A stretch of DNA of 64,000 nucleotides from NCBI GenBank assembly GCA_963691655.1, contig OY829329.1:7330708-7394707 (forward strand). Reading direction: 5' to 3'. This document shows, in pieces, positions 1-64,000 of this stretch. The position numbers and the translations under genes are program-made. Under the pieces are notes generated by a model. It saw only the letters and a list, made by a program, of their open reading frames with translations, ran no database searches and was not told the DNA's origin. This stretch comes from Toxonevra muliebris (Eukaryota; Arthropoda; Insecta; Diptera; Pallopteridae). How positions within the stretch are numbered: the first letter of the stretch is position 1; each line of letters starts with the position of its first letter.

Positions 1-702
1 ATAAAGTAGGCAGTATACCAAGAATTCCGAAATGATTATTATATTTGAACCATGTACACTTTGAAAAGATATAATAAAATTAGAATGATGAGAATCACTC
101 AATTATTCACTCAAAAATAATGTAGAGTTGAATACACATCACGGTTGCCTCTAAAGCTTTGCTATTATTATTATATTTATTTCATAGGTTAGTTAGAGAG
201 AGAGAGAGAACTGAGTAATGCTCTCTTATCCCACCTATACTAATACCACTGAAGATCCCATCAACCGACTCGAATCACTGGCGTATTGGAGTTTGCTTTT
301 TTGGAGTTGACACTCTTTTTTCATTACTGTATTGAAAGTAAGAGATAGGGTTTTGGTGTAACTTGTGTTCAGTGTTACCATATTGAAAGATTTATCTGTA
401 AATTACGGTTTTTTAGAAAGCAGGGGCCGAATTGTCTGATCCTTGAATATAGTGCTGGTCACGTAATTTGCACAAAAATACATGCAAAATACCCACTTTT
501 ACGTGAAGAGTAGTACGTTCACGGATCAGACAATTCAACCCCGGGTTTTAAAGATTTTGCAAAGTGAATAAGTGTAGGTAGGTTGTAGGATCACAAAGCC
601 CTGTGATAATTCGGGTTTGATTCTAACTTATCTCAATAAAACTACCTCAAACTAAACTAAACGAATGCAAAATTAAGCAAATATATATGTGTAATAACTT
701 AC
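1..702. other. Left flank, no exon recognised
   Basis: The next Nipped-B exon should lie to the left of the donor at 702-701, but no open frame with splice sites and recognisable C-terminal sequence is seen here on the minus strand. The stretch holds a (GA)n run near 196-209 and a short inverted-repeat element at 423-543. The missing terminal exon is therefore inferred to lie outside the window. Confidence 0.5.
423..543. mobile_element. Short inverted-repeat element (MITE-like), ~120 bp
   Basis: The left arm GGGGCCGAATTGTCTGATCC and the right arm (reverse complement GGGGTTGAATTGTCTGATCC) match at 18 of 20 bases, and similarity continues inward (TGAA, then CACGT near both inner ends). No coding capacity. 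It looks like a tiny non-autonomous DNA element or its footprint in the 3' flank of the visible Nipped-B exons. The target-site duplication is not clear. Confidence 0.75.
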
Positions 703-3700
703 TTTTGTTGTAGCTGGTATTGGTATAGAATTATCAATGCTGCTGTTGTTTAAGTTTGGTGTTGTGCTATTGCCACCAGTGCCACTTGCACTACTTTCGT
801 CTAAAGTTTGATTTGCACCGGTTGAATTCAGCATTGAAGTGGTGGGTGTAGTATCTGATACATTTGTATTAAGTTTAGTTTTATCTCGTGCTTCGTCATC
901 GGAGTCAGCATCATCAGGATCAAGTTTGAGCATAAGTTGTTTAAACTGTAACAAGAAGATTATGCATATAAATACATATAATTTTAAATAGATGAGTATT
1001 ATTGATTGATATTACTGAACTTACATCTAAATATTTTACAATGAGATCCATTTTTTCCTCATCGTTTAATTGCTTAATGTTTTCTTCGGGATTTGAGATA
1101 ATTTGTTCTTGTTGCTTCCGTACGACGTCTATTGTGGTTTTTGGATTAAAGTCTGATACAGTTTTTCTTGTAACAGCTTTTTCGTAAATTTTTTGTTCAG
1201 ATGGTGAATAACGAGAAATCTTTCCATCTGTTAAGCCATACATATCTTTTAAGTGTTCCTTCAGTATTAGAAGTAGCATACATGCTTGTGCCGACGTTAT
1301 ACACTTTTGTATTTCACAAGTTCTTTCAGGAAGACGTTTAAACAAAACTTCTGGATCTTCTTCATCATCGTCATCTTCAAGTACATCGGCAACATTTTCA
1401 CTAGGTTTTAAACATTCTTTAAATGTAGCTAATAAATTAGTGCCAGCCATTGAGATAAGCAAATCGATTTGATGTATTAAATAGAGTGGCTCATCTTGTA
1501 CAACGTAAGGAAAATATGCAAGATTATCAGCGATATATAGCATTTGCTGCAATGATGTCTTCTGATCATCGAATTGTTTCGTAACTGTTTGTACAAGTGC
1601 ACGACGTTGTGGCTTTGTTGCACGAAGCAGCGTATAAAGAAAGTCGTTTAAAGCGGACGGCATAGCATCCGCTTCTCGTTTGCTGTTGTAAAAAGAAATA
1701 AGTATTTTTAAATGAGCAATTGTATATTATATTAAAATAGTTTTTATTCAAAGACCTATGCCTTTAATATTTATGGATGATAACTCGGACAGACTAGTGA
1801 AGGAAGGTGAACACAGGAGTTTTAGTCTCCTCCTGGCCAGGGATGGGCAGTCGCACATGACATGGAGGACTGTTTCTTTTTCCTCCTCAGATCCGCAATC
1901 CCGACAAAAGTCATTGAATGGCAGTCCTAGTCTTGCAGCATGTCTCCCCATTATGCAGTGTCTCGTGAGCACCGAAGTCGTAATGTTGTTAAAGCTTCTG
2001 CTAAGGTTGGGTAGCTGTCTAGTCCGTCTATTGCCTATAGTGATCTATGTGAGCCTGGTAATACCACAAGTATGGTCCGCTACCCAGGATCTTTTTGCTT
2101 CCTTAAGTTAGTTTTGCTTAATGGCTAATTTAATAGACGTAAGAGGGACACCAATGCTGCAGAAAGGTGATATATCTGTAAGCTGCGAGCCCTGTTTTGC
2201 TAACTCGTCGTCAGTTAACTGAAATATCTATATGTCCAGGTACCCAAAATAGGTGGGCCTGCGAGTGACTCGACAAAAGGTTGAGTGAAGATCGGCAGTC
2301 AAGAACAAGCTTTGATGTAGTAAAAACACCAGCGAAAGACTTGATTGCTGCTTGGCTATCCGTATAGATGCGGATATTCGTATCGAATGAATCGTCCCAA
2401 ATAAGCCACTTGGACGCTTGATAGATAGCCATTACTTCCGTCTGAAAGACGCTGCAATGGTCAGGACATCGGAAAGAGAGTCTAAGATCTAGCTTACTAG
2501 AGAAGATGCCACAGCCGACTCTTTCCTTCAATTTGGACTCATCTGTATAGATGTAAATTGAATTGTCAGTGACAAACTCGTCATTAACCCACTCCTCTCT
2601 ACTGGTGACGTGGGTGAAGAACGTGTGGCTTAAATTAGGGGCAGAGCAAATATAGTCTACGTTAGTTGGTACGGACGTTTCGTGGATTAGAATCTTAGCA
2701 TGACCCAGATTAGATTAGATTGTTGAGGCGGTGGGCAAGACGATCCCAGATCAATGCGGCCAGATTAGGCCTATTGTGATATCTCCCGAGGAATTAATGT
2801 ATTTTATAGTTCCCCCATGAGTTTATTTCCCTTGAGGAAATTTATTATCTCTTTTGGAGTACCATCCGCTATGTCTTGCGGTTGTAGGATAGAGTTTCCT
2901 AAGTAACAAAGTCGAGTCCTCGTTAGACCACAGTGGCATAGGATATGTTCTGCTGTTTCTTCCTCCTCGTTACATATTCGACACATATCGTCCTGTACTA
3001 AACCCAAGGTTGATAAGTGTTTGTTGACCCTACAATGCCCTGTGTAGAACCCAGTGGCAATTCGGATTTGTTTTCTACCTAGATTAAGCAATTGCTTAGT
3101 TCTATTATGGCAGACCTTTGGCATGAATGGTTTAGCTCTTCTTTTGTAAGAAGAGCGCTCTGCTATCAGAGTGTATGTAAATGTTCTTATTTGGTATCTT
3201 TTTGGTTTGTTGGGTTTGAATTTGGTACTTTTTTGGTATGAAATGGTCTAAATTTTGGTTTTCTTTTGTGTTTAGCCTAATTTTTGGCGACTTTTAGTCA
3301 GAATTTTGGTCGTTTTTTGTTTTAATTTCTGGGCTGAATTCTCACTAAAGAATTTAAGGTCGATTTTTGAGCTGGATGTTGATCTAGTTATTATAATTTA
3401 ACGAAATCAGTCCACTTTAAACCCAAATTTTAGATTCGTCCCTACTTATAACCCTCTACGAGTATATATTTCAAGATATTAAAAACAGGAAAAATGTAAG
3501 CAACGAATTCAATTTGAATTTTGATAAAAAGTGAAAAAAAGTGTTAAGATTTTGTTCTGTTAAGTTTGATAAAATAAGTAACTCTCATAGGTTTTTATCT
3601 ATCACATGAATAAATGATATTACATTGTTATTTAAAAAAAAAAAAACATTTCATAAAACAAATCCTATTCGATCTGTTCGTTTTATACACAAATAACTTA

Positions 3701-6700
3701 CACATATCCACGAATAACATTGCCCATTTTTCCTTTATTATTGCACTGCAATATTTCCTGTAGTTTAAAACAAAGTTGCAAACCAAATTGAACTTTCATA
3801 TTAACGAAGCCTGCATAAGTTTTGTCAATATCTTTCAGAAGTGCATCTGCTCGGTGAGCCGACTAAAAATTAAGTATAAATAACAATTTAAAATTTCTAT
3901 AAGTTTCTTCTTTATATGTAGCTTATAAACAAACCTCAAGTTTTGAATCTGTGCTTAAACATATCAAATACGGAACCATTCGTACTGGATGAACTAATCC
4001 TTGTCGTAGGACAATTTGAACAACTTTAACAGCCCATAGACGCACTGAGTCGTCACGATTCAAAAAGCAGTCTAATATTTCCTGCAGGTACAACTGTATA
4101 ATACGACTAGCCATACCCGATGAAACATCATTCATCTCTTTAAGATCATCAGTTTTTGATTGTTTCTCCCCTAAATTTATTACAAAATTTATTGGTAAAA
4201 AAAAAATTAGTAGAATATTATTTGTTAAGTGATACTTACATTCTTTCTCCTTATTGTGCATATACATTTCTGATTCAGTCAAATATATCCATATATTACG
4301 CATACAAATAATTTTAATACTCGATTCGATTGTATCGGAACGCAATAGATCACAGTAGAAAGTCTTCAATTCACATCTTGTAAGATAATCATCATTCATA
4401 ACACAAAATGAGCCAAGTGCAATAAGAGCTTGTTTACGAATTTCATTATTGGAACATTGTATGAAGAACATCAAACAGTCAAACGCATCATCACATATTG
4501 ATGGGGGAAGGCCATTAGTTTCGCCTAACGAAAAAGAGATATAATTATAAAGTGAAATAGTTAACTAGGTGAAAATATTCCTGGATAACCAAGATGAACA
4601 AAAACATAAAAATATGTTTTTAAATTTTGTTGCAGGTAAAAAAAAGAAGATAAGTAAATAAAAATGATACATTAATTTTTTTAATAAACTTACCTATAAC
4701 TTCGTTTGATTTGAAATCGAAGTAACGCATCAGGATCCCAATTGTAAATATACTTCGACGAAACATTGGTGTGTAAATGCTGTCTATACTGTGATTATTT
4801 TGTACGACTTGATTTCGGCTATAATCTAATATGCGGTAGAACCTGGAAAAATAGTTAATAGGTTTGAACTTTTCATAGATCTTAAAAACTGGGAAACAAC
4901 ATTTTTATTTAAGACATATTATTTAAAACAAGACAGGCGCCGGCCCTGGCAAAGTTTGGGTAATACGTAAAATACAATAACAAAAAACATAGGTATTCAA
5001 CAGAAGTTACCATATGACCGTGGCAACGTTCGATCTAAACCTAATTATTTGTCTAAAAATTATCATATTCTGCCCATTGATTACCACTTATACCCCGCGT
5101 TCACACACAAATTTTCACTATCTTCTTTTATATTGTTCCCCAGTTACTTCGTTTCAAGCATTCTGTTCGTATGAAAGATGCCACGCCTAATTATTGAATT
5201 GAAATAAAAACGAGTCTATGTTCATACAGAGAATATAACAATTTCAATTTTTAAACCGAGTTAGTAGTTCCACAGATTACCTCAAAAATACACCCAAAAA
5301 TACTAAATTACACAGGCCGACAAAATTTGACGAACGCTCTTACCAAGAAACCAGACTAAACTTTTCCGAAGGATTTTGAAGCGCTGAACTCGAATTTGGC
5401 CTCAAAATTGATCTGTCACGTCAGGATTTAGAGATATCCTAACCTAAAAGTGCAAAAAATACCTTTTTTGCTCATTTTTAAGGTTATGACCACGGCCGAT
5501 CCTATTATCTTTCAAAAATTATTGATAGCATCTTAACCCTTAAACGCCCAATACGTCTGATTTAAATTAAAAACATACTTAGAGGTAGTTTTTGGGATTC
5601 CGAGTAACGTTTGTTCTACGAGTTTTCAAATAAATTAGTTTAAAGTGCCGTAATTTCGATTTACATGGTTGGCCACAGTAGTACCCTTTGGGGATTATCT
5701 GGAGAATAAGTTAAAATGCATGAGCAATAAATTTTAAAAACAATTATTTAGTGTTATCCCATACCGATTGACACAAATTTTTTAACCCGGCAATATATTT
5801 GTTATACAAAAATTCGAAAATAAAAAACCTTATTTTCTGTATGTGGTTCAAAATTTTTACCAAACGTACTTTCCGAGTTAAAAATAACTGTAACTATGCG
5901 ACAGTTGTCATTTTTGCATTCTTATTTGTACGTATTGATAAAGAAATCTTTTGTCAGTAAAATCAGATATTTATTTTAAATGGCAAACGTAAAATGGCGG
6001 CACAGGCAGCTGCTAAAGTGGTTGGTCACTACAGTGACCAGTGGGTATTTAAGGGTTAAAGTACTCCTCTTCAAAATAACGTTAAGTTTGATCAAATATC
6101 TTTTTTTTCTCGCTGAGATTCCTGACGAGATAGAGAAATTTTGAGATCAGATTCGAATTTAGCGCGTCAAAATCCTTTGGATAAGTATAGTCTGGTTTAT
6201 GGGCAAAAATTTTGTCGGCCGTATTATTAATAGGTAGTACCTCAACATAGTTTCTATGAGTGCCGCCCTTTAGTGAAAAACTTTGAAAACAGTTTTTAGC
6301 TCATATTTTATAGCGTTATACAGCTAATTCTCGTATCTAATTTCATCACATAACCATGAAAACTTCACGATATACATAGTTTGGCAGCGCCCTCTATCGG
6401 TAAAATTTTAATTTTTATATAGCCTATATTTTGAAGCAATCCCTGTACTAAATTCTCTTATCTTTAACGTTAAAGAGCTATAGCGAAAACTTCATTTAGT
6501 TCATATGGGAGATATACCCTAGGGAAGAATTTTGGAAGTCATGGAGCCCGGTTTTGCGTGGTTCTATACTGTACACGAGATCGCTTCGGCCGTCTCGGAC
6601 AAACAGACAAATCAACTTTTTTTATATAAATAGATAAAAATTTTCATTGTGCTATTGGATCTATTAAAAAAAACTAAGAAATGTAATCACACCAACAAAG

Positions 6701-9700
6701 AATTTGTACATACTTTTGAAAGCAATCGCGAATGAGCTTATAATTTTTTGTTATCTTATTTACAAGAGCTCCAAGGCAGGAAACGCAGCTAGTAACAACG
6801 GCTTGATTCAGTGAAACTACTAGAAGCATCAAATGTTCTTCTAGAGATGCCAAAAATGATTCACTAGCATAATTTACCAGAGGTACAACCTAAAATATAC
6901 ACAGAAAACCATAATAAATAAATTCTCTATTTTTATATATATGTAGGTACAATAAGAAAAGTACTTTTTCTAGAATATCTGCAACTGCGCAAATAAATTT
7001 AGGAGCCGTTGTCGGATGGCACTTTATATTTAGATATGGCTCGATAGTAATTGCATGCCGTACAAGTAACTGTGGACGAACTTTAGCCAATAGATGCAGT
7101 GTCGTTATGCAACCAAGCATACGAGCATTGTCCGTATCCTCCAGTTCAATTAAACGGTCAACCAGGCCATCGGCCAACTGCTGACACGATAGCACAATTT
7201 CTGCTGGTGGTTCAGTATTCTTTTTAACGGGCTCTTGAGCACTGCCATCAAGTTTCATCATATTCTCTTTGGGTTGAAAAATCTGCAGAGCAACAATAAA
7301 AGTTAAATCGATGGTAAAAATGTTTGCATTTTTAAAACATACACTATTCAAGAGACCCTCTAGCCATGTGGTTCCCGTGTCATGTGCAGTATTGACAACA
7401 TCTATGATTTGATTTATTTTACGTTGTATACCATGCTGTAATTGTAAAAAAATATTTAGGTTTATAATTTTAGGTCATAATATGTAAAGGCATCCTGTTT
7501 ACTTTATCATTTTTTTGGCAGGGTGTAAACCACATTTTCATAAAGACTTCGGTTACAAGCTTTTGTATGCCCTCTTCATCGTTGACGCGTCTTATCATTT
7601 TCACGCAAATTTCCGGAATCTTTTCAAAATCAGGATAATCTATACAAATATCGCGGAGAATTTTTATCACACGCTTTCGCACCGATACACCCGTATCCTA
7701 AAATCATTAAATTAAAAGTGCTGATTAAACGTTATCACAATTGGAAATTAGCTTTTCGTACCAAAATTCTAGTGGATAACATATCGTAATACTGATCGAT
7801 CAATTCCTCGTTACTCAGCACAAATTTGCCAACTAAATCGACAGCTGCTTCACGTACTGATATGGCAGCATCTAGAAATTTCTGATTAACACCCATTTGC
7901 ATATCTTTACGCTTAAGCACCATCGGATCTACTTCGACAATATTGGCTAGACATTTCATTGCACGCGTCCTTACAGCTATGGATGGCTCGCTAATTGGTT
8001 AATGCAACAACATGCAAAATAATATTACTTTTAAACTCAATTTAATTAAAACAATAATCACTTACTTCACAACTAATATAATCTTTTTCAGATATCCATC
8101 GAATGACTGACTAAACGGTCTTTTCGTAGCCAAATATTGGGCTATCAAATGTGCATTGTTATAATCTATGTAAGTCTTAATATGCTGTGATGATGTGTGA
8201 TTGATATCGTTCGACGACGATGAGTATGGTTTTATATTGTTCAGTAAATACCGTTTGCGTTCTTCGAGTACATTGAATATTTCTAAATTTAATTCCTGAT
8301 CGATAACGCCGGCATTCCGATTATTAGCTGTGTTAGTGTCATTGCCACTATCATCGCTAGAATCGGAATCCGATGAACCAGATAAGACTTCTGAAACCAT
8401 AAGAAGCATAAACATAATCAATAAATTTAAATAAATTCAAACTTGATGACGATTACTTACCTTTTCTACGCTTTTTACGTGCTGTACTCTTTTTACGCGA
8501 CGCGTAACCTTTTCCGCCTTCAGCGATGCGTCGCCGTTGAGAAATTACATCACGATACCACTGAGTCAAATAGAAATGCCTTGCATAATCCCATATTAAG
8601 TTTTCTTCCTGTGCATTTACAGCCAAAAAATCTAAAAGAATTTTTTGCAGAAATTCGGTGCGCTCTTCCTCCGGATCTATTTCAATTTTACTCTGTAAGG
8701 ATATATATATATTTGGTAAGAAAATGCATGCAATTCTTGTGATTTTGTAAAATATTTAATCATACATTCACGGTTGGTGAATCGCCTTCTTTCTCTTGCT
8801 CTGCTTTTATCAATTTAATCATTGAATCGATTATATTCACTTTGCACCGAGACTCTACAGTATCCTTTCGCAAACGTGCTGCTACAATACCCAAATAGTC
8901 AAGAGATACCAAGCGTATGCTCTGCTCAATTGATTTGTCGGAAACATATCGCACAAGTAAGGTCCCCAGCAGAGAGAGTAGTAATTCCGATGCCGGCCAT
9001 TCAGGTTTATTAACAGTTGCCAAAAGATCATGAATGAAATTCTCGAAAAGTGGACGGAAGTCAGTCTCGTTCGAACGTGATTTACATTTATTTAAAAATG
9101 TTGTAAGGAAGTTTCCCCCTATGCTGAGGGCAACATCGTATTTCTTCAATACAATAATATCGTGATTTGGTTTTCCTATTTTTGTAGCACCACCCGGCAC
9201 ATCATCGTCCAAATCGATAATAGTTTTGGCTTTATTCTGCTCGGTATGACATAGTGAATCAGGTAGAATTGTTGCGCATTGTATAAGCTGCAGTACCAGA
9301 GCGGTAACCATTTGTATATTTCCACCATTATTTGTCAGTTTAAATGGCCGGAGATTTTTCTTCGAAGATGGTAAACGATCAATGGATGAGAGTATATCAC
9401 CAAGAATGCTGCTCCGAATTTTATCGTATTGTTCTTTACGAAATATCTGTAATTTGTTTGAAATTATTATAATATCAATTCTTACTACAGATTAGATAAC
9501 AGAATATAGTGCATCATCTAAAAATGATTGATGAGGGGCGGGGGCGTCATTTTTTGTATTTTTGTTTTTTTGTATTATTCTTCTTATAGAAATGCCCAGG
9601 TGTAGGACTTGTCATATTTTGTAGATAGAAAAAGAGTACAAAAGATATAATTATTAAAAAATATAAACAATAACAAACCCTGAGGTAAATTTCTTTTTAA

Positions 9701-12700
9701 ATCTTCCTAAAACCATTTGTCGAATTTAACATTTTATTTTGAAAATTTTTTGATTTTTCTCCGATTTGGATTACAAAATAATATCGGTTAAACCTAAATT
9801 TGAATTCCCTAGTAAACGTCGTATCTGTCTTTTTCTCTCTCTCTTTTCTATCCAGACAATCTTTTACAACAACACCTCTTAAAAATCAGCTACTTCGTGT
9901 GCGTGCAATCTTTCTCTTTCTTTCCTTCGCTCTATTTATGGTCACATCATTTTAATGCAGCAATAACAACACAATTAAGAGTACAGTTGCTCAGAGTGTT
10001 TGCGATTTTTCTCTCTTTGTTCTCTTCTACAAATGGTATCTTTACCCAGGAGAGAAAAGAATGAATTCCATTCTAAATTCTTTAAATTATCATACTACTA
10101 AATATTATTACACATTGCCATCGCCACCAGTTGTCATCTTCAAAAGTTTACAAATGGCATCCCTACCCAGAAGGAAAAGAATCACTTCTCAATTCGTAAA
10201 ATTACCCTAGTACTAAATACTATAGATGCTTACCGTTGTCACCAATTCTAAGCATATAAACTGCAATGTTTCAATATTATCCACAAAGAAGGGCTCAATT
10301 GCTAGAGTCGATAGTGGCAAGACGATGGTGTCTACAAATATGCATTTATCGAAGAGGGTTACGAACACCTTCATTAATTCTACTGCCTTTGAGTAGAGTA
10401 ATTGCAAGCTGCGATTGTGATTTTGTTGCCCTTTTGATTTTTTACGATTATCTGCCTTTTTCATACTTTTTACAGTGTAAACTGAATCATATGATGGAAA
10501 AATTGTTTCGCGAAATTGATTTTGCACAAATTTTATAATAAGCGAAATGTTATCTTCTTGTAAAAACTTTAAGTCTTTTGCTGTTGAATATATATTGCAA
10601 ATGAGAAGACATGCTTCAATTGCATTAAGAATTTTTTCCATGACATCATCGTCAAAAATTTCATCTTCGTCATCCTTAAAATAAAAGTTAAATAAGAAAT
10701 CATATTGGTGTTTATTGTAAATAAAATTAAATTAAATATAATTACCGGGCCGGCAGAATAGTTTTTAGCCAAGTAAACATTACGCATTGCGTAATTAATA
10801 AGTAACGTTAGTTTATTTTTCGGTATTGAATCCAGTACCTGTTTGGCTTTTAGTTTAGCGACATCATTGCTCATTGTGTTGAGCATTTTGGATGAGATAC
10901 ACTCGATATTTTCATCAATATCATCTGCAAACAAATTAAATTATTTTTATAATAATTCATTATAAAAAAATAATTAAAAATATAATCAAACCCGATTCGA
11001 AATTTGGAGGTTCTGTGTCATCTAACAATTCAATAATTTGCTCCATATTACGCATGAATTGTTGATACGTTTGAGAACGCATTACTTCTTCCTTCGAACA
11101 TTTTGGAGTAGGAGTTGCCATAATGCGTTCCACCCGACGAACTTTCGGTTGAGATACTGAAACAATAATATTCATTTAGTTAACATGAATCTATACCCAA
11201 GGGAAAATTTTCAAATAAAAAGATATTTATACAAAATTTACAATTTGTAATGTTTGGTCAATATTAATCATACGAACTTCAGTGATAATAGAATTACTAA
11301 TAATATTAAAACATTAGTAAAACTCTTTGATTTTTTTTAACCATTTTAAGCATTAACTTTTTATTTATTATTTTTATTTATGTAGGTATATAGCAATGAT
11401 GTGAAAGGTGCTTGGCAACCACCCAAAAACAAATCAGAAAATTTCAATTTCTATTATCAAATTCAACTTACATATCTGTTCAGGAGGAATTTCATCCATT
11501 GGAATGGCCAATTTGCGTTTCGCAGTTATGCGTTTTTCATCTGCCTTCATCATGGTGAAGGTATCAGCACCAGCACTAATTGATGTCGAGGTGGTCGGAA
11601 TTGAGTTTACATCAGAGGCTGCTGATGGTGCTGATGCTGCAATATCGGTAGCAGCAACTGGTTGTGCTGCAGCCGAGTCAGTTGAACTAGAAGTAGCAAC
11701 AACTGTCGCCAGATCAGTCAATACAGGTAAACCCATTTTCTTTGCCAATTCTGGTGACTTTTGTACAAATTCTTTAATACTTTGTTGCATGAGACGTGCG
11801 TCCTCGGCTTTAAGTCGATTTATACATACCCGAACTTGGGATTTGCTGCTTGATGTGGAAGACGAACCCATAGCGGTGCGTCTATCTCTCATAACAGCGG
11901 CAGCGGGAGCGAGAGTGGGAGTGGGAGTGGCAGATATTTCGGAATTTGTTTTTGCTGCAGTGATGTGTGAAATAGCAGCAATTTCATCTGGCACAGAATT
12001 ATGGTTTAGTGCTGAAACCGATAATACCGCCTGTTGTTGATGTCCTTCAGGAGCGATTGCCGCTTGAGTTGGCGATTGATTCGATGAGTTTTTATTTGGC
12101 TGCTGATTTTGCAGGAATTCGTTGTTGCGTGGAGTCGTTTTGTGCACATGCTGTTGGAGTTGTTTTTGCTGTGCCAATTGTTGTTGCATTTGTTGACGTT
12201 GCAGATTTAATACATTTTGAAAGTTGCCTTGAATTGCTTGTGTCTGTGGCTGTGGCTGCTGTGATGGTTGCTGCTGTTGTAGTGGTGGCTGTTGTTGTGG
12301 TGGAGGCTGTTGTTGTGGTTGCGATTGCGGAAGGGGATACGTTGCCGATTCTAAGATTTGCGAGCTTTGTGCATTTTGTGCATTTATTTGTTGCTGTTGA
12401 CTCGTTATGACAGATTTTTGTTGAGGCGTTACTGTTGTTGATAATATTACCGATTGCTGTTGATGCGTTTGACTTTGCTGGATTACAGATTGATCTTGCT
12501 GCGGCTGTTGTGGCATTATCAACGTTCCCTGTATTTGTATTACCGACGTTGGTTGTGCAATTTGTTGCTTCTGACCGTGGCAATTCATATTAGAAGAAGG
12601 TTGCGGTAACTCTAGTTGCTTTAATGTTTGCTGTTGTAATTGTTGCAGTTGTTTTTGCTGCCCTTCAACATTATGTTGTTCCGCTTGTAAATATACTCCA

Positions 12701-13905
12701 GACATTTGTTGCTGTTGTAGTTTAGGGGAAATTTGTTGCTCACTTGCATTACGTCGCGTTCGTCGTGTGGGCGTATCAGGTACAGCAATATTTGCCTGTT
12801 GAACCTGTTGTTTATTTATATTGGAAGCATGACTTCTAACAAGAACAGAAATTCACATTATTATTATGAACATTTTAAAGTTTGAATTCAAACTTACACT
12901 AAATTGCTTGGTTGCATTGGTTGTTGCTGAGTTGTGCTTGAATTTATCTGTTGGGCAATTTGCTGATGCTGCTGCGGCTGTTGTTGTTGAATATTAACAA
13001 CGACAGGTGTACTAGTGTTGGAAGATATTGTTGTTCCCACATCCGGTACAATTTTAAGTTGCTGTTGTGGTTGCAGTTGTTGTTGTTGCTGTTGTTGCTG
13101 TAACAATAACGAATCAACAGCTAAATGTGACTTTATAACATTAGGACTGCCTAGATTTTGTTGAACATTTTGATGAACGTGTTGATATTGTTGTTGTTGA
13201 GGATATGGATGATGATTTGCTATTGCTGCTGATAATTCAATAGTTTAAGTGTAGAGTACATAATTAACAAATAAAATAACTTACACATTCGCTGTGGTGT
13301 ATTGAAAACAGTAGGTCGAAAATTGTATATACCTTGTAGCAATTCCGGATAGGTGCTGATATTGGTTCCATGTTGTTGAATTGCATATTGTGGTTTTAGT
13401 TCGCTACAAAAGTTTTTATGCAATACAAATTATGAAAGATTGATCGAAATATATAAGGTTGTTCTATGCCAACACTAACATACCACTTGATAAAACTATT
13501 ATAAAAATTAAAATTGATTAAGGCCTTATGTTAGATCGAAGACAATTAACCTAATTGCTTACCGAAATTCTATTCAATATGTCTTCTTAGTTTCAAAGTA
13601 TTACTTACATATTATCTGAATTAGTCTGCTCAATTGCATGAACTAGTTGCTTAACCAAATTATCATCGCGCACCGACAATAGATTGTTAGACTCATTTGC
13701 CACTAAGGTATGAAATAAAAGTGATTTATTTAAAGGAGCACCATTAGATAGAGAGTCCGAAACAGGAAGTTCACTGAGTACTGTAATAATAAAATACAAT
13801 TTAATAAAAATATTAACAAAAAACTTAATGTTGCATACAATCCGATAAACTCGTCAACCCGGCTAAAGTTGTTACCGGAACACTCGGAATATCACGATCA
13901 CTCAT
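703..13905 (-). CDS. Nipped-B: Nipped-B / NIPBL (Scc2) cohesin loader, 3'-incomplete
   Basis: HEAT-repeat subunit of the cohesin-loading complex (with MAU2/Scc4), acting on chromatin. Exons on the minus strand, 5' to 3': 13905-13839, 13780-13609, 13403-13285, 13228-12898, 12835-11472, 11156-10992, 10924-10746, 10674-10234, 9446-8766, 8692-8461, 8390-8066, 7990-7762, 7697-7503, 7435-7343, 7282-6965, 6889-6714, 4842-4694, 4524-4240, 4170-3935, 3862-3702, 1682-1025, 945-703. All junctions are GT-AG and phases agree, giving 2273 codons with no stop. The start MSDRDIPSVPVTTLAGLTSL and the following exon form the conserved MAU2-binding N terminus. Exons 4-5 are a low-complexity Gln-rich region. Exons 8-21 carry NIPBL HEAT-region signatures such as HIQMV-like NIQMVTALVLQLIQ, ARHFYLTQWYRD, VRKRVIKILRDICIDYP and KMIRRVNDEEGIQKLV. 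An acidic stretch (DPDDADSDDE) lies in the last visible exon. Introns are mostly short; 4171-4239 is only 69 bp. The C terminus is missing. Confidence 0.95.
1748..2706 (-). mobile_element. LINE 3' fragment with RNase H remnant, in a Nipped-B intron
   Basis: Minus-strand open segments show an RNase H-like block (2531-2211; IYTDSQAAIKS and FWVPGHIDIS) followed by a Cys/His C-terminal block typical of LINE ORF2 (1972-1748; LTRHCIMGRHAARLGL, CRDCGSEEEKETVLHVMCDC). Frames are interrupted by stops, so it is a dead copy. RNase H downstream of RT is known from I-, LOA- and R1-type LINEs; exact clade not assigned. It lies in the 2-kb intron between Nipped-B exons 3862-3702 and 1682-1025, in the same orientation as the gene. 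Confidence 0.85.
2707..3180 (-). mobile_element. Second LINE 3' fragment with TAGATT-type tail
   Basis: The minus-strand segment 3124-2804 encodes a LINE ORF2 C terminus (TGHCRVNKHLSTLGL, then CRICNEEEETAEHILCHC, ending at a stop at 2804). It ends downstream at 2723-2707 with a short AATCTAATCTAATCT tail, the type of simple repeat that terminates many non-LTR elements. It abuts the other LINE fragment at about 2706, so two elements are stacked in one intron. The block 3124-2804 is open but lacks the rest of the reverse transcriptase. Confidence 0.8.
5315..6220. mobile_element. Long-TIR MITE, interrupted by a second MITE
   Basis: The left end GGCCGACAAAATTTGACG and the right end (reverse complement GGCCGACAAAATTTTTGCC) begin inverted repeats that remain alignable over about 110 bp (shared AAACCAGACTA, AAGGATTTTGA, CTCGTCAGG/CACGTCAGG). 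No coding capacity. The middle (5537-6055) is a separate element flanked by TTAA. Sits in the Nipped-B intron 6713-4843. Confidence 0.85.
5537..6055. mobile_element. piggyBac-type MITE (TTAA target duplication), nested
   Basis: Flanked by TTAA on both sides (5533-5536 and 6056-6059). Ends are CCCTTAAACGCCCA and, inverted, CCCTTAAATACCCA. TTAA duplication with ends beginning CCC is characteristic of the piggyBac superfamily. It contains the near-palindrome GGTCACTACAGTGACC near the right end. At 519 bp it has no transposase. It inserted into the older element 5315-6220. Confidence 0.85.
10024..10257. repeat. Diverged direct duplication overlapping a Nipped-B exon end
   Basis: Two adjacent copies of roughly 115 bp align: 10024-10138 and about 10146-10257 share TACAAATGG(T/C)ATC, TACCCAG(G/A), AAAAGAAT, CTA(C/G)TACTAAATA and a block resembling ACCGTTGTCACCAATTCT. 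The second copy runs into the 3' end and donor site of Nipped-B exon 10674-10234, so the first copy is a decayed duplicate of that exon end inside the intron. Aligned by eye; identity is only moderate. Confidence 0.5.
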
Positions 13906-14089
13906 AGTGGACTCTTTCCCCATAAATGCTTATCCGTTCTCTGTATGGTCTTGTAAGTTAAAATGATATTTTAATCGCTTTTTTTCAGAACAAAAATACA
14001 ATTTGCATCACTGCAATTTGACTTATAAAATGGAAAATATTTATTTATCCAACACATTTGAAGAAAGCCAAATAATCGCAACAATAACC
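13839..14089 (-). other. Nipped-B: First coding exon of Nipped-B with 5' UTR
   Basis: Upstream of the ATG at 13905-13903, the minus strand reads back 184 nt to a pyrimidine-rich acceptor (TTTTTTGTTTTCAG, ending at 14090). The ATG exon is thus likely preceded by at least one non-coding exon farther right. The donor after codon 22 is GGATT|GTATGC at 13839/13838. No in-frame upstream ATG is used in this model. Confidence 0.65.
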
Positions 14090-14199
14090 CTGAAAACAAA
14101 AAATACCATTGATTATGTTTTACTATAAAGTTATCAACATTTTAAAAATTTTGTAGAATTCTTTCGATTGCTTGATTCTTAAAGAAAACTCCGATAACT

Positions 14200-14231
14200 C
14201 TAGACTGGTTTACAAGTAAAAACCAGTCTAG
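14200..14231. repeat. Perfect 12-bp hairpin
   Basis: CTAGACTGGTTT and its exact reverse complement AAACCAGTCTAG are separated by 8 bases. It lies just upstream of the Nipped-B 5' UTR exon. Function unknown; could be an element footprint. Confidence 0.6.
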
Positions 14232-17088
14232 GAAAACAGAGGAAAAAGTCAACTCTTACACTTGATGATTTTTTGTACCTTGCGTACTAGGATAATTTTA
14301 AGATTTAAAAATTATATAGTTTTGCGAAAAGGCACTAAATATTTTTGAAAATGTGTCAGGGTACCAAATACTAATATGAAGAAATTAAAAAAGAAGTAAA
14401 ATCATTCGAATATGCATGTAAACATTTCAAAAGGTAACTAAAATGAGGAATTTTCCATAACAATAACATAAAACACCAAGTGTGATTAAACCACAAAGAA
14501 GATGAAGAACAATTAGGGAAAACATGATCATCAAAACGAACACGATTACCATTACCTGAGCACGATACTACCAAACCCAAATCAGTAACTGGCAATGACG
14601 ATTTTAATAAATTATTTCGTTTATTGGCCATCAACATTCAAACAAACCTGCATTAAAATTTCTAGTTAACACATATTTCGTTAAACTCCAAGAAATCGTT
14701 GAAAAATCAGTATTTTTTCATTTTATTAAGTCTATGGAAGCTAACTACCTTACAGACTATAACAGAACAGTACTTAAACTAGATAAATAAAAATATATGT
14801 ACATCAAGATAAAAAAAATAAATGACTGTGAAAAAAACAGGTTAAAAATAATTTATTAAAGCAGAACTAGAATATTATAGAAATTCATAGCCCATACAAT
14901 TGGTTCATTCATAGCATAAATGCAAAAGTTTCTGAGAGCAAAGAAACTAAGAAAGATATACAACCCTGCTAAATGGTTTGACTAACCAGGTTTATTAAAG
15001 GGGATAAAATGGACAATTTCGTTTTAAGTGTATCCTTAACCTAACGTGACTAACATTCAATTCATGAAGCTACATAAAACTTAAGCTATGTTCAGAGTAT
15101 AAAAAAAAAGATCAAACAAATTTAGTGTAAATTGTTGATCCTTTACATTCATGTATAAATATAGCTCACACAAGATGAATGGATGCGAAAACTTGGTCTA
15201 GGCCCTCCATAGGCTGTTATACCACAAAATAAGAAGAAATCAACACAAACCTGAATAGCATTGGCACATGTTTGCGCCAAATAAAAATATGGAATAAATT
15301 AATATTTTGCCGAATATTTTGGCGCTACTTTCAATAAATTTATAAGTATGTATATGGTTTTGCCAAGAAATTCGATGAATATTCGCCCAACTTTTTTGGG
15401 TACTGAAACTCATCTACAGATAACTCTGGAGTCGATAGAAACTTTTAAGATGAAATTAAATATCGGACCTTGCTCTGCAACCGTGCTTAGCTAGTTCCGA
15501 CAAGCCGTTTGACCTTAACCTATTTATCAGCAGTTCTTTATACGAGCGCTCAGCCTTAAGCCTAAATCACAATAGCGCGTCGTTGCAGTAAAGCAGTGGC
15601 AGTTTGCAGCGCTTCTCCGGTTAGAACCATTTCTGAAGTTATTTGCAGAGAACAGATGATTTTATGTTACTGTCACTGCCTTGGCGTAGCGTTTAAGAGT
15701 TGATTTCGATAGGATTTACAGGCAGAAACCAAACTCAGAAATAGAGAATTGACTACAGACTGCGCGTTTTTGGTAATTTTTGAGTATTATTTATTATAAG
15801 AACCAGAGAATATTTAAAAATAAAAATAACGACATGTAATAAGTAAATAAGAAATTTAGTTTTCTCAGGTTATCCAAGAGTATAATAATGATATGGGCGT
15901 AGCAGTTTTAATGGACGAATCACTTAGCAAGTACCACACACGTCCTAAAACCAACGACCGGTCGAGAACAAAAATTGGAAAAAAATGAGTTGCAAGGTAT
16001 AAACTTAAATGTTGTGCACTAAATGCAAAATTGGTTTGTATCTAGAATATAAATGAAATTCCAATAAAATACAATGAAACCTGTTCTTCCCATTGAAGGG
16101 AAAACACAGGTAGACCCTCTTCATTTAGTAATGATTTATTATTTATATATTTTTAATAAATAAATAAGATTATTCTTCTTTTTCATTTTTTTTTTTTTTG
16201 TTATCCACCAACTACTAATGCACAAAGGCTATAAATTCTTTTTGTGTTCACACCTAGAGAATTTTTATTACATTAACATTCGTGTTCAGCATCTCAAAAT
16301 TACTGTGCGTTAAATTTATTATTGAGAAAGAAAAATTGGGCGGTTTTTACTTTTTATTTTGAGCAGTTAATTAATGTGATGTTGATCTTTTGTTGCCCTT
16401 AACTTATTTTTTAAAATATATATATATTATTTACATTCCAAATACTTTACAAGTAAAAATGTCTTTTTTATTTCATTTTTTTTTTTTTTTTTTTTTTTGT
16501 TATTCACCTTCTGTGTTTTTTCAACTCATTCTTCACCTATATAAAAAACGGAACGCTTTTGAATTTATTATTATTGTTATCATCAAATTACCACAAAATA
16601 GTATAGATTTTGAGTATATTTCGGATTGTTATTTTTTATTTTTATCTGTTTATTTTTTACCTGAGAATAACGTACATCCATGACAGGAACTAAAGTTTAA
16701 TTAACACAAGGAAACGAAGCACGTACGAAGCTAGTAAGAATGGAAAATATTCATTCGTTGCTTCCACCTTCTTTTATTTCTATTGACAAATGATAGACAA
16801 CGATATAACCAATACTTTTTATTAGTTTTTTGTTATGTTATTGTTTGTTATAATAAATTTCAATATTTGTTGCACAAGTTTTTTTAGATTCAAACGATTT
16901 TTCCAATAGTAATCTGTTCATGAATGTTTTCACAATTTTCACTTGTTTCGTGAGAGGGAAAATATTTTTCTTAGCGCGGATCGAGCTAAACACATATATA
17001 ACTCCAATTCTTTTTACGTTCTCTCGTAAATATTTGTTTGTGTACTTTCAATGTTTCATAGATGCCATTTATGCACACTTTTAAGGAA
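14232..17088. other. Intergenic or first-intron DNA of Nipped-B
   Basis: AT-rich DNA with poly-T runs (for example 16188-16199 and 16478-16498). No gene is recognised on either strand. A short block at 15163-15225 recurs at 40190-40245 (see separate entry). If Nipped-B has a distal non-coding first exon, this would be its first intron. Confidence 0.5.
15163..15225. repeat. Dispersed repeat, copy 1 of 2
   Basis: The core GAATGGATGCGAAAACTTGG plus AGGCCCTCCATAGGCTGTTATACCAC matches 40190-40245 (AAATGGATGCGAAAATCTTGG, AGACCCTCAATGGGTAGCTGTAGC). A related phrase (GGCCTTCAATAGGCAGTTGTGCC) occurs at 30661. Likely the conserved 3' tail of a retroelement family. Confidence 0.6.
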
Positions 17089-17199
17089 TTATTGAAATAA
17101 AATATTACTTTTATTTTGGAAAACTCCTGCAAATCGCGTTTTCGCTGATTTTGGCGACGATGCTTTTTCAGATGCTTGACGGTTGTCAGCACTGCTCAT
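17089..17199 (-). CDS. Candidate first exon or 36-aa short ORF
   Basis: The ATG at 17199-17197 opens a 36-codon frame to TAA at 17091-17089. The first 30 residues look coding (Ser/Lys/Ala-rich, starting MSSADNRQASEKASSPKSAK, then TRFAGVFQNK). A good donor AAAA|GTAATA at 17109/17108 would remove the last six codons and extend the protein. No partner exon was found with confidence to the left. Alternatives: the first exon of an unidentified gene, or an upstream ORF in a distal first exon of Nipped-B. A TGGCAGCACTGC motif lies 33 bp upstream. I do not recognise the protein. Confidence 0.4.
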   Translation of the reverse strand: MSSADNRQASEKASSPKSAKTRFAGVFQNKSNILFQ

Positions 17200-17231
17200 G
17201 TTTCATTGTTGGAATTTCTATATGTTGTGGT

Positions 17232-17243
17232 TGGCAGCACTGC
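17232..17243 (-). promoter_or_regulatory. TGGCANCACTG-type motif, 33 bp upstream of the 17199 ATG
   Basis: The plus-strand sequence TGGCAGCACTGC is closely matched at 18927-18938 (TGGCATCACTGG) and in reverse complement at 22150-22161 (TGGCATCACTGC) and 63547-63558 (TGGCAACACTGC). It resembles GGCAAC(G/A)CT core-promoter elements of fly housekeeping genes. Promoter role is inferred from position only. Confidence 0.35.
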
Positions 17244-17328
17244 TTTAAAAATTTTCACAACAGTGTTGTATTAATATAATTATAATTTGCATTATAAAGT
17301 AGTAAACAGCGATTTCAGTTTTAGTTTA

Positions 17329-17458
17329 CTTTTAGGCGAGGTAACTAGTTGCTTGCGACTTTAAAATTGTGTTGGAAGAGGGTGTGAGATGAAAGAGGTA
17401 TTTTCCACTTTTTCTTCACATTTGACAGTCGCAAGCAAATAACTTCTTCGTCTAAAAG
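17329..17458. mobile_element. Inverted-repeat element, 130 bp
   Basis: Left arm 17329-17360 (CTTTTAGGCGAGGTAACTAG then TTGCTTGCGACT) pairs with right arm 17427-17458, whose reverse complement reads CTTTTAGACGAAGAAGTTAT then TTGCTTGCGACT. No coding capacity. Typical of a small MITE. Confidence 0.7.
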
Positions 17459-18053
17459 CGCCTTGATAGTGATTGCTATGCTATCACTCGCTAATGAATT
17501 TTTGTAATAAAATATGTAGATAGCATTTCCAATAAAACATCTTAGCGTAGTGATGGACGACAACCACTATACTAACTGGTATCCACTATCAAAATTAAAG
17601 TACGAAACAGAATATGAAGCTGAAGCGTAAAGTAACTGAGGCACAGTGAACTGTCAAAGTGAAATATGTAAATATGCATTGAGTATCATCGCAATGTCAA
17701 GTTGTCATTATTGTCAAACCACAAAGTGATTGTCAAGAATAAAACTAAGGGTAATGACCGAAATCATAAATTTTAGACTCCATGCTTAAAAAAAAAATTT
17801 GGCTTAAAAAAACGTTATACCTAACATCTAACTAAATATCATATATTTGAAATCATACTAAAAATGGTTTGGTTAGTTTCATATTATTATTTTTTTTTTC
17901 TTTTGTTAATTTTATTAATGTTAAATAAATATTAGCATATAGAAGAATTTAATTTCGAAAATTTAGGAAATTTTTTATATGTAAGCTTGTTAGAATTTAA
18001 TACAGCTGGTTTTAAAGGAACAAATTTTCGCAATGACAAATTAAAAATTTAAT

Positions 18054-21000
18054 TCAAAATTTTCCAAGCACGTCATGATATTCCAATACTTTTGTGAACT
18101 TTTCCATTTTCTGCCGGACTTCGCTATCCAAATCCATAAAACGCTGCAAACGAGTTCCATTGAAAGGTTGTTCACTGCCTGGAGGATACTTTCGCATCTA
18201 TAAGCATGAAAATCAGATTTGTTTGTAAATAATATGAAAATGTTTATAATATGTAAATTTGTAAACAATATATGTATATATGTATGTATGTATGTAAACA
18301 TTGTTGTAACGTAATGTAGATAAAAGTACCTAATAACTCAAATTCAACGATTCGTTGGAACATTTTATGAAAAAGAAATTTAACTTAAAACAAATCTTTT
18401 CCGAAAAAAAATTTGTAACACTTTTCAAAAAATCTCCTAAATCTACATATGTTTACAAACAATTTAGATACATACACATTGCAAGCAGCTTTCATAAAAA
18501 ATTATATTATATAAATGAAAAATTTTAACAACTAATAAATAATAGGTGTTTCAATTGATATCATAAATTATTACTGATTGATTTTTTATTTTGAAAGCAC
18601 ATTTATTCATTTGGGTAAATATATATACTTGAAAGTTCTATTTTTGTATTTTAACACCACTAGCTTTCTCTTCTGAACCTGCGTGGCATTATAAGTCTTT
18701 AAATATTTTTTAGAGCACTTGAAAAATGTGTGTGTAATTTATACTAAGCTCACACTGCAGCATAAATTCTAGTTTTTGGGCCATTTCGGTGTTCACATTA
18801 GACACTACTGTTAAATAGCGAGTTTACCATATAACCATTTCTGTTAAACTTTAACACTATTTTATTTGCTGTTTATGGGCATGCAACTCTGTGTACGCGC
18901 CAAATTCATCGCCAGTGTCCTTATTTTGGCATCACTGGTCGATTTTTTTTAAACCAAAGCAAAAAAAGTAAAAGAAAAGTCAATCTATAAAGTTTTATTA
19001 TAAGTTTTTTCAGCTTCCACGTATTTCCGATCTATAGTAAATATATAATCACAATTAGCAAAACGATTTTTATGTTGGAAGGCATTTTGAAAAGTGTAAA
19101 GAAAAATCATTGGAAAATGTAAGCAAAGGAACGTCATATTGAACTCGGAGTATTTTAAGCGCTCCACTGTGAACGCAAATCATATTTTATAAACACGAAA
19201 CTTTGAAAAAAGTGTTTATTTTTATTATATTATAACGAAATTTATGCATTCATTTTTCGCCCCGAGTTATACTTAAAAAAATGTTTTGTTTTCGGTCCCT
19301 AAAATTAACTGATCTTCAAAGTTGGTATCATATTCCTAATGAAACACCCTTTAATATCTTATATTTAGTTTTCTCTATTTGAAAAAGTCGAAGCATCATC
19401 TGCATTTCTTTTCAAAAAACATTTTTAGAAATTAATGTGAGTAACGACTTTTCCAAATTAAAGCATATTTATTTATGTATATATATAAAAATACCTTTTT
19501 AAACCTGTTTTTTTAAACAATAATTAGATCAGTGTATTACAGTGGGATTATTGATATAGTTCCTAATAAATGCGATTAGAACATATCCGGTGAAAGCAAT
19601 TAAATTCTTTACTTGGGCTGTGCATGGTAGCGTCACTGGATTAGGTTTAAATTTGTAATTATGTATATCAAAGCTTTAATTAATCCAAAGTTGATTGCAT
19701 CGGCATTTTATGTGATGTTATTCCATAAATTTGTTTTAGGTAAGTCCAAAGTCGTTTTGTCGGTTAAATGAAATTGCATATCTTGCAGTGAACAATTTTA
19801 ATAAAAAAGAGTATGCGAATTTGTGAGAGATTGAAAAAATAGAAGACGAAATCGAGTTACAGATCAAGTAAAGTAAAAGAGAAGATAGAGGAAATAAAGG
19901 GAAATAACAAACGAAAAAAGTTTGGAGCATTCGTTAAATTTCCATAGATGTATAGAGAGGAAAGGACGGTAATTGCATTTAAAGATAGATATTTTTGTTA
20001 TTATTAGTATACTGAGGAAAAACATATGTATAATAGATTCAAATATTTTTAAACTATTTTTAAGTTCAAAACGGATTATATTTATTAATTGAAAATTACA
20101 AATTAACTAATTTATTTTATCTGCATAAAAACACTATAACATTAAATTTAATACTTTCATATTCCATCTGAATATTTTCGTAATAAATTCCTTTCCATAA
20201 CTCACATAGTTGATTTTAATATTTTCTTAGTTAAAATGGATTTATAAATTTCATATTCAATTTGAAAATTTTTATTTACAAATCAAACTGAAATACGAAC
20301 TTATTTGATTCAAATATTATTTTATATATTTTCCTCCCAGTTAGAAAAGCTATGGTTAATTGCATTAGTGTTAAGATATAATTGTATTAATACTAATAAG
20401 TTTTGACGAGATTGCTGTTTTAATTTCATTTTATTTTAGGTTAGTCGCGTAATACCAAGTGTTGATTGATTTGTTTTTATTTGTTTTTCGGTAAATTGTC
20501 AAAATTGTATTAAATATTATTATTTCTTTGATGTGTTGAATTCGTCTTTGGCGAATCGTTTCTGTAATTAGAAAAATTAAAGTAAATCCGATATACCAAT
20601 TAAATTATTAATTTTGATATATTTTAATTCAATTTTATTTACAAAAAATTAGAACTAAATTTTTGTTATTAAAAGATATTTGGTAGATACATTTAATTTT
20701 TTTTTATGGTACAAATTGTATTAGCACTTTCAGTGCAAAGGATACGATTCAGCACCATTTTCTACATAAAACTCACCATTATTCTATATTTTTCCTTGCA
20801 AGCATAATCAGATTCATCCAAATCTTGGTAACAATCAGATTTGTACTCAGGCGGCAAAGGGCGTCCTTCATATTCACATAATTTATGCAAGGGACGTGAC
20901 CTATAAATATTATTTCATTTATATTTAAACGAGATAACTATAATTAATATTTGTTTCTTAAGGATGAACGCTTGCACAGCCAACAAATTTAGTTGCTGTA

Positions 21001-21627
21001 CGATAATGCAATCATTGGTAAAAAAGTTATCTATGAAAAAACCAAAATCAAATTGGATAAAACGACATCTTACAATTGCGAATTCAATTTGATTTGAATT
21101 GCCCTAGATGGGCAAAATACGAAGTGAGAAAATATTATAACAAGTGAAAATGAAAACGGTAAGACTAAAAAATCTTCCGCAAAATCGAGGAAGAAACTTG
21201 GTTGTAGGGAATAAGGGCATACCCAGGATAGTCAGCATTTACACGATGAAACTAGTCTACAAACTTTTTGACATTCCCTTTTGAGGTTTACTGAATTGAT
21301 GCCCGCGATATTTTCCATCCCTCTGTCGTTTCTCTCCTCTTCCCTTCACTTTTGATAGTTTCATGAGACTAGTCTCATCGTGTAAATATTGACATATCAA
21401 TATACTTTAAAATTATTCAAATGTACTTACCTCACAATCAATTTATTCATCGACGATGGTTTTTGCATTGGACAATAAAATACATCAGGTGTTTTCTTAT
21501 CAAAGACAACCGATTTGCGCATCATATCTTTTTCCTTGACTGTTATTTTATCGCCGAATTTCGCTGATACGTTTAATATGCAAATAAGCAATATAAGCGC
21601 AGTAGATAAAGCAATCCGGTTAATCAT
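18054..21627 (-). CDS. Secreted four-cysteine protein, 154 aa
   Basis: Three exons on the minus strand: 21627-21431, 20900-20777, 18197-18054 (stop TGA 18056-18054). Junctions are GT-AG with matching phases, giving 154 residues. Residues 1-22 (MINRIALSTALILLICILNV then SA) form a classic signal peptide. The mature chain is Lys/Asp/Glu-rich with four cysteines (C52, C74, C89, C100), enough for two disulfides, then a cysteine-free helical-looking C terminus (about residues 122-154). No transmembrane segment follows, so an extracellular or ER-lumen protein is inferred. Intron 2 is 2.6 kb; intron 1 carries a MITE. I do not recognise the family. A TTTATT (AATAAA on the minus strand) at about 17910 could serve as poly(A) signal. 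Confidence 0.8.
20967..20998. repeat. Dispersed 32-bp repeat, copy 1 of 2
   Basis: AACGCTTGCACAGC followed by a diverged continuation (AAATTTAGTTGCTG) matches 39907-39938 (AACGCTTGCACAGC, AAATTTAATTGCTG). Probably a fragment of an uncharacterised mobile element in intron 1 of the secreted-protein gene. Confidence 0.5.
21231..21393. mobile_element. MITE, 163 bp, with 28-30-bp inverted ends
   Basis: Left end GTCAGCATTTACACGATGAA then ACTAGTCT; right end in reverse complement GTCAATATTTACACGATGAG then ACTAGTCT. Non-coding interior. Inserted in intron 1 of the secreted-protein gene, about 40 bp from the donor of exon 1. Confidence 0.8.
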
Positions 21628-22149
21628 TATGACTTAAGGTGCTTAAAAAAATTAAAAAATTAATAAATGTATTTTCAAATAAAGAAAATATATACATATA
21701 CGTAGATAATATATATGTAATTGAGAATTATGTTGCTAGTATAAAATTTCTAGATCTTAAAACAACGTAATTAAAATATTTCTGAAGAGATAACAATTTT
21801 TTAGGTCTGACTCCGGAAGTCCTGCGTATGTATACTTTGTGTGTTAATTGCAAAAAAACAAAAAAACAAATAAAGTTGTGCTGGCATTCGCCCAATAGTG
21901 TAGCATTAACTTAAAACAACAAAAATACAAGTGTGAAGTTATTTTTTGATTTTGTTTTAAAAATTAAATGCATGAGCTTGTCAATATCTAAAAAACTGTG
22001 TCCAATCTAACAAAACAATGGGTAGGAATATATTTACATACATGGTTCAAACAACTTAATATACATTACTGCAAGAAACAAAACCGGTTCTGAAATGCTC
22101 GCCAATGTCATTTCACATTTATACTTAGTGGGTTGGTTGAAATTCTAAA

Positions 22150-22161
22150 GCAGTGATGCCA
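22150..22161 (-). promoter_or_regulatory. TGGCATCACTGC motif 0.5 kb upstream of the secreted gene
   Basis: On the minus strand this reads TGGCATCACTGC, 523 bp upstream of the ATG at 21627 and in the same orientation as that gene. Same motif as at 17232, 18927 and 63547. A core-promoter role is inferred, not shown. Confidence 0.3.
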
Positions 22162-25100
22162 TTTTACTTGAAAGAGATCTCTCAAATTATTAAAATATTT
22201 AATGATGCATGTGGTCGCTTATCATTTAAAAATTTAAAGAAATTGTTAATCATTTATTACACTCTAAAGCTACTCAATTTCTCAAGCATTTTTAATGCTA
22301 CAAACTAATTTTACGGATAAAATTAAGTGTGGAAGGCAACAAATTTAATACCGCCATTGCTGATGTGAAGATAAATTTAAACCTTGTACGATTCGGTGAA
22401 TCATATTGCAATTACTTATGCTTACATATGTTCATTAAGGTGCCTCATAAAAAATTGTTAGATCGTATTGCGAAAACTCTTTAAAAATTGTAGTTTGTGT
22501 GTGAAATTTCTTAATTAGGTTCTTTTAATTAAAGAAAAGGTCACAAATAATATTAATTCAAAAATATCAAATTTTAGTGTTAAAACATTTGGAAATTTAC
22601 AAAATTTTTAAAATATTTTGACGCAAATCCTAATCATTTTTGAATCATTATTATTTTAAAACTTTTATTTACCAAAATAAGCCAAGCGAAAAATAATGCG
22701 CCTTTTAGAATTTTTTTTTAAAACGATCTGGTAGAACCAAAATATTTTCGGAATCTTTATAAAATAAGCCAGAGTTAATTTTCAAGGGATGGTAACAACA
22801 AGCTTTTTTAATGGGTCTTGAGGCGTCTTAATGTTCATGCACTGCTAATATATTTCTTAATCAATATTTGTATTTCTTATTAATTGTATTCTAAGTATTT
22901 TTAATTAATTCCGAAGGCTGATTTGGCCAAAAGAGTAATATGATTTTAAATTTTTTCCATTGATTTTGGTTTCGTGGCAAATGTCATTAGTTTGATTAAA
23001 TTCATTCAAAATATATATTCTATTGACATCATAAACATCTGTTGGACTTATATGGGGAACACCCACGGTTTTTCTGAGCTTAAAAGATATGTCTGCTTAT
23101 GGGAAAGAATAACCAAAATCTCATACTTTAAGCATTAAAGTTAAAAAAATGATTCCATAGATATAAAGCTAATAAAACACATATTTATATTCGTATTGCC
23201 CATGAAAAGAGCTTTCACTGTATATAAAATGGTAAAAGCAAACCAGCAATACACATACATATATGTAACAAAAATTAAGAAAAAATTAAAGAAATGGAAA
23301 ACAGTTATTAACTACAACATCTATTATGGCAGAATTCCACACTCATTTACAAATGCTTTTTAACACATATTAATGATATTTGCAAGTAACTTTGACGTTC
23401 GACGTTTCTTTTTTCCACTGTAACTGTTTATCTTTTTTAATCTTTTATTTTTATATGTTAATATACATTGAACACATTATCATCTCACACAAATGGCTCA
23501 TAAATAATACAGTCTGAAAAAAAAAATGACGGCGCTAAGTACTTACTAGTAATATAAATGCATTGTGCATTGCAAATTTACAATAACTACATAATTATAA
23601 AAATGAAAGCAAAAATATTATGCTTAATATAAGTAATGTTGTGTTCACCTTTCAAGTTAATGCCAAACAAATACAAAACAAATACAGTAATAAATTGTAT
23701 ATGTGTATGATGAAGTATATATGTATAAGTTTACTCAAATATTTGATACAGATGTGACGATGTAATCCACCGAACAATAAGCAACTAAATACTCTGAGTT
23801 GCTTAGCAAGACTAAGACTACCAGCTTCTAAATTAGGCTGATGAGCTGAAAAAGCTTTTCACAAATTAATGATACTTTACCATGTAAAATGAGAGACAGT
23901 GGAGAAAAAAAAGCACATGGAGCGAACGAGTTTGTATCTTAAATCTTTTGTATTCAATTTAATATTTTATGTATAGTTTTCGCTTGTGGTTAATATTTGA
24001 TGCAGATTTCATTTTGTAATGATTTTGTATTTAGGGTATTCTCAAATGAATTTATTTAATTTTCGTGCATATATTCATATTAATGAAGGAAACTCGCTAT
24101 TCGTTGAAACTGATTAATAAGCTAAAGATACTTTTTCTAGCATAGTTCATACTTACCCACCATAATTGAACACTCTGAAAGAATTTGACTGAAACCTAGG
24201 AGAAGTAAGTAGAACGCATATTTTGCAAACTCCAGGAAACTTCTAGGCAGAGCTCTCATAACTCTTACAGAAGAATACATATCTATCGCGGAATTCAGAA
24301 GGAATATATGGCATTCCTGAATCACAGTGAAATCATAGTGAAACTTAATAGGCTTTCCAGCGCATCTTGAATATATCAGAAATTTATTGTTGTCTACCAC
24401 CATTGCCAATAATCCAACCTAGATATATGAAACAGAATTACTGCATTATCTTCATTATAGTGGAAATTACTAAGCATAAAAAAAAATTTTTGGATTTGAT
24501 CTTGCAAAATAAGGACAAAATAAAAAATGTTTAAGAACTTATTTGTTTTATAGCAAAATAAAATAAGTCAATATTAGTAGCATCATAAATAATAAATTTA
24601 TGAAGTAAGAATGCAGTAGTGGTAGGAAGAAGGGCTAAAAAAGACACCATGTCTCTTTTAGTCGCTTCTGTTACATATTTTGGTGCAGTGTAACAAATTC
24701 CGAATTTTTCTAATCCAAGGAGATCGGTTCATATTTTTAACTTAAGATTTGTTTTGCTAAAAAATTACTGCCAAGAGGCCAAGGATTCATACCAAACTCC
24801 ATTTAAAAAAAAAAAACAAAAATTTAGCGTTATGTTTTGAAATATGCCACTCTTTATTGAATCAATCTACCACTATCAACAGTTTTGAAGTAGCAGCACT
24901 GATAAGGAATGAACCTATATTTAAAATTTATACATTCTCCAATGTCCAAATAAAATGGAGCTGTGGATATAAAAACTATATAAGTTTGGAAAAAGCTAAT
25001 AGACTAAGAACATGTGTAAATCGGCAACATTTTACTCGAAAAATGAAATTTTAATTGTTCGAGAGGTGAATAAGAACTGTAGGAGTAAACAAATTATAAA

Positions 25101-26170
25101 TATTAACAATTCAAGATGAAATGTTTATAACAAACTACACATTTCTTACAACAACATAGCTGTATTTATCTATTGAGTGAAATTAGAAGAAATTTTATAG
25201 TAAATTCAGCTAAAGCAGAGAAAAAAACCGATATAATTTGTAATTTATAAAAGGAAAAGAAAAGTAAGTAATATACAACGCTATTAATTGTAATATTTAA
25301 TATCTACATTTTAAATATTCTTATCCGCCGTTTTTTTTCTTTACAATCGCAACTTCAAATGGCAATAATTTATTTCCTTTGGCACCGCGAAATTGAAAAT
25401 CAAAATTTTTCCCACTTGTTCCCACTACTATTTCCATTGTATAAAAACTTACCGATTTACACAAGGCCTAAAAAGCTAAACCATAAATTTAAGCTGAAGA
25501 GAAACATGAAAAGTAAAATCTAGCCTTAAAAACGCGAAAATGGCAACAATGGTTACAAATGCAGTCGAAAAAGAAAAGTGGAATTAATCGTTTGTCAGCA
25601 AGTAGCTAGTTCTTTGGTAACACATTCTTCGTAAAAAATCAACTATAACCAAATTAGATTAATTGTTTGATATCGCAAATATCAATATCGTGAGTTAAAG
25701 ATAATTTATTTAGATTAAAAAATGTAAATATTGATTAAGTCTTGGTAACAATCAGGTCGAATCGTATTGCTAAAGTTATGTACAAAAGAGGGTGAAAAGG
25801 AAATCCATAGCAATTGATTGAGTGCGCAAGAGACAAATATTTTTCTTGCCAGAGATTTCTTGGGTGGTTGCATTCTAACTGAACAATGCTGCCTGATGGT
25901 TTTGAATATTCAAGTTTCTCATTCCCATCTATTAAGGGCCAACCTTAATGAATACAAGCTGGCTAAAGAGTTGGTTACACAACGTAACGTAGCGTCTCTT
26001 AACGTTGCCATCTATCACTTCTCGATTCTGTGATATAGGCAGTACGTGTATGTGACCAAATGTATGTAGAGTTCTATCTTCAATTTATACATTACGTTCT
26101 GTTACGTTTGCATAATCAAGCTTTTAACCAACTGTCAAAAACTAACAGATACATGGATACATTAATCAGC

Positions 26171-26441
26171 CCTATTCTAAATATTCCCGAACGAATTCCC
26201 CGGGAAAATTTGTTTCGTTTCCCCCATATTCCTATAGGGAAAGGCCTTATTTTAAATATTCCCGAAATGGAATTCCCAGGAAAATTTGATTCGTTTCCAC
26301 CACATTCCTATAGGAAAGGTCTTATTTTAAATATTCCCGAAATGGAGTCCCCGGGAAAATTTGTTTCGTTTCCCCCATATTCCTATAGAAAAAGAAGATA
26401 AAAAAATTTTCCCGGGGACTTCCATTTCAGTAATATTTTGA
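26171..26441. repeat. Three ~75-bp tandem repeats ending in an inverted partial copy
   Basis: Units start at about 26171, 26245 and 26320 (period 74-75 bp). Each contains AAATATTCCCGAA, GGGAAAATTTG and CCTATAG. Directly after unit 3, 26404-26441 is an inverted, slightly changed copy of its first half (AAATTTTCCCGGGGACTTCC versus, inverted, GGAGTCCCCGGGAAAATTT), so unit 3 can form a hairpin. The 113-aa open frame across the units is a by-product of the repeat. Confidence 0.8.
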
Positions 26442-29250
26442 ATACTGCTGAATGAGAATATGAAATTCGGAACCATACGGAAAAGTGAAACTACGCACTT
26501 GATATATAGATTTGAAGACGTTTCTATAAGATGCCATATAACAAATTATGAGTAACTATTCTTTTATTTTTGTCATTCTAAGCCAGTTTGTACCATTATG
26601 GTTTCAAGTATTTTTTCTAGTGCAGGTAAATAAATTAATTCAGTTAATATGTGTGCCCCTTTTGTGCCAGTTCTCATAATTTTCTCTGCTGTGATAGTGA
26701 ACTCATTTTGTTCCTCTATAGAAATGCATTTGTATAGTAGAGACAACCGATACATGATTCAGTCCTAAACTTATATGTTTGTCCTGCTCTTACTTATATT
26801 TTGGTTCGCAGCAAAACAATGCAAATACGAAAGAGCAATTAAAAAAGAAAACGAAGTGAAGTTTGAGATGAAACGAACATCGACGAATTCTTTTTTCGCC
26901 ATATAAAAGACACAATCGTTTTTTCACAAGTAATTTCGATCGAAAGTTTCATCTTAAGATTTTAAATATTTTCTTCCAATTTAGCGTTCGAAAATATTTG
27001 AAAAATACTATTCAAACAACGGTAACTATTATTTTAATAATTTTATTTTAAATATATTCAATACGTATGCATGAAATTGTTTTCAGAAAATTTTCGAACA
27101 ATCCATGCAGCAGCTTCATTGACTCGTATTAATTTTTTGTGGATATTTTTGTGGTATTTTCCCTTGTACGAAATTTTCTAATCACCGTTTTAGTGCTCCA
27201 TTCAATTGACCGTCCTCCAACGTTAGATTCGTTTAAATTAAAAGTAAATTTAGGATATACAACCTTGGCTAAACTTTAATGAAAACTTCTTTTTGTAATT
27301 AATAAGACTAAGTAGACTCCAAAATTTTAGATTTTGTATGTTTCAGTATTTTTAATGCGTATTTCCATATAAATAAAATGTATGGATTTCTCTACTCAAT
27401 ACATTTTCCATGCAGTTGGTGTGTGTGTGTGTTTTGTGATTATGTTTTGCAATATAAATTGCCACGAACGTAAACCAATAAAGAAAATTTGCAAGACAAA
27501 TTTAACAAAAAAAAAAAAAAAAAAAAACAAAGTTTAGTTTTAAAATAAGCAAGTTTAGTGTTGAAAAATGCCCTTCATTAACAAAAATTTTTCGGTATCA
27601 TTATATCATATTTTTATTTTTTGAGAATCCTAAAGCAACAATACTGTTAATTTTATAATTTATAACGTCAAAAATAAAACTATTTATCAAAATACATATA
27701 TTAACCTACAGCCCATATCTTATTTTTTGTTGTGAAAACCCCTACAGCTGCCCACGCATTTAGTCATCTTTACTAAGTTTTGTTTTATTTATTTCTTTTT
27801 TTCTTGCTGGCATAAAAAACCACATTTCATTTTCATTTAAGTTTATGGGTAAAATATCAGTAATTATAAGGCTATTACAAAAAAAAAAAAACAAAACATT
27901 TGAAAGGATAAAAAAAATTCATAGCTTAAAAATAAAAAGAAAAAACCATAGGATTCAGGATCCTGAATACCTCATAGCGTTTTTAAGGTTAAATATGTTT
28001 TTCCAGTTAGTATAGACTAGAAGAGTTTTCGAGGGTGCACTGAAAATTGTGTAAACTATTAAGTTTTCAGTTCCATAACTGTGAGACCGAATTCAGTGAG
28101 GGGGTTTAATTTTTTCTTTTATCTTTAAAATTTTCTCCAATTCATGGTGAACTATTAAAATACATGAAATATAAGTTGGGAAGGCGAGAAGGGGTTGTCC
28201 TCAAAACACCAATTAATCCGTTAGTGGTTTCTTTACATAGTTGTATTGACAATGCAATAAACTTCCAAATAATTAAAACTCACATCAAAAGTTTTTTCAA
28301 TAAAATAATTAGTGTATATCGTAAGAAATACCCAAAATTCGTTGAGAATAAAGTAATCAATTTGCATTGTTGTGCCACACTTAGAGCAGTGGCAAAGCAG
28401 TTGCGCCGTATTCCATTTTATTTTTTGAGTCAAATTGTCCCAGAAGTCTTCTTGTTTATGGGTCGTTTTAATTGATTTTGTCAAAAGCGCTATTGCTTAT
28501 GGCATTGCTAGTACTGGTAGAAAATCATTTTTCCTATGGCGTGAACATTAATGTGTTTCATAGTTTCATTGAAACTTTGCCTTCTACTTACCTAAAATTT
28601 CCAATCACCCTCTCACTTGAGTTTAACCTTTTATCGAAATTTTAAAGCATTAAGCTCAATTGAAAAACTAACGATTTTCGTGGTACTGAATATCTGAATA
28701 CTTAATTTTCTCTATTCTTCATCCTCTTTCATAAATATGTACTATATCAATTTTTTCATGTGTGTGAAAATAATACTTGATTTTTGTCACACTGTGTTAT
28801 CAAATCAAATATAAAATCACATTCGTATTATGCGTATTTTGATGTCCAGAGCAATGTTGTAGGGCTTCAAAATATTAAACTAACCCACAGACTTCTATTA
28901 GCTGACCATCATGACCTTGAACTCCGCGTAAAAAACATGACAGAAATTGATTAGAACAGGGCTTTCTTTAAAAAAAAAAAATCTTATTAGAATCTACATA
29001 CTCGGGAAATACATGTATTAATGGAGGTTTTGGTGGATTTATAAGTATTTTCCAAAAGTAAACTGCCCGACAATTGTATAATAATTAATTTCACTTTTTA
29101 GTGCGATTACATGCATAGATCAATCAAGAAAGTAGTGTTACTTGAGGTAATGTCAATAGAAACTATAGACATCTTAACTTAACTTTTGAATTATTGTCAT
29201 ATTTAAAATTAACCTTTTGAAAAACTTATCAAAATTCCTTTTTATTTCAG

Positions 29251-29584
29251 CATTTGCTATAACTCAACATCATCGAAAATTAGAGCAGCGTCTATAGCGA
29301 ACGATATTGTGATATAAATAAATTCGGACGTTTCCGAAGGGTTTCTCACAGAACGTCGTAGAGTAATTGAAAGCTTTGATATACCTTTCTGCGAAGAGAG
29401 AAATATTCGACAATTTATTTATAAAATCAGAAGCCCAGCGTTAATCAAAATTTTCACTATTCTAGTGGCACAACGAATACATAAAAAGCAATAAAGATTT
29501 CGATATAGGAATCACAGCCGCACTATCGTTTCAGTTCAAAAAATTCTTTATAGCAGCTCAGCAGTTTAGATATCGCTCTACAAT
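29251..29584 (+). other. Cnot4: 5' UTR part of the Cnot4 start exon
   Basis: A strong acceptor (CCTTTTTATTTCAG) ends at 29250, and the exon continues uninterrupted to the donor at 29693. The ATG at 29585 is 335 nt into this exon, so at least one non-coding exon lies farther left. Confidence 0.6.
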
Positions 29585-32500
29585 ATGAACGGTGTTAACA
29601 ATAGCAATGATGATGTGGTTGAATGTCCATTGTGCATGGAACCTCTTGAGGTTGATGACCTTAACTTTTATCCGTGCACTTGTGGATATCAGGTAAAATT
29701 ATATATACTATTGGTTAATGATGAATTCAAGTAATTTAACCTAAATATATCTCTCTAATAGATTTGTAGATTTTGCTGGCATAGAATTCGCACGGATGAA
29801 AATGAGCTATGCCCAGCATGCCGGAAGGAGTATCCCGAAAATCCAGCGGATTTTACTCCTTTAACTCAAGAGGAGGTTAGTAATGCATTAAATTTGACAA
29901 AAGCAATAAATAAATCTGTATTTTTATTTCCAGATGATAGCATTCAAGTCGCAAAAACGGCAACGCGACCAGCAGCGGAAGCAAAAAATTACGGAAAATC
30001 GTAAACATTTGTCCAATGTTCGTGTTGTTCAAAAGAATTTGGTATTTGTTGTTGGTCTTCCTCCTAGGCTGGCAGATGCCGATGTAAGTTTTTTTTTATT
30101 TAATTAACATTATGAATTGAAGTTTAATTGTTGGCTATTACAGATTCTTAAAAAACATGAATATTTTGGGAAATATGGCAAAATACATAAAGTTGTGATA
30201 AATCCAAGCACTACATATGCCGGGGTACAAGTAAGTTGTATTAAATGTATACACGATAGCAAGGAAAGCATCTCCTGTATAAAAGAATTTTAGAATCTAA
30301 GTAGGTAGTATTTGGTTATTCCAAGCGAAACAAAACCGAGGTTCCTTCCAATGTTCATTTCTTTATCATTTGATAAACATTTATTTACTACTCATACCTC
30401 TATCGATACATTCTTATCTTCCTACTGTACCTATCCATAAGTCGAAATTCAAAGATAAAAAACTATAACAATTTGGACGAAATTTTACACATTCACAAGT
30501 AAAAGCAAAGGCAAGTGGTGGTATATACATAAGTATGTGTTAGGTTTCTGCTTAGAATGCCTGGATTCGTTATTAGGCACGAAAAAAAAAAGATTGCGTG
30601 CAAAGCACGCAGAAGATTGAATGTGTAAACCGTTCAAATTTAATTCGTTTAATTTAATAGGCCTTCAATAGGCAGTTGTGCCATAAAATTTAGTAGTAGG
30701 ATATCTAAGGATTTGTTGGATGATTGAAATATAGGAAGTGTGTAAAAAGGGTATTAAAGATACTTTCCTTGTAAAATCTGTGTAACTAAAATAACGTTCT
30801 AGAGATGTTCTTACATAAATATGTTTGTACTTCATCATCAACCCCACTGAAGGGCCCATCTGCGTCTGCGTATGTGACATATGTCAATAATAGTGATGCC
30901 TTGCGTGCAATACAAAGTGTCAACAATGTAATGATAGATGGGAGACTTATTAAAACCAGCTTAGGTACAACAAAGTATTGTAGCCACTTTATGAAGAACC
31001 AACAATGTCCTAAAGGAGATTGCATGTATTTGCATGAATTAGGAGACCCGGAAGCTAGTTTTACAAAAGAGGTAAGTGATTGCCCCCATACACAGGAAAC
31101 AAAGAAAAATAAATACAAATACAAATTTATAATATTTTATAGGAAATGCATCAGGGTAAGCATCAAGAGTATGAGAAACGTCTTCATGATGCATTAATTG
31201 CAAATTCTGGTGCAAGTCCAGCTTGTTCAATGGGTCAAGTTTCCTTGAATAACGGTTCAATGGTTTCAATAGGGAACAGTGGCAGCAGCGTTAACATGGC
31301 TAATTCGAAAAGTGGTGATAGCAAGGCACAAAATGGCAACGTGTCGGCTTCTTCGTCATCAGTGTCATCAGCGATGTCTTCATCATCCTCATCGTCGTCG
31401 TCGGGATCTGGTGGAACTGGAACGGCACCAGCAGCTGGAGCTGCAGGTTCTACACAACAGAAAGAGGCTTGGCCCAGCCTATCAGTTTCCCCAGTTAATA
31501 TAAAGGAGATGGTAAGTGGAAGTAATAATAGTGGCAAAAACAAAAAAGAAAAACCAAAACACGAAAAGGTAAAAAGTGAAAAGAATGCCAAGGCGAAGAA
31601 TAACAAAAACAACAATAACCAGAACAATAACAGCAGCAGCAGCGGCAGTAGTAATAACAATTGCAACGTAACTAATAAGGAGAATAATCATCCGCACAAC
31701 AACAGCACGAAAGAAATTAACGCATCGTTAGTAGATTCAACATCAGATCAGAATAATAGTGGCAATAATGTGAATATCAAATCAAAGTCAGACCGAATCA
31801 AAGAAAAATCGCTGTTGAATCGCAATAACAAAGATCAACAGAAAGAAAAGCGAGCCATTAGTGCAGACGAGGAAGTAAAATTAATCGAAGACTCGGAAAT
31901 AGTACGAAGCGGAAATAGTAACAGTAAAGGAGTTAGCAGCAGCAGTAGCAACATAAATAGTGAACTCCTTGATAACGGAAACTCTGATGAAAATGCTGCT
32001 AAGAATGAAGACCAACGGTCCTTGAGCTCGAGCAGCAACATCAGTAGTAGCAGCAGTAGTAATGGTAGCAGTGCTACCAACAACAGTGATGTATTATCCA
32101 TGAGTGAAAGTGTCAGCGGAAAGAGTTCTCCCGGAAGTATCCCAGAGTGTAATTTATCGTTTAATAGTGAAAACAAATCTGCAGTTTCACTTGATATCAA
32201 CAACAGTAATAGTAGCGATCATTCTAATCATCAGCAGCCCATAACTACTACTGTCACTAATAACAGCATAATTAATGGTGAAATGATGTCAGCATTAGAA
32301 AACATAGGCGATAATAAAAATGAGAGAATCAATAGCGAACTAACCGATTCCGATATACAATTGCCCAATGGTAATGCTGGTAATATAGTAGATACATCAG
32401 GTGAGTTTCATTGCATTAATGGGCTTATTTTCTAGTACTAATTTGATTTTTGATATTTTAGCGGCTCTATCTAAGCTGAATCTTTTCGACGACAGCAACA

Positions 32501-35500
32501 GTTTCTTCTCATCGGCAGCTTCATTTCAGCAGTCGCTGTTGTTAAGGAACAAACTGGGCTCTGAAGTACGGCAAAATCCAATGAATAGCGTTGTCGCTTC
32601 ACATTTACCTGATCTACTAAATGGTATGTATGCTTGGATCTTGTATAAATATAATATAAGAAGCTATTCTATTGTCGTACTCTGGGGAATTACCATAGTA
32701 ACCGATGGTCAAAATTTAATTAAATTCTAAAATTTTCATTATCTCAAAAATTAAAAATTCAGTTTTATAGACTAACACTTGACATAATAGCTAATAAAAA
32801 AATTTATTCTTTTATTTCCGGATTCATTTGTTCCTTTCTGATTAAAAATATCACAAATTCACTATGTGGACATCTATTTTTGGACATTTATGACATTCAA
32901 CAGGCATCGATGGATACCAAAATAACACAAATTCAAATGGTATGTTTACTGATTCTATACATATGCTCTTAAGAAATTTTTTTTAGGTTTGAAAAAGGTT
33001 TAGCGTGAACATTTTTGAAATCAGGAGAATTTGCAATTTCTTACTACCTTTGAAATATGGTTAGCAATTTGATATCTCTATAATTTCGTCTATTCGATTG
33101 TCGCACAGGAGAAAAACAACAATATGTTTATATAGGAAAATAATTCTAAGCAAAAAATTACTCAAAAATCGTCGCTAGAACTGTGCACGAGCTATGGAAT
33201 CGTGCCATTGATGCTTGGAACATATAAGTATAAATATTTCAATGAACTTTGTTGAAAGTATAAAAGTTCTAGGAACCTTATAACTCAAAAATCAATACGC
33301 TTCTACACGTTTTTCAACAGTATTTGAGAAGATTCCAAATATACTTGAGAGAACTCCAAATTGATATCAAATTATACCAAATATATTTCAGAAAATCTAA
33401 ATTTCATTTTGGTTATTTTGAAATACTTACATTTGGAATTTTCGGAAGCACATTTGATTATTCTGCAGTACATCTTGAAGTTCTCTGAAGTATTTGGAAT
33501 TATCTGAGGTACAATACATTTCGTTATTCTGAAGTATGAAATTTTCTGAAGTACATGTGAAATATTCTAAAGTACATTTCTTTAATCTGAAGTACTTTTG
33601 AAATTTTCTGAAGTTCTGTACTTTTTAAAAAAGAATGTTTGGAATGGAATAGAATTAAACTGTTTATGTTAGGATTAGAGAAATATCAGTGTAGATTTAA
33701 AATTCACTCAGCTTAAAAACTAAATGCACCAAGTTTAATAATTTCAGGCAATCTTTATTAAAGTGCGCGGTTTAAAAAAAAAAATAATTTTAATATATCA
33801 ATTACTCGATTTCTTTATATATGTCTTTGATATATTTCTTATTGAGTTGTATGTACTTCTAAATCGACGATCTGTAAAAGTGCAATAATATTTTTATGCT
33901 AGGGAAACAATATTACTATTATTATATAAATACTGTATCAAAAACTATTTTATACATTAATCTTTAAGAATGGGGAGAGGCATTCAAAAATATGATGAGA
34001 CATACTAAACAAATGGGTGAACTGCAACAGCATCAACACATGCAACAGCAGCATCATCTTCATCATCAGCAACATCTTCAACAACAAGAGGAGTTCCTTC
34101 GTATACAGGAATTACAAAAACGAAATAGTTTATTGAATAATATCGGATTTTCACAAATTAACGCACCACACAATGGTATGTCCTAAAGTAATTTAAATTA
34201 TGTATATATATGGGTATTGTTTCTTAAAAAAAAAAAAATCATTAATCTAATTTGGAAAAATAAATATTTACCGTGGGGGGGAGGAAGTAGAATTTCTGGA
34301 TTTTGTGCGAGCAACATCCGACAACAGAATTTTTCTATCGGCCGTTCACGATTTTTGACTAAATAGTCTAAAAAATATTTAATTTTGTTTGTTTCGAATT
34401 TTAGACTTTGCAAACAGTTTCCAAGGAAGCGCTGATATTAGTCGATTATCACAAGCGGCTCTACTACAACAGCAACAGTTGTTACAGCAACAAGCGGCAC
34501 ACTCAGCAGATCACTTAATAAACAGTAGTTTATTTGGCACAAGTATGTCAAAGTTCTTTGATTTTCACAAGAACCAACAACAGCAATTGCATCAGCAGGT
34601 AAGCTAATTTTCACATAAATGATTTTGTTAAAATTAACTAACCAATTTGCCAAACCAAAAGCAATTCATGATTAATGGGCATGCTAGTAGCAGTGGAAAT
34701 AATCCGTTAAGCGACCATTTACGCATGGCATCTTTATTGGAGAACAACCGATTTAATTCACAATTTTTAGATCAATCAAATGGTAAGCAAATATTTAATA
34801 TAGTTATACACATCCTTTTAAATTATAAACATATAAAAAAAAAAACAATTTTCGTAGGGCTTCTCAACCCACAACAGCAACAACTTCAAAAGCAAAGATT
34901 ACTTAGCAAATTTGATCCAATGGTGATTATTACTAAATATGCTTTATCAAATTATGCTTTAAATAATATTATTAATCAACAGTTAACACAGCAACCACCA
35001 CAACAACAGCAAGCACAGTCTCAAAATCAGCAACAACAACAGCAACAGCAAACTCATTTAAATCGCATAGCAAATCCATTTTCACAAAATATCTCGGTCG
35101 ATGACGATTTAGGTTTGTATTTGTTGGCATGCTATCTACCGTACTGTATTATCAAGGGGTAGGGGCATTGGAGAGGCAGAATCACATTTTTATCAATCAG
35201 CAATCAACCCGCAGGCAACTATAATAAGAGTAGATACGCTTTCTGCACTGGTCTCAACAAACAAACAAACAAACAGTATGCGCATATTAGTTGGTGTTCT
35301 AACTGGGCATTGCGGGCTCAGAGAACACCTTTGAAAAATAGGGATTGAGCAAATGAGGAAGACAAATCACCAGAACACATTTTAGCTCAGTGTGGAGCAC
35401 TGATCCACAAAAGAAGGAAATGTCTGGGTACGCACCAAGTGCACAGTACTGAACGAGCATCCATAAATCCGGGTGCAATACTCGAATTCTTGAGGGAGAC

Positions 35501-37583
35501 TGGACTGGATGAGGTACTCTAGCAGATTTGACTAGATAGAAAAGAGGGACGTACAATAGATCTTATAGGCCGCGGTACAACGACAGAAACCTCTAATACA
35601 ATACAATACAACCCGCAAGGGATACCCCTATAAATACAATGCATTGTGTTCATTAGGAAAGAGAGAAAAGGGAGAAGGAAAGTGAAAGAAATATCGGCTA
35701 ACATTCACTTTGAATTTGGTTAGGAAAAATAATTCTGGGAAATTTATTCCATAAATGAGAAAAAGTTATAACTATAGTACGTGGTGCGTTGGAATATCAT
35801 TTTCATGTCAAATGTGTTTTTCTGGTATACTGTTCACGTAATTTTGGGGAGTACACTAACCGATGGTAGCAAATGTCGTGTCTCTATGGAACTTGTGGAA
35901 ATGGAAACTATACACGTCACTCTATGCTCCAAAGAGCCAATAGAACTGGAAGCCTTATCATCTCCTATTAACTTTATCGCTCTGTGCTCAATACGGTTCA
36001 GGAGAATATCTTCTTTTGTTTTGTATCTATTTTAATTAAAAAATCGCACTAAATTTGGCATCCGTAATGTAATCTAAAATTTTTTGTTTTGCTTTGTAAT
36101 CCTAAGCTTTTTGTAAGAGCTCAAACGTTAAAATCGAATCAAATTTGATAAAAAAAAAGAAGACAATTCAGAAAGGTTGGATACAAAAATTCGACTGCGA
36201 CATATAGGGCTTGGCGGCCTGATTATAACGACATAACGACACATTTTGCTACTGACAATTTGTTGTATCTTACAAAAAAAGAGAGAGGGGATACGTGTAC
36301 ACATTAACGATCACAAAAAATCACACATTAGTCTACTTCTTCCTCCTGCAATGCCCTAATTCCAATCTGTACGTGCTCAAGTATTCAAATCCTTAACTTA
36401 CACCATAATGGCATGGTATGCCAATTTTAGAAAAGATGAAGGAGTTTGGTGAAAATTGTTTTAAGAAAAACTGCTAAAACTTATCAATTTACTTTTGATC
36501 TTATAAGCTATGAATTTTTTAAATTAAAAAAAAAAATAATTAATATCCATTTTTTTTCCAGGCTTCGATCCGTTCATAGAGACACAAAAAGGTTTAGCCG
36601 AATTGATGGAAAATGAAGTAGTACAACAGCAGAATACTAGCGCAAGCAACAATACTAGTAATACAACAGCGGTTAATCCAAAATCGTTGCAGCAACAGCA
36701 CCATCAGCAACAGTTAATGGATAATAATATGCAACGTACGCGTATGCCTCCACCAGGTTTCAATCATATGAATGCTTTTGGATTTGGAGTACCTCGTTCC
36801 CAAAGCAACACCAGTAAGGTTTTACCATTTGTGAATATCGAAGGTAATGGTACAGTAGCTAATGGACAACAACCAACACAACAACAAATGCAAATGCCCA
36901 ATTCGTGGAACCCGCATTTGGCATCATTTCAGCAGCAGCAACAGCAAACACTGGGTGATTCACAAATGCATAAAATGAATCAAAATGGTGGTCCGCCGAA
37001 TGGTGGAAGTCATAAAAGTGAGTATACAAGATATATTTACGATTATTTGTAGAAAAATAGTTTTCGATGTGACCTTAAACACATTTTTGGGTTTTGCTCC
37101 ATTTTTAAACATCTCAAAAAAAAAAAAAAAGGTTTTCAAGTCTTTTGAGATATAATTTTTATTACTGCATCAGTTTTATTAATATTTATTAAATTTTATA
37201 GGTTTTAGCAACAACGATTGGACGGCAATGGATCCAGCAATTCTTTCATTTCGGCAATTCTCCTCATTTCCTCAACAACAACAGCAGCAGCAGCAACAAC
37301 AGCAGCAAATACCGCCTCATCCACAACAGCAGGACATGTTTATACAACACTTGACGCACCAGCATCAACAAAATAATCCGGCTGGTAATATCACATAAAT
37401 GAAAACATATTAATTCCCTATATTAACTCTTTTCTAATTATAGGTTTTGGTTCTCAGCCACAACTTCAAGGCGGCGTCAATTTGTCTAATGGCTTGCTGA
37501 ATTCGCAGCAAACATCTCAGCCACAGGTAAACACCAATGTTCAAGGCATGTTGGAGTATTTAAAAACTCGTCAATTTGTTTAA
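29585..37583 (+). CDS. Cnot4: Cnot4 / NOT4 E3 ubiquitin ligase of CCR4-NOT
   Basis: RING-type ubiquitin ligase associated with the CCR4-NOT deadenylase. Exons: 29585-29692, 29762-29875, 29934-30083, 30144-30230, 30853-31071, 31143-32400, 32462-32623, 32904-32939, 33969-34175, 34405-34598, 34662-34782, 34858-35112, 36562-37017, 37202-37384, 37444-37583 (TAA 37581). Phases agree; 1229 residues. Residues 14-56 form a C4C4 RING (C14, C17, C31, C33, C38, C41, C53, C56). An RRM follows (NLVFVVGLPPRLAD onward, about residues 110-195), then a CCCH finger (YCSHFMKNQQCPKGDCMYLH) and the conserved KEEMHQGKHQEYEKRL helix. The rest is Ser/Asn- and Gln-rich low complexity with conserved islands such as GFDPFIETQKGLAELME and EWGEAFKNMMRHTKQ. 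Longer than human CNOT4, mainly from low-complexity insertion. A second C terminus is encoded at 41187-41330. Confidence 0.93.
32904..32939 (+). other. Cnot4: 36-nt microexon of Cnot4
   Basis: Bounded by TTCAACAG and GGTATG, it encodes GIDGYQNNTNSNG across the junctions. Flanking phases (both 1) are preserved with or without it, so it could be skipped in frame. Confidence 0.65.
33300..33630. repeat. Degenerate short tandem repeats in a Cnot4 intron
   Basis: Variants of TTCTGAAGTACATTTGAAAT recur roughly every 25-30 bp across this stretch. Identity is low and copies are irregular. No coding signal. Confidence 0.55.
35287..35611 (+). mobile_element. LINE 3' end with AATAC tail in a Cnot4 intron
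   Basis: The plus strand encodes an ORF2 C terminus in two frames: LVGVLTGHCGLREHL from 35287, then after a frameshift EDKSPEHILAQCGALIH, and a C-terminal block ending ETGLDEVL with a stop at 35520-35522. The fragment ends in an AATACAATACAATACA tail (35597-35611). 5'-truncated and frameshifted, hence dead. It sits in the 1.45-kb intron 35113-36561 in the same orientation as Cnot4. Confidence 0.8.
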
Positions 37584-40500
37584 ACATTAGCGCAGTTATT
37601 TCAATTTAATAATAACACTATCGTTTCGTTAACTTAAAGAAAAATGTTTGTGTTAAGTTTTTTATTTATGGGTTCGTACCATTAATTTACTTTTTGTTTC
37701 CCCCCTTCAAATGTACATTTTGGTAATGCTTAACCAGGCATGTTAAAAACAAAACAAACAAAAAATACAAAAGGAAAAGAAATATATGGAATACGCATAA
37801 TAAAACGCACACTCTAGCTGGCAGCTTATTAAATGCAAAAACAGTGAAAGGTTTATTTTCTTTAGGTACTTGCGGCAGAGCTTTACACTGCAGAGTTTTT
37901 TTTTTCTCAAGTATACGTACAAGGTACTTGAATTCGGTAACAGCGGTAGAGCATAGAAGATAGATAAAAACAAAAAGTGAGATTGTCGAGTAATACAGTA
38001 CTTAAAATTAATTTCATATTTTTGAGTTATGCTGCACGCCAGTTTCAAAACCATGGTTTTGAGAAAAACGCGTTTGAAAGTTCAAGCATGCATGACTGCT
38101 GCATTCGTAACCTTCAATTGCAAACATATTCTGGAGACGCTATAGAAGCATCCTAATTAAAAAAAATTTAAATTTTTTTGACTCGATATACCAGGCGACC
38201 CCTTAAACACTAAGCAAATTTAGCCAAGACTAGATTTAAAATACTGCAGAAATTTACTCTTCTTAGACAGATTTCAGATAGGTATAACAATAAGTGTACT
38301 AACAGAACATTGTACTTTTGGGGCCCAAGGAAAAAGTCTAGGTCTGTTTACAAACGATTTGTGTAGAAGTTTGAAAAACGGGGTTGAAGTAAAATCGATT
38401 CCTCATCTCGTATGCACTCTCCTAGTGATGGCTCAGTTGGGTCACAATATTTTTTCTTGACAGCCCAGTAAATCTAGGAAAAAACATTTTTAAACTGAGT
38501 TTCATTAGAAGTTCCGTAAAAGCTTAAAAAGTAAATGCAGGAAGCCCGAAAAAACAGTTAGTTCTACAATGGGCCGATATATGCAAGCCTACTTAAACCT
38601 CGTTTTTGAGACAACCATCCCCAGTAGTTTAACCTAACTTAGCTCGTCCCGTATATATCGAAATTGTGGATTTAATGTGCCTATATAGCAAAAATCTCAG
38701 GCACGATATAGAAAGTCTGAGATTTTCGGTTCGAAATCAGCGACTCCGAATTTCAGTAGCCACATGAAATTTACTGTGTTGTGTTTTAAGATATAATTAT
38801 TTTAATGTTATATCCATATTGAACTTGTAATCGGCCGTCTTCAAAAAAGAAAAGGTTCACAGATAGGTTCGATACTCTTCTGGCTAGCGTATTCTAACCA
38901 CAGCAGGCTGGTCATGGATTGCTATCAGGATAACGCGGATCCGCCCAAAGTTGTTTAAAGAAAACTATTTAAAAGTCACAAGAGTGCCACAGAAGTGATG
39001 TGCAGTGCCTTATGATGGGTGTCGAATTTAAGTTGCTACAGTTCACGTATTCAACATTGGAGTAAAAAAAAAAATTCATTGTAATTGTAAGTGCATTTAA
39101 CAACATATATTTCACCTTGTAAATTTGAATTTTTCTCACTGATTCAAATTTCATCATTCTTGGTAATCGGAGAGTTTCATATAATTATTCAAAATAGCAA
39201 ACCGATTTGAATGAAATTTGTAACGTTTCTATTGATTCGGTTAGATAAACTTTTTGGTCTGCCATATTGAGTTTTGATTTGCAGATTCAAAGTCAAATAG
39301 CTTTAAAATTCAAATATACAAATTTATATTACAATTTAATCAATTTTTATAATTTATTTGTTAAATGCTTTGTGTTTTTCAAAAAAGAGCCACAGTAATC
39401 AAAGAAGTTAGACGGGTTCATCTTTCTTTGTTTGTTTTATATGAAGCTTTTTCGCTCTCACAAATTTGGAGAGAAACAAAGCCATGCCATACTCTCTTGC
39501 AATTGGCATGGAATTGCCATATTCAAATTGTTTGTATTTTTTATTTTATTGATTAAAGGCATTATAAAACTGGAAATTTTAATTTTTGAATATGGCAGCA
39601 TTTAAGGATAAAATGGAAAAGCAAAATAGAAAAACTTACTCTCTTTTGGCAGAGAATCGGACACTTGTTCGAAAAATCAAATAAATTGAAAATAAACATT
39701 TTTTCCACCTCCTAGAGTAAAAATTGCCTGATGCCGTAGTTGGGCTTGCAATTTCTTGATTGTCCAGTCTTTGATTGTTTCTCATATAAAATGGGTGATG
39801 GATTTCTCATTTTTTTTAATCGAAGTTTTCATCTGCAAGCAAATTGCCGTAAGTTGCTCGCAGAAAGGCTTTTTTTAAAGTAAATTGCTGATGAAACAAT
39901 TCCTCAAACGCTTGCACAGCAATCAAATTTAATTGCTGGATGATAGAGCTATCAGCCAATTTGTTTCAGTATTGCCTTGTAATATGGAAATGTTAAAGAA
40001 CATAGTAAACTATTGCATATTTAAAATGACTCTCCGAAATTAAACGACATAACCAACTACCATACAAAGAGAGTAAAAATAAAAATGAACCTCTAATTGC
40101 ACAATCAAAAAATTGCGGCATGAGAAATGCTATCCTCGACGCCATTCGAATTCGACATAAAACTATAGATCCCTTCGTTTATAAATATGACTCGCACAAT
40201 ATAAATGGATGCGAAAATCTTGGCTTAGACCCTCAATGGGTAGCTGTAGCAATTCGTAAGTTCGTGAGAAAGCTTGCGACATTTTTAGATCAGCTATATC
40301 TTCCACTTGAATATTCTCACCAGAGATCTGTGTCTTCAAAATAAAATTGAGGTTATCTATTATCAGAATATGTTTTTACAGTATTTATTGAACATAACAT
40401 TAGGCCAAAAAAAGAAGAAATTTGTTTTAAAGCTCTAGAAAATAAAGGTATATTGAGGGTAAGAAGGTTGGAACTAAAGATGTTTAACTTTTCATAAAGA

Positions 40501-41186
40501 GCTACTTTGTCTCAGACGCTAGTTGTAGGAGTTAAAAATATTAAACGATTTCCATCAGCTCACCCGCACCGAAACAAAATTTTGACGTAGTTGTCTAAAT
40601 TCTCCGCAGGGGTGGGATTGAGGGATCAGAGCAGTGCCTTCTTTTAAATAAATCATCCACTCATTGTCATGAAAACAAACAAATTCTAGTTTGTTATTGT
40701 ATGATATAAACTCTGGATTCCAGAATGAAAAACCGTTTTAAACATTATTACATACATTATTTTTAAGAAAAAATAGGTATTTTTTTAAGTAGGAAGGTGC
40801 TCTACCCATTCATGTTATTTAAAATCACTTTAGAAAAATCTCATTGCACGCAGTTTATGACTAACATAGACTACTAGTGTTTTATAAATAATAATATTTT
40901 CCTGCTTAATTGAAAATTGTATTCTAGATAGATTTTAATATGATGTAATTTTTTACTCACTAATTTTAATTTTTTTAATTAATTTTCTTTTATTTTTTCT
41001 TATTCTTCTCTTTTTCGTATCGAACTTCGTCGTCGTCGCCATCGCCGCTTTCTTCACCATATTATTTGATTTGCTGGCACTCGCTAAAATTACTGGTCCC
41101 AATCTTTGGTACCACGCATTTGCGTAAATCCTTTTTGAGTTGAATAGGCGAATTTCTCCCATACAAATTGGTTGAATACTGAACAG
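37584..41186. other. Cnot4 3' UTR / last intron with dispersed repeats
   Basis: No other gene is supported. The stretch contains the second copies of two dispersed repeats (39907-39938 and 40190-40245). The open frame 40120-40344 overlaps one of these repeats and is not convincing as a gene. Confidence 0.5.
40190..40245. repeat. Dispersed repeat, copy 2 of 2
   Basis: Matches 15163-15225 (shared CGCACAAT/CACACAAG, AATGGATGCGAAAA, CTTGG, AG(A/G)CCCTC). Probably part of the same retroelement family. Confidence 0.6.
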
Positions 41187-41330
41187 AGCTTATTTATGAA
41201 TAGCCTAGCAAATGGATTTACAAATAATAATTTCGATAAATTCTCAACTTCCATGCCTCCGGGTATTCATCAAAGTAATTTGAATCTGAATAAGCAGCAG
41301 CAGCAGCAAAAAGCCGAGTGTATAAATTAA
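41187..41330 (+). CDS. Cnot4: Alternative terminal exon of Cnot4
   Basis: Acceptor CTGAACAG ends at 41186. The 48-codon frame (SLFMNSLANGFTNNNFDKFS onward, including Q5 and ending AECIN, TAA 41328-41330) is in phase with an internal donor CAG|GTAAAC at 37526/37527 inside the proximal last exon. Using it replaces 18 residues with 47 and gives a protein of about 1258 residues. Composition matches the rest of the gene. AATAAA follows at 41371. The pyrimidine tract before the acceptor is weak, which lowers confidence. Confidence 0.65.
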   Translation, partial: SLFMNSLANGFTNNNFDKFSTSMPPGIHQSNLNLNKQQQQQKAECIN

Positions 41331-41370
41331 TTAGTAAATTCGTAAAAGAAGCAAATATAATTATTGTAAA

Positions 41371-41376
41371 AATAAA
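41371..41376 (+). terminator. Poly(A) signal AATAAA after the Cnot4 distal exon
   Basis: AATAAA 41 nt after the TAA at 41330, in DNA with no further coding signal. Confidence 0.5.
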
Positions 41377-42824
41377 TTTTTAATATCGGTAAAAAAAAAA
41401 GAAATGTATTTTGCTGCTGCTGCTGATATAATATACAATTGGTGATGAATCTGTTTGCTTGCAAGTGAATTACAAAATAGAATAATTATTCTACTAATAT
41501 CGTATTTTCGAAAAATAAAAAATGAAATGTTTGTTAAAAATAACCTGAGTAAATATTTATGTATGCGCTAACGAGAATGATTTTAAATAAAAATACATAT
41601 TTGCTTGCATAAATGTAGCACTCAAGTTAATTGTGCACCTAAAGAATAATCGATTGAAATATTTAATGAGCATCCATCTTCATATGCGACAAAAATTATA
41701 ATTCTAAAACATTTTAAAATGAATCTTAATTTAACCGATGCTCCGAACGAATTAAACATGTTTATAAATGAGTTTTGAAGAGTTTTTTTTTCTTTTTGTT
41801 ATTTAGAAAACTAAAACAATGTACACATTATTTATATTTATAATTAAATATACATTATAAATCAATATTGTACAATTATTATGTATACTTATATAAGCTA
41901 TATTGAAAGAAAATACATACATTGGAAATAAATAAATCGAATGTCATTCGTAGTGGAGTTATCATTTTATTAATGATTTTAGTTATCTACTATAGAAAGG
42001 GAGGGACCATGTTCCTTTCTATTACATGAATCGGAGAAGTTTTCTGAAGCTGATTCATAATTGTGGTAAACGATTCGTAGTTGGAGGCTGGATTTTAACC
42101 TGCTCATTATTAAGGACGGCCTTGCGGTGCAATGCCAAGGCGAGAATTCTACTTGTACACGAATGGAAGGGACCTACTGACCTACTTTTACCCTGAATCC
42201 CAATAACGCAGAGAAAAATCTTTAATTTAGAAGTTTGTGGCAACTCTCAAAATTGGACAAATTTTTAAGAGAGCTTTGTGGAAGCTAAAAAAAAAAATAA
42301 AAAAAAGGTTCTGGTCTCTACTAATTTGAATGTTGAAGCTTTTGCAGCAAGCTTTTCGATTATGAGCTTTGCCTTTCCGCTAATCAATGCAATAATATTG
42401 AAATTTGGAGTTTTAATTTTTTTTCTTAAATTCCAGCATATATTTCAAATTCTTATATTAACCTTTATTGAAGATTTTCAGATTTCACAAATCTAAACCT
42501 TTAAAAACAGGGATATTTCTATATAAAATTGCTAAATTTAAATTTTATCTCAAAGCTCTGTAGATTTTCTAGACACAACTCTCATACTCTCCTCGAATAC
42601 TCAGTTTGAGTAAAAAGCTAAGAGTTCCTCCGCACATCTACAGAGCTTTACTCTCGCATATGTGTGAGAGCTTAAGTTTGGGAGAGCAAGTAGTCATCAT
42701 CTGAACCTCTGAGAGTTTCGTCTCTCTCTTTTTGATATTTTTCTTTTTTGTTTACCTTACACATAGAAGAAAATAGAACCGTTTAGTTTCAGGTTATTGA
42801 GTTTTTTGACATTGAAATCAAAAG

Positions 42825-42897
42825 AAGTCTGTAGCTCAGGGGATAGCATAGAGAACTTGCAGTCTGGAGATTGAGGGTTCGAACCTCAGCGGAGTTT
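42825..42897 (+). repeat. tRNA-like sequence (plus strand)
   Basis: Shows an A-box-like TAGCTCAGGGGAT and a B-box-like GGTTCGAACC. The T stem is perfect (TGAGG/CCTCA) and the acceptor stem AAGTCTG can pair with CGGAGTT at 6 of 7 positions with one wobble. The anticodon arm does not fold, so this is a tRNA-derived repeat or pseudogene, not a working tRNA. Confidence 0.6.
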
Positions 42898-43589
42898 GAA
42901 TTTCAATAATTAAAAAAAAAGATGAAATAGATTTCCTTTTAATGAGCAATTAGGCAAACAATTTATAAATATAACACTATGGTTCTGGGAAGGGGAGTAG
43001 CCTAGAGAACGCCGAATCAAGAGGCGCGAAAGTTCGAATCACTTGGATGACCACTTTTAAAATAGTTTTTTTTTTTATATTTTATGAAGCGTGTAATGCT
43101 AGCATACGAAAATTTTTAATATTTCGATTAAAAATATTTATTAAATTGTGGTTTTGGGCATTGCAAAGTTAGATTAAAATCATTTAAAAGCCATTTTATG
43201 AGATAAATTCCATTTTAACTCATTAATTCCAGTAAAAAGTACATTTTAATTTAATATCAGCTAGAAATCATGCTTCATTATCAACTAAATTATGGTTTTG
43301 AGCATTGAAAAGTGTGTTTAAAAGCATTTAAAGACCTATTTTGAGACAAGTCCACCTTTAACTCGTTTATTTTAGTATAAAATACATTTTAATTTAATTT
43401 CAGCTGGAAATCATCTTAAAAATGCTAAGGTTACTTGCTAGTAGCTTCGATTAGTCATTAATATCAGGCAGATACATAATTTATGCTATAGAAATGGTTA
43501 AAAACCATTCAGAATTATTAAATAGATAAAAAAAAGTAAATAAATTTGAAAATGTATGTTTATGTACCTAAAAAAAAAAATAATAATCG

Positions 43590-43672
43590 TTGGGGAGTTC
43601 TCCAGACTCGAACTCTGTACCTCCCGATTCAGAGACTTCGGTCTTATTCACTTAGCTACCCATCTACTTGCA
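43590..43672 (-). repeat. tRNA-like sequence, Gln(CTG)-like
   Basis: On the minus strand, TAGCTAAGTGAAT (A-box-like), an anticodon-region phrase CTCTGAATC as in tRNA-Gln, and AGAGTTCGAGTCT (B-box-like; T stem 4 of 5 pairs). The stems are imperfect. It resembles the copies at 43781 and 43968. Confidence 0.55.
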
Positions 43673-43780
43673 TTATCCTAATCAAATTTCTTACTTAAGC
43701 AAAACAAAATTTGAGTACCACTAGGAAAAACTCAAAGAGAGTAAATTTCTTTGGGATATAAAAAGAAAAGATTATCGTAA

Positions 43781-43855
43781 GAGTTCTCCCTAGATTCGAA
43801 CTCTTTACCACCGGATCCACAGACTACTGTCTTACCCGCTGAGCTATCGATTTGC
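43781..43855 (-). repeat. tRNA-like unit, array copy 1
   Basis: Minus strand shows TAGCTCAGCGGGT (A-box-like) and GAGTTCGAATC (B-box-like), 75 bp. The anticodon arm is poor. Part of the tandem array. Confidence 0.55.
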
Positions 43856-43967
43856 TTACACTACCCTAATCAAATTTCTTACTTAAGCAAACAAAATTTG
43901 AGTACCACTAGGAAAAACGCAAAGAGAGTAAATTTCTTTGGGATATAAAAAGAAAAGATTATCGTAA

Positions 43968-44042
43968 GAGTTCTCCCCAGATTCGAACTCTTTACCACCG
44001 GATTCACAGACTACTGTCTTACCCGCTGAGCTATCGATTTGC
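43968..44042 (-). repeat. tRNA-like unit, array copy 2
   Basis: Differs from copy 1 by very few bases (CTGTGAATCC versus CTGTGGATCC; CCCCAG versus CCCTAG). Same A- and B-box-like blocks. Confidence 0.55.
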
Positions 44043-44140
44043 TTACACTACTCTAATCAAATTTCTTACTTAAGCAAACAAAATTTGAGTACCACTAGGA
44101 AAAACGCAAAGAGAGTAAATTTCTTTAAGAAAAACATTGC

Positions 44141-44211
44141 TTGCGCCACTTGGGACTCAAACCCACATTTGCAGATTCGAAGCTTTATGTGCTACTGTCA
44201 GAGCCACAGAC
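44141..44211 (-). repeat. tRNA-like sequence, diverged
   Basis: Minus strand GTGGCTCTGACAGTAGCACA and GGTTTGAGTCCC resemble A and B boxes. Flanking sequence differs from the array units, so it is a separate tRNA-derived copy. Confidence 0.4.
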
Positions 44212-44297
44212 ACCTTTAAATTTCATTACCTAAATCTTCAATAAAACAAAAGTATTGACAGTATGAAATATAAGAAGACTCAAAGTATTAACCACCA

Positions 44298-44369
44298 GAC
44301 CAAGTTGGGAATCGAACCTGAACCTCCCGGGTGAAAGTCTAATGCACTACCCACTAGACTATCGAGGTC
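44298..44369 (-). pseudogene. tRNA-Glu(TTC)-like pseudogene
   Basis: A 72-nt minus-strand segment runs from GACCTCG to CTTGGTC with AGTCTAGTGG (A-box-like), CTTTCAC anticodon loop as in tRNA-Glu(TTC), and GGTTCGATTCC (B box). The acceptor stem pairs at 5 of 7, the T stem at 3 of 5 and the anticodon stem poorly. Best read as a decayed tRNA-Glu copy or SINE head. Confidence 0.5.
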
Positions 44370-44599
44370 GCCTTACGATTTATTAACAAATGCTTAATGT
44401 AAACCTGAGTAAATGTTTGCCTCTCTCACTCTCTATCTCTTGCCTTCTCTCAGTAAGTATAAACATCTTATAATAGTTGCTCTCACATTATCTTGTAAGC
44501 AGCAGGGCTGGAAAACAGTATTTTTTTGTACCATTTTCAATACTTATTTTTTTACCATTTTCAGCACAATTTTAACCATAAAAAACGCACATATAATAT

Positions 44600-44815
44600 A
44601 GGTATTCACGCGTTGATGCAAAAGTGCGAAAGTGCGACTTAAAGCACTAAGATGTGAGCGTTCAATGCAAATATTGGAGATGCGAAATAGTTTAACTGTC
44701 AAAATATTACTATATCATTGAAAAATAATGAAAATATGGATTCTTCTTACGAATTTAAAGGTAGAAAGGTGTCAAGCTTCCGCAATCCGCATGTTGTATC
44801 AACACGTGAATACCC
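44600..44815. mobile_element. MITE, ~215 bp
   Basis: Left end GGTATTCACGCGTTGATGCA and right end (reverse complement GGGTATTCACGTGTTGATAC) are imperfect inverted repeats. No coding capacity. Confidence 0.65.
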
Positions 44816-45597
44816 ATAATATAATTTCAATACAATGCTACAGTATTTTTATTTTTTATGAAGTTGTAAATACAAGATAGCGGAAAAGTAATCATCCGAT
44901 TTGTTTTAGTTATAATTTTTTTTTAAATCATAAAACCATGATTTTTTTATATTTTTATAAAACAATCTTCACAAACTGCAGCACGCTTGAACCATATTCC
45001 GCAAGTTTCGCTCCAGCGCTGTCGACTGGGTTCATTTTCGGGAACGATAAAAAATGTTTGTTTTTTTCAAACCTATATCACTTCTATTTTTATTTAAAAA
45101 AAAATACAAATCGGAGGTCAAATTACAAGACACATAGTACTTTTTACACGAAGAAAACGTACGGAAATTTTGTGCAATTACACTCTTATTGCTGATCAAA
45201 TTTGCAAATTTCTCGACGGCGGGAATTTTTTTTGGATTTGGGTTTGTCCCGCGATGTTTACATATCATTGTTATGCGGATATCGGAATTAAAAATTAATT
45301 AATTGTCAGCATTTTTTTTTATTTTATATGTAGTTTTTATTTAAATTGTTATTATTGTGACTTTATAAATATAAATATAATTGATAGTAGTTTTTGCCAG
45401 TTTAGTTAATTAGACTTAACTAATATATGATCCAACTATAAATCGTATTGTCTTAATTACTTATTATGTATTACAAAATAAAATGTAGAGATTATCATAC
45501 CAGTATGTAGGAGGAGCTTGGTGTAACCACATACGATTAGAAATGCAACAGTGAAAAACATATTAGCCTTATACACGATTTGGTGCAAATGATCTGG

Positions 45598-45680
45598 CAT
45601 CATTGCAAATGCAAAATAATTCTGCTATCACAACAACAAATATATGCGATATCCCATAACAATTTGCATTTGCAATGATG
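45598..45680. repeat. Inverted repeat with 18-bp arms
   Basis: CATCATTGCAAATGCAAA (45598) pairs with TTTGCATTTGCAATGATG (ending 45680), about 45 bp apart. Located in the 3' region of the kinesin's distal terminal exon. Could fold in RNA or be an element remnant. Confidence 0.6.
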
Positions 45681-46258
45681 ATAAGAGGTTTTTTGTTTTC
45701 CCCTGAACAAACTCCACATATGTATGTACATTAGAGAGGACGTGTACTAAAAAAAATAGTCTTACAATATATTTAATTCTTCTTCACAAAAATCCATGTA
45801 CGTAATGGGTTGACATATTTATCCACTCTAATGTTCATACATGTACATTGATACCTTAATCTGCAAACAAGCTAAATTATTTTTTTTTTTTTTAAGTTTT
45901 ACAATATAGTAGTCAGCTCTCTTAAAAGGCCATCTTTTTTTTCTCCTCAAAATGTTCGTTAAGTCCATTCATTATAATGAAGACTTCAACGAACTAGTCA
46001 GTTTTATAAATTATTTTTGAATAATTATTTCAATTATTTCACATTAATTAATATTTTGTTCAGAATTGCGAGAACGTAAGTATGTAAATATAATTATAAT
46101 AAATTGGCGTTAATTTTTAAAAATTATAGTAAAGATGATTAATGAAAAACAGTTTGAATGGTAAATGAAGCTAAAATTTCCAATGAATAAAAGATAAATC
46201 AGTGCTGCACATTATGAATAGTTGCCAAAAAATAAAGCCACACACACACATTAATAAA

Positions 46259-47029
46259 TCATAAATGATTCGCTCTCCTCGAATAGGTTTTGCTGTCGTC
46301 GTTGTTTTTGTCATGCCTATCCGTAGTCATCGAGCGTATCATCATGTTGTTCGTTACAGATAATAAATTTAAATTAGTATGACGGTATAATTGATTACGT
46401 GTATCATTGATCAGTGTTTGTGACTGTGACTGTGGTGATACGATTCGACGACTTGAATTCGAAGATGACCTGATCGGAAGTCTGCCGATGCGTTCTGGCG
46501 TAATACTGGAGTGAGTGCATCGTAGTCGTAACAATGCCGCATTAAAAGGAGATAAATCTGAAGAGCTTCGTTTATTTTCAGATGGAGACGACAGATAATT
46601 TGTAGCATTAGAAATAGATCTTTGACCTGTAACAATTCTGGAAACATAGGCTTGTTTTTGTGCCATTAGAATAGATGATGAACCGCTTGGGGGGTTTCTG
46701 CATGTTGGTGTACTTGCGCTAGTTGAACGTATTAAGCTGTTTTTAGCACTGTGAACATGGGGATTCGTTGCTTTGAACATCATTGTTGAATTTTTTGTAT
46801 AATTCAAATGGTATTGTTTGACAGGCGGCGTTGTGGCAAGATCACTTGTGTTTACTCGGGCTAGTGAATGTGTGGATGTGGATAAACGTTTGCTTAAGCC
46901 TTTATTCGTGGAATTCATTGTTGGTATCTTACTAATACTTTGTGCATTGCGATAGCGTTGTGGATTCAAATTGTGCATTGTATTGGCAGAATTTGATTGG
47001 AGTCCATTCTGATAATTTTTCGCGAATTG
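46259..47029 (-). CDS. Klp31E: In-frame 256-codon extension after a UGA-C stop
   Basis: Directly after the UGA (47032-47030) that ends the distal alternative kinesin exon, the same frame stays open for 256 codons to TGA 46261-46259. The product is basic and Ser/Thr/Asn/Arg-rich with no hydrophobic segment. It contains SISKIPTMN, an S-x-I-P motif in a Ser/Arg/Lys-rich setting as seen in EB1-binding proteins, plus NKGLSKRLSTSTHSLAR and TPERIGRLPIRSS. Composition looks coding in a region where other frames close quickly. The first in-frame Met is at 46978. Direct splicing from the preceding exon (phase 2) to the AG at 47009 would shift the frame to an early stop, so plausible routes are stop-codon readthrough, internal initiation, or a separate gene. 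Confidence 0.6.
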   Translation of the reverse strand, partial: QFAKNYQNGLQSNSANTMHNLNPQRYRNAQSISKIPTMNSTNKGLSKRLSTSTHSLARVNTSDLATTPPVKQYHLNYTKNSTMMFKATNPHVHSAKNSLIRSTSASTPTCRNPPSGSSSILMAQKQAYVSRIVTGQRSISNATNYLSSPSENKRSSSDLSPFNAALLRLRCTHSSITPERIGRLPIRSSSNSSRRIVSPQSQSQTLINDTRNQLYRHTNLNLLSVTNNMMIRSMTTDRHDKNNDDSKTYSRRANHL

Positions 47030-47099
47030 TCAGCTATTATTCATCGAACACTGTCGACGTAGAGCATTGGTTAAACGCCATATTCGGACTTTACCCTCG
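47030..47099 (-). CDS. Klp31E: Distal alternative terminal exon of the kinesin (WD40 end)
   Basis: After the acceptor CTTATAAATAG (ending 47100), the exon joins in phase with exon 49551-49361 to give FTASSEGKVRIWRL, then TNALRRQCSMNNS and TGA (47032-47030). It supplies the same final WD40 strand (VRIWR) as the proximal exon 49062-48966, with identical phase and nearly identical wording. The two are therefore alternative last exons that arose by duplication. The stop is followed by C. Confidence 0.7.
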
Positions 47100-47119
47100 C
47101 TATTTATAAGCGAGTGTTT

Positions 47120-48965
47120 CATTTTTTATATTAAAGATATTAGATTGATGCGTGCAAGACAAACACAAAGACAAGAAGCGTGTATAGTGTTTGCAATAAC
47201 ACATGAAGTAAAAGTAATAACAGATGGAGATGGAACAGATGAAAAGTAAAAATAAGAGAAAATTAGATAAATGAATTCAAATGAAGTTTCAAATACTTAA
47301 GCACTATTTAATTTTAATATGCGTAGGTATATATACATATCGTGGGTATATACCAAAACCATGAACGCCCTAAATTGAACTATCTAAGGCTGACTTCAAA
47401 TTCTATATAAATCTAAATAAAATTTGTGGTTTCAGAGACAAAAATGGTATTTCAAATTCGCGTTTTCATGAATTATAGGCGGAGTTTCAAAATTAATTAG
47501 ATGCGGTATACATAAATACATAACTTCCAAAACTTAAATGCAACATTGTAGACTAAGTCAAAAATTTTAAAACGCATCTTAACTGTTGTCGATGTGCGTC
47601 AGCTATAATTATTGAGTACAAAGTTGAATTACTGTTGGGTCTGTCCTGGAATTTTTCGATATATTCAATCCATTCATTCATTAAAACCCTATTTACTAAA
47701 CTATTTACCATCATAAAATTCTATGTAAAAAGGTTCAAATTCTGAAACTCATCCGTACTTACTTGGCAGGCGCTACAACCGATGATCGGTCTTGACCGCC
47801 TCCAGTTGATGAATTGTGTATTTGGCACATTTTATTTAACTCAAAATTGGTATAAAAAAGAAATTACATTCATGGTATTAGCATTTACCCTACGATACGT
47901 ATACATGGTTTTAAGTTATATATAGTTTAAAGAAATTTCTTGATCAAAATCAATTCCAATTTACATATACATAGAAGGCATTTCATATCAAATCGATCAA
48001 AATACCAATTTTATGACATGATCCTCCCTCCGATTTTCTTTAAGTTTCAAGGTCAATATAAAATCAAGATCAATATAAAAACTTAAACTAATACCTCTCT
48101 TATATCTAAAATGCACTAAAAGGTATAAACTAAATGTTTCTGCATATAAAATTATATATATATTGAATATCTACTGAGAGTGATTCCGTTTGATGGTTAA
48201 AGAAAGATAAATAAAGGTTATGCCAAGATAAGTAAAAAATTTAACCTCACTATGGAGCAATATTGGTCTACGTGAGGCATTCACCGCCACTGGTGTAACC
48301 TAACCTATAGACAAACTTCAAAATTTGTAAAGAACAACTGAAAGTATGTCTATACCAAGGCGTTAATTAATTAAAAAATTAAGTGGACTATCGAATTCTT
48401 ATTGCGAGTTGTCATTGCAATGATTGATATTTGAAATGATTTTTCTCCGCTTTTTTAAAAAAAGTATTATTATATTTTGACTTTGAATTTAACTGCTTTT
48501 TCAAAATATTTTTTTGAGGTACGTTCAGTGATTCTCAGAGCAGAATATGACTGTGGATCGCATTCCAACTTTGTTTGGAACTTAATAACATCGAAATAAG
48601 ATACTTAACGAACAAAAATATATCACATTCCTTATGATCGTTTTCAGTTTAATTTGAGATAATTAAGCTGGAATACGTCATCTTCCTCCTGTAAAAGTAT
48701 TATGAAACCTATAACTTACAAGTTTCAAATTACGAAAACAAAGCTTAAAGCAATATGTATATTGAATTAACCATTTAAAATACGAACACCAATACGAATA
48801 TTTATTTGTCGTTCTTGCATTAACCATGGAACGGAATCAAGCTGTATGTAGTACATATGTAAACATTAGTAAAGCGACTATATTAGAAAATACATTAACT
48901 CAAGTTATTAAATTGTATTAATAATAACAACTGAAGTTATTAGCAGATTATTATATTTAGCATAT
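47120..48965. other. Region between alternative kinesin last exons
   Basis: No gene. A repeat-like phrase GCAGGCGCTACAACCGATGA followed by TCGGTCTTGACCGCC at about 47768-47803 looks like a dispersed insect repeat. TTTATT at 48801-48806 (AATAAA on the minus strand) could be the poly(A) signal for the proximal terminal exon. Confidence 0.45.
48801..48806 (-). terminator. Poly(A) signal for the proximal kinesin 3' end
   Basis: AATAAA on the minus strand, about 160 nt after the stop at 48966. Confidence 0.4.
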
Positions 48966-51900
48966 TCATTTTGAAGATAATTTTTTTTCGAGCGACGAAG
49001 TCATATTCGGTACAGAAAAGTTTTCTTGCGGTGCAAAACGCCATATTCGTACATCGCCGGAGCTGAATGTATAAAATGATATGAAATTATAGATAGGAAA
49101 AATAATAAGTAAATAAAAGAAGACATGCATTTAAAATTTAAATAGTATATATGATTAAGTTCTAAATATTCTAGATTTGTCTTATTCCTAAATCACTAAA
49201 AATGGAATCAAAATATTTATCACTCTATAACTTTAGAAAAGCTTGAAAAAATATATCCCTCAAATAAAAATGTTGGTTTATTTTGACCAACGGAAACGAA
49301 CCACCTTTTATATGTATATGTATGTGCATAAAAGCATGTTGGGATTTGGAAAAAACATACCTAGATGCTGTGAAAACACGCTGACCTGACGCCACAATAT
49401 CATTAATCATTAATCCGGTCTTCATTTCAGCTATATTCTCGCAATTTTTAACATTCCATAAACGTATGATGCCACCGCGACAACTAGAAAGCAAAATATC
49501 ACCCGATATCGCCATTCCAGATATCCAGCTTTTGTGAGCATTGTTGAGGGACTGAAATTATAAAAATAATATAAATTTTAACGCTTCTAAAATATTTATT
49601 CTTCTAAAATGAATATTGGTGACTTATCCGCCACAAATACGTTCTGAGAAATTATATTCTTCGGTTTAACTTTAACTTATTCCTATGATTATCTCTCACT
49701 GCTCGGTAGCTCTTTTAGTTAAATTTAGCATGTTTTCAATGAATAGTAAATTTTATGATTTAGAGTCAAATTCGAGTGTGTTTTATGTACCCTTTATCCA
49801 TTTGAATATTTCTTTTAAATAGATTACGTGATTAAATATTGGTCCTTCGAGCTAACAAAAACAGTGAAATTGTGACAAACAAATAAAACGGTCATAAAAA
49901 GAAAAAAATAACATTAATAATAAACATTTATTTAAAACAAACACAATTAAATAAAAACACTGAACATAAAAGAGTAACAAGTACAAAATCAAGCAACCAA
50001 CATTAACAACATCATCTAGAACAAATCCTTCCCGGTTTTCTTCTTAGTGCAGTAAGACAAAGGCGGCTAGTTCTCAAAAAATGTATTTTGTACTTATTTA
50101 AGGGATGGCATCCACTTCAAAATTTTAAAAGGCATTTCGAGAATGTCTTCTGTAATTTTGAGGAAATTCTATAAGATTTCTTTGAATTACACAGACACCG
50201 CTACTGTACTCTTTATTTAGATTTTGCCCCAAGCCTACTTCTCCATGCCGAGTTGATTCCTATAACCAGAATATTTTGTTCCAAATTCAATAAATTAATT
50301 GTCCAATGTGAAGCTTGTATTAGCTTTGGAATCAAATATATCTAGTCCTAGAGTTTCATAATTGCTAATTTCCCGGAAACCCAGTATTTGGACCTTAGGG
50401 TTAGAATCCTTACAGCCTAAATATTTAATTAAACTCCATTTTCTCTGCATATCTAGAAAAAAAAAGAAGAGATTATTTTGCGGCAACTTACCTGTTTGAG
50501 CTCGCCGCTTTTAAGGTCCCATCGTTTAATACCAGAGTCTCTACTCCCAGAGAAAAGCTCAGCATCAGCGCCTACGGCATCTCGAGCCACTGCTAGTGCC
50601 TGTACGCCATCATAATGGGGTGGCTCCAAATTTAAGACTGGATAAATTACACCACCTGTCCTGGGTACCTCAAACACTTTAACATAGTGATCTTTGGAGC
50701 CAGTTGCCACAAAATCAGTACTGTCATCTCCGTCACCTTCCCAGGATGTAATACACATTACAGCTGCTTGATGTCCACCTGATAGTTTACCAACGCATGC
50801 CATACTGCAACATAACATAAATATTTCGTACATTTTAATTAAAAAGAGATTGATTTATAGTCCAATAAAGTAATTATTTACTTTTGCAAGTCCCATATTC
50901 GTACTTTATCCGATGCCGCCATGTATAAATTACCAGATTCTCCAATGCACAATGCAGTAATTGGTGATTCGCCAGTAGCTACACCCGTAATATTGGCATT
51001 TCCAGATAATATTTGTCCCGATGATGCAAACGTTTTAATAGGTTTAGTATTACTTGTGCGAAGGTCCCAAACTCTCACATACGGCCCAGAAGCTGAGAAC
51101 AGAAGACCTGTATTTCGATCGTTCTGAACAGCAACCACCGGGCCTGGATGAGTTGAGAGGCAATGCTGTGCTGTTTCTTTGGAAAGATCCCATACTTTAA
51201 CAGTACGATCAGCTGAAGCAGTATATAAAGTATTATCATCAACTTTTATTGAAAGTACAGAGTTGTTATGGCCCAATACAGTGTGAGTACAGTGAAGGGG
51301 GACCCCAACACGTATCTATTAATAAGAGACATGAACAATAAAACACAAATTATTTGCTGCTTCATTCAAATGAATACTCACCTTTCCAGTGGCTTTTTGA
51401 ATGCTGCCTCCCGGCGTAGGGTCTTGTGTACCTGCACCCAATCTAGAGAATACGTCGCTGTAACTGTTAATGTTATTGTCTTCCCGAGAGATCATTCTGC
51501 GATAAACTGGTGGTGATTGAGTCGGGTTGAAGTCGTTGTCTTCTCTAATGTTTTACAGTTTGATTTTACGTAGAATGCAGGTTTTTGTTTTTTTATTTTT
51601 TGTTAAATTAGTTTATGGTGTTTGTATTTTATTGGTTTCATTGAATTATTTAATGGCAGTCATTGGTGAGCAGAGGTAAAAAGATTACAATAAAGCAGAA
51701 ATGTTTATAAAAGCATACTGTTAGAAGCCAAAATGTTTAATGCAAAAACAGAAAATATAACAAGAACAACAATTAAAAACAAATAATGTAAAACAAAAAT
51801 ATTTCAACAAACTAAACCAAAACGTGTAACTACTGTAACGTAAATGCAAAACGTGTTAAAAATAAAAAAAAAATGAATTTATTACAAAAACAATTAGGCG

Positions 51901-54900
51901 ATTTTACAAGATGTAGGCTTGGCCGTCGATTGGTCAGTTTTGCCAAAAACAAACGGAGACATTGCTTTTTTCACAATTCAAGAACTGACGACCATTTTAA
52001 ATTAATGAAGTTGACAATTGGACGCGTTAAATTCTCCATTAATTATATCTAACTCATGGCGGAATAATAAGGTGAGGCAACTATTACGAAAATTCGAGTT
52101 CCACAGTTGCATATCTTTTTATATTAGAATGAAGGGAAGACATTTCGAATTTTATTTATATTTTATATATAATAAAAGCCCAAAAAAGAGCTATCACTTG
52201 ATTGACTCACCTCTTTATTCTGCCATTGTCTAAACAATCATATGTCTTTAAGGTTAACATAACAAAAATTATTAATCTATTATGATGAATAGTCGTATTA
52301 GACTTTCACCATCTACCACGACACAAGTCTGCTAAACAAACATATCGTTGCTTCAGGCCTGGTCAATCCATCATTGACCAGATATTCTCTCTATTTTTGA
52401 TTCTGAAAAATATTCGAGAAAGACAGATCGACACCCACCTTCTATTTGTTGACTATAAAACTGCATCACCATATGTCACTTCTACTTGTCTGAATTATGC
52501 AACTTTGCAAAATAACACTGACCAATATCATTTCATCTGCGTAGTAAAAATTGGAACTGGTCTCTCCACACTATTTAGATTCAAGATAAATAAAATAATT
52601 CGGACTACAAAAGTCGACGTCATCGGCATATCTCTTTACAGCAGTCAGCGCAAGATTTTACAGCTTGGAAAATGATTTTTCAGCTTGTAAAAAGATTTTC
52701 CAGCTTGGAACTATTTACGTAGAGAAAGTCTAAATGCGAATGAGGACAAAACGAAATACCTTGGGTCAACAAATCAACAATCTTGTCGTCTTGGGCATAC
52801 TAATTTCTATTAAACTTTATTGTGAGGACTCACTTCAACGTAGTTATTGCAAATGAAAATTGAAATGATCGCAATCCCCGTACAAATTCGTACCTATTAA
52901 CTATTTCAATTCGATGTAATTAAGTTCCAAACGAAGTTGAAATGCAATCCACAATTATACAATCATTTTCTACTCCGAGCGTCACTGAACGTATCCCAAA
53001 AAATACTTTGACAAAACAAAAATTCCGTTTTTTGAAAAAAAAAATTTATTTGCAGAAAAAAAACGATCAAAACGAAGGAAAAATAATGAGATGCCGTAAG
53101 TTTATTTGCAAATTGTGGCTAGGGTGCATTAACATTCCACGAAACTTCAATAAATATAACCTCAAAAATTAATCGTAAAGATGAAATTTGAATTAGCTGA
53201 ATGCAATCTATATGGACACTTTGAATTGTTAACTTAACGCCTTAGTAGAAATTTACTTAATATTAGAAGAATAGAAGACTAATCACCTACTCAAATGGCA
53301 ATTAACTGATTAATGAAACTAGTCAATATGCCTGGTTTCAGCCCTAAGCTCCCAAGAGGAGTTAAAGGGGGGGAGGGGGGGGGATAAATAAATAATAATT
53401 TTGTGTTAAGAATGAACTGCGAAATGGATCGATGGTCATACTTGGATATTCTTATATTTGTTTTGCTATATAAAGTATGAATTTGATAATCGCTGAATGG
53501 AAAATGGACCTTTGACACTGCGTTCAGCATTTTTTTTTATTAGCTTAATGATTTCGCATTCAGTTAAATAAATACAAATAAAATACAAAGCTCAGTGTTA
53601 TTTATACCATTATTCGTAAAAATATTTCAAATAACCCATTTATTAAAAAAATAATAACAAAAAAATTGCGTTAGTTCCACAATAAATTTATTGATTGAAT
53701 TGGTTTGAAAATGTCCTTGGTAATTATTTTAAGGGGACTTTTTTAGGTATTAGTAACTTATATGAATTGTTGAAATATTAAAAACTACATGCGAAGAAGA
53801 TCACTGATGAGGAACTATAGCTATATGGCCTGTTTACATACTTGTTTGCTGTTGTCTCTCTGAGACTTATCGTTTTTGTTAAGCCTATCCATTATAATGA
53901 TAAATTAAAATAGTTTTAACAAGAATGAATAAAATATAAATTAAAATGCCATTATGAAATTAAAAATATTAAAAAAAATTAATAAACAACAAGATCAAAT
54001 ACAATTTTAATAACATTATGATATTATGAATTTTTGTTTAATTGTTGTTCAGTTTAGAAATGTTGTAAAAATAGTTTATATTTAACTGAAGATAAAAAGA
54101 AGACAAAGAAAAAAACGAAAAGAGAAAAACTTAATAAAAAAATGCTCGTAAAACCTAGGGGATATTATTAAGTGATTTAGCTACTTTATAATCGATTCTA
54201 ATTAAAGAAAACTATACAGCTGTATTTTTTTTAATCAAAAATGTACGCAAAATAATTATTTTAAGAAATTAATAGAAAATAGAAAAAAACAAATTAAACC
54301 TAGTACACTCTGTTGCAATCTCTACTAATAACATGGTGCAATGGCTCCTCCAAATTCTTTTGAGCCCGTTTTTTTCGATTTGATAAAAATACATTTTCGA
54401 TTTCTTCAGCTAGAGCTCACCCGACCGTTAATTTCTTGTGCACAGGGTAGATTGCTTTTAATCGAGGTATATTGGATAATTTTTCATATTTTAAAACATT
54501 AGACAGTTGGGGCCAATTTCCACTCTTTACCTCAACGGTTGCCTTAGTCTAATAGTGCTACAAAATACATTCTTATGATTTATAAGTATACTCAGTTTTT
54601 ACTACAATTTCATTAGAAATATAAATAATAAATATTAAAAACAAAAAGGATCAAGAAGTAAATAGAGGAAATATTGAAACAGAGTGTATGGGCTTTCAAC
54701 ATATTTAATTATTTGTACTTACAATCCGGAGGAACTCTTGTTAGAAACACCACGTCGACTTAAACGGGGCGATTGTGGAACAGCTGCTACATTTAAAGAC
54801 GGTTCATTGCTCTTCTTAGCTTGTACTGGAGAGTTGAGAGATTGCCTGCAATGTATAAATTTAATTTTCATTTTATTAGAAATAATTGGGATTTTTTAAA

Positions 54901-57900
54901 TTATATTTTTCTCTGAATTAATGATTAGATAAATACAAAAAAATATAAAGGAATAATAAATTATGATTCATATAGTAGATTATCTTATGTTAGTATGAAA
55001 CATAAATTACTTAAGTGATCCTGGTGCACTTGGAACGCGCATTAATGGATGAACATGGCTGGACATGGGTTGAGTGAATGATCGTGTCATTACATCTTCC
55101 TGTCAATAAAAAATGTTCATTAATAGTAAAAAAAAATATATTTTTTTTAATGGAATTTACCCCATTGTGCGTAACTTCGCTGTCGCCAAACAAAAGATCT
55201 TGGGGTTGAGCAGTACGTCTGCGTATCTTTGAATTCTTCTCGTAAGTCCTGCATTGGTAAAGTAGTTTAAAGAACGATAAATAAATTATCAATTATTACT
55301 GTATGCTGAAATTTTTTATTTGGTTTGATGATATGAGATATTTTTAAGCTTATATAAATTGTACATTCAATTTGGATCATTTAAACAATAATTTTCTTGA
55401 ACATTAACATATTTTTGGTCGAGTGTATTTGCTTTCATTTTTATTTTTGCTTTCTTTCTTGTTTTCATGCCAACAGTTTCAAAGGAATGGTTACTTCTTG
55501 AAAATTTCTGGTTATTCTTTAAGGGTATTTTCACGGTTTTCGATGCCCTTATGCATACACAGAAAATAAAAAGAGATTAGAAATTATATAAAATAATTTT
55601 TTTCACAAAAATATTTTAATTCGAAGAAAACATCGAGCGACAGCACTTTTTATACGTGGAATAAACCATATACACGTGAAATTACTTTTTAGAAAATATA
55701 ATTTATTGCAAACTTTGAAGTTCATGGTCAGTTATGATTCAATAAACTACTTCTACTTTCTACGTACGCACTTATGGCTTACTCCATGTGTGCAACCAAA
55801 AGTTGATTTATGTCGAACGATGAACGGTAAATACGTGGATGGAGCTTTCTGCCCTAACATAATTTTATTTTCTGAATGCTTGTGAAATATGTACCACTAT
55901 GGAAGAAATGCTCTAACACACTGGATATTAAACTTACAAGTCAACTGTGGCTGTTGGAGATGGACTTCGGCTTTGTAAACGTTGCTGTACAACACTTGGT
56001 CCAGACATATTTCCTTCAGAGGGAATGTCATAGGTACCATTGCTAATTAAAGATTTCTGTGAGCCGCTCAAATTGGAACCCAATTTTGTGCCTCCCAAAT
56101 TCAGCGACTCAAACAAATCCGATATTTGAACGGTATTATTCTGTGCAAGAAAGTGTTGTAACAACTGTTGCTGAATGCCACTCTCCTGCTGAGCTTCTTT
56201 TAGCAGCGTTTCGTGCTCCATAAGGCGACTCTGGGTCAATGATGAATTACAAGAGAACATTATCGCGCTATCGGTAAGACGCTCCAGCAAGAACTTGGCT
56301 TCTTCCACATTTCGAATATTTCCGATAAGTACTTGTAGATTTTCTGTATTGTTGTTAGTCGGAGTTTCTTTGGTTTCCTCGAAATCCATAATGGCTTGCT
56401 GTACATGTTCAATATTCTCCTGTACGTAGTTCAGATTCGACTTTATGGTATCCTCTTCATTTGCCAATTCGATATTTTTTGACATTTTCTGGCGATTTCG
56501 AACACTCGCTAAATCATGTGATAAAGTTTCACGTTCGTTTATTAGCCTCTCGAGTTCTTTTTCAAGTTGCACAATAACTTGTTTATTGCGTGCTGCACGT
56601 GAAATTGCACGGCTCATATTATCCCAGCGTTGTCGTGCAACACGTGAATTAAAAGAGTAGGGATCAGTCTTGGGCACCACCCGTCCTGCTGCCTTTAAGC
56701 TAAGTGAACCACGTTGACTTCGACGTAAAGCCGATACTTCTTCAGTTTTACGTTTTAAGATTTGATCTTTCGCTTGCATTTTTGCCTGCAGCGATTTAAC
56801 AGTATTCTCTTGACGTCGCTGCTCTTTACGAAGCTGTGCAATTTCACGTATTTTACGGGTGTCCTCTTCCTTATGACGATTTGTCTGTTCGGTCATTTTG
56901 CGTATAAGACGAGTCTAAAACATTTTCAAGTTTTTTTGATTATAAATATTGCTAAACAGAAGTAGGAACGGTCAATTCCATTTTACCTTAATACTCTTCA
57001 GTTCGGCAAGTTCATTACGAAGATTTCGTAATTTAGCTTCTTGTGCTTTAACTTCACGCTGCTGTCGGGCGTGTTCGCGTTCTGCCTGTTGCAGCTTTTT
57101 TAATTCACGTTGCATGTCATTTATTTTACGTTCATATTCATCGCGAACTTTTTTAATCTTATCATTTGGCTGATTGCTCTGACTAGGCCCTGAAAGAAAC
57201 ATGTAATTTAAAATATTTAAACACGTTGTTTGCAAATTACAAAAAAAAAAGAAATATAAATTATTGGTTTCGGCCTTCTTTTTTAGTGTAGCTGAGAACT
57301 ATCGTAAATACAGAAAACACTTACCCATATTTGCTAAAACCTCATCCCGCTCTTTTTGTGTATTTACTATTTTACAATTTAAAACCGTTAACTTTTCCTC
57401 GTAATGTTGACGCATAAGTTGCATGCGCTGTTGTGACAACTCCAGCTGTTCTATGAGCTTCGATTTCATCTCGATATCAGAGTTAATATCATTAATATCA
57501 GCTTGTATTTCATTGGCTATAATTAAAGATAAATGTTAAATACAATTCATTATAACAGCTTTAAAAAAACAAACATTTTTCAAGCATTTTTTCTGAAGCA
57601 TATTAAAAAAAAAAATATGGCTGTCGGAGTAACACATATGTTTCCGTGGAGAGTCTTTTTGAAAAATATATCAACATAATTACTTTATAACATAATAATA
57701 CAACAATTTAATAAGGTTACTTGTTAAATTTAGTAAGGTCATAACTTTCGTTGGCAAATGTTATGTGCTCTTCATCGTCTTGAGTTTCTTGCATTTTAGA
57801 TTGATGATTGAACAAGTTAACGTAAGAAATAAGTTATTCGTGCTCTCTCCAGTTCATTTGAATATCTTCTATCTTTGACTATTTCACTTATACTTCTTTT

Positions 57901-60900
57901 GCACTGCGTTTAAGGTTAATTAACAATCCCTTTTTAAACATTGATTTTAACTGTTCCAATATAAGTTTTTTAAAGTTTGGAATGAGCAAATTTAAAATAT
58001 CAATCAAGGGCATTAAACAACGAGTCGAAAAGCTTTTAATTCTTTCACGACCGTAAGGAAGGTAGAAGAGATAGCGTAAATCAGAGACAGGATTCGTATT
58101 CCATAACTGTCATTTCGTATTACAATTTTTTATCAAAAGATTTTTTTGCCTGAACCTGCATGGGTCACCAATGACCCAGAACATTACGAAAAATCTCTTT
58201 TGATACATTTTTATTAGATATTTTTTTAAGGATGGACAACTCTTTACTTAATCCTTTTTTAACTATAAAGAAACCAGAAGCGATATGGTATAGCTAAATC
58301 GAGAATGGATTCGTATTGGCTGTATTAAATTTTATTGCAAAAAGTTCTTAAATAGTTTCCGTTGAGGACCTTAGAATCAACGGTGACCCATAACAAAACT
58401 TAAATTTCTTAAGAAAATAATCAAAAATTGAAAAATATGTGACATCAGTCAGACATCATGTTTAAATAAATAGCAATAAATGTCGAAATTGGAAGCGATA
58501 TATATAAAAAAAAAATCAGGTTCCGTTAATTAGATTACAATTCCGAACTTTTTTTAGTGATAATTAAAACACAATAATTTTTTTTTAAACAAGTATAAAA
58601 ACTGTATTTTGGGCCACCGGTGACCATGGTCTCGAAAGGGTTAAGGAATCAATGCAGTTTTTATTCGCATTGTTAACCTTTGTTTTAATTTTTGAAGTTC
58701 TGATAAAGCTTCGGAATAGCCATCTCAATTTTTGAATTTTTGAAAAAGAAAATTTATAATTTTAAAAAAATAGTATATATACAAACACTGTTATAAACCA
58801 CTTACTTTTATCATCTGATTCATCATCAGTCTCATCGCTTTCGCATGATTCATTTGGATTATCACCATTATTGCAATTATCTTCTTGGAAGCCGGGCAAT
58901 GAACGTGACATCAGCATCTCCCGATCTTTCTCAAGTCCACGTTTTGCTAAGTTTATCAAGTCGTCAGGATCTATCACAAAAAAAAAGAAGATATATTAAA
59001 TGGTAACAAATACGGGTGCGATGTGAAGGATTGGTAACAAGGCTTAAGAATAAAGTGTGTGAAGAATTCAAACTGAAAGCAGTATCGAGTGCCAACAGTT
59101 TCTACAGATATTTGACCCCAAAAACACAAATAACAGCAATATTTAATGAGCACTGTGATATTTTGCCACCGAAAGCAAATAAGTTTGGGACACAACGTCA
59201 AAAATCTGCAATTTATGCAACGTTGGGGAAGATGAAACTCTTCAGCATTTCATAGGAAAATGTCCGGCACTTAAGGAATTTAGAGATACTTGCTTTGGGA
59301 AAAATGTGCTAGATGAAAACGAAATAGTAGACTTATTAAATGGTAGAAGTATTAGTAATTGGGAAACACTTGTAAATTATATAAATTTCGCTTTAAATTA
59401 TAGAGACTTTTTGCTTGCAGAATTAGGTAATTAGGTTTATCTATCACGACAGACGACGAAATATCAGTATTTTATTTGTATTTCATATTATAATGTATTT
59501 TACATATGCTTATTGGTAACAAATACCAAAAAGCATATGTGCACGTTTATGTGGAATACTCAGTTTAAAATTAGGCCTTAATAAGTAAAATAAGTATGTA
59601 ATTTAAATAACGTGGACGACGTGGATATTGCTGTATTAGTATGAAAGCGAAAAATATGTAATTGGTATTGCGGTTTAATAGATCAGACTAAGGAAACAAA
59701 TTCGCATTGCAGCAATTAATATATAGGTGCCCTTATCATAAAATTTCATAACAAACGTCGTTTTTATGTAACAAATTTTATTTCAAAGTTCAAATTTTTG
59801 AGCTTATGCAATTACAAAAAAAAAAAAATGATGGATACTTCTATAACCTCTTCCCTTCCCGTTAAACTGCATTCTTTTTTAAAATTAACACCTATGTATC
59901 CCCTGAATGTTGATTATGCATAAAATAACCTGATGCTTGTGCTTACCTTCATATCCGGCGTTTCCTTTTGCGACACCCCGAGGCGTATTTTGAGCGGTAG
60001 TGTTCTTCTTCAGTTGTTGGTACATTTCTTCGGATTCTATTAACTTGGCCTGTAATTTTTCAATTTCACTTAAATAGCCTGCGACCATATTTGTAACAGA
60101 TCGATCAGAGTCTACGGACGAGGACCAACCATGCATTTCATGCTCCAACTTAAGTTGAACATTTTTTTCAGTGAAAACATTAATAGTTTCTTGCATGGCT
60201 TTAAGACGCTGTTGTAGACGCTTATTGTCTGCCATTAACAGTGCATTCTCATGGTAAGTGTCCGAGAGCGATGAATTACCTTCGGCGTCTGTAAGACGTT
60301 TACCCTTTAAAAAAAAGAAGAAAAATAACACAGTAACATTAAAAGTTATTAAATGTGCAACAAACAAACACACACACCTGCTTGTACTCTAATAGCTCCA
60401 ATTGCAGCGCTGCAATTTCTCTTCTTAATTGTGATATTGTACGCGAGCTTTGATCCTGGTTTAGTTGTACTTTATTTTTGATATTTCTTGCGCGATTTGC
60501 GTACTTCAATGTGTTCAATGTTTCCATGAAATCTCTATCACTCGGCGACACGCAGGCAATCATCAATGTTTGACTGTTGCCTCCAAGAGAATCTTGTAGC
60601 AATCTTGTTAATTTTGAATCACGATAAGGAATGTGTGTAGCTTTTTTAGATTTATCTCCCAACGCTGAAATGCAATTACCCAACGAGAGTAGACCACTGT
60701 TAATGGATATTCCCTCACGAGCACGTTCCCCCGTAGCTCCTGTGCGCTTCAAACGTTCTGACCCTGCCAGATCTACAAAATTAAATTTCGATGTAAGTGT
60801 TTCCAAATCTTCCCCGGGAATACCGATGCCGTTATTAATAACACGCTGTCGTCGTATTAGAATTGTAAAAAGAGCATGAGAACGCGACGACTGATCATTC

Positions 60901-61739
60901 ATTTGGGTCGAGGCCGTAGTTCGTGCCAAAGCGCCCTGTTGAAGACATCTAAACACAACGAAAAATAACATTCACAATATAATTACACAAATGAGCACGC
61001 CCTAAATTGGCGTAAAAAAGAAAGTAAATGATATGTTTATTTGAACTTTTAAAATTACCAACGAAATTTTCAAAATTTATAGAAAAATATTTATAAATAT
61101 AAGACAGACTTTTTACTTACTTTAAAGCATCTTGAGGGCCGTGAATGGGTTTTATAGTCACTCCTGTAACGGAAATTTGTCCACTACCGTCTTCATGTAT
61201 TTTACAAACTCGACCTTTATTATATGGATCAAGCAGATCAATGATATCTTCATTATATAATTCCATAAATTGTACGGCTACACTGAATTGTGCATCCTCG
61301 AGATCCGACGACTTGTTTTCATCACAATCCCGTGACTGAATTTCTTCAATACCTGCAAAGATATGCCCAACTGCCCGTGGTATAATACCTTGCTGATCAA
61401 AATCGATTTCGCGATCGAATCCAGTGCCCATTGTGAATGTCTTTCCGGAACCAGTCTGGCCGTACGCCAATACGGTGGCATTATATCCACGTAGAGCACC
61501 TTCAACAAGACGCTCCACACATTCCATATAGATATCACCCTGTATATTGTTCGAAAATAAATAACATTATAAATTACATCACTTTTCTTTTTCTAATCAC
61601 CTGATTTGAATTAGCATCGAAAACGAAATCGAAAGTAAACGCCTTGTCCGTTCCAAGAACAATTTGTGGTTCCCCAGGAATCACTGTTGTGCAAATACGG
61701 CACATGTCAATCAATTCTCGTGAGATTTGTGGTCGTATT
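48966..61739 (-). CDS. Klp31E: KIF21-type kinesin-4 (Klp31E), first exon not found
   Basis: Plus-end kinesin that tempers microtubule growth. Visible exons on the minus strand: 61739-61601, 61539-61121, 60948-60378, 60304-59947, 58970-58806, 57516-57325, 57189-56987, 56914-55938, 55248-55161, 55099-55011, 54845-54723, 51544-51382, 51315-50882, 50804-50492, 49551-49361, 49062-48966 (TGA 48968). All phases agree; about 1507 residues. The motor domain shows IRPQ, P-loop GQTGSGKT (61461-61438), switch I NDQSSRSH, switch II DLAGSE and [19 protein letters not shown]. The KIF21 neck region [16 protein letters not shown] follows, then long coiled coils (60.3-56 kb) with [11 protein letters not shown], a Ser/Pro-rich linker, and a C-terminal WD40 propeller (51.3-48.97 kb; KVWDL, RVWDL, KRWDL, RLWNV, VRIWR). 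The N-terminal exon ending ...VAV(R/K) is missing, probably beyond the right edge. A distal alternative terminal exon lies at 47099-47030. Confidence 0.92.
52360..52680 (+). mobile_element. LINE reverse-transcriptase fragment in a kinesin intron
   Basis: The plus strand shows the RT motif [15 protein letters not shown], then [15 protein letters not shown], which matches the GFRPGRST...FVDFKAAFD region of LINE reverse transcriptases. A later piece [10 protein letters not shown] recalls the YADDIDVIG block but has lost residues. Frames are broken and about 100 residues are deleted between these blocks. Dead copy in intron 51545-54722, antisense to the kinesin. Confidence 0.75.
57717..57794 (-). 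other. 25-aa short ORF in a kinesin intron
   Basis: The minus-strand [23 protein letters not shown] then TKFNK ends in TAA, with a possible donor AACAA|GTAACC at its end. The acidic, coding-like composition suggests an exon, but phases do not allow it as a cassette between kinesin exons 58970-58806 and 57516-57325. Could be a relic exon or chance. Confidence 0.2.
58040..58640. mobile_element. Second piggyBac-type MITE (TTAA flanks)
   Basis: TTAA on both sides (58036-58039, 58641-58644). Left end TTCTTTCACGACC and right end (inverted) CCCTTTCGAGACC match at 10 of 13. Non-coding, 601 bp. Contains the palindromes GGGTCACCAATGACCC and CCACCGGTGACC, resembling GGTCACTACAGTGACC in the other TTAA element at 5537-6055. 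Confidence 0.65.
59016..59434 (+). mobile_element. LINE ORF2 C-terminal remnant in a kinesin intron
   Basis: The plus strand encodes an ORF2 tail in two frames. A first block runs from 59016 ([28 protein letters not shown]). After a frameshift near 59200 come [20 protein letters not shown] (from 59207) and a 3' block ending DFLLAELGN, stop at 59432-59434. The CxxC...H....C pattern is typical of I/LOA-type LINEs. Lies in the intron 58971-59946, antisense to the kinesin; 5'-truncated and dead. Confidence 0.85.
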
Positions 61740-62577
61740 CTGAAATAGAATTAAATTGTAATTTTTATATATGTAATAAACAGCTTCAATATAAAAAGTG
61801 ATGCGATGAAGAAAATTCTGAACGCAGTCTCCTAACAATTTTTGTGCATTTATTTATTTTGCATTTTTATCGTATTTAATTTATATGGAGGGTTTTAGTT
61901 ATTATAAAAGACGTAAAAGATTTTTGCATGAAATATTTTGCATTTATCGTAAGTATGTAGCTATTAATTGTTCTTGATATTAGCTGTATCCCTCAATAGA
62001 TATCCCCCGCGATCTAAGCGTAAGATTAATTAATCCCCCATACAAACATTTTTTATAGCGGGTATGCACGACAAATGAAAGTAGATAATTTTTATAAATT
62101 TTTTGACGTTGAACACGAATGTAGCAAGTCAGGATTTTGAGTAATCCATGGAGATATCACCCTGTAGGCAATCTAAAATGTATTGCTGACAAGTGAATAT
62201 GTTCACGTGAAAATTTGTTGCCGATATTTTTTTACGAATATATCATATCTCAAGGTTTTTCATCTAAGCGGCCAATTCATTTAAGAGAGACGCAATTTAG
62301 AGGAAACTATTACAATAGGTACATAAAAAAATGTATGGACATTTTCCTGAATATTGTCGAATCCTGATCTAACCCGAGAATATTTAAAACAGTAAATCCG
62401 CTTCAGAAAATTTACGTCACTGTCTAGAAACTTTTTTGAAAGTGAGAGAATTTTATTCCACCGTGATAATAATAAAGGTTAAACAAGGTAATTTTTTAAA
62501 AATATAGTATATATTTAGCCGTCTGAGAATTTTGTTTAAATATCTTCAGCCAATCAAAACATAATTCCAATAATCGC
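61740..62577. other. Intron or intergenic DNA
   Basis: No exon encoding the kinesin's VAV(R/K) N-terminal end was found here. AATAAA on the minus strand at 62457-62452 may be the poly(A) signal of the 62578-63189 gene. Nothing else seen. Confidence 0.5.
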
Positions 62578-63189
62578 TTAAATAGGGTTTCTCGGCGATG
62601 AACTTGGAGTCCGAGGCGTTATATTACCACGCTTTGGTGAGAGTTTCTTTTTTGATTTCTTCACCTTATCAGTACCTTCAAAATCTGAATTATTACCAAG
62701 TTCTCGATTTTCTTCGATTATATTTTCCATAGGATACATTTGACGCTTGCTAGAATATGAAACAAAATGTTTTTCTGGTGGAATACCCGTGGCGATGTGC
62801 CGAAGGGGTATAGAAATTTTCTCTTGGATAATATTGTTAATCTTATCAAGAAGTTTCAGCTTGAGTTCATGCAGTTCCTGAGTTTCTGTAAAAGAAGCTT
62901 CTTTTTTTAGAACATCACATCTCAAATCTTGTAGCTGTAAACGCCAACGTCGATGAACGTAGTAGGAAGCTATACCAAACAGCACCAGAAGAATTTGCAA
63001 GTTTTGTGGAAAATCTATCTGGATATCGTTTTCCTCTTCAAAATTTGATAACTGAATTTTTTTAAACAGCAACGACATGGTTTTCTTACAATCACCAAAC
63101 CACAACATTGGTAAAATGCACATTACCAAAATGTAGAGGCAATTAATGGTTGTTTGCGTTTGCGTGTGAAATACTTCATATGCGTTCAT
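62578..63189 (-). CDS. Intronless gene, 203-aa protein with two hydrophobic segments
   Basis: Single open frame from ATG 63189 to stop (62580-62578). Residues about 15-32 (INCLYILVMCILPMLWFG) and 66-79 (LQILLVLFGIASYY) are hydrophobic and likely membrane-spanning. Between them is an acidic loop (SNFEEENDIQID). The second half is charged: a predicted helix (QELHELKLKLLDKINNIIQE), then a Lys/Arg/Ser/Pro tail (KVKKSKKKLSPKRG to the C-terminal RTPSSSPRNPI). The pattern fits a small membrane protein, perhaps of ER, nuclear envelope or mitochondrion, with a basic tail. Family not recognised. It lies on the same strand as the kinesin and upstream of its first visible exon, so it is either an upstream neighbour or nested in the kinesin's first intron. 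Being intronless, it may be a retrogene. Confidence 0.75.
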   Translation of the reverse strand: MNAYEVFHTQTQTTINCLYILVMCILPMLWFGDCKKTMSLLFKKIQLSNFEEENDIQIDFPQNLQILLVLFGIASYYVHRRWRLQLQDLRCDVLKKEASFTETQELHELKLKLLDKINNIIQEKISIPLRHIATGIPPEKHFVSYSSKRQMYPMENIIEENRELGNNSDFEGTDKVKKSKKKLSPKRGNITPRTPSSSPRNPI

Positions 63190-63375
63190 TTCTTTCGTTT
63201 CTAGACAAATTTAGTGTTTATACAAATTTTGTTGTTTTTATTTTGAGAAGTTTTCTGAGGCTTGCTTCAGTAATGTGTAGAAAAAGATTGTGATTTTGAT
63301 TTCAGTGCTTGTGAAAGACTAGTAGAAGAAGTCATCTATAAATTTCGTTACATGATTCAATACAAAAGTATTCGA

Positions 63376-63429
63376 CGGAACAAAATTCAATCTAAATTTC
63401 CCCCCCAATTTAGATTGAATTTTGTTCCG
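63376..63429. repeat. Perfect 23-bp hairpin with C-rich loop
   Basis: Arms 63376-63398 (CGGAACAAAATTCAATCTAA then ATT) and 63407-63429 are exact reverse complements, separated by TCCCCCCC. Located about 190 bp upstream of the 62578-63189 gene. The lack of any mismatch suggests recent origin. Confidence 0.9.
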
Positions 63430-63546
63430 AAAAGTCCGAAAGTGAAATATTCTTGAAGAAAAGTTTTTGTAACATCAAAACGATGTTAGTGGAAATAATA
63501 TAAATCGAGATGACAGCCAACTTCATAGAGAAGTGGAAGAGCAGTA

Positions 63547-63558
63547 GCAGTGTTGCCA
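63547..63558 (-). promoter_or_regulatory. TGGCAACACTGC motif 0.36 kb upstream of the 63189 ATG
   Basis: Minus-strand orientation, same as the downstream gene. Fourth copy of the TGGCANCACTG motif in this window. Promoter role inferred. Confidence 0.3.
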
Positions 63559-64000
63559 CTCATAATTAATATTTAAATTCTGGCACTGTAAAAACCGCAA
63601 AAAGTTAAATCACATATAATTTTGAATTAACAATTAACTTAAATTCAATTTAAAATTATACTGTGAAATTGGATTTAAAAATAAGATTTATTGTGGCCGT
63701 TTTAAAAGTTTTGTATTTTCTCGAAACAAAAATTTTGCACATTCATGGTTCTGGTAGTCAAACGATTATATCTGTTTTTCGAAAACCTACTACATCTCCT
63801 TATAAGGTATTGCCAAGTACAAATAAAATTTGCTGAATTCGGAACTTTAAAAGAGTCAATAGTAAATTGAATGTTCATTTTTATTCACACATTTTAATTG
63901 GTAACTTGAATGTTGATGTGCCATATTTAGTAAATGCATCTGTTTTTGTTATGTTTGTACATAATAATTGTATTAGAAATAAAGGTAGTAACTTAAATTC

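Follow-up and report, generated by a model that had tools for sequence, protein, structure and literature searches.

A candidate stop-codon readthrough extension at the distal last exon of a fly KIF21 kinesin

The distal of two alternative last exons of a dipteran kinesin gene ends in a leaky stop context, UGA with a 3' C, and the frame directly after this stop remains open for longer than expected by chance. From this arrangement we infer, with a probability of roughly 0.55, that functional readthrough of the distal UGA-C yields a kinesin with a basic, probably disordered tail. As a possible case of readthrough, a phenomenon already known in flies, this kinesin site is a good candidate.

The KIF21 gene and its two last exons

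A dipteran KIF21, a kinesin-4, is encoded on the minus strand from ~61.7 kb downward in the window (the whole stretch of 64 kb that was analysed). The domain set of KIF21 is present: a motor, a KIF21A-type stalk domain and a C-terminal WD40. Pfam matches comprise WD40 repeats and, in the stalk exon, PF23203, the KIF21A domain (E = 6e-32). The concatenated front part, including the motor, aligns over its full length with the KIF21A proteins of Episyrphus (P0002, 70%) and Condylostylus (P0001, 65%). The protein matches amount to 44, composed of a set of 42 (from a search admitting lengths of about 968-3082 aa) and a set of two (from one admitting about 325-1034 aa). The 42 are dipteran KIF21A/B or unnamed mosquito kinesin-motor proteins, with the exception of P0042, an unrelated WD40 protein; no KIF21 of Schizophora (Drosophila, Bactrocera, Musca, etc.) is named among the 44. 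A KIF21-like WD40 fragment comes from a JGI metagenome (P0043, 336 aa, on a contig of 12441 bases), with 70% identity over 64 residues. The DNA past the last exon in that contig might carry a relative of the tail.

Other features are visible elsewhere in the window. The minus-strand ORF at ~700-13200 contains the Nipped-B C-terminal domain PF12830 and apparently encodes the cohesin loader of that name; at 11434-12852, the same strand holds an open run of 472 aa that is rich in Gln. On the plus strand, the gene at 30790-37052, which we take to be CNOT4-like, has low-complexity exons and matches part of the RRM domain (PF00076) at a score just short of the cut-off. Fragments of an RNase H and of a reverse-transcriptase zinc-binding domain (PF00075 and PF13966, just under the Pfam cut-off) at 2211-3247, minus strand, belong to a LINE-like element.

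The exon before the alternative ends (49361..49551, minus strand; SLNNAHKSW...RVFTAS) encodes the penultimate part of the WD40 propeller, matches dipteran KIF21 and leaves the AG of a split codon. Two alternative terminal exons follow on the same strand. The proximal one (48966..49062) has an end similar to that of Episyrphus P0002 and stops at UGA-A, with another in-frame stop two codons later. The distal one (47030..47099), preceded by an acceptor AG at 47101-47100, reads SEGKVRIWRLTNALRRQCSMNNS-UGA and can be compared with the end of Condylostylus P0001, NDGKVRMWRFTTALRRQCSSIDGAFS. Joined in phase to the AG of exon 49551-49361, it gives S-EGKVRIWRLTNALRRQCSMNNS-UGA (47032-47030), then C; this join bears out the preliminary description, according to which exon 47099-47030 completes the propeller and ends at UGA-C. 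The first base of the exon is the last of the split codon, which is why the interval 46259..47099 is not codon-aligned and shows many stops if read from 47099.

In dipteran KIF21, either alternative last exon completes the propeller. Classified by motif, 30 of the 44 proteins have the proximal end, nine the distal end and five neither. Both end types occur in Anopheles stephensi, where P0013 is distal and P0027 and P0029 are proximal, on contigs of equal length. A last strand of the VRIWR type was matched by motif in 39 of the 44.

The candidate readthrough stop with its 3' C occupies 47029..47032 on the minus strand, in the 3' context CAAUUC. TGA-C accounts for 3.5% of the stop triplets that open six-frame runs in the window, a figure that covers triplets in any frame rather than the termination codons of genes. 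In the nine distal-type proteins, all from other Diptera, the stop lies 10-17 residues past the last propeller strand, and in the window it lies 14 residues past; these nine proteins are predicted, and none of their source flies is as near as Episyrphus. This likeness in stop position was not part of the preliminary description. Since the place of the stop is common to the nine proteins, the UGA is probably an old stop and not an assembly error, and a recent nonsense mutation is disfavored on the same ground. Other properties of the site were considered as well. Rfam includes a SECIS model, and a scan of 44000-49600 with E up to 5 returned no SECIS, the sub-threshold hits being DapZ and URE2_IRES only; a selenocysteine UGA was therefore rejected. 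No stable RNA structure was found 3' of the UGA (z = 0.00), and RNA structure as a stimulator of readthrough was rejected on this basis. The 8-mer CAGCAGCA was not found after the UGA.

The open extension

After the UGA, as had been described, the frame of the distal exon continues without interruption for 256 codons (47029-46262) until another UGA, at 46261-46259, closes it (46259..47029 with this final stop, minus strand). In a local order-3 Markov model built from 9.1 kb of noncoding DNA, with a stop probability of 0.068 per codon, the probability of at least 256 open codons is 1.4e-8, and about 1.2e-4 such runs are expected in the 64-kb window when all six frames are counted. The probability becomes 2e-7 if the base composition of the tail itself is used, and 0 of 5000 sequences generated by an order-2 model of the tail remained open. 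Of the window's 8083 stop-to-stop runs, only four are longer than the extension; they begin at 12855 (minus), 31140 (plus), 56917 (minus) and 1729 (minus), and their ORFs are protein-like. Each of the other five frames contains 13-25 stops along this stretch; the preliminary description had noted that most frames here close rapidly.

The composition of the extension departs from that of its surroundings. Its GC content is 0.39, against ~0.29 in noncoding DNA, and the raised GC forms one block from 47100 to ~46200, covering the distal exon and the tail; one 60-nt bin of the upstream intron also reaches 0.40. The three-base periodicity (chi2 22.9) is attained by none of 608 noncoding windows, which overlap (step 40), so that these and the following window counts are not independent. 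A KIF21 exon of equal length has about twice this value (44.7). Taken in parts, the periodicity is marginal: that of codons 1-134 is equalled in 28 of 662 noncoding windows, that of codons 135-256 in 47 of 668 and that of codons 1-93 in 210 of 682. With a codon model trained on 22 of 24 exon pieces, the tail has a log-odds of 0.043, compared with -0.257 on average for noncoding DNA (2000 random draws, stops ignored; sd 0.084, maximum -0.024), and lies below 20 of the 22 exon pieces. Synonymous codon usage alone does not differ from noncoding DNA (-0.049 for the tail, -0.065 for noncoding) and is again lower than in 20 of the 22 pieces. The coding-like character claimed for this reading thus stands for composition and periodicity but not for synonymous usage. 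The extension is judged to be coding, under a constraint weaker or younger than in the kinesin proper.

As a protein, the extension is rich in Ser, Thr and Asn (69 of 256 residues are Ser/Thr) and basic, as was first noted, with 34 K+R, 9 D+E and a pI of 11.2. An AlphaFold2 model from the single sequence, without alignment, has a mean pLDDT of 44. The tail is probably disordered, as judged from this model, although a low pLDDT is also expected for a lone sequence. A Ser-rich and basic part of the tail contains, at 46922..46933 (minus strand; extension residues 33-36), the tetrapeptide SKIP, which is of the EB-binding SxIP type. The composition of the tail predicts ~0.1 motifs of this type, so the single copy is only a hint.

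No relative of the tail was identified. Significant alignments to the 44 proteins end by residue 84 of 343, the tail starting at residue 88, and the tail is present in none of them. The best tail match among them has E = 0.6 and falls in the region before the WD40 of P0011. It belongs to 17 weak matches (E 0.6 to 10), none significant, N-terminal to the WD40 and mostly from Anopheles, which may reflect composition. Up to E = 1, neither a Pfam domain nor a PDB relative was found, and the protein search returned no relatives of 141-448 aa. Contigs of prokaryotes and viruses, which may hold admixed fly DNA, gave no confirmed match to KIF21 or to the tail. In the genome (491 Mb assembly, 96 contigs), the tail has one match, such counts being lower bounds for repeats, and there is no similarity to it elsewhere in the window; a repeat or duplicated origin was rejected for these two reasons.

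Alternative origins of the open frame

Among the competing explanations, the one that survives best, though unlikely, is a separate frame starting at the first in-frame AUG after the UGA (46976..46978, minus strand; codon 18) and served by its own promoter or by reinitiation past the kinesin stop. This AUG at 46978 stands in the context AATACAATG, and codons 18-256 have the same periodicity as the whole tail (chi2 22.9), a value reached by 0 of 616 noncoding windows. A TATA sequence, TATAAATA, lies next to the distal acceptor (47101..47108, minus strand) and is either a possible promoter element or a chance occurrence; the window holds 31 copies of it, where 13.5 are expected from shuffles. 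A transcript driven from it would first meet short upstream frames at AUG 47067 (8 codons), 47044 (4) and 47007 (13). The missing relatives of 141-448 aa also speak against a separate ORF. What favors readthrough over this explanation is that the tail shares the frame of the exon and that the 17 codons before the first AUG contain no stop. With a separate start, the identity of frame and the 51 stop-free nucleotides become a coincidence, which an unrelated ORF would produce with a probability of ~0.1 (0.30 x one third).

Rather improbable, too, is a coding tail that is spliced past the UGA, either from exon 49361 to an in-phase acceptor in the tail or through an intron within the distal exon. 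The preliminary description had set splicing aside because the acceptor at 47008 gives the wrong phase. This is correct for 47008, the only acceptor then considered; others in the tail are in phase, and the argument was therefore too strong. Those in phase with exon 49361 are at 46748, 46637, 46505 and 46469. They score 1.13 to 2.21, higher than five to seven of the 12 KIF21 acceptors checked, on a scale made of consensus frequencies and not of a trained model, which applies to all splice scores given here. In addition, one in-phase intron (46627..47094, minus strand; donor GCGAGG/gtaaagt, 1.83) bypasses the UGA and deletes VRIWR; its acceptor, 46626, scores 3.64, higher than eight of the 12, while the distal exon's own acceptor scores only -1.08. 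The donor at 47095 is weak, however, in comparison with most known donors (the known-donor control E3, 0.21, was placed at the wrong GT and is not a valid control). Moreover, every bypassing join drops the VRIWR-type last strand that most of the proteins share. Such joins use only the last 69-162 whole codons of the tail and do not account for its first 93 or more open codons, a run with P = 1.4e-3 for 93 and 7.8e-5 for 134.

Relic and chance origins are less likely than either splicing or an independent start. It is quite improbable that the tail is the relic of a former distal isoform, cut off by a recent UGA, or that the UGA is an assembly error. The synonymous usage and periodicity of the tail, weaker than in real exons, would fit a relic, as would the fact that the nine distal-type proteins all come from flies less near than Episyrphus, whose own match has the proximal end. 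On the other hand, the nearly identical stop position in those nine proteins makes an old stop probable, and an old untranslated tail would have accumulated stops. A chance open run in the 3' UTR is the least probable of all, since its low probability in each of the models above outweighs what speaks for it, namely that the absence of stops is the strongest signal, that synonymous usage is noncoding-like and that the protein searches yielded no tail relatives.

Proposed readthrough and the putative function of the tail

If the UGA-C is read through, most ribosomes would still stop there and produce the ordinary distal isoform, a complete WD40 propeller followed by 14 residues. A fraction would insert an amino acid at the UGA and go on for 256 codons. 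The resulting long isoform would carry, C-terminal of the propeller, a basic, Ser/Thr-rich and probably disordered tail with one SxIP motif.

The sequence features are in line with those reported for other readthrough genes. In the fly and mosquito readthrough groups of PMC5100048, the first stop is TGA in 61-76% and the next base C in 49-63%. For flies, PMC4528330 describes 328 genes with annotated readthrough; most extensions measure 8-300 aa and, among the longer, many look disordered. Features in common with known fly genes are UGA then C, a long first ORF and a long in-frame extension within the usual 8-300 aa. In contrast to them, the kinesin is a candidate known from sequence alone, and it lacks both the 8-mer CAGCAGCA and an RNA structure. 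Ribosome profiling (PMC3840789) found UGA in only 25% of the reported readthrough events, and a UGA by itself is therefore weaker evidence than one would conclude from the comparative studies. The D. melanogaster gene caps has a readthrough extension of 240 aa, similar in length, and long extensions are called disordered (PMC4528330). The extension of Caps, a leucine-rich transmembrane protein, is similar to the related protein Trn (PMC4528330), whereas nothing found is similar to the kinesin tail. The word "kinesin" is absent from the main texts of PMC5100048 and PMC3840789, and a literature search for Klp31E together with readthrough found nothing.

KIF21A and KIF21B have the same domain order and PF23203, with a basic Ser-rich region adjoining the WD40 on its N-terminal side (PMC5383399). 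In the fly gene, by comparison, the basic tail would be C-terminal of the propeller and optional through readthrough. Neither the WD40 nor the basic linker of human KIF21B binds microtubules robustly alone, and together they do (PMC5383399, in whose main text SxIP is not mentioned). By analogy with this pair, the tail may strengthen microtubule binding or EB-dependent plus-end binding. A translational switch, in which readthrough would add an EB-binding (SxIP), microtubule-binding tail and the efficiency of termination would set the hold on plus ends, is a doubtful further step.

If the readthrough is real, regulated termination would lengthen the C-terminus of a conserved motor whose family controls microtubule growth, and the extension would be limited to one of two alternative last exons. 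The gene would then offer a testable case in which alternative splicing gates access to a readthrough stop.
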